From assembly GCA_021803425.1 (NCBI GenBank), contig JAJZLN010000004.1, positions 1 through 41,662 of the forward strand: DNA of 41,662 nt, in the 5' to 3' direction. Of the stretch, positions 1 to 41,662 are shown piece by piece. How positions within the stretch are numbered: position 1 is the stretch's first letter; each line of letters starts with the position of its first letter. The notes under the pieces are model-generated. The model had not been told where the DNA came from and ran no database searches. It saw only the letters and a list, made by a program, of their open reading frames with translations. Source of the DNA: Microcaldota archaeon (GTDB lineage Archaea > Micrarchaeota > Micrarchaeia > Micrarchaeales > CABMGC01). Both the position numbers and the translations under genes were made by a program.

Positions 1-915
1 TCAGATGTGATAGGTCAGGAAGCGATAGTTGGAAGACTGCAGGCATTTGTTAAAGAGAAGAGCTTCCCTAGCATGATATTCTCAGGCCCTGCAGGGGTGG
101 GAAAAACCACTTCGGCAGTTGCAATGGCAAAGGAGCTCTACGGCGAAACACTGAACCAGGCATTTCTCGAACTAAATGCCAGCGATTCACGCGGAATAGA
201 TGTTATAAGAGGAAAGGTCAAGGAGTTTGCAAAGACCATTCCGCTTTCGGGGGGCCTTGTAAAGATAATATTCCTTGATGAAGCCGATGCACTGACATCC
301 GAGGCACAGCACGCGCTGAGAAGAACCATGGAGAAGTATTCTGGTACCACAAGATTCATACTAAGTGCAAATTATGCAAGCAAGATAATAGAGCCCATAC
401 AAAGCAGGTGCGTAGTCCTGAGATTCAAGCCACTGAAGGAAGATGAGATGAAACAATACATAAATAGGATCGTTGAAAGCGAAGAATTAAATATAGATCA
501 GAAGGCAGTAGAAGCACTGATATATGTGAGCGAGGGAGATCTTAGGAAAATAACCAATACGCTACAGGGAGCTGCAATATCCAACAAGATGATTACTGAA
601 TCATCAATATATGAGATTGCATCAAAGGCCAGGCCTAAAGAGGTAGCATCCATGCTAAGATATGCACTGAACGGGGATTTTTCAAAGGCAAGGGATGAAC
701 TAAATATTCTCTTTTTGTCGTACGGCATGAGCGGCGAGGACATTTTGGTGCAGTCACACAAGGAGGCGCTTGCGCTTGATGTCGATGATAAACTCAAACT
801 GAAGCTCATAAGCAACATAGGAGATTACAACTTCAGGATAGTGGAAGGCGCAAACGAAAGGATCCAGCTCGAAGCGATGCTTGCCAAGCTGGCCCTGCTT
901 GAAAAATCAAAGTAA
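1..915 (+). CDS. rfcS: Replication factor C small subunit (clamp loader), 5' end cut by window
   Basis: AAA+ clamp-loader ATPase that loads the sliding clamp PCNA at primer-template junctions. The reading frame is open to base 1 (S-D-V-I-G-Q), and the family normally has about 15 residues before this point, so the true start lies outside the window and the GTG at 7 is internal. Seen: Walker A GPAGVGKTT shortly after the start, Walker B with a DEAD box (FLDEADAL) near residue 85, and the IQSRC arginine-finger/sensor motif near residue 130, followed by the helical lid and C-terminal collar region. No intein is present, although inteins are common in this family. The gene ends in TAA, and a 231-nt spacer precedes tRNA-Thr. 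High confidence in family. Confidence 0.95.
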   Translation, partial: SDVIGQEAIVGRLQAFVKEKSFPSMIFSGPAGVGKTTSAVAMAKELYGETLNQAFLELNASDSRGIDVIRGKVKEFAKTIPLSGGLVKIIFLDEADALTSEAQHALRRTMEKYSGTTRFILSANYASKIIEPIQSRCVVLRFKPLKEDEMKQYINRIVESEELNIDQKAVEALIYVSEGDLRKITNTLQGAAISNKMITESSIYEIASKARPKEVASMLRYALNGDFSKARDELNILFLSYGMSGEDILVQSHKEALALDVDDKLKLKLISNIGDYNFRIVEGANERIQLEAMLAKLALLEKSK

Positions 916-1113
916 TAAGAGGCAGTCGAATACGACTGAATGCTTACAGTTTGAGGACACATGCGCTATTGCAAACATATTAAATAAATTCCACATGCGT
1001 TACACGTAAACGAGATGTAAAGAATTCCTACCGGATTTTGGCAAGACTTGGTTATATACAAAAAACAGCAGTTCCTGATCTATGCCAATTCAAAATAAGC
1101 CAAAAACAAAAGG

Positions 1114-1121
1114 CTATAAAT
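1114..1121 (+). promoter_or_regulatory. TATA box for tRNA-Thr
   Basis: The sequence CTATAAAT lies about 29 nt (box centre) before the first base of the tRNA, close to the archaeal TATA-to-start distance. A second AT-rich box (TTATATAC) lies near 1052, but it is too far upstream to serve the mature 5' end directly. Confidence 0.6.
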
Positions 1122-1146
1122 CTGCTTTCATCATAACCTTATTGTC

Positions 1147-1218
1147 GCCTCAGTAGCTCAGTGGTAGAGCGCCAGTTTTGTAAACTGGAAGTCGGGGGTT
1201 CGATCCCCTCCTGAGGCT
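1147..1218 (+). tRNA. tRNA-Thr (anticodon UGU)
   Basis: The complete cloverleaf can be read by eye. The 7-bp acceptor stem is GCCTCAG/CTGAGGC with discriminator U. The D arm is GCTC/GAGC. The anticodon arm is CCAGT/ACTGG around loop TTTGTAA, giving anticodon TGT (Thr). The T arm has a GGGGG/CCCTC stem (one G-U) around TTCGATC. There is no intron, and CCA is not encoded. The 72-nt gene sits between the clamp-loader gene and the phosphatase gene and has its own TATA box. Confidence 0.95.
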
Positions 1219-1277
1219 TATAGATAATCAAATATCAATCATGATGTGGTAATTTGCTGGAGTCTACGGATTCAAAA

Positions 1278-1883
1278 ATGGGATTGCGTAAAAATAAGTT
1301 TATAGTGTTTGTAAGGCATGGGGAGAGCGAGACTAATGTAAAAAATATTCTGTCTAGCGCGATTGATGGCTATCCGCTGACAGATGCAGGGGTTAGGCAG
1401 GCCGAGAATGCCGCGCTGGCATTATCGCGCCTTCCGAAAATAGACGCTTTATATTCAAGCCCGATATTAAGGGCTATGCAAACGGCTGAAATAATCGGAA
1501 AAAAGACAGGAATGAAGTTTATCGTAGATAATAGATTGAGGGAACGCAACTTTGGATCTCTCGAAGGCAACAGGATTCCGGATAAGTACGCCTGGAAATT
1601 AGATCCGGAATATGGAATATCAAAATGGCGGAGCTTGATTAATAACATGAAATCGTTCATTGAAGGAGCCACTGGTGAAGTGATAGTTGCTGTTTCACAT
1701 GGAGACAATATGTCCGCAATTTGCGACCTGATTGACGGGAAAGGAGAGGGCCAACATGCTCTGGCATGCCCACTGAACTGTAACTTCGTAATAGTTGATG
1801 CAACCGGGCCAGAACTTATGGCCGCTGATGTTAGCACCATACCGGAAGACCTTATACGAAAGTTTAAATTCGATGTTTTGTGA
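1278..1883 (+). CDS. Histidine phosphatase superfamily protein (phosphoglycerate-mutase-like)
   Basis: This is a 201-residue protein with the branch-1 histidine phosphatase signature FVRHGESETN. RHG is at residues 13-15, with His14 as the expected phospho-acceptor, and a second catalytic His lies in the SHGDN motif near residue 150. LYSSPILRAMQTAEII is the usual conserved segment after the first motif. Substrate cannot be deduced: members include cofactor-dependent phosphoglycerate mutases, alpha-ribazole phosphatases and general sugar-phosphate phosphatases. ATG at 1278 is preferred over the in-frame TTG at 1254 because the fold's first strand begins just after it. The neighbouring kinase-like gene runs in the same direction after a 110-nt gap. 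Confidence 0.85.
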   Translation: MGLRKNKFIVFVRHGESETNVKNILSSAIDGYPLTDAGVRQAENAALALSRLPKIDALYSSPILRAMQTAEIIGKKTGMKFIVDNRLRERNFGSLEGNRIPDKYAWKLDPEYGISKWRSLINNMKSFIEGATGEVIVAVSHGDNMSAICDLIDGKGEGQHALACPLNCNFVIVDATGPELMAADVSTIPEDLIRKFKFDVL

Positions 1884-1993
1884 TACAATATAGCATGATT
1901 AGTTGCAGATAAAACATTGCATTTTAACAGATTTTTCTGTTTAAAAGTAAAAAAACGTACGTAATAAATATCAGAATTGACAAATGACAAAGC

Positions 1994-2644
1994 ATGGGAC
2001 TTGCAGTTTTCAGGAAGTCAGGAGTAGATGCTGTTGCAAAGAGCATTGAGTTACGGGAGCTTGGAGATTTGAAGTCAGGACTGCTAGACAAGGGATTTGA
2101 CCCTTTCAGCGTAAGGCTGAAGATAATGGCAGGTTTTTCTGACAATATAGGAAATTTTGAAGGATGCCCAATAATCGTAAAAAAGGACACTACGGCATAT
2201 GCCATAGAAGCCGAATTCCGCAAGGCAGTTGTAATACACAATTGCATACCGGAAGCAAGCGTGAAGGTCCTTGCGGGGATATATAATTACGGGATGATTA
2301 TTGGATATGTAATGGAGAATATAGAGGGACCTTCGATATATGGCAGATTCAGACAGATAATGAAAACCGATGAAGATGCTGCAAAAGAAGAATATATTAG
2401 TGATTTCAAAAAAATACGCAGGTCAATAAACGAGATGAACTTTAAACTTGTAGGGCATGGGGACATACACGAATCGAATATTATTTCTGGGAAGCTTATA
2501 GATCCGCAGCCATACTTTGCAAATGGATATATAAAAAGGCCTGAAGCGTTCATTTTGCTCAGGGACAGAAGCTGGCTCTCAAAAATGGCGGAGAGAGTAG
2601 CCAGGCTTACCGGATCATCTGAATCCGAATTAAAGAAGAATTAA
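1994..2644 (+). CDS. Small kinase-fold protein (APH/choline-kinase-like)
   Basis: This 216-residue protein contains a kinase-type catalytic loop HGDIHESN (His155-Asn162) followed by LIDP (168-171). That matches the HGDxHxxN...DP pattern of aminoglycoside/choline/Bud32-type protein-kinase-like folds, where Asp157 would be the catalytic base and the second Asp binds metal. The N-terminal half is divergent. A YVMENIEGPS stretch (105-114) resembles the hinge, but no clear glycine-rich loop or VAIK lysine is visible, so ATP binding is uncertain. It is not Bud32, which would show HGDLTTSN. The substrate is unknown. The gene is monocistronic between the phosphatase and the convergent deacetylase gene. 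Confidence 0.6.
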   Translation: MGLAVFRKSGVDAVAKSIELRELGDLKSGLLDKGFDPFSVRLKIMAGFSDNIGNFEGCPIIVKKDTTAYAIEAEFRKAVVIHNCIPEASVKVLAGIYNYGMIIGYVMENIEGPSIYGRFRQIMKTDEDAAKEEYISDFKKIRRSINEMNFKLVGHGDIHESNIISGKLIDPQPYFANGYIKRPEAFILLRDRSWLSKMAERVARLTGSSESELKKN

Positions 2645-2703
2645 TTTATGATGCCCAATTTAATTAAGATAATCGGTTTGCAACTGCGTTTTAGTTTATG
2701 ATC

Positions 2704-3387
2704 CTATAGGCGTATCCTAAAAAATGCTTCTGCGTACCTGCATCCATTTTTCTTTCCGAGCTCTTTGGCCCTTTTCTCAGCAAATTCGATGCTGCTTTTT
2801 GATATCTGGCTTTTGTGCGCTGCAAGTGCCTTTATCTTCTGCCCCATAGTACTGCTTATATCCACAAAGTAGTTTGGCCTATCGGAATTGACAATAAGAA
2901 GCTCCTTTACCTTATGCGGCTTTAATCCTTCTTTCTCAAGTTCCCTGAATGTGAGCCTGTCCCTGGCAAGGGGATATACTGCATCCATTGCCGCAAGCCC
3001 CGCTGCCCTGTGATCTGCATGGTTAATGTATCTGTCAGAATAAATAAAAGAGGGGTCAGAAGCAATTACTGTATCAGGCTTCAGCATCCTTATGTATCTG
3101 ACAATATCTTTCTTAAGCTGCATGCCCGCCACGAGCTCAGTATCATTATTATCAAGGAAAAATACGTTCTTGAGCCCTATTATTCTGCCTGCATTCCTCT
3201 GCTCTTCCCTCCTTATCCTTATCAACTTGCTTTCGGATATTCTTGCATCGGAAGTGCCTTTGCACCCATTGGTGCATATGAGATAATAGCAATCAGCACC
3301 GACCTTTGTGAACTTAGCTACCGTGCCTGCTGCAGCGAATTCTAAATCATCAGGATGTGCGCATACTCCAAGAACTACTCTTTTCAT
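2704..3387 (-). CDS. PIG-L/LmbE-family deacetylase
   Basis: A zinc-dependent N-acetyl deacetylase of 227 residues. It starts with a Rossmann-like strand and the family signature AHPDDLE (His11, Asp13 and Asp14 as zinc ligand and base). A later HADHRAAG segment supplies the third metal His. In this family the substrates are N-acetylglucosamine conjugates, including GlcNAc-phosphatidylinositol, mycothiol/bacillithiol precursors and diacetylchitobiose in archaea. Here the substrate is unknown, and a role in glycan precursor salvage is only a guess. A TATA-like box near 3412-3422, about 27-30 nt before the ATG, predicts a nearly leaderless mRNA separate from the decarboxylase upstream. Confidence 0.85.
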   Translation of the reverse strand: MKRVVLGVCAHPDDLEFAAAGTVAKFTKVGADCYYLICTNGCKGTSDARISESKLIRIRREEQRNAGRIIGLKNVFFLDNNDTELVAGMQLKKDIVRYIRMLKPDTVIASDPSFIYSDRYINHADHRAAGLAAMDAVYPLARDRLTFRELEKEGLKPHKVKELLIVNSDRPNYFVDISSTMGQKIKALAAHKSQISKSSIEFAEKRAKELGKKNGCRYAEAFFRIRL

Positions 3388-3438
3388 GAATAATAGACCG
3401 AAGCCAAAGTTAAAATACCTTATACCAAATCTGCAAGA

Positions 3439-3870
3439 TTATTCGCTGCTTCTGTTAGCGTAGAAGACCTGGTGCCTCTTAGGCTTGAGGGCCTGAACCA
3501 CGTAATTGAATGCAGCATGAGGATCAGAGTGCTCACCGCACGTGTATATGTCCAGTGTAGCATACTTATATTCATTCCATGTATGCAGCACCACATGACT
3601 TTCGGTGACAAGCGCCATTACAGACACGCCTCCCTTTTCGCCTCCAAAGGGCCAAGATTTTATTTCTACAAGCGTCATCTTCGCCATTTCGACCGCTTTA
3701 AGCACTACAGATTTAAGATATTCTTTATCCTTGGTCACCTTAGGATCAAGATCATAAAGATTGCCGAAAACATGAAGCCCAACAATCCTTTTCCTCTCTT
3801 TAGCAATAGTAGACTGTATTTCAATCCTTCTTGATTTCTGTTTAGTATATTGTTCTAATAGTGCAGCCAT
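3439..3870 (-). CDS. speH: Pyruvoyl-dependent S-adenosylmethionine (or arginine) decarboxylase proenzyme
   Basis: A 143-residue proenzyme of the class 1b AdoMet decarboxylase family. The self-cleavage site is VTESHVV (Glu90-Ser91-His92), where Ser91 becomes the pyruvoyl group. The proton donor Cys111 lies in YTCGEHSDP, and the N-terminal strand motif [13 protein letters not shown] fits the family. AdoMet decarboxylase supplies aminopropyl groups for spermidine. Crenarchaeal paralogues with the same fold decarboxylate arginine instead, and the roughly 28-residue charged N-terminal extension here also occurs in some of those, so the substrate is left open. ATG at 3870 is preferred; a TTG at 3879 sits almost exactly at the predicted transcription start. 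Confidence 0.85.
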
Positions 3871-3902
3871 CGCACGCAAACCTGGTTTTTAACCAAAGCA
3901 CA

Positions 3903-3950
3903 CATATATGTCTTACAACTTTAATATTGCAGGAATACTAATTTAAATAT
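3903..3950. promoter_or_regulatory. Divergent promoters for speH (-) and hel308 (+)
   Basis: Two TATA boxes face apart. CATATATG at 3903-3910 predicts a minus-strand start near 3880, giving a 0-10 nt leader for the decarboxylase. ATTTAAATAT at 3941-3950 predicts a plus-strand start near 3972, giving a leader of about 16 nt for the helicase. Neither gene has a clear Shine-Dalgarno sequence, consistent with short or absent leaders. Confidence 0.55.
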
Positions 3951-3987
3951 ATCTTCCAAGACTTTATCTACAAGTACGCGTATTTTT

Positions 3988-6111
3988 ATGCACATAAAAG
4001 ATTTAGTAGGCCTTGTACCTGAAGAAGTTGTAGAATCCCTCGGTAGAAGAAACATAAGCGTACTTACGCCTCCGCAGGCAAGCGCGATAGAGTATGGATT
4101 GATGCAAGGCAAAAACTTTGTCGTTGTTGCGCCTACTGCGAGCGGTAAGACACTGATAGCAGAATTCGCCATGGCAAAGACCATAATATGGGACAAAAAA
4201 AAGACAGTATACATAGCGCCTATGCGGGCGCTTGTGCGAGAAAAATATGCGGAATTCAAGGAAGCGTATCCATTCATTAAATCCGCCATATCCATAGGCG
4301 ATCTGGATTCGCTTGATAGATGGCTGCAGGATTATGATGCAGTATTCGTCTCTACAGAGAAAATAGATAGCCTGATAAGGCACGGCTTGCAGTGGCTCGG
4401 AGAGATAGGGTGCATAATCGTCGACGAAATACATATGCTGGATGATCCGGGGAGGGGTCCTACTCTTGAGATATTAATATCGAAGCTGAGAAGACTATGT
4501 CCGAAATCGCAGTTCATAGCGCTAAGTGCGACTGTTGGAAATTCAAAAGAAATTGCGGAGTGGATGGGTGCGGAGCTCATAACAAGCAATTACAGGCCCG
4601 TTGCGCTTGAACGAGGCATAGAGCTTGAAGGCTCGTTGTTTATGGACAATTTTAATGAAGAGAAGCTTGAAAGTGCTAGCCGGCTTCCGGAGCTCAGGAT
4701 AGCCGAAGACACATTGAAGAAGTCAAAGCAGATACTTATATTCTACAGCACGAAAAGGAACGTGGAGGCGGGGGCAGAGAGGCTTTCAGAGCTGACGGCA
4801 AAGTATCTGTCTGAATCGGATAGATCATATCTTACGCTTTTAAGCAAGGAAATACTCGGAGCGCTCAATAGGCCCACATTGCAATGCGAAAAGCTTGCAC
4901 GGCTTGTATCGAAAGGAGTAGCGTTCCATCACAGCGGACTTGTAAACGAACAACGAGAGCTTGTCGAAGACGCCTTCAGGAATAACAGAATAAAGGCGAT
5001 ATGTTCCACTACCACGTTGGGCCTTGGCATAAATCTTCCTGCCCATACAGTCCTTGTAAGGGATCTTTCAAGATATGGCGACTATGGAAATGACTATATA
5101 AGCGTGAATGAGATAACGCAGCTGTTTGGAAGAGCTGGAAGGCCAAAGTATGACAAATCTGGAAGGGCGCTGATAATAGCGCGATCAAAATCAGATATGC
5201 AAGAACAATACAACAGGTATATCTTGGCTGAACCCGATCCCGTAATGTCGAAATTGGGCATACTTCCAATACTACGAACCCACGTACTTGCATTTGTTGC
5301 TACTAGATTTCTCACTAGTGAAGAATCCATAATGGAATTCATGAAGTCCACATTCTACGGATACCAGTATGCCAACATGCTTGAGCTCCGGGACATAATA
5401 ATGAGCATCCTTGCAGAACTGCATTCTTGGGGGTTTGTAGAGAAGAAGGGGAGTGTGTACAATGCTACGAAGCTTGGATACAGAATAAGTGAATTGTACA
5501 TAGACCCGCTATCTGCAAAGTGGATGATAGACTCTTTGCCAAGGATAAGTGATGATATATCCATACTGTTCATGATATCAAATACAATAGAAATGAGGCC
5601 TTATGTAAAAGTTACCGAAGACGCGGAAACAAGATATTTCGAGTACCAGTACCTGGTGGAAAACAATGTGCCTGAAATCAGCTCAAAACAGATGTTCTAC
5701 GACCCAATAAAGCCATTCAGTACTGCCCTGATGCTGAATGACTGGGCAAGCGAAAGGGGTGAGCGTGAAATAATATCCCAATACAAGACTACGCCGGGTG
5801 CGCTGTTTTCAAAGATATCGAATGCGGACTGGCTGCTTTTTGCCAGCTCCGAGATTGCAAAGATACTCAGATACAACAGCCTGAAATTCCTGGAGATGAG
5901 AATAAGGATCAAATACGGGATAAAGAAGGAGCTCATGGATCTGATAAGGCTTGAACAGGTTGGAAGGGTCAGGGCAAGGATGATGTTCAACAGGGGAATA
6001 AAGAAGGCAAATGACATTAGGAGGCCTGAAAACCAGAATACAATAACAGAAATGTTCGGCAAGGAGATTGCAGGCAAGATAATATCGCAGATGCTTGAAC
6101 CTGAAAAATAA
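3988..6111 (+). CDS. hel308: Hel308-type superfamily 2 DNA helicase
   Basis: ATP-dependent 3'-5' DNA helicase (Ski2-like), thought to act at stalled replication forks. At 707 residues it has the usual family length. Seen in order: a Q-motif-like TPPQ (27-30), Walker A APTASGKT (48-55), Walker B VDEIH near residue 145, motif III LSATVGN, motif IV-VI elements including FHHSGL, TTTLGLGINLPA and QLFGRAGRP, then the winged-helix and ratchet region. A C-terminal helix-hairpin-helix-like stretch (LEQVGRVRARMMFNRGIKKAND) completes the domain order. The start at ATG 3988 follows a TATA box by about 40 nt. High confidence. Confidence 0.93.
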   Translation: MHIKDLVGLVPEEVVESLGRRNISVLTPPQASAIEYGLMQGKNFVVVAPTASGKTLIAEFAMAKTIIWDKKKTVYIAPMRALVREKYAEFKEAYPFIKSAISIGDLDSLDRWLQDYDAVFVSTEKIDSLIRHGLQWLGEIGCIIVDEIHMLDDPGRGPTLEILISKLRRLCPKSQFIALSATVGNSKEIAEWMGAELITSNYRPVALERGIELEGSLFMDNFNEEKLESASRLPELRIAEDTLKKSKQILIFYSTKRNVEAGAERLSELTAKYLSESDRSYLTLLSKEILGALNRPTLQCEKLARLVSKGVAFHHSGLVNEQRELVEDAFRNNRIKAICSTTTLGLGINLPAHTVLVRDLSRYGDYGNDYISVNEITQLFGRAGRPKYDKSGRALIIARSKSDMQEQYNRYILAEPDPVMSKLGILPILRTHVLAFVATRFLTSEESIMEFMKSTFYGYQYANMLELRDIIMSILAELHSWGFVEKKGSVYNATKLGYRISELYIDPLSAKWMIDSLPRISDDISILFMISNTIEMRPYVKVTEDAETRYFEYQYLVENNVPEISSKQMFYDPIKPFSTALMLNDWASERGEREIISQYKTTPGALFSKISNADWLLFASSEIAKILRYNSLKFLEMRIRIKYGIKKELMDLIRLEQVGRVRARMMFNRGIKKANDIRRPENQNTITEMFGKEIAGKIISQMLEPEK

Positions 6112-6255
6112 TGACGGCAAACGACTGCAAATTGCGCAAACGGATCCGAAACCCTTGCGCATATTCCGTAAGGAAGATAAAAAGAAGGCATAGAAAGCCT
6201 TATAAAAATGATTTACATATGGATATTCAGTCGTTAAAGGCGACTAGTGAATACA

Positions 6256-6621
6256 ATGGGACTTTTCAACAAATTGGGCCAGACATTTGGCGCAAACAAA
6301 GAAATAAATATAGAGGAATATATGAATTCTGTGGAGATGGAGAACGTAGACCTCCTGCATGAGCCGGCTGATATGTATGTTAAGCCAGTTTCAATATCCA
6401 GTGAGGACGAAGTAAAAGCTATACAGGAAGAGGTGTCAAAGAAGAATATAATACTCCTTGACATATCTGCCTTGAAGAGCAGACCAACGACCGCAAGCAA
6501 TGTGATTGCAGCTCTTAAAGCGCATGTTGAGAAGCTTAACGGCGACATAGGCCAAATAGACGCGTCAAGGATACTGATAACGCCTTCGAAGGTAAAGATA
6601 ATAAAAAGAAAGAAACAGTAA
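6256..6621 (+). CDS. sepF: SepF-like cell division protein (FtsZ membrane anchor)
   Basis: A 121-residue protein beginning MGLFNKLGQTFG, an amphipathic membrane-targeting helix as in SepF. A linker and then a core domain follow (YVKPVSISSEDEVKAIQEEV, IILLDISAL, and a final DASRILITPSKVKII strand). In archaea SepF is the membrane anchor of FtsZ. ATG 6256 is chosen over the GTG at 6247 because the amphipathic helix starts there. TATA-like CTTATAAAAATG near 6199-6208 fits a transcription start around 6230. Two ftsZ genes lie 2.4 kb away on the other strand, so the division machinery is clustered but not in one operon. Confidence 0.82.
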   Translation: MGLFNKLGQTFGANKEINIEEYMNSVEMENVDLLHEPADMYVKPVSISSEDEVKAIQEEVSKKNIILLDISALKSRPTTASNVIAALKAHVEKLNGDIGQIDASRILITPSKVKIIKRKKQ

Positions 6622-6656
6622 CGCGCTTCAGGATCCCAATAAATTAGCATTGCGCA

Positions 6657-7346
6657 CTATTTCAACGCAGTGATTAGCGCATGTACTTCCTGTCTGGTTG
6701 GCTGTGACGAATGCACCATTTGCCTGAATACGTTTCTTACTGCATTCTTGTTCTTTATCCTTTTCTTTTTTATCAACGCTTCAAATACTTTGAACAGATA
6801 CTTGCGTTCCTTCCTCAGCTCCATTTCACTTCTTCTGCTTTCCAATTGTGATTGTGGATTCAGATTTTCGGAGAGCAGCACAAAAAGAATTATTCCGAGC
6901 GCGTGAGATATGTTTAGAACAGGATATTCCGGATTTGTAGGTATGTATGCAAGCATATCACACAGCGCTATCTCGTTCTTGTTTAATCCGGTATCGTCCC
7001 TCCCTATCAGTATTGCTGCAGTCTTGCTGCCTGAAATGCGCGACAGATTCCTCGCCACATCTTTGACAGCATATATCTTCTTGAAGTTGGAATTTCCCCT
7101 GCTCCATAGCCCAGTGGTCCCTACAACCACATCGCAATCAGATATTGCAGACTCTACACTCCTATATATTTTTGCATTGACAAGCAGGTCGCTAGCATGC
7201 TTTGAAAACATTATCGCTTTTTTGCCTATCTTTGCCCTAGGTTTTACAATGAAAAGCCTGTTTATCCCGAAATTCCTGCATGTCCTTGCAATGTATCCCA
7301 AATTTATCTGATACTTTGGTTCTACTATTATTACCTTGAACTTCAA
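6657..7346 (-). CDS. TrmJ/SpoU-family RNA 2'-O-ribose methyltransferase
   Basis: A 229-residue SPOUT (trefoil-knot) methyltransferase. Seen: N-terminal IIVEPKYQINLGYIARTCRNFG (motif 1, with the conserved Asn and Arg), GRDDTGLNKNE (motif 2) and IPTNPEYPVLNISHALGI (motif 3, SAM knot), followed by a basic C-terminal tail. Archaeal TrmJ methylates the 2'-OH of position 32 in tRNA. Motif 2 usually reads GREDxGL, and here Asp replaces Glu. The start is TTG 7346: an in-frame TGA lies immediately before it, and GGTG a few bases upstream can serve as ribosome binding site. It is the last gene of the operon after the CPBP gene (12-nt gap). Confidence 0.82.
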   Translation of the reverse strand: MKFKVIIVEPKYQINLGYIARTCRNFGINRLFIVKPRAKIGKKAIMFSKHASDLLVNAKIYRSVESAISDCDVVVGTTGLWSRGNSNFKKIYAVKDVARNLSRISGSKTAAILIGRDDTGLNKNEIALCDMLAYIPTNPEYPVLNISHALGIILFVLLSENLNPQSQLESRRSEMELRKERKYLFKVFEALIKKKRIKNKNAVRNVFRQMVHSSQPTRQEVHALITALK

Positions 7347-7358
7347 TCACACACCGCA

Positions 7359-8042
7359 TTAGATCGCAATAAGGCTTATAACTGCAATAGTATTGACCAA
7401 TATATGCGCAACGATTCCAGGATACAACGAGCCTTTCTTCCTGAATACGTATCCGGCAATCATCCCGAATATGAATGCTGCAATAACTTCGACCCCAAAT
7501 GTTGAGTAATAGGTATAGTGCGCCATGCCAAACAGAAGCGCGCTTGCAAATATGCCTATACGCGGAACAAGAAAGCCCCTGAAGAGTATTTCCTCGTTGA
7601 TAGGCTCTATTACTGCAACGAATATCAAGAACCAGACAGGAGAGCCCTGAAGCACATTCTGCACATTCGTGTTTATCTGAATGCCAGTTATCTGTGATAT
7701 TAGCGAAATTGACACTTCAAGCAGCAGTATAACGACAAATATTGCCACACCGATTCCGATATACCTGTAGATGCCGTTGTCTATAAGCAAACCAAGGACC
7801 TTTGGTATGCGAGCAGGTTTTATTTTGTTCCTATAAATCATATATGCAATTACTCCTAAAGACAGAGGAATGAGGGATGCTACATCAGAGAGGAACTGGA
7901 AATTGTTTGAATTGATGTATCCCAATGAATATGCGGCATACACTATACCGCTCAGGATGAACGAAATGACAATGTAAAAAAGCAGGAATATCGCTGTGGA
8001 TTTGATGCCGTTCAGCAGACCTTTCTTGCCTCTCAAGCGCAT
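7359..8042 (-). CDS. CPBP-family intramembrane metalloprotease
   Basis: A multi-pass membrane protein of 227 residues with about 6-7 hydrophobic segments. The three motifs of the CAAX-protease/bacteriocin-processing (CPBP, Abi) family are present: EExxxR (Glu150-Glu151...Arg155 in NEEILFRG), the second-motif His175 (FGMAHY) and HxxxN (His213...Asn217). The family includes Rce1 prenyl-protein endopeptidases, but most archaeal members have unknown substrates. Its ATG directly abuts the eS31 stop codon (TAG-ATG), so it must be co-transcribed with ribosomal genes, which does not reveal its substrate. Confidence 0.87.
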   Translation of the reverse strand: MRLRGKKGLLNGIKSTAIFLLFYIVISFILSGIVYAAYSLGYINSNNFQFLSDVASLIPLSLGVIAYMIYRNKIKPARIPKVLGLLIDNGIYRYIGIGVAIFVVILLLEVSISLISQITGIQINTNVQNVLQGSPVWFLIFVAVIEPINEEILFRGFLVPRIGIFASALLFGMAHYTYYSTFGVEVIAAFIFGMIAGYVFRKKGSLYPGIVAHILVNTIAVISLIAI

Positions 8043-8186
8043 CTACTGCCCCTTGCTTTTCCACTCGGTGTACATGCACTTTCCGCATGAATACCTGTTT
8101 TGGTGGGAAGCCATCCTGGACCCGCACTTGGGGCAGAATTTCGATCCTGCAACGTATTTTTTGACATTTTTATCCTTTCCAGCCAT
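8043..8186 (-). CDS. Ribosomal protein eS31 (S27ae)
   Basis: A 47-residue zinc-ribbon protein that is easily missed because of its size. Translation from ATG 8186 gives a basic N-terminus, then KFCPKCGSRM and RYSCGKCMYTEWK: two CxxC pairs spaced as in archaeal eS31 (CPxCG...CGKCxYTE). This is a small-subunit ribosomal protein, without the ubiquitin fusion found in eukaryotes. It follows eS24 by 8 nt, the classic archaeal eS24-eS31 pairing, which confirms the call. Its stop codon touches the start of the CPBP gene. Confidence 0.93.
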   Translation of the reverse strand: MAGKDKNVKKYVAGSKFCPKCGSRMASHQNRYSCGKCMYTEWKSKGQ

Positions 8187-8194
8187 AAAAATCA

Positions 8195-8500
8195 TCATGC
8201 AGTTGCCGTAGACTTCTCAGGGGTCTTCTTGCCCTTCTTGCCTCTCTTCTTGACAAGGCTTCCCATTATTTCCTTGTTTGCATAAGAATACGCAATTATG
8301 TCACTGATCTTCAATCCGTACTGCTGCTTTATCTTTCTTATCTCGACCAATTCAGGATTCAAACCCAATGACTTGCACAATTCCTGCTTGACCTCTTCCT
8401 TGTTGGGAGTCTTGTCAGGATAAGATGCAAATGCATTGATTTCCCTCCTACCGACAAGCTTGTTCTCATAGTCCCTTGTTACTTTTATTTCCATAATCAT
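8195..8500 (-). CDS. Ribosomal protein eS24
   Basis: A 101-residue small-subunit ribosomal protein. It begins MIMEIKVTRDYENKLVGRRE, the typical eS24 N-terminus (a beta strand followed by NxLLxRRE), continues with TPNKEEVKQELCKSLG, and ends in a basic Lys/Gly-rich tail with a short Thr/Ala end. The start ATG at 8500 overlaps the eIF5A stop codon as ATGA, a translational-coupling arrangement; a second ATG lies at 8494. Its neighbours are eIF5A before and eS31 after. Confidence 0.92.
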   Translation of the reverse strand: MIMEIKVTRDYENKLVGRREINAFASYPDKTPNKEEVKQELCKSLGLNPELVEIRKIKQQYGLKISDIIAYSYANKEIMGSLVKKRGKKGKKTPEKSTATA

Positions 8501-8910
8501 CCGCCACTCAAAACTCTAGATATTGCACGTCTGCCCATGCTTTCTATTACTTCTATCTCAGCGCCCTGCTTCATGGACCCTTTCAGATCCTCCGGTACTG
8601 GCACTTCATACGTTTCGTAGCTCTCAAGATCCATGAGCTGCGCCATGCCTTCCGATATTGAAACTACCTGTGCCTTCTTTTTGTTTATTATAGGGACCTC
8701 TATGTCTGCAGAGCTTGGTTTAAGCAGTGTCTTCTTCTGTCCGTCGAATATGCCAACAGCCGTGACTCTCATCTTTGCTGCCCCGTGTTTTCCTGGAGAT
8801 GAGACATCAAGCTCTACCACCCGGCATGGAATCCCATCTATCAGTATGAATCTTCCAGGCTTAATGTCCTTCATAGAGGCATACATTATGTCTTCACTCA
8901 AAAGAACCAC
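8497..8910 (-). CDS. Translation initiation factor aIF5A
   Basis: A 137-residue elongation/initiation factor 5A, which helps ribosomes through stalling sequences. It carries the hypusine loop SSPGKHGAAK, in which the Lys of GKHG is the residue converted to deoxyhypusine/hypusine. The N-terminal SH3-like domain (GRFILIDGIPCRVVELD) and a C-terminal OB domain complete the family architecture. The GTG at 8910 lies 27 nt from the centre of a TATA box, so a leaderless mRNA starting at this GTG is plausible. An in-frame ATG at 8886 would give a 129-residue protein closer to the usual length. No deoxyhypusine synthase gene is in the window. Confidence 0.93.
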   Translation of the reverse strand: MVLLSEDIMYASMKDIKPGRFILIDGIPCRVVELDVSSPGKHGAAKMRVTAVGIFDGQKKTLLKPSSADIEVPIINKKKAQVVSISEGMAQLMDLESYETYEVPVPEDLKGSMKQGAEIEVIESMGRRAISRVLSGG

Positions 8911-8932
8911 GCTACTTAATAAAACACTGAAA

Positions 8933-8940
8933 TTTATAAA
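8933..8940 (-). promoter_or_regulatory. TATA box of the aIF5A-eS24-eS31-CPBP-trmJ operon
   Basis: Palindromic TTTATAAA is centred 27 nt before the aIF5A GTG, which places the transcription start on or next to that codon. It lies in the 111-nt spacer after the ftsZ operon, so the translation genes have their own promoter. Confidence 0.6.
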
Positions 8941-9021
8941 GCCTTATACCGGATGCTGGTATCTGTTTTCAAAGCAACAAAAACAAAATAGAGGGCTCTT
9001 GAAAAAGCCCTCGACCAAAAA

Positions 9022-10041
9022 TCAGTACAGCCTTCCTATGCTTTCGATGCTGAGCGCACTTGCAGTCTCCTCTTCCCTGCGCCTCTCTCCGAATTTGGCT
9101 TTTACGCCAGTAACAACTGACATTACCCGCACTTCATCCGCAAGCTCAGGAACCAACCTTGCTCCGAATATTACATTTGCGTTGTCAGCAACTCCAGCCG
9201 TCACTCCTGCACCTATCTCGGTAGCCTCGCTTATTGTCAGATTCGTGCCTCCGACCACTTGTATTAAACCTCCCTTAGCTCCATCATAGTCAACAGTAAG
9301 CAGAGGATGCGTCCTTGTGGACTTTATGGCTTGAGCTACTCTTTCAGTGCCCTTTCCATATCCTAAACTTATTACAGCTGTGCCCGTATTCTTTACCACA
9401 TTCTTGAGGTCTGCAAAATCGAGATTTATAAGGCTGGGCAGGGTTATGGTATCCGCTATTCCTTTTACTGCATTGCCAGTCACATTATCCACTACCTCAA
9501 ATGCCTTCTCTATTGGAAGATTTGGCACATATGAAAGCAATTTATCGTTTTCAATGACTATGGTGCAATCAGCTTCCTTATTCAGCTGCTCAAGACCCCA
9601 ATCAGCTTTTTGCCTTCTGCTCCTCTCAAGTGAAAAAGGATAGGTCACTGTAGCTATTACAGTCGCCCCGGTCTCTCTCGCAACCTTTGCGACTATCGGA
9701 GCCGCACCGGTTCCTGTGCCTCCACCCATTCCGGCAGCAATGAATACAAGACTGTATCCTTCCAGCGCAGCCTCTATTTCATGCCTGCTCACGTCCGCGC
9801 ACTTGGAAGCTACTTCCGGAAAGCCTCCGGCACCAAGTCCATTGGTTATCTCCTTTCCTATAAGGAGCTTCTTATTGGCTTTTATCATGTTCAGATGGCC
9901 TATATCAGTATTTATGGCCAATGTGTCTGCACTCTTTATACCATAGTTGAACAACCTGTTTACCAGGTTGCTTCCCTGTCCTCCCACTCCCACTACAGCT
10001 ATCCTGGGAGCAAAGCCGTCATAATCGAACTGGTCTGCCAT
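9022..10041 (-). CDS. ftsZ: Cell division protein FtsZ, second gene of the pair
   Basis: Tubulin-like GTPase of 339 residues that forms the division ring. Seen: VGVGGQGSN nucleotide-binding loop near residue 17, the tubulin signature GGGTGTG (106-112), and an intact T7 catalytic loop NLDFAD, so GTP hydrolysis should be possible. A charged linker (Arg/Glu-rich) leads to a short C-terminal peptide ending ESIGRLY, a candidate docking peptide for SepF or other partners. GGTGA at 10048-10052 is a clear ribosome binding site. The gene follows the other ftsZ by 29 nt. Its assignment to archaeal FtsZ1 or FtsZ2 is not settled by eye. Confidence 0.93.
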   Translation of the reverse strand: MADQFDYDGFAPRIAVVGVGGQGSNLVNRLFNYGIKSADTLAINTDIGHLNMIKANKKLLIGKEITNGLGAGGFPEVASKCADVSRHEIEAALEGYSLVFIAAGMGGGTGTGAAPIVAKVARETGATVIATVTYPFSLERSRRQKADWGLEQLNKEADCTIVIENDKLLSYVPNLPIEKAFEVVDNVTGNAVKGIADTITLPSLINLDFADLKNVVKNTGTAVISLGYGKGTERVAQAIKSTRTHPLLTVDYDGAKGGLIQVVGGTNLTISEATEIGAGVTAGVADNANVIFGARLVPELADEVRVMSVVTGVKAKFGERRREEETASALSIESIGRLY

Positions 10042-10070
10042 TTCTATTCACCAATATCTAAAATAGCAGT

Positions 10071-11117
10071 TCATATCATTTCCAGCCCGCCGTACTGGAC
10101 CTTTCGGGGCTCGTCGGCAAACTTGCCGACGATACTTGCACCCTTCACTCCAGTGACTATTGCCACTATCTCAAGCTGGCCTTCGTAACCTGGTATGATC
10201 CTTGCGCCCCACTTTACGTTTGCCTTAGGGTCCATCTTTTCGGTTATTATCTCTCCTGCCTTTATAGCATCTCCAAGGCTGAGATCGGACGCTCCGGATA
10301 TGTGTATCAGCGCGCCCTTGGCGTTCTCAAAGTCAACGTCAAGCAGCTTGTTCTTTAGCACCGACTCTGCGGCAGATGTCACTTTGTCGTTTCCTTTTCC
10401 AGTGCCTACAGATATGAATCCCACATCTCCGCTTCCCATTATTGCCCTTACATCGGCAAAATCTATATTTATCAAGCTAGGCTGAGTTATTGTCCAAACA
10501 AGCCCGCCTATTGCCTTTGCAAGTATGTCATCTGCAACTGCAAATGCCTCATTCATAGGCAAATTAGGCACGAGCTTAACCAACCTGTTGTTGTCAAGCA
10601 GAATGACGCTGTCGCTGAATTTCCTAAGCTTCTGTATTCCTTCCTCTGCCTTTACCTTCCTTACCCTTTCAAGATCAAACGGATAAGTTACCATCGCAAC
10701 TACAATAGCTCCCTGCTCCTTTGCAATCTGCGCTATTACAGGAACTGCGCCTGTTCCGGTACCGCCTCCCATTCCTGCACAAAGGAATACCAACTGAGCT
10801 CCTGCAAGAATCTCCTCAAGCTGCTGCCTGTCGGCCTCAGCCGCCTTTGCACCAACTTCAGGATCCCCTCCGGCCCCTAGACCGCGAGTCATGCTCTTCC
10901 CTATAAGTATCTTTTTTATCCTGTCATCCACTATCTTGAAGTGAGTTACATCAGTGTTTACCGCAATGAGGTCTGTGCCCTTGACTCCAACCTTCAAAAG
11001 ACGGTTTACTGTGTTGTTCCCTCCGCCTCCAACTCCGATCGTCACTATCTTTATCTGTGGAGAGCCGCCGCTAGGGCTCTCAGCATTATTTCCGAGTTCA
11101 CTACCAAATTCTACCAT
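10071..11117 (-). CDS. ftsZ: Cell division protein FtsZ, first gene of the pair (FtsZ2-like)
   Basis: Tubulin-like GTPase of 348 residues. Seen: a 22-residue acidic/polar N-terminal extension, IGVGGGGNNTVNRL, GGGTGTG (117-123), and the intact T7 loop NIDFAD. The protein ends in YGGLEMI, a different C-terminal peptide from its neighbour. The NNTVNRL segment, the DNNRLVKLVPNLP region and WGARI recall haloarchaeal FtsZ2. It is the promoter-proximal gene of the two-gene operon. The two proteins differ throughout, so this is an old paralogue pair rather than a recent duplication. Archaea with two FtsZs use them for distinct steps of ring assembly and constriction. Confidence 0.93.
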   Translation of the reverse strand: MVEFGSELGNNAESPSGGSPQIKIVTIGVGGGGNNTVNRLLKVGVKGTDLIAVNTDVTHFKIVDDRIKKILIGKSMTRGLGAGGDPEVGAKAAEADRQQLEEILAGAQLVFLCAGMGGGTGTGAVPVIAQIAKEQGAIVVAMVTYPFDLERVRKVKAEEGIQKLRKFSDSVILLDNNRLVKLVPNLPMNEAFAVADDILAKAIGGLVWTITQPSLINIDFADVRAIMGSGDVGFISVGTGKGNDKVTSAAESVLKNKLLDVDFENAKGALIHISGASDLSLGDAIKAGEIITEKMDPKANVKWGARIIPGYEGQLEIVAIVTGVKGASIVGKFADEPRKVQYGGLEMI

Positions 11118-11146
11118 ATTATCGCCTAATGAATCTTAACTCAGGT

Positions 11147-11160
11147 ATATATTTAAATAT
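11147..11160 (-). promoter_or_regulatory. TATA box of the ftsZ operon
   Basis: An AT-rich box (TATATTTAAATAT on the plus strand) is centred about 36 nt before the first ftsZ ATG, predicting a leader near 10 nt. It is the only strong TATA-like sequence before this operon. Confidence 0.5.
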
Positions 11161-11283
11161 CTTTTGTGGGGTTTTTTGTATCATGTTGGCTGATATTACA
11201 GTATTAGATTATATATCCAGATAAAATTTACACTATAAAAGTATCTTATATAATAAACAGATAAAAGCAGTAAATGCAAAAAT

Positions 11284-11616
11284 ATGCGTGGTTTTGGTAT
11301 TATGGCTGCAGTAATGGGAAGGAAAGAAATCCTTAAGAAAATAAGGGAATCTTCACTCACTGAATTTCAGAAAAAGGTGCTTGTTGCGACGTTAAATATC
11401 CCAAGGGGCAAGACTATGACATACAAGGAAATTGCAAAGCTGGCTGGAAATCCGCGAGCATACCGGGCTGCTGGAACTGCCCTTGGAAAAAATCCTTTTG
11501 CACCTCTTGTTCCATGCCACAGGGTAATAAGAAGCGATGGGAAAATAGGAAACTATTCTGCGCAAGGCGGAACAAAAAGAAAAATACGACTTCTCAAAAT
11601 TGAAAGGGCGATTTAA
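11284..11616 (+). CDS. ogt: O6-alkylguanine-DNA alkyltransferase, C-terminal domain only
   Basis: A 110-residue suicide DNA-repair protein that moves an alkyl group from O6-guanine to its own cysteine. Seen: the helix-turn-helix region (TYKEIAKLAGNPRAYRAAGTAL), then the active-site motif PCHRVI with Cys78. The cysteine is present, so it is not an alkyltransferase-like (ATL) protein, which would have Trp or Ala there. The N-terminal RNase-H-like domain of ordinary Ogt/MGMT is missing, leaving only the catalytic DNA-binding domain. ATGs at 11302 and 11314 are alternative starts. TATAAAAG near 11235 precedes it. It stands alone between ftsZ and the DNA ligase gene. Confidence 0.85.
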   Translation: MRGFGIMAAVMGRKEILKKIRESSLTEFQKKVLVATLNIPRGKTMTYKEIAKLAGNPRAYRAAGTALGKNPFAPLVPCHRVIRSDGKIGNYSAQGGTKRKIRLLKIERAI

Positions 11617-11747
11617 CCTTATTTTGCGTCTGAACGCATCGGAATTACTCCCAGTGCCGTCTATCCTTTTGAAGTCCGTTAGATTAATATTTGCGCTCAA
11701 TAACAAATTAATCTGATGCACTGGAACCATGCGCTTTTGTTTGCCTG

Positions 11748-13514
11748 CTAATCGGCAACCTTTACCTTCTTCTGCATCTTGAACATCTCTATGATCTCAT
11801 CTGTTGTGGTTGCTTCCCCCGAACCCTTGTCCTCACGTATTCCGTCGCTCACAAGCCTAGGGAATCTAAGCGCATAGCCAGGTTCCTCATCGCCGCCTCT
11901 ACCGCAGGTATGCATTGGGGATCTTGTTATCTCATCGGCCCTTACAGTAATCACATACCGTGGCTCCACCCAGAAATCCGGAGATATCAAAGCATCCACC
12001 CTAGCAGGCTTTTTTGCAACTTTTATCTTTTTGAGCGCGCCGCTCAGCGCCTTCATCTGCTTCTCGCTGAATCCGGTGCCTATCTTAGATATGGTCTCGA
12101 ACATATCCCTATTGCTGTTATACGTTCCGGAAAGAAGCCCTCCAAGCCCAAATTCGGTCCTTTGGCCCCTTCCAAGATAATAACCAAGTATAACAAGATC
12201 TACAGTGTCTGAAAGCTCGCCTCTGTAGCTTCTCTTCAGCTTTATCCACCCAAACTTTCTGGCTCCGGCTACATAGACGGAATTCAACTCCTTTGCGACT
12301 ATGCCTTCAAGCCCCTTTTCTATTGACTCTTCAAAATACTTGTCTATTTGCTTCGGATTTTCAGCTATTATCCTGTCGGAAAGCCTTATCAGACCATCCC
12401 CTTTTATTATTTCCTCAAGCCTTTTCCTGCGCTCGCTGTACGGCCTGCCTAGATAATCCTCGCCGTCGAGATACATCAGATCAAATGAAAACAGGTGCAT
12501 CGGAAATTCGATGCTCTTCTCCTCGACCCCGTGCTTCCTTTTCCTCTGTATCGTCTCCTGGAAAGGCCTGAACTCTCCGGTAGCTTCATCAAAGGATATG
12601 GCCTCGCCCTCAAATATTGCATTTTTCACGCCGACTTCTACAAGTGCAGCCTTGGAGATGTCCGGAAACATCTCCGTAATGTCCTCAAGATTTCTTGAGA
12701 ACATCTTTACTCTGCCGCCCTTTTTATCCAAATGTACTTGCACCCTTAACCCGTCATATTTGCTCTCTACAGCACACCTGCCACCCATCTTCTCCAGTAT
12801 TTGTGGTGAGGTAGGAAGCCTCTCTGCGAGCGACGGCCTTATCGGGCTGAAAAGCGAAACCTTTATGTTCTGCACGCCTATAATCCCGTGCACCGCCAAC
12901 ATTTCACCTACCTTGCCAAGGTCGCTGCATATATTATAGGCATTCTCAAGCATTGGTTTGTTTTCTCTTGTTCCGGTGTATGCCTTAGACAGCGCTTCAA
13001 GTATCGTTGCATCTCCTGCGCCAAGCCGCAGTATGCCTAAAGCAAATCGAGTAACATATCTGGACCCGAGAGGCGATGACGATGCAAGCAGCTCTACAAG
13101 CATTTTTATCTTTATGTCCCGGCTGCCAGAACCCGATGTCCTTGCAATCTTCAGCATTGATTCAAAAACATGTTTCACTTCGAAATCCTTTCTGGAGAAT
13201 GTCCTTAACCTGCTCTTTCCGATGAATTCTTCGGCAGTTATGCCCATGTCTCCTGTCTTCTTGTATGATTTAAATACTTCATCATTTTGGTAACCGCTTG
13301 CTGTGGCTATCGCGGCTTCAGCGAACTTTTCGGCTATGCCTATCTGCACTCCCTCAAACGGAGGTGCCAGTACTCCTTGAGTCATTAATACGAGCTCCCT
13401 TATCTCCCCAGATTTAGACTTTGAGAACATCTCCGCAAGTATGTCTACCATTGCAATTCTGGAGGAGGTGCCTTCAAGCCTTTCATAGTATTTCGCAACT
13501 TCCTCAAAAAGCAT
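11748..13514 (-). CDS. lig: ATP-dependent DNA ligase
   Basis: A 588-residue replicative DNA ligase of archaeal type. Seen: an N-terminal helical DNA-binding domain, the adenylation motif I ESKYDGLRVQ (catalytic Lys near residue 251), motif III (FEGEAISFD), motif IV (EGIVAKE), motif V (WIKLKR), and a C-terminal OB domain with the RFPR motif (ALRFPRLVSDGIREDKG). ATG 13514 gives MLFEEVAKYYERLEG, the standard family N-terminus, so the upstream in-frame TTG at 13535 is unlikely. It is transcribed away from the HemK2-like gene, and the two start codons are separated by only 67 nt. Confidence 0.94.
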   Translation of the reverse strand: MLFEEVAKYYERLEGTSSRIAMVDILAEMFSKSKSGEIRELVLMTQGVLAPPFEGVQIGIAEKFAEAAIATASGYQNDEVFKSYKKTGDMGITAEEFIGKSRLRTFSRKDFEVKHVFESMLKIARTSGSGSRDIKIKMLVELLASSSPLGSRYVTRFALGILRLGAGDATILEALSKAYTGTRENKPMLENAYNICSDLGKVGEMLAVHGIIGVQNIKVSLFSPIRPSLAERLPTSPQILEKMGGRCAVESKYDGLRVQVHLDKKGGRVKMFSRNLEDITEMFPDISKAALVEVGVKNAIFEGEAISFDEATGEFRPFQETIQRKRKHGVEEKSIEFPMHLFSFDLMYLDGEDYLGRPYSERRKRLEEIIKGDGLIRLSDRIIAENPKQIDKYFEESIEKGLEGIVAKELNSVYVAGARKFGWIKLKRSYRGELSDTVDLVILGYYLGRGQRTEFGLGGLLSGTYNSNRDMFETISKIGTGFSEKQMKALSGALKKIKVAKKPARVDALISPDFWVEPRYVITVRADEITRSPMHTCGRGGDEEPGYALRFPRLVSDGIREDKGSGEATTTDEIIEMFKMQKKVKVAD

Positions 13515-13581
13515 GCAATCTAATATATCATACAATATACAATTAAAAATATCATAGGACGAATCAATTGGTCGGGATCAG

Positions 13582-14187
13582 ATGGAGTATCTAGGCTTAG
13601 AAATAAAAACCAACAGCAGAGTGTATCCTGTTGCAGAAGACTCGCTCCTTGCGGCGGAGCTGATAGAATCAGAAATACCTAAATTTGGTGACGGAACGGC
13701 TGTCATAGACATGGGCTGCGGGACAGGAATACTCGGGCTTGTTGCGGCAAAGCACCCAAATGTAAAAAGCGTTGTATTTGCAGATATAAACGAATATGCA
13801 ATAGAACTGAGCAGGGAAAATGCGGCTGAAAACAAGGATATAATACAAGCCAAATGCACATTCATAAAGAGCGACCTTTTTGCAGATATATATGGATCTT
13901 TCGATTTTGCAATATTCAATGCGCCATACCTGGCAGAAAACGATAAGATTCAGCTGTCAGAATCATGGTACGGAGGCAAAGGAGGGATAGAAGTTTCAAT
14001 CAATTTCATTAATGCCGCGCTGAAACACATTAAAGATTACGGAAGGATACTCTTAGTATACAGCTCATTGAGCGACATGGACTCCCTGCTTAAAAACTTT
14101 GACGATCTTGGATTGAATATAGAAGCTCAGAAAAAATTACACATAAGCTTTGAGGATATAATCGCATGCATCCTAAAGAAAGAATGA
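13582..14187 (+). CDS. HemK2/Mtq2-like protein methyltransferase
   Basis: A 201-residue Rossmann-fold SAM methyltransferase. Seen: the archaeal HemK2 N-terminal pattern VYPVAEDSLLAAE, SAM loop DMGCGTGILGL (43-53), and the catalytic motif NAPYL at 113-117 in place of the usual NPPYL. HemK2 (Mtq2) with partner Trm112 methylates the glutamine of the GGQ motif in release factor aRF1, or acts on lysine or other targets in some lineages. No Trm112 gene is visible here. The Pro-to-Ala change keeps the Asn and the Pro-Tyr that bind the substrate amide. It ends 6 nt from the convergent ABC transporter gene. Confidence 0.78.
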   Translation: MEYLGLEIKTNSRVYPVAEDSLLAAELIESEIPKFGDGTAVIDMGCGTGILGLVAAKHPNVKSVVFADINEYAIELSRENAAENKDIIQAKCTFIKSDLFADIYGSFDFAIFNAPYLAENDKIQLSESWYGGKGGIEVSINFINAALKHIKDYGRILLVYSSLSDMDSLLKNFDDLGLNIEAQKKLHISFEDIIACILKKE

Positions 14188-14193
14188 CATAAT

Positions 14194-16797
14194 TCAGACG
14201 GTTTCATTGACGAGTTTTAGTGACCTGGCGTCGATCCTGTTTAACCATATATTGTAAATGTTTCCGTCCTTTCCAAAAAGCACTACCTTATCCTTCAATA
14301 CGAGAACATTCCTCCTGGAGGGAGTGTTGACACTCAGGACTCCTTTATCGGTAACTACGGTCCATTCTATCTCATCACCGCGTATGTTTATTCCCTTTAC
14401 GCTTTTTACCGATGGAGAAAAGAATGAGTAATTAATCGCATATTCAATGATTTTTGCAGAACTAGAATCCAGCTTTCTATAATCCTCTATGAATAGGACT
14501 TCATCGCCTTTGTTGTAGCAGAGAGCTATAAAATGAGGGTCAGATACAGGAAAATAGGGGATTGGGCAAAGATCTTTCATGATTCTATTACTTATCTTCA
14601 AATTCACCCTGCTTTTCGTAGATCCTGAATGAATCGCCACATCTTTGTAATTTTTTATGATCTTGCCTTTTAGGTAACCTTCAAGAGACTGGAATTTGTT
14701 GGAGCCGCGGGCATTCCAATTTAAATAATTCTGGCTTTTTATCTGATCCCTGAAAATCCTGTAAAGCGCACCCTTCTTTTTTATAAGGTCCATGGGCTTT
14801 CCGCTTTCTATGATTATCCCGTTTTCCATAACTATCGCCCTGTCGGATCCAAGCACCTCGTGAAGATTGTGCGTCACGAATATTGTAGTCTTGCCTTTAG
14901 ACAGATTGAGAACGCCGCCATATACTTCCTGTTCGCTTATGAAATCTAGATTTGAAGTGGCCTCATCCATTATTACTATATCTGGCATCTTTATGATGGC
15001 GCGTGCTATGGACATTCTTTGCTTCTGGCCTCCTGAAAGAGCGCTTCCTCTCTCTCCAAGATTTGTATCATATATAAAAGGCATGGCACGTATCTCATCG
15101 TGTATCTTTGCTGCCTTGCATGCAGCTATCACATCTATCAATCTTACCTGCCTGTTAGTTCCGTATGCTATATTGTATGCCACGCTATCATCAAACATTG
15201 TGACATCCTGGGGCACATACGCTATCCTGTCCCTAAGATAATTTACATCCACCTCCTTGACATCTGCGCTGTTTATCTTTATGGAGCCACTCTCCACATC
15301 ATAAAACCGCATAAGCAGTTTTGACATGGTAGATTTTCCGCACCCGCTTCTACCTACAAGAGCTATTTTTTCACCGCGTTGAATCTGTATATTCATGTTT
15401 TTTATTACTGGATTGAACTTTTCATACCCGAAATTCACGTTTTGGAATTTTATGTCCCCGATAAGACTAGGCTTTATGGCATTCTCGGAATTTTTGACGT
15501 CAAGCTCCGTATTAAGGACTTCCCTAAGCCTATCTCCAGATGTTATCCCCCTCTGTATGAAGGGAATCACGTTGCTCAGGTTGTTTATTGGGGCGTAAAA
15601 TTGGATTATGTAAGCAACAAACGCGGTTATCACTCCAAGAGGCAGCACGCCCGCTATAACCTCATTGCCTCCGATCCACCATATTATCACGCTTGACGCT
15701 GCAGTTATAAATCCGAGAACCGGCCAGTAATTCAAATTCATTTTAACTACTTCTATCTGCGAATTATAATGCTTCTTGAGATATTCGCCTAGACGCTTGT
15801 TTTCAAACTCTTCCTTTGAGAAAGACTTTATTATGAAATGATTATTCAGAGTATCAGCTATCAAAGCAGTCGTATCTGCGCTCCTTCTCCAGTTTTTATG
15901 ATAAAATCTGTGGCTTCTCTTCCTGTAGCTTACCAGCGCGGCAAGTATGAATGGTACTGGTATAAGCACATAGACAGCAAGCTGTGCGTTGATTATGAAA
16001 AGTATCGAACCTATTCCGATTAATGTAAGGAAGTTTGTTGCAAGGGTCGGCACGCCCCATATCATCAGCCACTGCGCATTGCCCACATCACTTGTCAATC
16101 TCGATATTATCCTTCCGCTTGGCATCCGGTCTATGAATGACGACGAGAGCGAGGTGACATGCCTGTACACTGTGGTTATGAGATCGTTTATTACAAGGTA
16201 TCCTGCTTTATTCAATATGTAATTTTGGCCTACCGTAACGAGAGCAACGCAGACATATGACGCTACCAATACCCCTATTAGCTCATAAAAAAGCGCTATG
16301 GAATGCGAATGGGACAAAATAACATTGTCTATTAGTACTGCAAGCACATATGGGGGGAGAAGATTCAGCAGCGTAAGGGCTATTGACAGCAATACGCCGA
16401 ATGCAAGCGTTGCTCTATATTCATTAAGAAATCCGTACAACCAAAGCAGAGTACCTAGCTTTTCTTCCTCTCTCTTTGTCTCCTTTGCAAAGCTTATGTT
16501 TGCCGAATCCCCATTGATCCTCTTATTCAAGACTTCTGAAAATGCAATTGCATCAGCCAGCTTGCCCTTAGTAAAATATGCCGCTTCAACTGCCTTCCCG
16601 TTCCTCATATAAAGCAAAAGACGGCATATCCCAATGCCCTGTTCAACCTCCGAGTGCTTTATTTCGGATATTAACACAAATTTCGGCTTATTTCCCTTCT
16701 CTCCTATAATCAATGTATTTCCTTCTATTCTTATTGTAGAGTATTTGAAATTAAGATTTTCATCAAGGTCAAACCCTATTTCATTGGCATTTGGCAT
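14194..16797 (-). CDS. ABC exporter with N-terminal extension and C-terminal DUF1854-like domain
   Basis: A single-chain half-exporter of 867 residues. The first 100 residues are soluble (small beta-rich domain). Six membrane segments follow, then a nucleotide-binding domain with Walker A VGRSGCGKST (near 480), signature LSGGQ (near 585), Walker B IVIMDEATSNLD and H-loop THNLHE. After a short linker the last ~130 residues match DUF1854 by pattern (FPVSDPHFIALC..., FIEDYRKLD, EWTVVTDKG, LFGKDGNIYNI). In bacteria this domain occurs with exporters linked to cyanophycin gene clusters, and the substrate is unproven. ATG 16797 lies 27 nt from the TATA centre, supporting a leaderless start over TTG 16818. 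Confidence 0.85.
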   Translation of the reverse strand: MPNANEIGFDLDENLNFKYSTIRIEGNTLIIGEKGNKPKFVLISEIKHSEVEQGIGICRLLLYMRNGKAVEAAYFTKGKLADAIAFSEVLNKRINGDSANISFAKETKREEEKLGTLLWLYGFLNEYRATLAFGVLLSIALTLLNLLPPYVLAVLIDNVILSHSHSIALFYELIGVLVASYVCVALVTVGQNYILNKAGYLVINDLITTVYRHVTSLSSSFIDRMPSGRIISRLTSDVGNAQWLMIWGVPTLATNFLTLIGIGSILFIINAQLAVYVLIPVPFILAALVSYRKRSHRFYHKNWRRSADTTALIADTLNNHFIIKSFSKEEFENKRLGEYLKKHYNSQIEVVKMNLNYWPVLGFITAASSVIIWWIGGNEVIAGVLPLGVITAFVAYIIQFYAPINNLSNVIPFIQRGITSGDRLREVLNTELDVKNSENAIKPSLIGDIKFQNVNFGYEKFNPVIKNMNIQIQRGEKIALVGRSGCGKSTMSKLLMRFYDVESGSIKINSADVKEVDVNYLRDRIAYVPQDVTMFDDSVAYNIAYGTNRQVRLIDVIAACKAAKIHDEIRAMPFIYDTNLGERGSALSGGQKQRMSIARAIIKMPDIVIMDEATSNLDFISEQEVYGGVLNLSKGKTTIFVTHNLHEVLGSDRAIVMENGIIIESGKPMDLIKKKGALYRIFRDQIKSQNYLNWNARGSNKFQSLEGYLKGKIIKNYKDVAIHSGSTKSRVNLKISNRIMKDLCPIPYFPVSDPHFIALCYNKGDEVLFIEDYRKLDSSSAKIIEYAINYSFFSPSVKSVKGINIRGDEIEWTVVTDKGVLSVNTPSRRNVLVLKDKVVLFGKDGNIYNIWLNRIDARSLKLVNETV

Positions 16798-16821
16798 AGA
16801 ATCAGATACTTCCTTCAAATA

Positions 16822-16827
16822 TTTAAA
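16822..16827 (-). promoter_or_regulatory. TATA box of the ABC exporter gene
   Basis: A TTTAAA core within AAATATTTAAAAAC is centred 27 nt before ATG 16797, so the transcript should begin at the start codon. This decides the start. Confidence 0.55.
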
Positions 16828-16829
16828 AA

Positions 16830-17172
16830 CTCTATGTCAGGTCAAGAAATCTGGGAACAACTGCGCTTAGGCACTGAGATCAATCAGCCCGCAATCAACA
16901 GTCTTACTGTTTTGGATCTGATTTTCATATCCGCGCGCCTGCTGCGAAAAATGAGGCCTAAGGCTGGACATAAGCAAAAACGCAGCGAATAACAGGATAA
17001 AAGAACTATCAACAGACAGAAGATAAGTAACACTCGCAGAGACTGTTGCCAATAAGGTGCAGAAGGCACTGCAAACAATGTAGCTGAACCAAAAGCATAC
17101 CTCAGTATCAAAAACAATCAATCAGGAGGGAGGCCTCAGGTTTTAATCCGAGGAAGGCATTACAATAAATAT
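16830..17172. other. 343-nt spacer, possibly coding for a small membrane protein
   Basis: No recognisable gene. On the minus strand, 16867-17121 is open for 84 codons from a TTG and would give two hydrophobic segments followed by a polar tail. A second overlapping frame (16884-17117) is also open and hydrophobic. Two open frames in the same bases, no ATG, no ribosome binding site and no family resemblance make coding unlikely. The GC-rich partial dyad GGAGGCCTCAGG near 17128-17139 lies just downstream of sufS. Confidence 0.25.
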
Positions 17173-18417
17173 TCATTGTTTGTTGAGCCTTAGGACTTCT
17201 TTAACTTTAGCTATTGCATCTATAACTGTATCTACCTCTTCCTGCGTGTTGTATATGTAAAAGCTGATCCTTGCAACTGCATTCTCTGAAAGAAGCTCTC
17301 TTACGAGAGGCATTGCACAGTGGTGGCCCGCTCTTATTGCAATGCCTTCGCTGTTGAATATGGTAGCGATGTCATGCGGATGCGCCCCGTCAATCTTGAA
17401 GGATATTACCCCTATCCTTTTATTTATTTCTTCAATTCCTGGACCAAAAATGCTCATGCCCTTTACATCTGCAAGCCTTTTAAGTGCATACATGGTAATT
17501 GCATTTTCATGCATTTCGATATTTTTTATCCCTACACCTTTGAGATATTTTATTGCAGCTCCGAATCCTATACCGCCCTCTATATTAGATGTTCCAGCTT
17601 CGAATTTCCACGGAAGCTCATTCCATTCAGATTTATCAAAATTCACGCTCCTTATCATGTCGCCTCCACCGAGTACCGGGGGCATATTTTCCAGAATATC
17701 TTCTTTTGCATAAAGTACACCTATTCCTGCAGGCCCAAGCATCTTATGGCTTGAAAAGGCATAGAAATCGCAATCTATATTCTTTACATCAACCCCGATA
17801 TGTGGTGCGGCCTGTGCGCCATCGACGAGAACTACCGCACCATTGGAATGTGCAAGCTCAACCATTTCCTTTGCAGGGTTGACAGTGCCAAGCACGTTGG
17901 AAACATGGGTAAATGCAACTATTTTAGGATTTTTTTTAAGCTTTTCCCTGTAGTCATCCATATCTATAAATTTAGACTCGTTAAGCTTTACATATTCAAG
18001 ATGTGCTTTTTTCCTCTCAGCAAGCATCTGCCACGGAACTATGTTGCTGTGATGTTCCATTGTAGTTATGAGTATTGTGTCCCCTTCCTTGATATTTTCA
18101 TTGCCCCATGACAAAGCAACGATGTTTATGGCTTCGGTAGCATTCCGGACATATACTATTTCCCGGTATGAGCCAGCATTTATCCAATCAGCAGCAAGCT
18201 CCTTGGAATTGGTATATTCCTCTGTAGCCTTTACAGATATGTCATACATGCCGCGGTGTATGTTGGCATTATACGTTTGATAATAATCAGAAACGGCATT
18301 TATTACTTGCATTGGCTTCTGGGAAGTAGCTGCGCTATCCAGATATACAAGCCGTTTTCCGTTTTTCTTCAAGTTAAGGATAGGAAAATCCTTCCTTATT
18401 TCATCAGTATTGATCAT
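17173..18417 (-). CDS. sufS: Cysteine desulfurase SufS
   Basis: A PLP enzyme of 414 residues that releases sulfur from cysteine as a persulfide for Fe-S cluster assembly. Seen: N-terminal YLDSAATSQKP, TTMEHHSNIVPW, the PLP-binding lysine in SSHKMLGP, GTSNIEGGIGF, and the active-site cysteine in RAGHHCAMP with the downstream RISFYIYNTQEEVD (group II desulfurase pattern). Last gene of the suf operon: its ATG is 2 nt beyond the sufC stop, and GGAGGT inside the 3' end of sufC is its ribosome binding site. No SufE or SufU partner is visible in the window. Confidence 0.95.
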   Translation of the reverse strand: MINTDEIRKDFPILNLKKNGKRLVYLDSAATSQKPMQVINAVSDYYQTYNANIHRGMYDISVKATEEYTNSKELAADWINAGSYREIVYVRNATEAINIVALSWGNENIKEGDTILITTMEHHSNIVPWQMLAERKKAHLEYVKLNESKFIDMDDYREKLKKNPKIVAFTHVSNVLGTVNPAKEMVELAHSNGAVVLVDGAQAAPHIGVDVKNIDCDFYAFSSHKMLGPAGIGVLYAKEDILENMPPVLGGGDMIRSVNFDKSEWNELPWKFEAGTSNIEGGIGFGAAIKYLKGVGIKNIEMHENAITMYALKRLADVKGMSIFGPGIEEINKRIGVISFKIDGAHPHDIATIFNSEGIAIRAGHHCAMPLVRELLSENAVARISFYIYNTQEEVDTVIDAIAKVKEVLRLNKQ

Positions 18418-18419
18418 TG

Positions 18420-19154
18420 CTACTGTACCTCCGGTTTATATCCTTCCCTCTCTATCTCCTCAATCAACTCCTTTCCGCCTTCTTTGACTATTCTTCCGTC
18501 GGTCATAACGTGTATGTACTGTGGATTCATATAATTAAGTATTCTGCTATAGTGGGTTATTAGAAGAATGCCGGCATTGCTTTTTTCCCTGAATCTATTT
18601 ATGTTATCTGCAACCACCCTTACTGCATCAACATCAAGCCCAGAATCGGGTTCGTCGAGTATTGCAATCTTAGGATTTAATATTGACATTTGGAGTATCT
18701 CCATCTTCTTCTTTTCGCCTCCAGAAAATCCGTAGTTCAAGGATCTTCCTATGAGATCTTCCCTTAGCTTCAGGCTTTCCGAATTGTTTTTTATCTCACT
18801 CATGAATTCACGGTAGCCTAGCTTGGGCGCACTGATCGCCCCTCTCGCAGAATTAAGGAAATTGATTATTCCAAGCCCTTCTATCTCAATTGGATTTTGG
18901 AATTGCATGAATATTCCAAGCTTCGCACGCTCATTTACCGGCATCTCATTAATTCTTTTGCCGTCTGCAATTATCTCGCCATCAGTAATCTTGGTGCCAG
19001 GATGGCCCATAATTGATTTGGCAAGCGTGGTCTTTCCTGAACCGTTTGGGCCCATAAGCACATGCAATTCGCCGCCGCCAATTTTCAGATTCACTCCTTT
19101 TAAAACGCTTCTGCGTTCTGCGTCCGCATATAGATTCTTTATCTCCAATATCAT
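18420..19154 (-). CDS. sufC: Fe-S assembly ATPase SufC
   Basis: An ABC-type ATPase of 244 residues, the energy module of the SufBCD scaffold. Seen: Walker A GPNGSGKTT, Q-loop FMQFQNPIEIEG, signature FSGGEKKKMEI (the SufC form), Walker B AILDEPDSGLDVDA and H-loop LITHYSRIL. The long reading frame upstream of ATG 19154 lies inside sufD and is not SufC-like. GGTGA overlapping the sufD stop provides the ribosome binding site, with 4 nt between the genes. Confidence 0.96.
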   Translation of the reverse strand: MILEIKNLYADAERRSVLKGVNLKIGGGELHVLMGPNGSGKTTLAKSIMGHPGTKITDGEIIADGKRINEMPVNERAKLGIFMQFQNPIEIEGLGIINFLNSARGAISAPKLGYREFMSEIKNNSESLKLREDLIGRSLNYGFSGGEKKKMEILQMSILNPKIAILDEPDSGLDVDAVRVVADNINRFREKSNAGILLITHYSRILNYMNPQYIHVMTDGRIVKEGGKELIEEIEREGYKPEVQ

Positions 19155-19158
19155 GTTT

Positions 19159-20400
19159 TCACCTACTTTTCCATATTTTATTTGCAGTAATTCCGGGAAT
19201 ATTGCCGGGTATTCCGCCTTCAAGCCTGTCCAAAATAATTGACATAGCAATTTCGCTTGAAATTCCGTCATTCATCTTTGATACATATTTTGATACAAAT
19301 GCAATTATGAACATTCTCTTTGCTACTTTTTCCTCAAGACCGCGCGACTGCAGGTAGAAAAGCGCATCTTCATCTATCGGTGAAGTTGCCGCTGAATGCG
19401 TAGCTTTTACTTCGTCGCTATAATCTATGGACATGTCTGGAAGCGCATCTATATGTGCATCCTTACTTAAGAGGATGCCTCTTTCAGTTATTCTTGAAAG
19501 GCACCCTTTAGTGCCATTTTCCACTTTGGCGAATCCTTTAAGCATGCATTGTGATGAGCCATCAAGAACTGCGCCAGAATCAAGGATGGCAGCGCTCCTC
19601 CGCTTTTTGTTTGTTATGGCTGTGCTTATATCAAATCGCTGGTTTTCAGCTCCAAATGCAAATTCTGTTATTTCAGCATTGCTGTCTATTCCATCAGAGT
19701 CTACATGCGTGCGTGTTTTTGTGGCACAGCCTCCACTGTACACGAAATTTGCTTTGAGCTTTGATCTGTCATGCAGGCGCGCCTTGTATAAGTTAACTAT
19801 ATTCACTCTGTCGTTTTCATTATGTACCATGTTGATTTCCACATTGGAATCCTCCCCGATATTTGTTTCATGAAGCGCTGTTACAAGAGAATCCGCATCT
19901 GAAGCAGATGCAAAGAATTCCAGTACGGTTAAATCAGATTTCTTTCCGGTTTTGACCATAACCTGCACATTCAGACTGCACCTGTTTACAAATAAAAGAT
20001 TTACTTTCTTGTGCTCCGAATCGCCTAACTCTATAAAGATGAAGCGGTTTGAATTTGCATTTGAAAATGCGGCAAGCTTGTCTTCAGAGCTTTTAAACAT
20101 TTTATCGGTAAGCGATGCTATCCCAACGCTCTCTGAATCCGATATTTTTAAATCCTTATCAAAACTTTTTACTGAATGGTCTGATATTATTGCATTGAAT
20201 TTTATTTTTGTTTTCTCTGCAATATCCAATGCCAATAATTCAGTTTCAGACTCATTCTTGTTTATATCGACTTCATCTTCTGCACCAAATCCGTCAAGCT
20301 TGATATTCACATAATATTTCTTGTAAATTTCGTTAGTTTCGATTGGCAGGGATCTATAATATGCATTGGCTTCATCTACAAATTCCTTATAAGTATACAC
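19159..20400 (-). CDS. sufD: Fe-S assembly scaffold protein SufD
   Basis: A 413-residue SufD-like subunit that pairs with SufB. The N-terminal part is polar and divergent. The C-terminal two-thirds shows the SufB/D beta-helix: GCATKTRTHVDSDGIDSNAEIT, KGFAKVENGTKGCLSRITERGILLSKDAHIDALPDMSID, then DEVKATHSAATSPIDEDALFYLQSRG, the conserved SufB/SufD tail with its His. GTG at 20400 is chosen because AGGTGA lies 6 nt before it. It follows sufB by 18 nt. Confidence 0.9.
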   Translation of the reverse strand: MYTYKEFVDEANAYYRSLPIETNEIYKKYYVNIKLDGFGAEDEVDINKNESETELLALDIAEKTKIKFNAIISDHSVKSFDKDLKISDSESVGIASLTDKMFKSSEDKLAAFSNANSNRFIFIELGDSEHKKVNLLFVNRCSLNVQVMVKTGKKSDLTVLEFFASASDADSLVTALHETNIGEDSNVEINMVHNENDRVNIVNLYKARLHDRSKLKANFVYSGGCATKTRTHVDSDGIDSNAEITEFAFGAENQRFDISTAITNKKRRSAAILDSGAVLDGSSQCMLKGFAKVENGTKGCLSRITERGILLSKDAHIDALPDMSIDYSDEVKATHSAATSPIDEDALFYLQSRGLEEKVAKRMFIIAFVSKYVSKMNDGISSEIAMSIILDRLEGGIPGNIPGITANKIWKSR

Positions 20401-20418
20401 TTCAAGTCACCTAAAAAA

Positions 20419-21831
20419 TCAACCGACTCCTTTGCTAGTATCCAATTTTATTAGTCTCTTCAACTCCAATGAATATTCAACCGGAAGCACTTTTGTTAGG
20501 TCATCTATAAAACCGAGCACTATCATTGCAGTAGCATCATCTTCTGAAATTCCCCTGGACATAAGGTAAAATATCTCATCATCGCTTATTTTTCCCACCT
20601 TAGCCTCGTGGCTTATCACTGCGTCGCTCCTGTTTATCTGATTATAAGGGTAAGTATTTGTTTTGGCATTTTCATCAAGCAGGAGAGCATCGCATGATAC
20701 ATGCGATTTAGCGCCCTCGGCATTCTTTGCAACATGAAGCAGACCCCTGAATGTTGTAACGCCTGTGCCCTTTGACACGCTTTTCGATATGATCTTCGAA
20801 GTTGTATGGGGCGCAAGATGGTATATCTTGCCTCCAGAATCCTGTATCTGCCCATCACCGGCAATTGCTATGGAAATTACTTCGCCACGCGAGCCTTCAC
20901 CCTGCAGCATTATGGAAGGATATTTCATGTTTATCCCGCTCCCTATGTTGGCATCTATCCATTCCACTCTGGCATTTTTGGCTGCATGTGCACGCTGGGT
21001 TACAAGATTATAGACATTCTTGGACCAATTTTGTATGGTAACGTACCTTATATGTGCATTTTCCATGGCTACAAGTTCAACTACAGCTGCATGCAATGAA
21101 TTAGCAGCATATACCGGAGCAGTACATCCTTCCAGATAGGTAACATCTGCACCTTCATCTGCTATTATAAGCGTCCTTTCAAACTGGCCAGAATTCTTTG
21201 CATTTATCCTAAAATATGCATTGAGTGGCATGGGTACTTTGACTCCTTTTGGCACATATATGAAACTGCCTCCTGACCAAGTAGCGGTATTCAATGCTGC
21301 AAACTTATTGTCATTTGCAGGCACTTCTTTGCCCCAATATTTTTTCATAAGATCGGGATATTTTTTAACTGCAGTATCCGTATCAGTAAATATTACACCG
21401 AGCTTCTCCAACTCCAAATTTATATGCGAATAAACTACAGAGCTATCAAACTGCGCCTCTGCTCCGGCAAAGAATTTCCTTTCGGCTTCTGGGACCCCCA
21501 ATTTATTGAATGTCTGCTTTATATCGTCAGGCACGTTTTCCCATTTGTTAGCCTCCTTGGCATTAGGATTCATATAATAATAGAAATCGTCATAATTTAT
21601 TTTGCTTAGATCCGCACCCCATGAAGGAGTAGGCTTACTCTCGAATATATTGAATGCCGCAATTCTCTTTTCAAGCATCCATTCCGGTTCATTTTTTATT
21701 CTTGAAATCATACGCACTACATTCTCAGAAAGCCCCTTTGGAAAATCTTCATACTCAACGTCCTGATAAAAGCCGTACTTTTCAATATATTCGTTTCTCT
21801 CAACTACCTCTTCTAATCCTTCATTTACCAT
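20419..21831 (-). CDS. sufB: Fe-S assembly scaffold protein SufB
   Basis: The 470-residue core scaffold on which the cluster is built. Seen: WSGGSFIYVPKGVKVPMPLNAYFRIN, the ERTLIIADEGADVTYLEGCTAP block with the conserved cysteine, NWSKNVYNLVTQRA, GSRGEVISIAIAGDGQ, and the C-terminal ISHEAKVGKISDDEIFYLMSRG with the Glu/His cluster-binding region. ATG 21831 is the right start: GGGTG 9 nt upstream fits a ribosome binding site, and extra upstream codons of the open frame lie inside the regulator gene. It follows the regulator by 4 nt. Confidence 0.96.
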   Translation of the reverse strand: MVNEGLEEVVERNEYIEKYGFYQDVEYEDFPKGLSENVVRMISRIKNEPEWMLEKRIAAFNIFESKPTPSWGADLSKINYDDFYYYMNPNAKEANKWENVPDDIKQTFNKLGVPEAERKFFAGAEAQFDSSVVYSHINLELEKLGVIFTDTDTAVKKYPDLMKKYWGKEVPANDNKFAALNTATWSGGSFIYVPKGVKVPMPLNAYFRINAKNSGQFERTLIIADEGADVTYLEGCTAPVYAANSLHAAVVELVAMENAHIRYVTIQNWSKNVYNLVTQRAHAAKNARVEWIDANIGSGINMKYPSIMLQGEGSRGEVISIAIAGDGQIQDSGGKIYHLAPHTTSKIISKSVSKGTGVTTFRGLLHVAKNAEGAKSHVSCDALLLDENAKTNTYPYNQINRSDAVISHEAKVGKISDDEIFYLMSRGISEDDATAMIVLGFIDDLTKVLPVEYSLELKRLIKLDTSKGVG

Positions 21832-21835
21832 CTGA

Positions 21836-22171
21836 TTACACCCTGATCTTATTAAGTGATGAAAATGCGCAGCCAAACTGGTTCAGAGAAGCGCATAAAG
21901 AGCATATGTACTTGTTAACTTCGTCTTTTTCTCCTGCAGCAATCTTAGCCGAGAATTTTTTAATCTCGGATTCATCGAAATTTTTGATTAAATCCCTGAT
22001 TTTATCTGAATAAGAGCCATTAAGGTATTTGCTTACTGCTGCCTGCGTAACGCCGAGAATCCCTGCGATCCTCTCTTCGCTTAGATTATAATTTCTGCTC
22101 AGTTCCAAAGCCATCGCAATCCTTACAGATGGTACGATCTCTTTGGATGCTCTTACATATCCGTTAACCAT
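21836..22171 (-). CDS. HTH transcriptional regulator with C-terminal cysteine cluster, first gene of the suf operon
   Basis: A 111-residue DNA-binding protein. Seen: EIVPSVRIAMALELSRNYNLSEERIAGILGVTQAAVSKYLNG, a helix-turn-helix closely resembling an archaeal regulator family with the same VTQAAVSxYL recognition helix (COG2522-like). The C-terminal segment YICSLCASLNQFGC carries Cys-x2-Cys-x7-Cys, able to bind a metal or Fe-S cluster. Being first in the operon and 4 nt from sufB, it probably senses Fe-S status and represses the operon through the palindrome just upstream. That is inference, analogous to SufR/IscR but unrelated in sequence. GTG 22180 is an alternative start. Confidence 0.8.
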   Translation of the reverse strand: MVNGYVRASKEIVPSVRIAMALELSRNYNLSEERIAGILGVTQAAVSKYLNGSYSDKIRDLIKNFDESEIKKFSAKIAAGEKDEVNKYICSLCASLNQFGCAFSSLNKIRV

Positions 22172-22181
22172 TGTAACCACA

Positions 22182-22200
22182 AATATAACTGAGTTATATT
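22182..22200. promoter_or_regulatory. Palindromic operator of the suf operon (probable)
   Basis: AATATAAC-TGA-GTTATATT is a perfect 8-bp inverted repeat with a 3-nt spacer. It lies between the TATA box and the regulator start codon, over the predicted transcription start (near 22187). A protein bound here would block initiation, so this is the likely autoregulatory site of the first-gene HTH protein. Confidence 0.6.
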
Positions 22201-22207
22201 ATACCCT

Positions 22208-22217
22208 ATATATATTA
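22208..22217 (-). promoter_or_regulatory. TATA box of the suf operon
   Basis: TATATATATT (plus-strand reading) is centred about 26 nt before position 22187, inside the palindromic operator. No other TATA-like box is needed for the five genes downstream, which are joined by gaps of 2-18 nt. Confidence 0.55.
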
Positions 22218-22315
22218 AAACCCAACGTCAGGCCGAGATATCCAAGGACAACTACCGCATATTGAACATCTGGCAAAATGTATAAGTATTAATTCTTTTT
22301 CCTGAATAAACAAAT

Positions 22316-23098
22316 ATGCCAAAATCGAAATTTGAATCAGTAGATCCTGATAATCCTACCGGACATGGAGGCGCACTTTACCATATAGGGCTTAAAAAAG
22401 GAGATGTTGGAAGAATAGCACTTATGCCTGGAGATCCAGGAAGGGTGCCGTTAATAGCAAATCATTTTAAGAATGCAGAGAAGCTTGCAGTAAACAGAGA
22501 ATATACGTCATACGGAGGATATGTTGGAGACGAATACGTCATTGCCATATCAACAGGGATAGGCAGCCCTTCAACAGGCATTGCCATAGAGGAGCTTGCA
22601 CGGCTTGGGGTCACGACAATGATAAGAGTCGGAACATGCGGGGCAATACAGAAGGAAATACGCCCGGGGGCAGCGATAATAGCAGATGCTGCAGTAAGGC
22701 TTGAGGGAACATCAAAACAATATATAATGACGGAGTATCCGGCTGCGGCAAATCCAGAAACAGTCATAGCGCTCAAAAAATCTGCATCAAAGTTGGGCAA
22801 AAATTTTGAGGTTGGAATAACGGCTTCGACAGATTCTTTTTACGGGGGACAGAAAAGGCCAGGATTCAACGGATATTTCCCTAATAACACAAAGAATCTG
22901 GTTGAAGACCTGCAAAAAGCTAGGGTACTGTGTTTTGAAATGGAAGCGTCGGCCCTTTTCACAATAGGTAGAATATATGGCATCAATACCGGAGCGGTGC
23001 TTGCAGTTGTAGACAATATGGTAAAAAAAGAATTTAGGCTTCACGCCGGAATAGAAGACGCAATAGATATTGCTATAGGAGCAATAAAGGATCTTTAA
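22316..23098 (+). CDS. Uridine/purine nucleoside phosphorylase (NP-I family)
   Basis: A 260-residue nucleoside phosphorylase that splits a nucleoside with phosphate into base and ribose-1-phosphate. Seen: phosphate-binding LMPGDPGRV, ISTGIGSPSTGIAIEEL, MIRVGTCGAI, and CFEMEASALFTIG, the ribose-binding Glu-Met-Glu motif. FYGGQKRPGF in the specificity region recalls uridine phosphorylases, but purine specificity cannot be excluded. TATAAGTATT at 22281-22290 predicts a leader near 5 nt. It probably feeds pyrimidine or purine salvage. The split-barrel gene follows after 30 nt and is likely co-transcribed. Confidence 0.88.
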   Translation: MPKSKFESVDPDNPTGHGGALYHIGLKKGDVGRIALMPGDPGRVPLIANHFKNAEKLAVNREYTSYGGYVGDEYVIAISTGIGSPSTGIAIEELARLGVTTMIRVGTCGAIQKEIRPGAAIIADAAVRLEGTSKQYIMTEYPAAANPETVIALKKSASKLGKNFEVGITASTDSFYGGQKRPGFNGYFPNNTKNLVEDLQKARVLCFEMEASALFTIGRIYGINTGAVLAVVDNMVKKEFRLHAGIEDAIDIAIGAIKDL

Positions 23099-23128
23099 TA
23101 ATATGATGTATTAACACACGGTGACAAA

Positions 23129-23515
23129 ATGCAAACATTATCTGAAAAGGCAAAGAAGCTTCTTGAAGGGAAGAACTTTGCGAATATAGCTACACTGATG
23201 AAGGACGGCTCTCCGCATGTGACTACTACATGGGTTGATCACGATGGGGATACAATACTGATAAATACCACAGAAAACAGGGTAAAGACGATTAATGTTA
23301 GAAGGGATCCGCGCGTCGCCCTGAGCGTATTTGATATTGACGATCCGTACAATGCAATATTCATAAGGGGCAACGTCACTGAGATGACAAAGGAAGGCTC
23401 GGAGGAACATATAGATATGCTATCGCAGAGATATGTAGGCGCAAATTACAGACAGCATGGGGATAGGATAATACTGAAGATAACTCCTTTGCACATTTTC
23501 ATGACAAAACCCTGA
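23129..23515 (+). CDS. PPOX-class split-barrel flavin/F420-binding protein
   Basis: A 128-residue split beta-barrel protein of the pyridoxamine-5'-phosphate-oxidase-like superfamily. Seen: FANIATLMKDGSPHVTTTWVDHDGDTILINTTENRVKTINVRRDPRVALSVFDIDDP, the standard pattern of F420- or FMN-binding family B proteins, followed by the dimer-forming strands. The cofactor (FMN, F420 or haem) and substrate cannot be told from sequence; many annotated members are called F420-dependent oxidoreductases. GGTGA 5 nt before the ATG is a clear ribosome binding site. It follows the nucleoside phosphorylase by 30 nt. Confidence 0.85.
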   Translation: MQTLSEKAKKLLEGKNFANIATLMKDGSPHVTTTWVDHDGDTILINTTENRVKTINVRRDPRVALSVFDIDDPYNAIFIRGNVTEMTKEGSEEHIDMLSQRYVGANYRQHGDRIILKITPLHIFMTKP

Positions 23516-23567
23516 TTTTGCAGGAAAAGGATTTATTTATCATGGCCAGCTTAATTAAGCGGTAAAC

Positions 23568-24548
23568 ATGTTTTTACATAAGCAGAAACCAACAGTACAC
23601 AGCAATAACCCAGATACTACCACAGCAAAGCGCAGTATTGAAGAGAAGCTTCAAAACAAGAGTATCGAAGAGAAGAATATAATAATAAACGGGGTGAAGG
23701 TCAATTATCTTGAGGCAGGTTCAGGCAAAAATTACATGCTGCTTATCCATGGCGGGCTGAATTCCACTGCATTCTCCACGTGGTCCTTGCATAATTCAAT
23801 GATTGAGTCTTTTTCTAAAAATTTCAAGGTAATTGCACCAGATCTTCCAGGCTATGGCGCAAGTGAAAATCCATCAAGATGCACGCAGGAATATTACCTG
23901 AACTTCGTAAAGGATTTCATGGATGTGATGGGGATTGAAAAAACGAACATGATAGGGGCATCGATGGGCGGCGGTATAGCTTTGGGATTCTCCATGAAAA
24001 ATCCTGATCGTGTACATTCCTTGGTGCTTGTAGGCCCTTACGGACTATCCAAAATAGACGCGCCAGGACCAATAAGGTTCATGGCAAGATTTCCGAAACT
24101 CAGCGACAAAGGAATAAAATTCCTGCATCGCCACAATAAAATAGTAGGCGCAATTCTTTCAGTATTGAAGGATGAAGAGAAAGAAGAATACATAAAAAAA
24201 GGGATAAAAATGGTGAATAAGGAGGGAGTGCAAAAAGCCTTCTATGAATTTCTTGCAGATGAAGCTAAATCAAGGAATAGGGGATTCAAAACGGATTACA
24301 GCGAATCAATAAGCACCTTGAATGACACAGGGATAAAGCTCCTTATTGTAACTGGGGAAAAAGACCCTTTTGTGTCTGCCGAGGATGTTAAAAATGCAGC
24401 ATCAAAAGTTAGGGGCGCAAGAGTAGCCATAATAGATGGATGCACGCACGCCCCCCATTACCAAAAACCGGAAGAGTTCAAGTCCATAGTGTGGAGATTC
24501 GTAATGGAGAATGAAATATCCGAACTTCTCAGATTCTTCGAAATATAG
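23568..24548 (+). CDS. Alpha/beta-hydrolase
   Basis: A 326-residue alpha/beta-hydrolase. The triad is visible: nucleophile Ser132 in IGASMGGG, acid Asp in TGEKDPFV, and His in DGCTHAPHYQKPEEF. The oxyanion-hole region is LLIHGGLNST. About 45 polar N-terminal residues, including a repeated S-I-E-E-K motif (23-27 and 32-36), precede the core and have no signal peptide. The cap domain lies between Gly and Asp regions. The class includes esterases, C-C hydrolases and haloperoxidases, so the substrate is unknown. ATTTATTTAT at 23531-23540 serves as its own TATA box. Confidence 0.85.
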   Translation: MFLHKQKPTVHSNNPDTTTAKRSIEEKLQNKSIEEKNIIINGVKVNYLEAGSGKNYMLLIHGGLNSTAFSTWSLHNSMIESFSKNFKVIAPDLPGYGASENPSRCTQEYYLNFVKDFMDVMGIEKTNMIGASMGGGIALGFSMKNPDRVHSLVLVGPYGLSKIDAPGPIRFMARFPKLSDKGIKFLHRHNKIVGAILSVLKDEEKEEYIKKGIKMVNKEGVQKAFYEFLADEAKSRNRGFKTDYSESISTLNDTGIKLLIVTGEKDPFVSAEDVKNAASKVRGARVAIIDGCTHAPHYQKPEEFKSIVWRFVMENEISELLRFFEI

Positions 24549-24724
24549 ATTCTGTAAGTACAAATTGCTACTAAATGCTTGTTTGGCTGGAGTAGATTAA
24601 TTGACTGGAACTGCCGCCCAATTAACCACATTTTTCCGCACAACAACTTCATTACGGCATTTCACGTACGCCACACACAAAAACAGATATCGAAAAGAAA
24701 TGCTGAATTCGTAAAATTACAGGA

Positions 24725-25162
24725 TCATTTGCGGTTTACCCATATCAATACTTCTATCTCGTCCTTTACGGCATCATTGCCATATTCATAAAGGAGCTGC
24801 CATCCGCGCCTTGTACCTCCTGAATTTAGCTTGTCTTGGCACTCACTTATTAGCAGCATATGTATTGCTTCGGATCCATTTTTTATTATGTTATACCAGC
24901 CTGCGCCGGAATTGTTGTCAAGCTTTTCTTGGTAATCCCTAATAAGTCGGATTTTTACCCCATTAGTGCCGTTGGCTGCAAGTTCCCTCCACCCCGTTCC
25001 GGAAAGAATATCAAGTTTTTCTTTGTAATCGTCTATGAGCTTCATCTGCAAAGACTCGTCGCCATGCATTATTATTTTATTGATCAGATCTACTGCATTT
25101 ACTGAATTAGATCCAGATAGCTTCTTGAATAGAAAATCCGGACAATCTCGCTTCATTTTCAT
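24725..25162 (-). CDS. Hypothetical helical-repeat protein
   Basis: A 145-residue protein of no recognised family. It consists of about three tandem 32-residue units with the pattern LIxDYxEKLDxxSGxGWxxLxxNGxxAVxxxLI. Clear copies start at LIDDYKEKLD, LIRDYQEKLD and LISECQDKLN, with a weaker unit before them. The regular spacing and amphipathic helices suggest an alpha-solenoid (HEAT/TPR-like) protein-binding scaffold. No signal peptide or membrane segment is seen. It begins 27 nt downstream of the tRNA-Ala gene on the same strand and may be read from the tRNA promoter, since no separate TATA box is obvious. Confidence 0.55.
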   Translation of the reverse strand: MKMKRDCPDFLFKKLSGSNSVNAVDLINKIIMHGDESLQMKLIDDYKEKLDILSGTGWRELAANGTNGVKIRLIRDYQEKLDNNSGAGWYNIIKNGSEAIHMLLISECQDKLNSGGTRRGWQLLYEYGNDAVKDEIEVLIWVNRK

Positions 25163-25189
25163 TTTGTCGCCTTTTTATCGGCATGTAGA

Positions 25190-25284
25190 TGGACTTGTCG
25201 GGATTCGAACCCGAAACCTACCGCCTTATTGGCAGGCTTAAACCTGCATGCAAAGCGGTCGCTCTACCGTTGAGCCACAAGCCC
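25190..25284 (-). tRNA. tRNA-Ala (anticodon UGC) with a 23-nt intron
   Basis: Read on the minus strand: acceptor GGGCTTG/CAAGTCC (one G-U), D arm GCTC/GAGC, anticodon stem ACCGC/GCGGT, T arm TCGGG/CCCGA around TTCGAAT, and discriminator A. The anticodon loop begins TTTGCA (anticodon TGC, Ala). An insert at 25226-25248 then separates position 37 from 38, the usual place for archaeal introns. The insert contains a GCAGG/CCTGC hairpin. The spliced tRNA is 72 nt. CCA is not encoded. An AT-rich TATA-like box (ATATTTAAT) lies about 26 nt upstream. The exact splice junction may shift by a base. Confidence 0.88.
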
Positions 25285-25351
25285 CTAGATAAAATATCCT
25301 GCGATTCATTAAATATGTTTTGTTTATATCCGTAAATCGCGGTATAAAAAA

Positions 25352-25360
25352 GGTTTATAT
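25352..25360 (+). promoter_or_regulatory. TATA box of the acidic microprotein gene
   Basis: TTTATATAG lies about 58 nt before the ATG at 25414, predicting a leader near 30 nt that contains the GGTGG ribosome binding site. A good TATA box plus a good Shine-Dalgarno sequence suggests strong expression. Confidence 0.55.
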
Positions 25361-25413
25361 AGTTTTCTATTAAAAGGTTGCTTAAATATTAAGGAATTAT
25401 CTGGTGGAAAACC

Positions 25414-25518
25414 ATGGCAAAAGAAGAATTTGAAGACGACGAATCAGAAGATGAAGAAGAAAGCGACGACTTCGATGAAGAGGAATTTGAGGACGACGAC
25501 GACTTCGAAGAAGAGTAG
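25414..25518 (+). CDS. Extremely acidic 34-residue microprotein
   Basis: A small protein too short for most gene finders. Translation gives MAKEEFEDDESED..., in which 25 of 34 residues are Asp or Glu, with four Phe (6, 20, 25, 31) spaced among them, one Lys and two Ser. Coding is supported by the GGTGG ribosome binding site 8 nt before the ATG, a TATA box near 25356 and a nine-T run just after the stop. The family is unknown. A free acidic tail of this kind could mimic nucleic acid or bind basic proteins such as histones, ribosomal proteins or chaperones, with Phe as anchors. That is only inference. Confidence 0.6.
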   Translation: MAKEEFEDDESEDEEESDDFDEEEFEDDDDFEEE

Positions 25519-25527
25519 TTCCTTCGA

Positions 25528-25546
25528 TTTTGTTTTTTTTTATTTG
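25528..25546 (+). terminator. Poly-T terminator after the acidic microprotein
   Basis: ATTTTG is followed by nine T's (25533-25541) and then ATTTG, starting 10 nt after the TAG. Runs of T in the non-template strand are the usual archaeal termination signal. The short transcript so defined is about 150 nt. Confidence 0.55.
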
Positions 25547-25611
25547 TTGACCAATATCCGTTCCGCTGCCTTTTGTATTGAGAATTTACATTCTCATGCT
25601 ACATCCCATGT

Positions 25612-26331
25612 CTACTGCACCTGATCCGAAAAATCCGCTGTTGTCTGGGCTACATTATCGGCACTGGCATCTGTACTTTTTTCTTCGACACTGTTTTGGG
25701 CATATGTCGGAGCAGATTCCGCAGCAGGTTCTCCTGCAGCCATATTGACTCTCATAAGAATCCTTATTGATTCCATTTTTGCCGCAATGGCACCCAACAT
25801 TATACCAACCTTGTTCAGCTCCTTGATAAGGCTCTTGCCAAAATTGACTTCGAGATCAATGAGTATCTTGTGCATTGAATCGACATTATCAAATTCTTCC
25901 CTGAGCTTTTCACTCATTTTATCGGTATTGGCTATGTTTACATAATACGCCTTACGCCCGTATGTTTCACCGCATAATTTTTCTACAGACTCATTTAACT
26001 TCTTCTTCATTTCTGCAACCCACCCAGCATCTACGTCATTCTTGAACACATTAAGTGTAAAGAAGGAATCTCTCATAAGCTTATCTATTTCATTGTTCTC
26101 TTCTTTAAAGTTCTTCTCATTAAGTGACGGATTTTTTTGCATTTCTGATTTTATTTTGTCGACTAGACTTGAAATCCTTCCGTAGTCCTGAGCTATGTGC
26201 TTCATAGTAGCTTCCTCAAGGGCGGATTTGATTGCGGGGTTGATTATTTGCGCTGCAGGATCCCCTTGTCTCTCAACACTTGACGTGATATTTGCTTCCT
26301 TAACGGGAGCTTTAAAGTCTGGAGCAGGCAT
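25612..26331 (-). CDS. Hypothetical coiled-coil protein downstream of the giant secreted protein
   Basis: A 239-residue soluble protein of unknown family. The central part is charged and helical, with likely coiled coils (for example MKKKLNESVEKL and MSEKLREEFDNVDSMHKIL). It ends in a low-complexity Ala/Glu/Ser/Thr-rich tail. No signal peptide or membrane segment is visible. ATG 26331 is chosen over the in-frame TTG at 26343 because GGTGTG lies just upstream of it. It follows the giant gene by 41 nt on the same strand, so the two are probably one operon, which hints at an intracellular partner for the giant protein's short basic cytoplasmic tail. No function is claimed. Confidence 0.65.
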   Translation of the reverse strand: MPAPDFKAPVKEANITSSVERQGDPAAQIINPAIKSALEEATMKHIAQDYGRISSLVDKIKSEMQKNPSLNEKNFKEENNEIDKLMRDSFFTLNVFKNDVDAGWVAEMKKKLNESVEKLCGETYGRKAYYVNIANTDKMSEKLREEFDNVDSMHKILIDLEVNFGKSLIKELNKVGIMLGAIAAKMESIRILMRVNMAAGEPAAESAPTYAQNSVEEKSTDASADNVAQTTADFSDQVQ

Positions 26332-26372
26332 TTTACACACCAATGTAATTGTAGCGGATTTGATATTAAATA

Positions 26373-29300
26373 CTATCCTTTAGCCCTCCTACGTTCAGCT
26401 CTGGACTTGGCTCTTTTATTAAGCCTGCCCTTGAATACCAAAGAGAGCGCGATTATTGAGATGCCCAAAAGAAGCATTATTAATGCGTCGAAGTTGCCTA
26501 TTGAAAGCAGTATCGATCCTATCGGCACGGTTGTGCCGGTCTCTGTTGGTGACCATGTGTAGCTGAATGCGTTGAATGTGACTGACTGAGAGCTGCTTGG
26601 GTTTGCAGCCTCACTTATAGGGGATTGCTTTGCCTGTATCGGCTGCGTAGGAGGTGTGCCATAGTATACTGCAGTTATCTTTGCATAGCCTGTGCCGCAT
26701 GCAACCACATTTGCGCCGAACTGGCCTCCAGGGTATACAGGCGCTATTGCAAAGAGGCCAAGCTGGCTTGTGCATATTCCAAGCCCATTGGAAGTGAACG
26801 GATAGCAGTATTGTGTAAGGCCCTGGGCAGTTGCAGGGCATTGCGCAGGAGGATTTTGGCCAGGTCCCATATTATTTATGTTGCAGAGGGTATAGCTTTG
26901 CGTTATAGGCGCAAGAAGACTGTTTGCCGGAGGAGAGCATGTATTCATGCCATTGTATGATGGATTGTACGTTATCACATTTGGCGTTATAGAAGGGGAG
27001 CCGTCTGGGAAAAGGTAGTTTGGATTGTATTGAAGCCCTGCAATTATTGGATTTGCAAGCGTGCATCCGCTATCGCTACTTGATCTTATGCTGTTGAATG
27101 CGCACGACTGCGCATCTACAGGATCTTCAACAGAATTATATCCTATTGTATTTAGATTAGTGTCGTAGTAAAGATATACGTTTCCGCTAGATAGAGGGAT
27201 TGGAGTTGTTGAAAGAGGCGGTGTCCATGAAACTATGCCATTTGCATATAACGTGGTCTCGTTTGTATTAAGGGTGTTTACAGAAGGCACAACATTGAAG
27301 TTAGTTATTTGGGTTATGTTTGATATATCTACGTCAAGAGGCATATAGACAATATTGTTGAACTGGTCATCGTATACAAACACAAGCCTGTGGTATCCGA
27401 ATGCTTGGAAATTAGGAAGGGCGGCAGGATCTCTTCCAGTCATGAGCAGGTTGAGCGAGATTGCGCTTGTAGGGTATTTGAACCAGTTGAAAAGCGCAAT
27501 GTAAAGCTTGTTTGTCGGAGTTGCAGAGAACAGGTCATTGACAGGATATGAGGGATTGGATTTTGCAAGCTCAGGAGGTATGCATGAGACTCCTGTGCAA
27601 GCATATGGCATGTTTTGCACTGATATGGTCTCGTATCCCGGAAGTTTTCCCTGCACATATGTATCTGAACCGTAGGTGTAGAAATTTATGGCGTTTATTG
27701 GGAGTTGTGAATTTGTTTGCGCAGACGTCGTTGAATTTATGTAGATTGTGCCGAACTGCCTGTTAGAGAGTATCGAATAGAGAAGCTGGCTCGGGAGTAT
27801 GACAGTTGAAAGATTTGCCTCATAGTACTGCGAAGTATTTATCTCAGATTGCGCATATGCATCGCCGCCGTTGATCTGCGCAACCTGCTGGTTGGAGTTT
27901 ATCTGAGGCGTGGTAGCATATGTATATACGGTTTGGGTTGAAGTAGATTGTTGATTTTGTGGGGCAGGACCAGTACAGAGACTTAACAGTGATGGTTTCT
28001 GATACTGTACATTGAACGTTTCAGCATAAGTATATGAATATGGAAATACGATGTATCCAGAGAGTATGCTCTGAAGTTCGGTTCCGAGAGGAGGAAGCGT
28101 CTGTGGCTGGTAATTTATATTTAGTGTTGAAGGAGCACTTGACTGGAATTGGCTGAGAAGGCTCTGAGCTGCATTAGATATGACTGATGCACAGTTCCCG
28201 TTTCCCCCATTCCCACTCCCTGAATTTTCTATATCCTGTGGGGTACAGCTTGAAGAAGATCCGGACCCGCTTCCGGAGCCGCCGCCAAGCCCGGCCAGTC
28301 CAGAGCCTGCCAAAGTATCAAGAGTATAAGCCTGATATCCACCTATATTTTCGTCAAACTGGAATGGGTTTGGCAAAATGTAGACTGGAGGCATTAAATT
28401 TTCTACATTTGGATTGTATGTGCATGTTCCGGAAGAGTATTGATCATAAGTATAGCAATTATAAGTCGCTTGTGATGGATTCAGACCTCCAATCTGTTTG
28501 GTATAGTTCTGCGGATTTAGGCTTGCAGTTATTAATTCGCCATAGCCATTTGCATATTGTATTGAAGACCCTCCATTGTTTTGTATGTCATATCTAGACC
28601 TAATGTATAGTGAAGCTGTGTTGTTGTATGAAACTGAAAAGCCAGTATCGATGAGTGGAACTGGGCCGCAAGCATGATGCCCTGTTCCGAATAGAGTAAT
28701 TGAGATGCCAGGAACTGCGCCAGGATAGCAGCTCCAAGATAGCATTTCTGGACCAATTGGGCTTAGAGAGCCGGGATATGTCGGATCTGGAGAATAGCAA
28801 GGGGTAGAGCTAGAAAATCCAGCTTGACGAGTTGTTGAGAATCCTTGAGCAACTTCAAGCGTATTTGGATTGCATAAATTTATTATTTCTTGAGCATCAG
28901 CACCACTTGTTATGTTTGCGGATATAATCCAGCCAAATGGAGGATAACCGAATGGACTTGATTGAGTATACCTTGCCAAGGAAGTGTGTGAATTATCTGT
29001 ATAATACCAAAGATCATTGTAGTAAGTTGGATTTATAGGCACATCGATTCCGCTTGTATTTATTACCCTTAAATCCAATATGTTAAATCTGATTCCGGGA
29101 CCACTGTTACATCCAAATATCCCATTTACGCATGGTTCTCCAGCAACGCCATACCAGTCATCAAGCACATACAAATAGCCATTGACATCCGCTATTCCCA
29201 ATGGATGATGATAGGTCTGTTTATCAAGTTGATCTTGTGAAGCAGATGAAGGTAAATTATTATCATAATTTTGTATTATGGTTTTCATAATGCTATCAGC

Positions 29301-32300
29301 AGCAGTACATGAGCTTTTGCAATTGGCATTTATTCCGTAAAGTCCGCCGTTCGCGAAATAATCTATGATATTTGCTGCAGGTGATTCTGTACTTCCTACC
29401 TGCTGACTGCCCTGAACTGTTGGATTTGTAAATGAGGGAGTAGAGTAAAGGACATTATCAGAAGTAAAACTCAGACCTATTTGACTTTCGTATGCAAGGT
29501 CTGCGCCGCTGAATTCGAGTATATTTCCTGAACCAGGGGCTGCAAGATAGACCTGATCACCATATGGAGATGCTGCAATCTCAGGCCATGGAGGCGAAGA
29601 ATCCTGAGACTGTATAAAATCATAAAAATAAGAATGAATAGCGCAATTGCCTGGAGGCGCAGCGCCCGAATATGGAGTAAGGCCAAGGAGATTACATATA
29701 GGCGCTGCTGATATGCTTATTGGACCACCACCTACTGCATTGGCTATCTTTACAAGCCAATAGTTATTAGGCTGGCCTGAAGATGAAACGTAGCCGGTTA
29801 TGAACACATCTCCAAAAAGATCAGAGGTTACATTTACTGGTGTGAATGTTGCACCAGGTTCGTAGTTCTGTATCTGGCTCAATATTGGATATGAAAATGA
29901 TATTGGTATAGCATTTACAATATATAGATTCTGGCTCTGAAGCTTCTGTACGTTGTTCCAGTATGTATTCCAATTTTGCGTGAATGCTGATTGCGAGCTT
30001 GCCGAAGGAACAGTATTCGGCGGGTACAATGATGTATTATAGTATCCGCTAGGTATTTGCTTTAGTATGTAAAGATTTATTCCAGGATATGATATTGAAC
30101 TCTGGTACTGCTGCTCCTGAGGAGTAAGTGATTGTGACTGAGACTGTGAAGAGGATGCAAGGCCAACAGGTACAGGATAGTTTAGCCATTGTTTAATATA
30201 CGTTCCAGCGGCATCATTTGGCAGCTGGCAGCCACTAGGAGACGAACACGATTTTCCAAGTGCTTCTAGATCATTAAAGAATTGTATATTGTTGTTGCTA
30301 TTGATGCATTCTGGAGGATTTACACCAATGTAGTTGCAAGTGCCCCATGCGCTGAAATCATTAATGTAATCACTAGGAGAGTTCAGTAAACACAATATAT
30401 ATTCTCCTGGGCATGCGCCTGATTGCTGCTTATTCTGAAGTACGAGATATATATCTGATGACTGTTGACCAACTGAAATACTTCCGACGGTCCCCAATAT
30501 TCCATCTTTTGCGTTATTAAAGGCTGTTGGTTTGTTGCCAGAAAATAAAGGATTTGGTTGTGTTGTTTGCCAAGGACCAGAACCAATGTAAAGCGGATCG
30601 TAGAATGCAGTTGCTCCTGAAGAAAGAAGCGGGTCTCCTTGATAACCGCTGAAATATTGGTTTCCCCAATTGTTGTTTTGGTAATAGGCCCATAAAGCAA
30701 GGAAGTATATGCTTGCCTGCTCATTTCCACCATTAACTCTCATTTCACACAGCACGTCCTGGAAGAATTGGTACTCGGTTATTGTAGTCTGGCTTGGTGA
30801 AGGAAGACAGTTGTCCTGGCTTGAGGAAGATTGGGATGCTTGGGGAGACTGTCCAAGCACGAATGTGTATCCACTAGGTATTGATGCGATTGATGTTGGA
30901 TTAAGTATCTGGGTTGTTAAATATGAAGAGGTACTTGATATACTGGACCCTTGAACTTGGCTTCCTGAAAGAGCACTATAAGCAGCTTGAGCTTGTGCTT
31001 CTCTAACTGGAGCATTGCATTCCCCATACATACCGGTTCCACCGACATTTGGAGTATTATAACCATTGCATTTTTCAAAATCCTGCATGAATGCTATTGC
31101 AGCTTGGGTTGGATCTGTTCCAGAATAGAATGATGTGCTACCTAACCTGGAAATTATTGTTTGTATTTGTGCTGTTAGGTCGGCTTGCTCATTTCCAGTA
31201 ACTAATGATGATTCAGTGTATCCACCACCTGTAGTAAAACAGACCATACCGAAGCAATTTGAGCCCGTATTTTCTTCTACATTAATATTCTCATAACTTT
31301 GCCCGCCGGTTTCTTGAGCTGCATTTCCCATTATGCCTGCAGCTTCTACTTGGCTAAATCCAGCACTAATAAGAGCATCCCAAATCATTTGTGCATTTGA
31401 AGAAGAAGTTGAAGATGTTGTAGTTGATGCACCTTCAGAAGAACCAGCGAATTCCAAGCCGATCTGCTGCTGCGGATTTTGGAAGTCTACTTGAGCAGGA
31501 TTGCCCGCAAGTCGTAGAGGATTGCTTAAAAGGTTGAAATAAGAAAGAGAGCTGCTTCCAGAAGAAGGCGCGTAATTACTTAGGAAGAAGCCCATTGAGT
31601 TTATAGTAAACGGCTCTATCACATTCTGAGGGATTTTATAGTTCTGAGGGCTGTAGATATCATAGGATAGGCTCAATGAGTCTCCTACAGTAGGATTGAT
31701 TACGTTTGCATTGTACACAAAATAAGGTAATATGTCTAAATTCATACCGCTGCTGCCAATAGGGAATGGTATTTGGGCGCTGCCTATGCTGTCAAGAGTA
31801 GCAGTCGAAGTTATGGTATATGGATATGAACAGGTAGCAGAAGGTACTTGAAGTCCACCGCCGGGCGCATTCTGCTGGAATTGAGAGAGAAGATATGTAT
31901 GTAGCGCATCCGGTTGATATGTTGTAGCCCACATTTGCATTTGTGTTATTACAGCAGGAGTCACACCAGGAAGATCCAATTGCGCACTGCTTGAATACAT
32001 CATGACAGTTTGTAAGTCATTAACTAATGTGGAAAAAGAGGCACCACTGACAAGATCTGATCCAATGTCTGCTACTTGACCTTGATTTGTAGGGGAACTG
32101 CCCGTCAAGTCGCCGCCTGTTAAAAGATCGGATATCGTACTGACCCCATCGGCTGAGCTTGAATATATGTTATAAGATATACTTGTTCCGGTTGACGCAC
32201 CGCCATTAATAGAATATTGTTGTATTGAAGCCCCAGATGCTGGAAAATAAGTGTAAGTACTGCATGGATTAGGATATGTAGTTGAACTCACCTGAATTTC

Positions 32301-33227
32301 CAACGGATTCCATCCTTTGAAATATGTTCCTCCTGAAGTTTGCGCCTCTGCTACTGCAAGGGCTTCTAGAAAATCAATATTTGTTGTAGTAACGGGATCG
32401 CCGGCAGCAGATAATGCCTCTGCAAAAAATGCATCTGGAAACGAAGGATTGCTTGATAATGGATTTGGCTGCGCGCATGACGATGCAGTTGGGGTGTATG
32501 TACCAGATGCAGTCGAAGTTACTCTAAGTTGTCCATTATAATTGCTTCCTAACGCACCTGCATCTGCATACAGCCCATTCCATGTCCACAGTCCCTGCTG
32601 CCCGTACACAGGCGCTTCATCGAATATGTATGAATTTGTGTTGAATGAAGTCGAAATGTAGTTGCCGTCTGGAGTTGTTACCATTGGAGAGTATCCTAGA
32701 TTTGTAAGCGTAAATTGCGCTACATTCTGGAGGTTTACATTCACAGCTACATCAGAAGAACTTGGTTGCTGAGTTGGATCGGAAGGGAGTGTGACAGAAT
32801 CAGACAAGATTACTTGTGGAGCTTGAGGGTTTGGATTGGAAGCTTCCTGGCAAAGATTGCCTGCAGGATGCCAATTTCCAGGAGAACCTGGAGTTGAAGT
32901 TGATATAAGCTGCGCATCTGTCGGATTTGGCAGCTCTGGAGGATAAGGGCATGTCAAAAGATATAGCGCATTGTTTGCATTGTATTGGTATACATTCAAT
33001 GCAGGAGAAAGAGGATATGGAGTCTGCTGCGGGGTTGAAAGCGGACTTGGAGCAAGTGCCTGCTGATCTGAAGCTCCGAACGGTAATTGCAGTGTTTCAG
33101 TCGCAGAACAAGTAGTTGAGGATGAAGATGTTGAACACGGCAGCTGTTGCTGGGCGTGCACAAGATTTGCGCTGAGTACGAGCATGAATGCAAAAAGCAT
33201 AGTTATGATTATATAGTTCATGCGCAT
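26373..33227 (-). CDS. Giant secreted, C-terminally anchored protein with phage-tail-lysozyme-like domain
   Basis: A 2,284-residue protein rich in Ser, Gln, Asn, Tyr and Pro. It begins with a signal peptide (MNYIIITMLFAFMLVLSANLVHA, ending AQQQ) and ends with one membrane helix (DALIMLLLGISIIALSLVF) and a basic tail, so nearly all of it lies outside the cell. Around residues 610-760, IWDALISAGFSQVEAAGIMGNAAQETGG and later segments resemble the phage tail lysozyme family, with Glu639 as the candidate catalytic acid. A central region (VFITGYVSSSG..., GDQVYLAAPGSGNILEFSG) has propeller-like strands. A Gly/Ser linker lies near residue 1650. Cysteines are numerous. ATG 33227 is preferred over TTG 33242. 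The role, perhaps surface contact with a host cell, is inferred. Confidence 0.82.
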   Translation of the reverse strand: MRMNYIIITMLFAFMLVLSANLVHAQQQLPCSTSSSSTTCSATETLQLPFGASDQQALAPSPLSTPQQTPYPLSPALNVYQYNANNALYLLTCPYPPELPNPTDAQLISTSTPGSPGNWHPAGNLCQEASNPNPQAPQVILSDSVTLPSDPTQQPSSSDVAVNVNLQNVAQFTLTNLGYSPMVTTPDGNYISTSFNTNSYIFDEAPVYGQQGLWTWNGLYADAGALGSNYNGQLRVTSTASGTYTPTASSCAQPNPLSSNPSFPDAFFAEALSAAGDPVTTTNIDFLEALAVAEAQTSGGTYFKGWNPLEIQVSSTTYPNPCSTYTYFPASGASIQQYSINGGASTGTSISYNIYSSSADGVSTISDLLTGGDLTGSSPTNQGQVADIGSDLVSGASFSTLVNDLQTVMMYSSSAQLDLPGVTPAVITQMQMWATTYQPDALHTYLLSQFQQNAPGGGLQVPSATCSYPYTITSTATLDSIGSAQIPFPIGSSGMNLDILPYFVYNANVINPTVGDSLSLSYDIYSPQNYKIPQNVIEPFTINSMGFFLSNYAPSSGSSSLSYFNLLSNPLRLAGNPAQVDFQNPQQQIGLEFAGSSEGASTTTSSTSSSNAQMIWDALISAGFSQVEAAGIMGNAAQETGGQSYENINVEENTGSNCFGMVCFTTGGGYTESSLVTGNEQADLTAQIQTIISRLGSTSFYSGTDPTQAAIAFMQDFEKCNGYNTPNVGGTGMYGECNAPVREAQAQAAYSALSGSQVQGSSISSTSSYLTTQILNPTSIASIPSGYTFVLGQSPQASQSSSSQDNCLPSPSQTTITEYQFFQDVLCEMRVNGGNEQASIYFLALWAYYQNNNWGNQYFSGYQGDPLLSSGATAFYDPLYIGSGPWQTTQPNPLFSGNKPTAFNNAKDGILGTVGSISVGQQSSDIYLVLQNKQQSGACPGEYILCLLNSPSDYINDFSAWGTCNYIGVNPPECINSNNNIQFFNDLEALGKSCSSPSGCQLPNDAAGTYIKQWLNYPVPVGLASSSQSQSQSLTPQEQQYQSSISYPGINLYILKQIPSGYYNTSLYPPNTVPSASSQSAFTQNWNTYWNNVQKLQSQNLYIVNAIPISFSYPILSQIQNYEPGATFTPVNVTSDLFGDVFITGYVSSSGQPNNYWLVKIANAVGGGPISISAAPICNLLGLTPYSGAAPPGNCAIHSYFYDFIQSQDSSPPWPEIAASPYGDQVYLAAPGSGNILEFSGADLAYESQIGLSFTSDNVLYSTPSFTNPTVQGSQQVGSTESPAANIIDYFANGGLYGINANCKSSCTAADSIMKTIIQNYDNNLPSSASQDQLDKQTYHHPLGIADVNGYLYVLDDWYGVAGEPCVNGIFGCNSGPGIRFNILDLRVINTSGIDVPINPTYYNDLWYYTDNSHTSLARYTQSSPFGYPPFGWIISANITSGADAQEIINLCNPNTLEVAQGFSTTRQAGFSSSTPCYSPDPTYPGSLSPIGPEMLSWSCYPGAVPGISITLFGTGHHACGPVPLIDTGFSVSYNNTASLYIRSRYDIQNNGGSSIQYANGYGELITASLNPQNYTKQIGGLNPSQATYNCYTYDQYSSGTCTYNPNVENLMPPVYILPNPFQFDENIGGYQAYTLDTLAGSGLAGLGGGSGSGSGSSSSCTPQDIENSGSGNGGNGNCASVISNAAQSLLSQFQSSAPSTLNINYQPQTLPPLGTELQSILSGYIVFPYSYTYAETFNVQYQKPSLLSLCTGPAPQNQQSTSTQTVYTYATTPQINSNQQVAQINGGDAYAQSEINTSQYYEANLSTVILPSQLLYSILSNRQFGTIYINSTTSAQTNSQLPINAINFYTYGSDTYVQGKLPGYETISVQNMPYACTGVSCIPPELAKSNPSYPVNDLFSATPTNKLYIALFNWFKYPTSAISLNLLMTGRDPAALPNFQAFGYHRLVFVYDDQFNNIVYMPLDVDISNITQITNFNVVPSVNTLNTNETTLYANGIVSWTPPLSTTPIPLSSGNVYLYYDTNLNTIGYNSVEDPVDAQSCAFNSIRSSSDSGCTLANPIIAGLQYNPNYLFPDGSPSITPNVITYNPSYNGMNTCSPPANSLLAPITQSYTLCNINNMGPGQNPPAQCPATAQGLTQYCYPFTSNGLGICTSQLGLFAIAPVYPGGQFGANVVACGTGYAKITAVYYGTPPTQPIQAKQSPISEAANPSSSQSVTFNAFSYTWSPTETGTTVPIGSILLSIGNFDALIMLLLGISIIALSLVFKGRLNKRAKSRAERRRAKG

Positions 33228-33252
33228 GTTTGAGCAACCCAATTCTGCCTTT

Positions 33253-33350
33253 ACATATTCAATTTACACATAGAAAGATATTAAATATTACGAATATTTT
33301 GATATTTATACTTATCATTCAACTATGGGCTTGCAGAAGCATTTAATATG
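33253..33350. promoter_or_regulatory. Divergent promoters for the giant protein (-) and the Cys-loop membrane protein (+)
   Basis: For the minus strand, TTAAATATTA at 33281-33290 predicts a leader near 30 nt, while ACATATT near 33253 would predict a leaderless start. For the plus strand, ATTTAATATG at 33341-33350 predicts a leader near 7 nt before ATG 33379. The 151-nt spacer between the two start codons contains nothing else recognisable. Confidence 0.45.
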
Positions 33351-33378
33351 TTTTATGTGAGTATTACTTTGTGATAAA

Positions 33379-33837
33379 ATGGCTAAACTTCAAAAAAATA
33401 CTGATAAAGACGGTGGTAAGTGCAGGTCAATGCATGGAGTCACAGCTTTCGCCCTTGAATTTATAGGTGGCCTTGTGTACCTTGATTTGCTCAGGGGATT
33501 GAATGGTTTTTTCGCTCTTGTCGCATGGAATTATGGTGCAGGAAGTCTATGGCTGCCGGTGCTTGTCGGACTTGCAGCAGTATCTGCAATAGGATTGATT
33601 ATTTCAAGCTTCGCAAACCTCAAGTGCAGATGCATGGAGTGTTCATGCAATGGCATGGGCAAAGAAGGTAGCTGCGGATGCTCTGGGAATGGAAGGAAGA
33701 TAAGGCCTGCGCTGATGTTTGCGGTTGCAGGAGGGATATCATTGTCTGCACTTACTTTCGGTTCTGCAATGTATGCTGCAGCGCTTGTAGGGTTCCTTCT
33801 GGCAGTAGCAGGAGCCATTGCATCGAAGAAAGGTTAG
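33379..33837 (+). CDS. Four-helix membrane protein with cysteine-rich loop
   Basis: A 152-residue protein with about four hydrophobic segments (near 22-45, 57-78, 108-125 and 129-148). Between the second and third lies a loop with CRCMECSCNGMGKEGSCGCSG: seven Cys in about 20 residues, plus one Cys near the N-terminus (GGKCRSMHG). The loop looks able to bind metal or form a disulfide knot. No family is recognised. The short N-terminal basic stretch suggests the N-terminus is inside. It is divergent from the giant secreted protein and shares its intergenic region. GTGAT just before the ATG may serve as ribosome binding site. A 152-nt spacer without features follows. Confidence 0.6.
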   Translation: MAKLQKNTDKDGGKCRSMHGVTAFALEFIGGLVYLDLLRGLNGFFALVAWNYGAGSLWLPVLVGLAAVSAIGLIISSFANLKCRCMECSCNGMGKEGSCGCSGNGRKIRPALMFAVAGGISLSALTFGSAMYAAALVGFLLAVAGAIASKKG

Positions 33838-33989
33838 AGCCGCCAATTTTCTGGAGATATTCAGGAAGGAACCAGTGGGCTGGCGAGCGGAGGCGTTTGA
33901 TGCGCAGAAGCACTCTGCGCAAACGCTATTGCACAAATGAAACTTTGATTCCTGAAATAAATCTTAATGACGCCAGCGTGAATATGTAT

Positions 33990-36674
33990 CTAGACAGTAT
34001 TAGAGCTGGCTGTGTTGGAGCCGGTTGAATTGGAAACAACCGGATTAGAGGCAATTGAATTAGCAGCAGCGCCAGGCACATTGGCTGCTGAAGTGTAGTT
34101 TGACGTGCTGTTGTATATTATCTTGTATATCCTGGTGTCAGGATTGTAGTATACGGGATCAAGTGTTGCATTCCTGTTGTCCCACCTGCAGTAGAAGCTG
34201 TTGCAAAGGAACAAAAGATCCATCATATTGCTCTGCGCAAATCCCTGCGCGAATACATATCCTCCTGTCAGGTTTATGAAGAACCCCGGCCTAGGCGCAT
34301 CCGAATATTCGACCAGCATCATCTCCTTGTTTGTCACGTTGAACTGCTTTGACTGGTTAGTATATATGAAAGCGCCAGTGCCCTGATCGTAGAGCTCGGC
34401 GCCTGCGAAAGGCATTATCTGGTTTGCAGAATACTGGACGTATGCAAACATGCTTGAAAGCGAATTGGACGTATTTAAAGTCCTGATATTGAGAACAAGA
34501 TACGGATACTGCTGCCCGGGATTTATTTGGAACAGAAGGTCCCTTGAAGTGGAGTTTATGATCTGCTCTGAATATCCCTGCAGCTGCGAATACCCGAACA
34601 TCACGGGGCTTTCGGTTATGTTAGCCTCAGTATATATGCCCTGGGTCTCTCCGAGCCACGTCGACCTTGCGACAAGATAGTCCGGCTTTCCATTTATCCT
34701 GCTTTCAAGGAATGATGCATTAGTCCTGTTGCTGAGCAGCCACGCAGCATATGGATCCGCCTTTGTGGCGTTCTGCGATCCTACGCTGTCTGTTACGGAT
34801 ATTCGATGTGCAACCCCCTCAACCACTGAGCCGTCAGGCCAGAGAGTAAGCACCACGCTGTTGGAAGGAGAATTTGTGCCGAGCCATTGCATTGCGCCCA
34901 GGAATTCGGGATTTATGCTGTCTGCCTGCGAAAGGCTGTTTGCGTATATTATTCCATAATGCCAGAGCATCGAGAGCACAACTATCAGGAAAAATGCGGA
35001 TGCGGACACTGAAAACCAGTGGAGCTTCATATGCTCATCGTTTTTTGACTTCATCAGGATGTAGTATGCAATAATAGCTATTACAGATATTGCCAATATT
35101 ATGTAATTGAGGATGTTGGTTATGAAAGACATAATTGGATTTGAACCGAGAAGTACAATTTCATGCAGCAACAGGTTTGGCACTATAATTATTGCAGAGA
35201 AGGATATGAACTTTTTTATTTTACCGCTTGCCTTGAGGGAATAAAGTATTAGCCAATATACGGTATATGCGGATAAAATCGCAATTGGTATTGACACAAG
35301 AGAATTGAATCTTATTATGTGCATCTGCAGATACGCGGTGAGTACGAAATATGACGCAATTACCGCCATCGGAACATTAAGGCTGAAGTGTATTCTAGGA
35401 TTTCCTTTAAGGAAGCCGCCTCCTGAATCGTATATCTGCATGAAAAAATAGGGTATAAAGCATATGAAAAGAAGGATTATTCCGAGTATGCCATATCCCG
35501 ACCAGAAAAAGCTGTTTATGGATGAATATATTGCGGAGCTTGGAATGTTGTTGTGAAGAACAGTCATTGACATTGCAAGCGCAGGAAGCGAAGTATAAAG
35601 CTCAGTTCCGAAGCTGGTGAATATGAATGAATAGGAAGGCGGCTGAAGCTCCTGGATTGTGGATCCGAAGGAACCTGGGGGCGTTATGAAACCATTTCCT
35701 ACGAATACATTATATACAATTGTTGGTTCGGCAAAGTAGAATGCCACAAGACCAAGGATTAGCCCTCCAAGAATAAATGCGGTCCTGTATTCCCGAGAGC
35801 GCATTATTGCAAGGATATTGTTTGATACGTAATAAACAATGAGCCAGAAGGCTACGAGTGCAACGTATACATAGATGAAGCTTGGGCCAACTAGCTGCTG
35901 GCCTGGAATGAACCCTGTTGCTCCTACCGCGCTTGCCAGTATGTACCACGCTATTATCGACATGAGGATGTATTTTCCGTCATTTATCAGTTTTTCGTTC
36001 CTGAATATGAACGCGGAAACCATCAGCACTATGAATGCAAACATTATGGTCGCATCGGCAAAGGACGACCCGTTCCAGACAAAGTTTGCGCACAGAAGCG
36101 CTATTGCGGCTCCTGCCGCGAAGATCGCCTTCCTTTTTTCGGTGTCCTGTTTGAAGACCTCGATGAAAAGCACTATAGATATGAGAAGAGGGAATGTGAC
36201 GAATACGTCTCCCCTGTATATAAGCGCGCTTGTCCTTGCAGCATCGCCCATGCTGAGCGCAACGAATGCCATTGTAAGCAGGCCAAGAAATTTGTCCTTG
36301 CTAAGGTATCTTGATATCAGATATGCGCCCAAGACATCAAGGAGGCCGAATACTACAGGAATAAGGCGCATCACAGTGTAATAGCTTACGCCGAAATACC
36401 TGAGTATTGCATATGGTATGAGCGTAACCCAATACACGCCCTTCGCTTCGGCCACCGGGGTGTGGCTTGGCCAGCCAGACAGATACTGGAGCTGGGGCAT
36501 GACGAAGTTGTTGCTTACAGTTTCCGTGATCACGGTGAAGTAGTAGAAGCCGTCGGGTTCGTAGAATCCGTAATACTGCAGCATCGTGGTCCTTACGAGT
36601 ATGGCTACGGCTATTATTACCAGTACAAGCACTATGAATACCAGGCTCTCGGTCTTTAAAATTTCCTTCTTCAC
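33990..36674 (-). CDS. aglB: AglB/STT3-like oligosaccharyltransferase, divergent
   Basis: A polytopic membrane enzyme of 894 residues that transfers lipid-linked glycan to Asn in secreted proteins. About 12-13 membrane helices are followed by a ~290-residue extracellular domain. The N-terminal loop has YEPDGFYYF (Asp41, metal-binding DxD-like site), the second acidic site is RGDVF (Gly155-Asp156), and VAEAKGVYWVTLIPY is typical of the family. The position of the WWDYG sequon-binding motif reads TLWPDGS near residue 612. The C-terminal tail is low-complexity Ser/Asn/Thr. The start is GTG 36674. It is the last gene of the operon with topA and trmI. The giant Asn/Ser/Thr-rich protein nearby is a plausible substrate (inference). 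Confidence 0.82.
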   Translation of the reverse strand: MKKEILKTESLVFIVLVLVIIAVAILVRTTMLQYYGFYEPDGFYYFTVITETVSNNFVMPQLQYLSGWPSHTPVAEAKGVYWVTLIPYAILRYFGVSYYTVMRLIPVVFGLLDVLGAYLISRYLSKDKFLGLLTMAFVALSMGDAARTSALIYRGDVFVTFPLLISIVLFIEVFKQDTEKRKAIFAAGAAIALLCANFVWNGSSFADATIMFAFIVLMVSAFIFRNEKLINDGKYILMSIIAWYILASAVGATGFIPGQQLVGPSFIYVYVALVAFWLIVYYVSNNILAIMRSREYRTAFILGGLILGLVAFYFAEPTIVYNVFVGNGFITPPGSFGSTIQELQPPSYSFIFTSFGTELYTSLPALAMSMTVLHNNIPSSAIYSSINSFFWSGYGILGIILLFICFIPYFFMQIYDSGGGFLKGNPRIHFSLNVPMAVIASYFVLTAYLQMHIIRFNSLVSIPIAILSAYTVYWLILYSLKASGKIKKFISFSAIIIVPNLLLHEIVLLGSNPIMSFITNILNYIILAISVIAIIAYYILMKSKNDEHMKLHWFSVSASAFFLIVVLSMLWHYGIIYANSLSQADSINPEFLGAMQWLGTNSPSNSVVLTLWPDGSVVEGVAHRISVTDSVGSQNATKADPYAAWLLSNRTNASFLESRINGKPDYLVARSTWLGETQGIYTEANITESPVMFGYSQLQGYSEQIINSTSRDLLFQINPGQQYPYLVLNIRTLNTSNSLSSMFAYVQYSANQIMPFAGAELYDQGTGAFIYTNQSKQFNVTNKEMMLVEYSDAPRPGFFINLTGGYVFAQGFAQSNMMDLLFLCNSFYCRWDNRNATLDPVYYNPDTRIYKIIYNSTSNYTSAANVPGAAANSIASNPVVSNSTGSNTASSNTV

Positions 36675-36714
36675 ATCCAGGATAATCAGCCTTACGGATT
36701 ATTTCAATTCTGCA

Positions 36715-37296
36715 TCAAGGTTTAAATGGATTTGCTTTGCTCGCAAACATGAGGTATGCAGTGTGCCATATCCCCTTTGTCGACGGTCTTACGCCCTCCT
36801 CCCTGACGAGCATGTCGCGCACTATCACTTCTACAGTGTGCATGTCGCAGAAGCCGAGCTTCACAAGCCTTGCATTGAACTTCTTGACCTGCTCCATGTG
36901 CGGCAAATATCCCACAACCACGCCGCCGGGCTTCAGCGCTCTCTTTGCGCTTGCAAGCGCCTTTTCCGAAGATGGCATGTCAAGCGCGATTATGTCGACG
37001 TCCCTCTGGCTGATTCCTTTTGTCACGTTGCGGTTTATGAACTCTATGTTGGTGAGGCCGAGCATCACCCTGTTCTTCTCAGCTATCTCTATGAAATCCT
37101 CACGTGTATCATAGCTGTACACCTGCTTGCACACCCTTGCAAGGCTAAGCGCAAGCCAGCCGCTGCCTGTGCCTGCATCAACGCAGACGCTATCCTTCCC
37201 CGCTCCCGAATACGCGATTATCATGCCTATGTCCTTTGGCAGTATGACCTGCGGTCCTCTCTTCATCCTTCTGTACATTTTTGGATATATGAACAT
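36715..37296 (-). CDS. trmI: TrmI-like tRNA (adenine-N1)-methyltransferase, N-terminal domain missing
   Basis: A 193-residue SAM-dependent methyltransferase. Seen: RGPQVILPKDIGMII, the diagnostic TrmI segment, then VDAGTGSGWLALSLA (SAM loop), YDTREDFIEIAEKN, DIIALDMPSSEKAL, PGGVVVGYLPHMEQV, and the C-terminal substrate strands. TrmI makes m1A58 (and m1A57 in archaea) in tRNA as a tetramer. Normal members are about 250 residues with a small N-terminal beta domain. Here the protein starts 3 nt after topA and lacks it. The codons upstream are topA, so no longer form is possible. It probably remains active, since all catalytic motifs are kept. Confidence 0.85.
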   Translation of the reverse strand: MFIYPKMYRRMKRGPQVILPKDIGMIIAYSGAGKDSVCVDAGTGSGWLALSLARVCKQVYSYDTREDFIEIAEKNRVMLGLTNIEFINRNVTKGISQRDVDIIALDMPSSEKALASAKRALKPGGVVVGYLPHMEQVKKFNARLVKLGFCDMHTVEVIVRDMLVREEGVRPSTKGIWHTAYLMFASKANPFKP

Positions 37297-37299
37297 GCG

Positions 37300-39498
37300 T
37301 CATCTTCCCTTCTTTTTTTCTGCGGCCTTTTTGGATTCTTTTGGCTTAGAGGTCTTTGGCTTTTTAATCGGCTTGACCGCTGCGGATCTCTTTGTAACTT
37401 GAACAGCTTCAGCCTGAAGTGCAGGCTTGGACTCCGCAGTGGAATCCTGTTCGGATTTACGGTTTGCCCAGTCCTTCTTTGTCTCGCAATTAGGATCAAG
37501 ATCCATCTCGAAAGGCCTTTTCCCTTTTCTGAACACCTTTATTATTGGGGTGTTGCATAGCTTGCACGTCTTACCTGTTGAGACTATCTTCGCGCTCTGC
37601 GGCACGGAGTAGGTTATTGTGCATTTTGGCCAGTCCGAGCAGCCTATGAAGTTCTTTCCGGTCTTTGACCTTCTCAGTATGAGGTTGCCTCCGGACTTGC
37701 ACTGGCCCATTATGTCGCTGTTCTGGCTCTCCTTAAGCCCCTTCATGAGAGCGTTGCCTATATCTGCCTCATTCTTTGCGAACTTCCCGGTTATCATTGT
37801 TATGAACTCTTTTCCCTCGCTTATGACCTCGGATTTGGACGCCTCCCCTTTTTGTATCTTCTCCATGTCCTTTTCAAGCTTCCTTGTAAGATCCTCATCA
37901 AGTATATCTGGGCAATATGATGAAAGCGCTTCATATACGCTGAGGCCGAATTCCGTGACGCTTATGCTTGACCCGTTTATGTAATCTCTCCTGAATAGCG
38001 TATCTATCACCTCTGCCCTGGTCGCCTTGGTGCCGAGATCCTTGTCTTCCAACAATGATATCAGGCTAGCCTTTGTATATCTTTTTGGAGGAAGGGTCTT
38101 AAGGCTCTTAAGCTCTATCTTGTCGGGCTTTATCTTTTCGCCGACATTGAAATCCGGAATCTGCGCCTCTTTGGGTTCATAGTACCTATAGAAATCCAGC
38201 CATCCGCGGTACGTTGTCCTTGACCCACTTACGCTGTATTCCGAATCGCCTATGGTGATCATTACATGTCGATACTCCGACTTTGAATATTCGGCGAAGC
38301 ATGCAAGGAACCTGCTTGTTATTAAGTCATATATCCTTCTCTCCTCTTCGGAAAGATTCTTTGGTATTTCGCCGGTTGGATAGACTGCGGGATGCGCCTC
38401 GTCATCCTTGATCCCTTCGGCAGGCCTGAATCTGGACCCCTTCACCAGGATGGATGCGCGCTCTGCGTAATCGTCAGACCTTGAAAGGGAGGTTATTATC
38501 CTTGGAAGATTCAGGGTTTGTGGAAGCTTCTGCGATGACGTCCTTGGATATGATATATAGGATTTCTCGTACAAAGACTGGGCTATTGCAAGGGTGCGCG
38601 ACGGATCTATCCTGAATACCCTGCTTGCCTCGACCTGCAGCGAGGTAAGATCGAAGGGAGGGAAAGGCCTGCCCGACTTCTCCAGCCTCTCTACCTTCTT
38701 TACCTCGGCAATGCCGGAATTGACATTATCAAACGCCTTTTCGGCAGCGGATTTTTCATATATCTCATTTTCCTTTGGCTCAAAATTTATTCCGCGCACT
38801 GTAGCGACTACCTTCCAGTACGGCTTAGACACAAAATTCTTTATATCGATTTCCTTCCTTGATAGTATGCCCAGCGCAGGCCCCTGGACCCTCCCTATGC
38901 TGAGCGTCTTGTGTATGCCCCTTGATGAAAGCGCCCTCATAAGCGCCCTGCTCAGGTTTATGCCCCACATCCAGTCTACCCTGTGCCGCGTCTCACCGGC
39001 ATCGAAGTTCTGCGAATCGTAGCTATTCAGGTTTTCATATGCATTGAGAAGGTCAACGTTTGTCGTAGTTGAAAACCTCATCCTCATGACGTTGCTTCCC
39101 GAAATCTCCGAATTGACGTTCTTGTTAATGATGTGCTTTATGATGTTGGTGCCTATCACTGTCCCTTCAAGATCATAATCGCATGCATTTATGAAGAAAG
39201 AGCATTTTTGGCCTACGGACTCTATCGCATCCAGGTATTTCTTTGTGAAATACGCGCCTTTGTTAACCTTGTAAGATGGAGCCCACTCTATGTCAAATGT
39301 TGGTATTTTGCTTGGACCTGTCTGCGTAAGAGTGAATAGATGGCCTGCAGCTGCGGTTATGAACAGCGTATCTTCCCCCTTTTGGACTATAAAATATCTT
39401 ACCCCGTTTATAGTCTCGGTGTGCGGCCTTGAATCACCGAGAGACATTGCTACCCTCACTGCTACGCTGGGCTTCTCGGCAAGTATCAACTTATTCAT
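37300..39498 (-). CDS. topA: Type IA DNA topoisomerase
   Basis: A 732-residue topoisomerase that relaxes negative supercoils through a 5'-phosphotyrosine. Seen: N-terminal TOPRIM KLILAEKPSVAVRVA, the acidic FINACDYDLEGTVIG motif, GRVQGPALGIL, the active-site SYISYPRTSSQ (Tyr near 314), EGIKDDEAHPAVYPTG, and a C-terminal pair of zinc fingers (CKSGGNLILRR...CSDWPKC and CKLCN...C). A Lys/Pro-rich tail ends in KKAAEKKKGR. ATG 39498 is the correct start, since the longer open frame upstream overlaps the small membrane-protein gene. Reverse gyrase features are absent. It is followed at 3 nt by trmI. Confidence 0.94.
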   Translation of the reverse strand: MNKLILAEKPSVAVRVAMSLGDSRPHTETINGVRYFIVQKGEDTLFITAAAGHLFTLTQTGPSKIPTFDIEWAPSYKVNKGAYFTKKYLDAIESVGQKCSFFINACDYDLEGTVIGTNIIKHIINKNVNSEISGSNVMRMRFSTTTNVDLLNAYENLNSYDSQNFDAGETRHRVDWMWGINLSRALMRALSSRGIHKTLSIGRVQGPALGILSRKEIDIKNFVSKPYWKVVATVRGINFEPKENEIYEKSAAEKAFDNVNSGIAEVKKVERLEKSGRPFPPFDLTSLQVEASRVFRIDPSRTLAIAQSLYEKSYISYPRTSSQKLPQTLNLPRIITSLSRSDDYAERASILVKGSRFRPAEGIKDDEAHPAVYPTGEIPKNLSEEERRIYDLITSRFLACFAEYSKSEYRHVMITIGDSEYSVSGSRTTYRGWLDFYRYYEPKEAQIPDFNVGEKIKPDKIELKSLKTLPPKRYTKASLISLLEDKDLGTKATRAEVIDTLFRRDYINGSSISVTEFGLSVYEALSSYCPDILDEDLTRKLEKDMEKIQKGEASKSEVISEGKEFITMITGKFAKNEADIGNALMKGLKESQNSDIMGQCKSGGNLILRRSKTGKNFIGCSDWPKCTITYSVPQSAKIVSTGKTCKLCNTPIIKVFRKGKRPFEMDLDPNCETKKDWANRKSEQDSTAESKPALQAEAVQVTKRSAAVKPIKKPKTSKPKESKKAAEKKKGR

Positions 39499-39520
39499 TT
39501 GAAAACCGGTTGCGTTATTG

Positions 39521-39730
39521 TTACCTTCTTTTCCTTGTCTCTGGCCTTGGCTGCTCCTTTGGCTTTGAAAGGCTGTGCGACATGTAGAACCCAAGAAGTA
39601 TTGCTAATATTGCGGATACATAAAACAGTGGCTGTATGTTTGCAATCAGGAATATCACGGCAAGTATGCTGAACACTATTATCCCAATTGCTATGAAAAG
39701 AAGGCTCTTTTCATCTTGTTGTTTGGCCAT
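39521..39730 (-). CDS. Small two-helix membrane protein
   Basis: A 69-residue protein with two hydrophobic segments (about 10-31 and 33-51) joined by a tight turn, and a strongly basic tail (KPKEQPRPETRKRR). The positive-inside rule would place both ends in the cytoplasm. No family is recognised. It is the first gene of the operon with topA, trmI and aglB. ATG 39730 follows GGTGT by 5 nt and a TATA box by about 30 nt. Its place before topA is the only clue to function. Confidence 0.7.
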   Translation of the reverse strand: MAKQQDEKSLLFIAIGIIVFSILAVIFLIANIQPLFYVSAILAILLGFYMSHSLSKPKEQPRPETRKRR

Positions 39731-39755
39731 ATTTACACCAAGTACTATATTTGTA

Positions 39756-39812
39756 ATATATTATATATCCTCTGCTCGGGCAATACAGACTATATTCCAA
39801 AAGATATATATT
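39756..39812. promoter_or_regulatory. Divergent promoters for the topA operon (-) and the transporter pair (+)
   Basis: AATATATTATAT at 39756-39767 predicts a minus-strand leader near 5 nt. ATATATATT around 39804-39812 predicts a plus-strand leader near 6 nt. The spacer between start codons is 109 nt and is very AT-rich. Confidence 0.5.
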
Positions 39813-39839
39813 ATTAATATTCTGGACAAAGATAGGAAC

Positions 39840-40199
39840 ATGCTTAGCAAGCCTGTTGTCATAATAATAACATTGATAGCTGCCGCAATTGCTGCGGCTG
39901 CACAGTATATTTTCAAGAGGCATGTGCCTAAATTTAAATTTAGCATGGATGATATGCTCTCGCTTGCAAAGAACCGGAAGCTGATTGCAGGCGTCGTTGT
40001 CTATGTGGTCGGACTCGCATTTTACCTTCTTGCCCTTAACTCGGGCGAACTGTCATTCGTATATCCGGCATTCTCCAGCACTTTAATCTTTGTTATAGTG
40101 ATATCGCACTTCAAGCTTAAGGAGCCCATTGGATATGCACGGATGACCGGCATACTGTTCATAATAATTGGCATATTCATGGTTTCTGTGGCATTGTAG
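39840..40199 (+). CDS. Half-size drug/metabolite (EamA/SMR-like) transporter, subunit 1
   Basis: A 119-residue membrane protein with four helices, equivalent to one half of a ten-helix EamA transporter. Seen: an N-terminal helix ending AAQYIFKRH, then GLAFYLLALNSGELSFVYPAFSSTLIFVIVISHFKLKEPIGYARMTGILFIIIGIFMV, the typical ELSxVYPxxSxxxxxxxxxxxxKE pattern of the superfamily. ATG 39840 is taken because the longer in-frame extension (from 39636) would run back across the divergent topA operon promoter. A second half-size protein follows after 5 nt, so a heterodimer is likely. The substrate is unknown. Confidence 0.8.
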   Translation: MLSKPVVIIITLIAAAIAAAAQYIFKRHVPKFKFSMDDMLSLAKNRKLIAGVVVYVVGLAFYLLALNSGELSFVYPAFSSTLIFVIVISHFKLKEPIGYARMTGILFIIIGIFMVSVAL

Positions 40200-40204
40200 G
40201 GTAA

Positions 40205-40546
40205 ATGATCATGGATGGAAAAAGATTCTTTGTATCGCTGCTTCTTTTGGGCACGCTCCTTGGAAGCGTTGGCCAGCTGCTCTTCAAGATAGGGGTTGGT
40301 CAAAACGCATTATACGCTGCAGCAGCATATGTGCTAGCTGGAGTAATTCTTTACGGGATCGCAACGGTTACATACCTTTATGTTCTTAGCAGATCGCACC
40401 TGAGCTGGGCGTATGGATTCGTTGGATTCAGCTATATATTCACAACCCTTCTTGCTTTGTTTGTGCTTAAAGAACAGGTATCTGCGTTTAGATGGATGGG
40501 AGTGGTTGTGATAGTTGTAGGGACTGCGCTCATAGGCCTGAGCTGA
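40205..40546 (+). CDS. Half-size drug/metabolite (EamA/SMR-like) transporter, subunit 2
   Basis: A 113-residue four-helix membrane protein and the partner of the preceding gene. Seen: LLGSVGQLLFKIGVG (first helix with the Gly/Gln pattern), VTYLYVLSRSHLSWAYGFVGFSYIFTTLLALFVLKEQVSAFRWMGVVVIVVGTALIGL, the same superfamily pattern with the KEQ turn before the last helix. ArnE/ArnF-like and other paired small transporters move lipid-linked sugars or cations; here the substrate is open. GGTAAATG just before the ATG is a weak ribosome binding site. No further gene follows on this strand. Confidence 0.8.
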   Translation: MIMDGKRFFVSLLLLGTLLGSVGQLLFKIGVGQNALYAAAAYVLAGVILYGIATVTYLYVLSRSHLSWAYGFVGFSYIFTTLLALFVLKEQVSAFRWMGVVVIVVGTALIGLS

Positions 40547-40594
40547 ATTGGTTTCGATGCTTTTTGTGGAATAAGGAACAACTTGTTTTTCAAA

Positions 40595-40610
40595 AATATT
40601 TATAAATATT
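40595..40610. promoter_or_regulatory. Palindromic TATA element before the hairpin RNA
   Basis: AATATTTATAAATATT is a perfect 16-bp palindrome containing a TATA core. Its symmetry means the orientation is set only by what surrounds it; the hairpin with T5 lies at the expected distance on the plus strand. Confidence 0.45.
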
Positions 40611-40628
40611 AACATTGAAAACCATTCT

Positions 40629-40676
40629 GGCGTTTAGAGAATTCTGTTTGTCCTTCCCACCCTCTAAACGCTTTTT
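40629..40676 (+). ncRNA. Candidate free-standing hairpin RNA with T5 terminator
   Basis: GCGTTTAGAG (40630-40639) pairs perfectly with CTCTAAACGC (40662-40671), plus a G-U pair below, around a 22-nt pyrimidine-rich loop (TGTCCTTCCCACC), and TTTTT follows at once. TATA-like TTTATAAAT is centred near 40603, 26 nt before the 5' base of the stem, so transcription would start at the stem and stop in the T run. The alternative is a hairpin terminator for the transporter pair 83 nt upstream. No known RNA family is recognised. It lies in the 346-nt spacer 40547-40892. Confidence 0.45.
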
Positions 40677-40728
40677 ACTATCATATGTTGAACGTTGCAG
40701 CCCGTAATTATTGGCTCCGTGACGTCTT

Positions 40729-40762
40729 CCATGCATAAATGGTGTGGATTTTACTCCCACAC
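40729..40762. repeat. Two adjacent small inverted repeats
   Basis: CCAT/ATGG (40729-40732 and 40739-40742) is followed directly by GTGTGG/CCACAC (40742-40747 and 40757-40762, 9-nt loop). They lie about 50 nt past the T5 run, in a spacer with no gene, and could be RNA structure or remnants of a mobile element. Confidence 0.3.
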
Positions 40763-40812
40763 AGATAAATTTGAAGTAGGTATTTAAAATAACGTCTCAT
40801 CTTGCACAGCCT

Positions 40813-40844
40813 TGTTTAAAAACTCCGAATCTGTCTAAAAACTC
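40813..40844. repeat. Pair of TGTYTAAAAACTC repeats, left of the island gene
   Basis: TGTTTAAAAACTC (40813-40825) and TGTCTAAAAACTC (40832-40844) differ by one base and are 19 nt apart. The same core TGTCTAAAAACT recurs at 41327-41338 on the other side of the 130-residue gene. On the minus strand these are T-runs, so they might also act in termination. Confidence 0.4.
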
Positions 40845-40892
40845 ATCAAGCTGTCCATAAAGCCAGCCTTTATAGTTTATCTTTGATCTTCA

Positions 40893-41285
40893 TTATTTTT
40901 TAATTGCTATTATTATTGTAAATATAGCTATAATTATGCTTAAAAAAATAAGTATACAGGTTAATAAGAGCAACCTCTTTGATAGCTTATTGCTTACACT
41001 ATCAAATTTTTCTATCGACTGATTTAGATCTTTAATCTCATTTTTTGTTCTTACCTGATTAAGTAATTGATACCCTTTAACAGTTATCCATAACTTTGCA
41101 TACTGATTTATTCGGCTGTCTTTATAAACAAGAGGTTCGGATGAAATATGCGCTATTAAACCTTCTTCATCCGCTTCAGATATAAGGGCGAAATTTATAC
41201 CTTTTTTGATAATCTCTTGAATGTGTAAATTACTTGGATATTCTTTATCCAACAAATCCAATAATTTTATCATAGTCTGTTCCAT
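40893..41285 (-). CDS. Hypothetical membrane-anchored winged-helix-like protein
   Basis: A 130-residue protein of no recognised family. The first ~80 residues look like a winged helix (NLHIQEIIKKGINFALISEADEEGLIAHIS, then AKLWITVKGYQLLNQ, the typical wing and last helix). A predicted coiled coil (85-103) leads to one C-terminal membrane helix (104-128, LLLLTCILIFLSIIIAIFTIII). It is noticeably more AT-rich than the housekeeping genes. AGAGGA 8 nt before the ATG can serve as ribosome binding site. It lies just downstream of the restriction endonuclease-like gene on the same strand, so a defence-linked role is possible but unproven. Confidence 0.6.
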   Translation of the reverse strand: MEQTMIKLLDLLDKEYPSNLHIQEIIKKGINFALISEADEEGLIAHISSEPLVYKDSRINQYAKLWITVKGYQLLNQVRTKNEIKDLNQSIEKFDSVSNKLSKRLLLLTCILIFLSIIIAIFTIIIAIKK

Positions 41286-41315
41286 ATTATTCCTCTTTCC
41301 GATTCTATCTCCTTC

Positions 41316-41338
41316 TGTCCAAAAAGTGTCTAAAAACT
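41316..41338. repeat. Tandem TGTCYAAAAAS repeats, right of the island gene
   Basis: TGTCCAAAAAG (41316-41326) is followed directly by TGTCTAAAAACT (41327-41338). The second copy is identical over 12 nt to the one at 40832-40843, so related repeats flank the membrane-anchored gene. Confidence 0.4.
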
Positions 41339-41344
41339 ACATAC

Positions 41345-41662
41345 TTAATACTCTTTATCGCCTACGTACTCTCTCAGCGTCCCTTTTATTTTTGATTTGC
41401 TTAGTTTTGCGTATTCCAATATTTCTTCTGTTGTTGCTCCTTGTTCCTTCATGCCATAGAAGGTTTTTTCTCCAAGCAAAATATAACTCCACATACAATT
41501 TGCCCTGTCTTCTGGTTTTAGTTCATTCACCCTATTTGTCCAGTCTATAGTAGCTAATCGTTTGCTTTGTACATCCTTATTATTCATGTCTTTGTCTGCC
41601 TTTGTTTCTACTATATACATTTTATCTGCTATCTTAACCATAAAATCTGGAGAATAATGAGC
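41345..41662 (-). CDS. Type III restriction endonuclease-like protein, C-terminal end (cut by window)
   Basis: The last 105 residues of a larger protein; the frame is open to the window edge, so the ATG at 41641 is internal. Seen: HYSPDFMVK followed by MYIVETKAD, a PD...ExK nuclease motif, then VQSKRLATIDWTNRVNEL, which is typical of the C-terminal endonuclease domain of type III restriction (Res) subunits. The rest (CMWSYILLGEKTFYGMK) fits the final strands of that fold. The helicase part and the Mod methyltransferase should lie beyond the window. Other helicase-nuclease fusions are possible. Only 59 nt separate its stop from the next gene. Confidence 0.75.
   Translation of the reverse strand, partial: AHYSPDFMVKIADKMYIVETKADKDMNNKDVQSKRLATIDWTNRVNELKPEDRANCMWSYILLGEKTFYGMKEQGATTEEILEYAKLSKSKIKGTLREYVGDKEY

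What the first reader, a model, noticed from the sequence alone, without database searches (positions are those of the whole stretch)
25352..25546. Complete transcription unit for a 34-residue protein that is three-quarters Asp/Glu
Seen: TATA box, GGTGG ribosome binding site, ATG, 34 codons with 25 acidic residues and four spaced Phe, stop, then nine T's. The full set of signals around so short a gene argues for a real, possibly abundant microprotein. Inferred: nucleic-acid mimic, histone or ribosomal-protein chaperone, or an acidic tail acting in trans.
Basis: partly seen in the sequence, partly recalled or inferred. Interest (0 to 1): 0.66.

Follow-up and report, generated by a model that had tools for sequence, protein, structure and literature searches.

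The report
Conserved polyacidic microprotein of Micrarchaeota archaea
A tiny, extremely acidic protein, apparently not described before, is kept across a whole order of miniature archaea, with its own start and stop signals, and in one branch it almost always sits beside the gene for a major protein-unfolding machine.

Summary
At 25414-25518 (+) lies a 34-codon ORF with 25 Asp/Glu and 4 Phe, behind a TATA box and GGTGG and followed by T9. I found homologues or positional counterparts in 39 of 79 genomes of the window's family f1, and in 52 of 65 genomes of sister family f2 whose CDC48 locus was found. They are 27-53 aa, 43-89% Asp/Glu; no library family matches. In f1 the gene usually lies divergent from tRNA-Ala(TGC) and stands alone (downstream neighbour convergent in 33 of 35). 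In f2 it lies directly upstream of the CDC48/VAT unfoldase gene, same strand, while its other neighbour scatters; none of 25 f1 CDC48 loci read has it. All f1 members have aromatic anchors, 15 of 53 f2 members do not, so polyanion character is the shared property. Best reading: a free, disordered polyanion acting in trans as electrostatic chaperone or adaptor in CDC48-linked protein quality control. The gene is near certain; the mechanism is inferred (0.35). Rivals: histone chaperone, ribosome quality control, ion buffer.

The parts
25414..25518 (+). polyacidic microprotein gene, 34 codons plus TAG
   Evidence: homologues; codon-position bias
25350..25385 (+). conserved promoter block (AAGGTTTATATAGTTTTCTATTAAAAGGTTGCTTAA): TATA box plus sequence down to the presumed start site near GCTTA
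   Evidence: mean pairwise identity in the genus 0.75 for the block, 0.35 for the 36 nt upstream; TATA match at 0 mismatches unique in the genome. Start-site position is inference from archaeal TATA spacing
25403..25407 (+). GGTGG ribosome-binding site
   Evidence: GGTG or GGT[AT]GA present in 36 of 40 copies
25533..25541 (+). T9 run, probable terminator
   Evidence: downstream 60 nt T-rich in copies, mean 0.44 against 0.27 background
25190..25284 (-). divergent neighbour: tRNA-Ala(TGC) with 23-nt anticodon-loop intron
   Evidence: synteny
25612..26343 (-). convergent downstream ORF, no Pfam family; shows that the microprotein gene is monocistronic here

Best explanation
The locus encodes a free-standing, intrinsically disordered polyanionic microprotein: a short head with 1-3 Lys (MAK, MAKK, MPK), then a tail nearly free of Lys/Arg and packed with Asp/Glu, punctuated in this family by a few hydrophobic anchors. 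It is transcribed alone from a strong-looking TATA promoter and works in trans. Most likely it is an electrostatic chaperone or adaptor: the polyanion, helped by the anchors, binds exposed basic or unfolded protein surfaces, keeps them soluble, and hands them to, or modulates, the CDC48/VAT AAA unfoldase and so the 20S proteasome pathway. Shown: gene, conservation, composition, transcription-unit layout, family-specific linkage to CDC48 or to tRNA-Ala. Inferred: disorder in vivo, abundance, chaperone activity, any contact with CDC48, and homology (rather than analogy) between the f1 and f2 genes.
For: Purifying selection on the protein: genus-wide differences at codon positions 112/124/798, and the same skew inside four other f1 genera and seven f2 genera. 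Promoter, ribosome-binding site and T-run in most copies. In f1 the downstream neighbour is convergent in 33 of 35 copies with enough sequence, so the product itself must matter. In f2 the gene lies immediately upstream of CDC48, same strand, in 52 of 66 CDC48 loci by the scan, plus G107 seen, making 53 of 66; without the foreign contig in G091 that is 52 of 65 f2 genomes, 22 genera by my tally. The other neighbour is not kept: EF-1alpha in 15 loci, otherwise 28 other ORF clusters among gene-bearing loci, some of them spurious ORFs. Pfam confirms CDC48_N, CDC48_2 and AAA for the partner. Net charge -18 to -31; in f1 one Lys/Arg after residue 12 in 39 proteins together. AlphaFold2 gives no secondary structure, pLDDT 65, pTM 0.14. 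Precedent: ANP32 as 'electrostatic chaperone' (PMC11333492, title and abstract start as seen in the listing).
Against: Linkage is not function. In the window's own family CDC48 has no such neighbour (0 of 25 f1 loci read, of 67 f1 genomes with a CDC48 hit). 13 of 65 f2 genomes lack the gene there (one, G146, is cut at 243 nt). Spacing to CDC48 is 87-593 nt and a T-run of 4 or more follows the acidic gene in 49 of 52, so the two are probably not one simple operon. No expression, binding or phenotype data. Low-complexity sequence makes f1-f2 homology unprovable by alignment.
Confidence: 0.35

Rival explanations
1. Minimal histone or nucleoid-protein chaperone / DNA mimic. Acidic residues cover the DNA-binding surface of histone dimers and the spaced Phe/Trp/Tyr sit in a hydrophobic pocket, as the eukaryotic DEF/Y motif does.
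For: Every one of 39 f1 members has at least one aromatic after residue 8 in the acidic tail, typically as DDF, EEF, EDW or DDY; histone-fold genes are present in 60 of 60 relatives searched; the DEF/Y motif of Chz1, Spt16, YL1, Anp32e and Swr1 binds histone dimers this way (PMC6544321, passages).
Against: Histones are present in all genomes searched, so their presence does not discriminate. 15 of 53 f2 members have no aromatic after residue 8 and 7 have no hydrophobic at all there. The kept neighbours are tRNA-Ala and CDC48, not histone genes.
Confidence: 0.25
2. Factor of ribosome-associated quality control: it acts where stalled nascent chains are tailed with alanine and extracted by CDC48.
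For: Three notable neighbours are parts of that pathway as known in other organisms: tRNA-Ala(TGC) in f1, CDC48 in f2, and in one genome (G139) the order NFACT-R (RqcH/NEMF-type) - acidic gene - CDC48. RqcH recruits tRNA-Ala(UGC) and (GGC) in B. subtilis, and the authors note that an undiscovered tailing cofactor could exist in archaea and eukaryotes (PMC8373112, passages). CDC48's part in eukaryotic quality control is recalled.
Against: The NFACT-R neighbour is one genome of 65. A tRNA gene is an ordinary neighbour. Alanine tailing in archaea was not examined here. The known bacterial cofactor RqcP is an RNA-binding protein, whereas this is a polyanion.
Confidence: 0.12
3. Ion or proton buffer: a pool of carboxylates that holds Mg2+, other cations, polyamines or protons in an acidophile's cytoplasm.
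For: In f2 several members are almost pure D/E without hydrophobics; acidic habitats are usual for this group (abstracts in the listing).
Against: In f1 the anchors are kept in every member, with F20 and F25 invariant in 14 of 14 of the first broader alignment, which a buffer does not need.
Confidence: 0.1
4. Leader ORF: the acidic codons slow or destabilise ribosomes and regulate the downstream CDC48 gene in cis.
For: Position just upstream of CDC48 in f2; 33 of 52 spacers have no TATA-like motif between 60 and 22 nt before CDC48. That acidic nascent chains destabilise ribosomes is recalled, not searched.
Against: In f1, including this window, the next gene is convergent in 33 of 35, so there is nothing to regulate in cis, yet the protein is under strong purifying selection.
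Confidence: 0.06
5. Not a protein-coding gene (chance ORF or small RNA).
For: Very short, low complexity, no library match.
Against: Codon-position bias and frame conservation, ribosome-binding sites and starts kept.
Confidence: 0.02

Closest known systems
Prothymosin alpha (recalled) and ANP32/SET-type acidic tails
   Same: Polyanionic, disordered; ANP32 described as electrostatic chaperone (PMC11333492, title and abstract start in listing)
   Different: Those are eukaryotic; ANP32's is a tail on a folded domain; this is a 27-53 aa free protein in archaea with no detectable sequence relation
DEF/Y-motif histone chaperones (Chz1, Swr1, Spt16, YL1, Anp32e)
   Same: Runs of D/E followed by a single aromatic, unstructured alone
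   Different: Those motifs sit in larger proteins; here the aromatic is replaced by W, Y, M or L between genera and missing in 15 of 53 f2 members; histone binding untested
DSS1/Sem1, the small acidic proteasome-lid protein (recalled)
   Same: Small, acidic, with aromatic anchors, tied to protein degradation
   Different: DSS1 is about 70 aa and eukaryotic (recalled); no search hit; the resemblance is from memory
CDC48/p97 cofactors
   Same: Gene kept next to CDC48 in family f2
   Different: No known cofactor motif recognised by eye (motifs recalled); contact with CDC48 untested

Membership tests
[quoted passage not shown]
   window: DDF, EEF, DDF; 39 of 39 f1 members keep an aromatic after residue 8; but 15 of 53 f2 members do not
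DEF/Y-motif histone chaperones | binds histone dimer through arginine finger and hydrophobic pocket | not testable with these tools
   histone-fold genes present in 60 of 60 relatives but binding cannot be computed here
DSS1/Sem1 | sequence-profile match to known members | tested here: not met
   no Pfam match at E up to 10 for 14 members; no PDB sequence match for the profile
CDC48 cofactor | genetic linkage to CDC48 | tested here: inconclusive
   f2: 52 of 65 genomes; f1: 0 of 25 loci read
CDC48 cofactor | physical binding to CDC48 | not testable with these tools
   no complex prediction available
Leader peptide / cis-acting uORF | regulated gene downstream on the same strand | tested here: not met
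   for the window and f1: downstream neighbour convergent in 33 of 35; met in f2
Ribosome quality control factor | association with 50S/NFACT/CDC48 | not testable with these tools
   only gene-neighbour hints

The most novel reading that the evidence does not exclude
An order-wide archaeal polyacidic microprotein is a missing small cofactor of archaeal ribosome-associated or general protein quality control: it works with CDC48 (its neighbour in one family) and with alanine tailing of stalled chains (tRNA-Ala its neighbour in the other, an NFACT/RqcH-type gene its neighbour in one genome), as a minimal 30-residue electrostatic chaperone.
Probability: 0.12. Interest if true: 0.9.

Novelty: new variant of a known kind. 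Interest (0 to 1): 0.7.

Why it matters
Gene callers and family libraries miss proteins this short and this low in complexity, yet here is one under strong selection across an order of genome-reduced archaea. It gives a natural minimal system for asking what a bare polyanion does in a cell, and the CDC48 linkage makes a role in archaeal protein quality control directly testable in the cultured Ca. Micrarchaeum harzensis: the genome here with exactly its chromosome length (G156, 989,838 bp) carries the gene 235 nt upstream of CDC48.

Tried and rejected
The tRNA-Met call beside the gene was rejected in favour of tRNA-Ala with an intron. A shared promoter regulon was looked for: the TATA block has one exact match in the genome, and matches with up to 3 mismatches are fewer than in the control (33 against 62), so no regulon. 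An acidic tail in trans for CDC48 was considered and dropped because 19 of 20 CDC48 C-termini read end ..MYR whether or not the gene is linked (G013 misread and dropped). The GTDB pattern scan gave 100 stretches, of which 80 were listed; I read those 80 frames: apart from the Micrarchaeota loci they are acidic stretches mostly inside longer or unrelated frames, so I claim no wider distribution. Searches of PDB, Pfam and NCBIfam gave nothing for A2/A3 members; of three f2 peptides one gave only sub-threshold Pfam noise. PHROGs and PADLOC were not searched. Literature: searches listed no paper recognisable as describing such a protein in archaea; the library lacks most subscription papers, and supplementary expression tables could not be opened.

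f1 coverage is incomplete: 40 of 79 f1 genomes gave no copy, by searches that favour an MAKK start or tRNA-Ala synteny, so absence is not claimed. Genus members G005 and G006 gave none, and no tRNA-Ala pattern hit either.

Full report
What is there. The divergent neighbour is tRNA-Ala(TGC) with a 23-nt intron and a G-U third acceptor pair, as the intron-aware run shows.

It is a gene. A single-sequence search found copies in 8 of the 12 genomes of its genus, the window's included; profile and pattern searches raised this to 10 of 12. In the codon alignment of these ten, differences summed over all pairs are 112, 124 and 798 at positions 1, 2 and 3; of 31 ungapped codon columns 7, 7 and 28 vary at the three positions. 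F20 and F25 are Phe in all 14 of the first broader alignment while their third base varies. Outside the coding frame a 36-nt block from the TATA box downwards is kept (mean pairwise identity 0.75) while the 36 nt above it (0.35) and the 60 nt after the stop (0.26) are not. The same codon-position skew holds within four more f1 genera and seven f2 genera. A caveat: those pairs were aligned as proteins, and D and E share the first two codon bases, so part of the skew is simply the acidic composition being preserved; that preservation is itself the selection.

It is family-wide. A start pattern (ATG GCN AAR AAR plus five GAN codons, up to 3 mismatches) in 79 f1 genomes, followed by reading the frames, and a scan of tRNA-Ala loci and a broader profile brought the f1 total to 39 of 79 genomes in 13 genera (my tally). 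They are 31-50 aa, 54-76% D/E, net charge -21 to -28, with no Cys, one Lys/Arg after residue 12 in all 39 together, and at least one aromatic after residue 8 in every one. The aromatic changes between genera: DDFDEEEF here, EDWDEDM in g4 and g8, EDDYDDEY in part of g37. In 20 of the 33 f1 tRNA-Ala loci scanned the gene lies within about 430 nt, divergent. Of the other 13, nine genomes have the gene farther off, elsewhere, or at another tRNA-Ala copy and four (G017, G019, G040, G060) gave none. Further adjacencies are G048 and G092, G093, G097, G098. In f2, 0 of 37 tRNA-Ala loci have it.

The CDC48 linkage. Four f2 members found by similarity (G156, G131, G052, G037) all turned out to lie just upstream of a CDC48/VAT gene (Pfam CDC48_N, CDC48_2, AAA). 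I then searched the CDC48 N-terminal region over the order (132 of 164 genomes) and read all 66 f2-type loci, namely 65 f2 genomes plus contig C81 of G091, an f1 bin whose extra copy is 84% identical to the f2 query and is probably contamination. In one search, 52 of 66 have an acidic frame upstream on the same strand; G107, missed by that script, shows it, making 53 of 66, or 52 of 65 genomes without the G091 contig. The 13 others are G029, G031, G034, G054, G055, G056, G057, G122, G137, G141, G142, G146 (only 243 nt available) and G155. Of 67 f1 genomes with a CDC48 hit I read 25: none has it. On the other side of the acidic gene the neighbour is EF-1alpha in 15 loci and otherwise scattered over 28 other clusters, some of them spurious ORFs, so general gene-order conservation does not explain the CDC48 pairing. 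This is the strongest functional lead.

Mechanism. The shared property across both families is a polyanionic, disordered-looking chain: AlphaFold2 returns no secondary structure, mean pLDDT 65, pTM 0.14 (a low-confidence result, only consistent with disorder). In f1 the downstream gene is convergent in 33 of 35 copies with enough sequence; two copies, G061 and G074, were too short to judge. So the product acts in trans. I commit to an electrostatic chaperone/adaptor in CDC48-linked proteostasis at 0.35. The histone/DNA-mimic reading (0.25) fits the DEF/Y-like motifs of f1, and histone-fold genes are present in 60 of 60 relatives, but it fits the aromatic-free f2 members poorly. A ribosome-quality-control role (0.12) rests on three neighbours: tRNA-Ala, CDC48 and, in G139 alone, an NFACT-R protein (E 1.1e-31). 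RqcH's use of tRNA-Ala(UGC) and (GGC) is from PMC8373112 (passages).

Known or new. No match in Pfam, NCBIfam or PDB sequences, and none of the literature searches listed a description. G156 has the exact contig length (989,838, one search's contig) given for Ca. Micrarchaeum harzensis in PMC8975820 (passages), so a cultured host very probably carries the gene. A companion paper says that hypothetical proteins make up 60% of its ten most expressed genes, citing unpublished data (PMC8623467, passages); whether this one is among them is unknown. Free polyacidic disordered proteins are known in eukaryotes (recalled), so I rate it a new variant of a known kind rather than categorically new.

Noticed in passing
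window 25190-25284 (-): tRNA-Ala(TGC) carries a 23-nt anticodon-loop intron that the 14 aligned relatives' copies lack; default ARAGORN mis-names it tRNA-Met(CAT).
   Followed up: yes
window 26373-33242 (-): A 2289-aa frame beginning like a secreted protein and ending in a hydrophobic segment plus basic tail; similar giant ORFs lie downstream of the acidic gene in several relatives (cluster 0), possibly a surface or S-layer-type protein.
   Followed up: no
L353 and L217 (G091:C81): Contig in an f1 genome bin with f2-type CDC48 (84% identity) beside a second, f1-like CDC48 copy on another contig: probable bin contamination.
   Followed up: partly
L380 74-895 (+): NFACT-R (RqcH/NEMF RNA-binding domain) gene directly upstream of the acidic gene and CDC48 in G139.
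   Followed up: partly
L414-L433: Micrarchaeal CDC48 C-termini end ..MYR, an HbYX-like proteasome-docking end (motif name recalled), in 19 of 20 read.
   Followed up: no
window 24728-25162 (-): 145-aa frame with three degenerate repeats (LIDDYKEKLD, LIRDYQEKLD, LISECQDKLN), no Pfam family.
   Followed up: no

Follow-up and report, generated by a model that had tools for sequence, protein, structure and literature searches.

A predicted giant surface protein of Micrarchaeota with a phage-tail-lysozyme domain in a family of exchangeable hydrolase-type modules

Introduction

What would an archaeon do with a lysozyme of the phage-tail type on its surface? Muramidases, C-type lysozymes, transglycosylases and NlpC/P60 enzymes have bacterial peptidoglycan as their common substrate. 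The question is raised by a gene in the window, by which we mean the whole 41,662-nucleotide stretch analyzed here (contig JAJZLN010000004.1). The source organism is a Candidatus Micrarchaeota archaeon, a member of the DPANN; isolate names and the published habitats of cultured Micrarchaeota suggest an acid-mine setting. An earlier note on this DNA described a giant surface protein with a block resembling phage tail lysozymes, and envisaged either action on the envelope of another cell or a glycan-binding role.

The giant gene and its product

A single 2284-residue frame spans positions 26373-33227, as the earlier note had it; the strand, left unstated there, is minus, the plus strand across this interval being full of stops. 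Hydropathy reveals the expected signal peptide and C-terminal membrane helix as segments at residues 1-26 and 2234-2270, from which the product is predicted to be a secreted, membrane-anchored surface protein. The described Ser/Gln/Asn-rich composition also holds (Ser 12.6%, Asn 8.2%, Gln 7.0%); Thr (8.1%) and Gly are abundant as well, and Lys and Arg make up 1.1 and 1.0%. In shared-block profiles, the family has a chassis of fixed order, namely signal peptide, blocks N and M, a short S motif, blocks P, Q and C and a transmembrane segment (TM), with slots for inserts between N and M (A), between M and S (B1) and between S and P (B2). In the source species, these slots hold an NPL-type domain, a PF18013 domain and a second NPL-type domain, respectively:

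26373..33227, minus strand: giant surface protein gene, one unbroken frame of 2284 aa (ATG at 33227, last sense codon at 26376, stop at 26373-26375)
33150..33227, minus strand: signal-peptide-like N-terminus, residues 1-26 (hydropathy)
32529..33086, minus strand: chassis block N, residues 48-233 (profile built on A1)
32031..32435, within 31848-32465, minus strand: first NPL-type domain, in slot A, residues 265-399 (local profile, i-E 2.4e-25 once iterated)
31569..31838, minus strand: chassis block M, residues 464-553 (block profiles)
30972..31397, minus strand: phage tail lysozyme domain (PF18013) in slot B1, residues 611-752 (Pfam, gp13 alignment, AlphaFold, Foldseek)
31311..31313, minus strand: codon of Glu639, the predicted catalytic acid (the same residue in all 5 archaeal and 14 phage copies; on gp13 Glu45)
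30849..30914, minus strand: S motif, residues 772-793, the chassis strand that parts slots B1 and B2
30333..30773, within 30198-30875, minus strand: second NPL-type domain, in slot B2, residues 819-965 (local profile)
28968..30110, minus strand: chassis block P, residues 1040-1420, probably beta-propeller-like (block profile; PF06739 somewhere in the protein in 4 of 20 homologues)
28431..28970, minus strand: chassis block Q, residues 1420-1599 (block profile)
26508..27530, minus strand: chassis block C, residues 1900-2240, the most conserved part (C-terminal profile)
26418..26528, minus strand: C-terminal transmembrane segment, residues 2234-2270, ahead of a basic tail (hydropathy)

The lysozyme domain

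The block likened to phage tail lysozymes (residues 610-760) contains a match to PF18013 at residues 611-752 that covers almost the whole profile (positions 2-139 of 140) and is far beyond chance (Pfam scan; E 1.9e-14, score 54.4 bits where the cutoff is 28.2). It is the sole Pfam domain found across the giant. The source genome (881 kb, 93% complete) has no second copy of it, and no SLT domain (PF01464) was found there.

Five archaeal copies were aligned: those of the source giant, of the giants in G143, G148 and G153, and of a stand-alone frame in G172. Identity to the source copy is 42-66% among the archaeal sequences and 25-33% for 14 phage copies, so the acquisition must be old; Glu639, singled out in the earlier note, is invariant in all five and remains so when the phage copies are added. 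The G172 frame (L041, 10897-11658, plus strand; at most 254 aa) belongs to a sister genus, lies outside the giant chassis and has a hydrophobic N-terminal stretch.

A profile of the five archaeal sequences finds phage phi29 gp13 as its best PDB match (3csr, E 3e-6), with Glu639 aligned on Glu45. Glu45 has been suggested to be catalytic in gp13, and its equivalent in a GH184 muramidase, Glu41, is essential by mutation; gp13 Gln54 was named as a possible substrate-stabilizing residue (PMC10394673). In the profile alignment, the Gln54 position is Glu646 in the source giant and Gln in G143 and G172. An AlphaFold2 model of the domain (17 sequences) reaches pLDDT 79.9, falling to 51-56 in loops, and pTM 0.80; its helix H21-34 ends at Glu639, as expected of this family, in which the catalytic Glu closes helix 2. 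The top three Foldseek matches in the PDB are gp13 entries (probability 1.00) with modest scores (TM 0.51-0.56, E 2.7e-3 to 8e-3), and the fourth is a phage lytic transglycosidase. Fold prediction and conservation of the Glu in homologues had been named as the checks that could overturn the lysozyme reading; neither did. The domain at residues 611-752 is a genuine phage-tail lysozyme by family, and its predicted catalytic Glu is conserved.

Single-sequence scans of genome contigs and viral contigs gave no match for the domain, whereas an alignment-based scan recovered its phage relatives. The nearest annotated phage matches (tblastn) are Bacillus-phage tail lysins, with a Salasmaviridae gene annotated as a peptidase. 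The archaeal domain is found in a single-copy chassis gene with archaeal neighbors, not in a tail or tape-measure protein of a phage genome, and the window carries archaeal replication genes (RFC, an archaeal helicase, topoisomerase and ATP-dependent ligase). Between the source species and the three other chassis carriers, PF18013 is the best conserved stretch (66/58/50% identity vs 36-57% for the chassis).

It is highly improbable that the domain is functionless phage or bacterial sequence captured recently by chance, or an artifact of assembly. Its sporadic occurrence (6 of the 301 genomes of the phylum) would fit such a capture, but the 2284-codon frame is unbroken, the same junction recurs in the independent assemblies G143, G148 and G153, and the age of the acquisition and the conserved Glu speak against it; the independent genomes largely refute it. 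Mis-assembly and contamination were rejected on the same architecture in independent genomes, the single-copy conserved chassis and the archaeal flanks.

A conserved chassis with exchangeable slots

The giant has a homologue in 55 of the 79 genomes of the family, and a profile of the C-terminal block detects the chassis in 103 of the 301 genomes of the phylum, mostly in one copy each. Alignment-based retrieval from named GTDB genomes yielded 25 homologous loci, 23 from 'Candidatus Micrarchaeota', one from Marsarchaeota and one from an 'uncultured archaeon'. Slot B measures 54-85 aa when empty (e.g., in G113, G124, G125, G160, G163 and G182) and 240-918 aa when filled. Empty slots occur in about a dozen relatives; slot function is therefore dispensable to the chassis.

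B1 carries PF18013 in the source species (G000), G143, G148 and G153, so the domain does recur in other DPANN giants, a point on which the earlier note had asked for a search. In other giants, B1 is occupied by an SLT_3-like domain (18 copies in 17 giants) or by SLT (G121, G185, G186). The contents of B2 are NlpC/P60 (G119, G120, G151), a degenerate M23 (G121, G143, G153, G184) or the NPL domain (G000, G148, G155, G167, G170, G171, G180). B1 is the site of glycan-strand cutters, and NlpC/P60, M23-like or NPL modules are mostly in B2; as exceptions, an M23-like module in G146 and NlpC in G155 stand before the S motif, and NlpC occurs twice in G178. The SLT_3-like profile matches C-type lysozymes in the PDB (E 1.4e-5), its invariant Glu falling on the Glu of 'ESNFN' in lysozyme C, which is Glu35 of hen lysozyme. 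Most SLT_3-like modules lie below the Pfam cutoff, and they extend to a second family within the order, f2 (G187, in a giant of 2535 aa).

On a quick chassis tree, in which 13 of the 42 inner branches are poorly supported, presence or absence changed at least 3 times for PF18013, 10 for SLT_3, 4 for NlpC, 5 for NPL, 3 for M23-like and 2 for SLT modules. Within genus g1, slot content is unlike between nearly all species. The giant belongs to a modular family in which peptidoglycan-hydrolase-type domains are exchangeable on a conserved chassis.

The two NPL-type copies at residues 265-399 and 819-965 were absent from the earlier note. The domain has a helical start, the NPL motif and then YS..S.G.TA, and may resemble a phage 'NPLN' domain. 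Pfam has no match for it, PHROG gives only weak matches of undefined function, and tblastn against phage records found nothing; the AlphaFold model is of low quality (pLDDT 46) and finds no Foldseek match. For these reasons we do not call it a hydrolase; it could be another wall hydrolase or a binding domain.

Active sites and selection

The catalytic Glu is kept in 5/5 PF18013 and 18/18 SLT_3-like copies; in the SLT_3-like alignment, 14 of the 93 well-filled columns are near-invariant. The Cys and His of NlpC/P60 persist in five of six copies, the second copy of G178 having lost both. The frame concerned (L108, 6879-12659, minus strand) encodes NlpC/P60 domains in tandem, an active-type one at residues 42-194 and one at residues 267-424 with FDPSG for FDCSG and no His. 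In the M23-like modules, the zinc ligands are replaced in 5/5, and these modules are probably not peptidases; together with the one NlpC copy, they may be binding-only.

Purifying selection acts more strongly on the slot domains than on the chassis: in close pairs, dN/dS is 0.05 and 0.02 for SLT_3, 0.10 for NlpC and 0.05 for SLT, against 0.04-0.25 for the chassis blocks of the same pairs, a comparison that covers these three families, PF18013 being without a close pair and saturated at synonymous sites.

These patterns bear on whether the lysozyme-type modules are instead carbohydrate-binding tips of an adhesin that grips glycans of bacteria, archaeal hosts or biofilm matrix with little or no hydrolysis. 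Adhesin tips would tolerate non-catalytic versions such as the M23 modules and the aberrant NlpC copy, and would fit the absence of peptidoglycan from known hosts (PMC5498576). We nevertheless consider them unlikely, given that the Glu of PF18013 and SLT_3-like modules is invariant despite divergence to 33-66% identity, that NlpC copies tend to keep Cys and His, and that dN/dS is low.

Neighborhood and glycosylation

The genes around the giant are the following:

25612..26343, minus strand: charged helical ORF, 243 aa, 29 nt downstream of the giant; not conserved there in relatives
33990..36674, minus strand: divergent STT3/AglB-type oligosaccharyltransferase, 894 aa, about 13 TM helices, upstream; syntenic in many relatives
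36715-37296, minus strand: tRNA-methyltransferase-like gene, syntenic upstream
37300-39594, minus strand: topoisomerase I, syntenic upstream

The earlier note had a coiled-coil protein following in the same operon. A helical, charged ORF does follow; as a partner of the giant it was rejected, the kept neighbors being those upstream. The STT3-like gene is identified by PF02516 in 2 of 10 homologues (E 5.7e-7) and by a profile match to a PDB oligosaccharyltransferase (E 0.002). Its product in the source species is missed by Pfam and NCBIfam, though the gene is conserved beside the giant. Elsewhere in the window, two adjacent, dissimilar ftsZ genes occupy 9022-11117 (minus strand), and a SUF-type operon at 17173-21876 (minus strand) comprises consecutive genes for a class V aminotransferase, an ATPase and two SufB/D-type proteins.

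An oligosaccharyltransferase adjoining the gene across relatives provides a link to glycoprotein coats, and the modules might act on a polymer other than peptidoglycan: a GlcNAc-containing exopolysaccharide, the glycoprotein glycans of Thermoplasmatales hosts, or the organism's own glycosylated coat in the course of remodeling. This seems quite improbable, as the unrelated families that converge on the slots (muramidase, transglycosylase, NlpC/P60 and M23) have peptidoglycan as their sole common substrate, and NlpC/P60 cuts peptide stems, not glycans.

The giant itself has 11 N-glycosylation sequons (protein P0001) vs 36 expected by shuffling, all within residues 1064-1989; the first 1063 residues, which hold all slots, have none. 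Heavy N-glycosylation was rejected, sequons being depleted rather than enriched. With regard to an S-layer role, the giant is single-copy and widespread, has a C-terminal TM and lies beside the STT3-like gene, and is poor in sequons. It is doubtful, if conceivable, that the chassis forms the S-layer or serves as the main coat protein; the whole surface would then be armed with exchangeable muramidase-plus-peptidase pairs to breach or feed on specific bacteria, and the slots would evolve like phage tail-lysin modules, tracking bacterial targets.

Function and target

No Mur ligase was found in the source genome (93% complete), which makes self peptidoglycan an implausible substrate and action on the envelope of another cell the most economical reading. 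Of the two roles first envisaged, envelope action is thus favored; binding alone is less well supported, since catalytic residues and purifying selection are kept over several unrelated hydrolase types. The exchange of wall-cutting enzyme types at one place points to a contact weapon or tool directed against bacteria, as a wall of the kind they would cut is not known from these archaea or from their known hosts. We put the probability that the giant is a surface-anchored, target-adaptable candidate peptidoglycan hydrolase used on bacteria at roughly 0.6; the enzymatic activity and the target are both predictions from sequence.

In the proposed mechanism, the exported giant would be held by its C-terminal helix and display a muramidase on a long chassis. 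The gp13-like domain in slot B1, with Glu639 as general acid, would on contact cut the glycan strands of bacterial peptidoglycan, and the archaeon could in this way prey on bacteria, release nutrients, compete, or gain access to a bacterial partner. Exchange of modules would serve adaptation to changing targets. Counting against a bacterial target, the hosts of cultured Micrarchaeota are Thermoplasmatales without a cell wall or with only a single membrane (PMC5498576, PMC8975820), so that a peptidoglycan-bearing partner is not known. The whole-protein Pfam scan also detected no known cell-wall-binding domain in the giant. The clearly inactive modules and the empty slots of some relatives weigh on the same side.

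If the modules are active, Micrarchaeota, so far partners of wall-less archaea, would also handle bacterial walls, and a surface scaffold would swap hydrolase modules as phages swap tail lysins. The DPANN-bacteria interaction becomes directly testable: each domain spans 120-160 aa, contains a Glu or Cys predicted to be catalytic, and is suited to expression on its own. The family is also a source of candidate peptidoglycan hydrolases, possibly acid-stable, and of an archaeal C-type-lysozyme-like domain that lies mostly under the Pfam cutoff.

Comparison with known systems

The closest known counterpart of the domain is phi29 gp13 (Morphogenesis protein 1; PDB 3csq, 3csr, 3ct5), whose lysozyme domain is homologous over its full length (Glu45/Glu639). 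Like the giants of G143 and G153, gp13 couples a glycan cutter to a LytM/M23-type domain; this partner is absent in the source species and inactive-looking in relatives. While gp13 forms a phage tail tip, the archaeal domain is inside a 2,284-aa membrane-anchored surface protein.

In Halogranum, archaeal peptidoglycan hydrolases that kill bacteria have been proven (Strock et al. 2025, PMC12352652), a precedent for archaeal enzymes that kill bacteria via the wall. They are defined by a catalytic and a cell-wall-binding Pfam domain; PF18013 can be taken as the former, and without the latter the giant would not qualify. It further differs from these hydrolases in being anchored and giant. The SPEARE and giant surface proteins of Nanohaloarchaeota (PMC10266531) are likewise giants of DPANN symbionts and are thought to serve host contact; no VirB4/TraG-like ATPase, Ig array or protease domain as in SPEARE was found in the source giant, in which the Pfam scan finds PF18013 alone.

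A murein-transglycosylase domain has already been reported in large DPANN proteins from Pacearchaeota and Woesearchaeota (PMC8204110; see also PMC9723730). Among them, fam00969 (Castelle et al. 2021, PMC8204110) is, like the giant as predicted here, very large, extracellular and equipped with a peptidoglycan-hydrolase-type domain, with proposed bacterial-wall contact. The two are set apart by domain (murein lytic transglycosylase vs PF18013) and lineage (Pace- and Woesearchaeota vs Micrarchaeota), and the slots of the giant exchange several families. A search of a limited set of literature returned no report pairing Micrarchaeota with peptidoglycan and lysozyme. Relative to that literature, what appears new is the lineage, the chassis and its swappable slots: no earlier description was found of the Micrarchaeota chassis, of slots open to multiple families, of modules of the phage-tail-lysozyme and C-type-lysozyme-like kinds, or of their second-slot partner.
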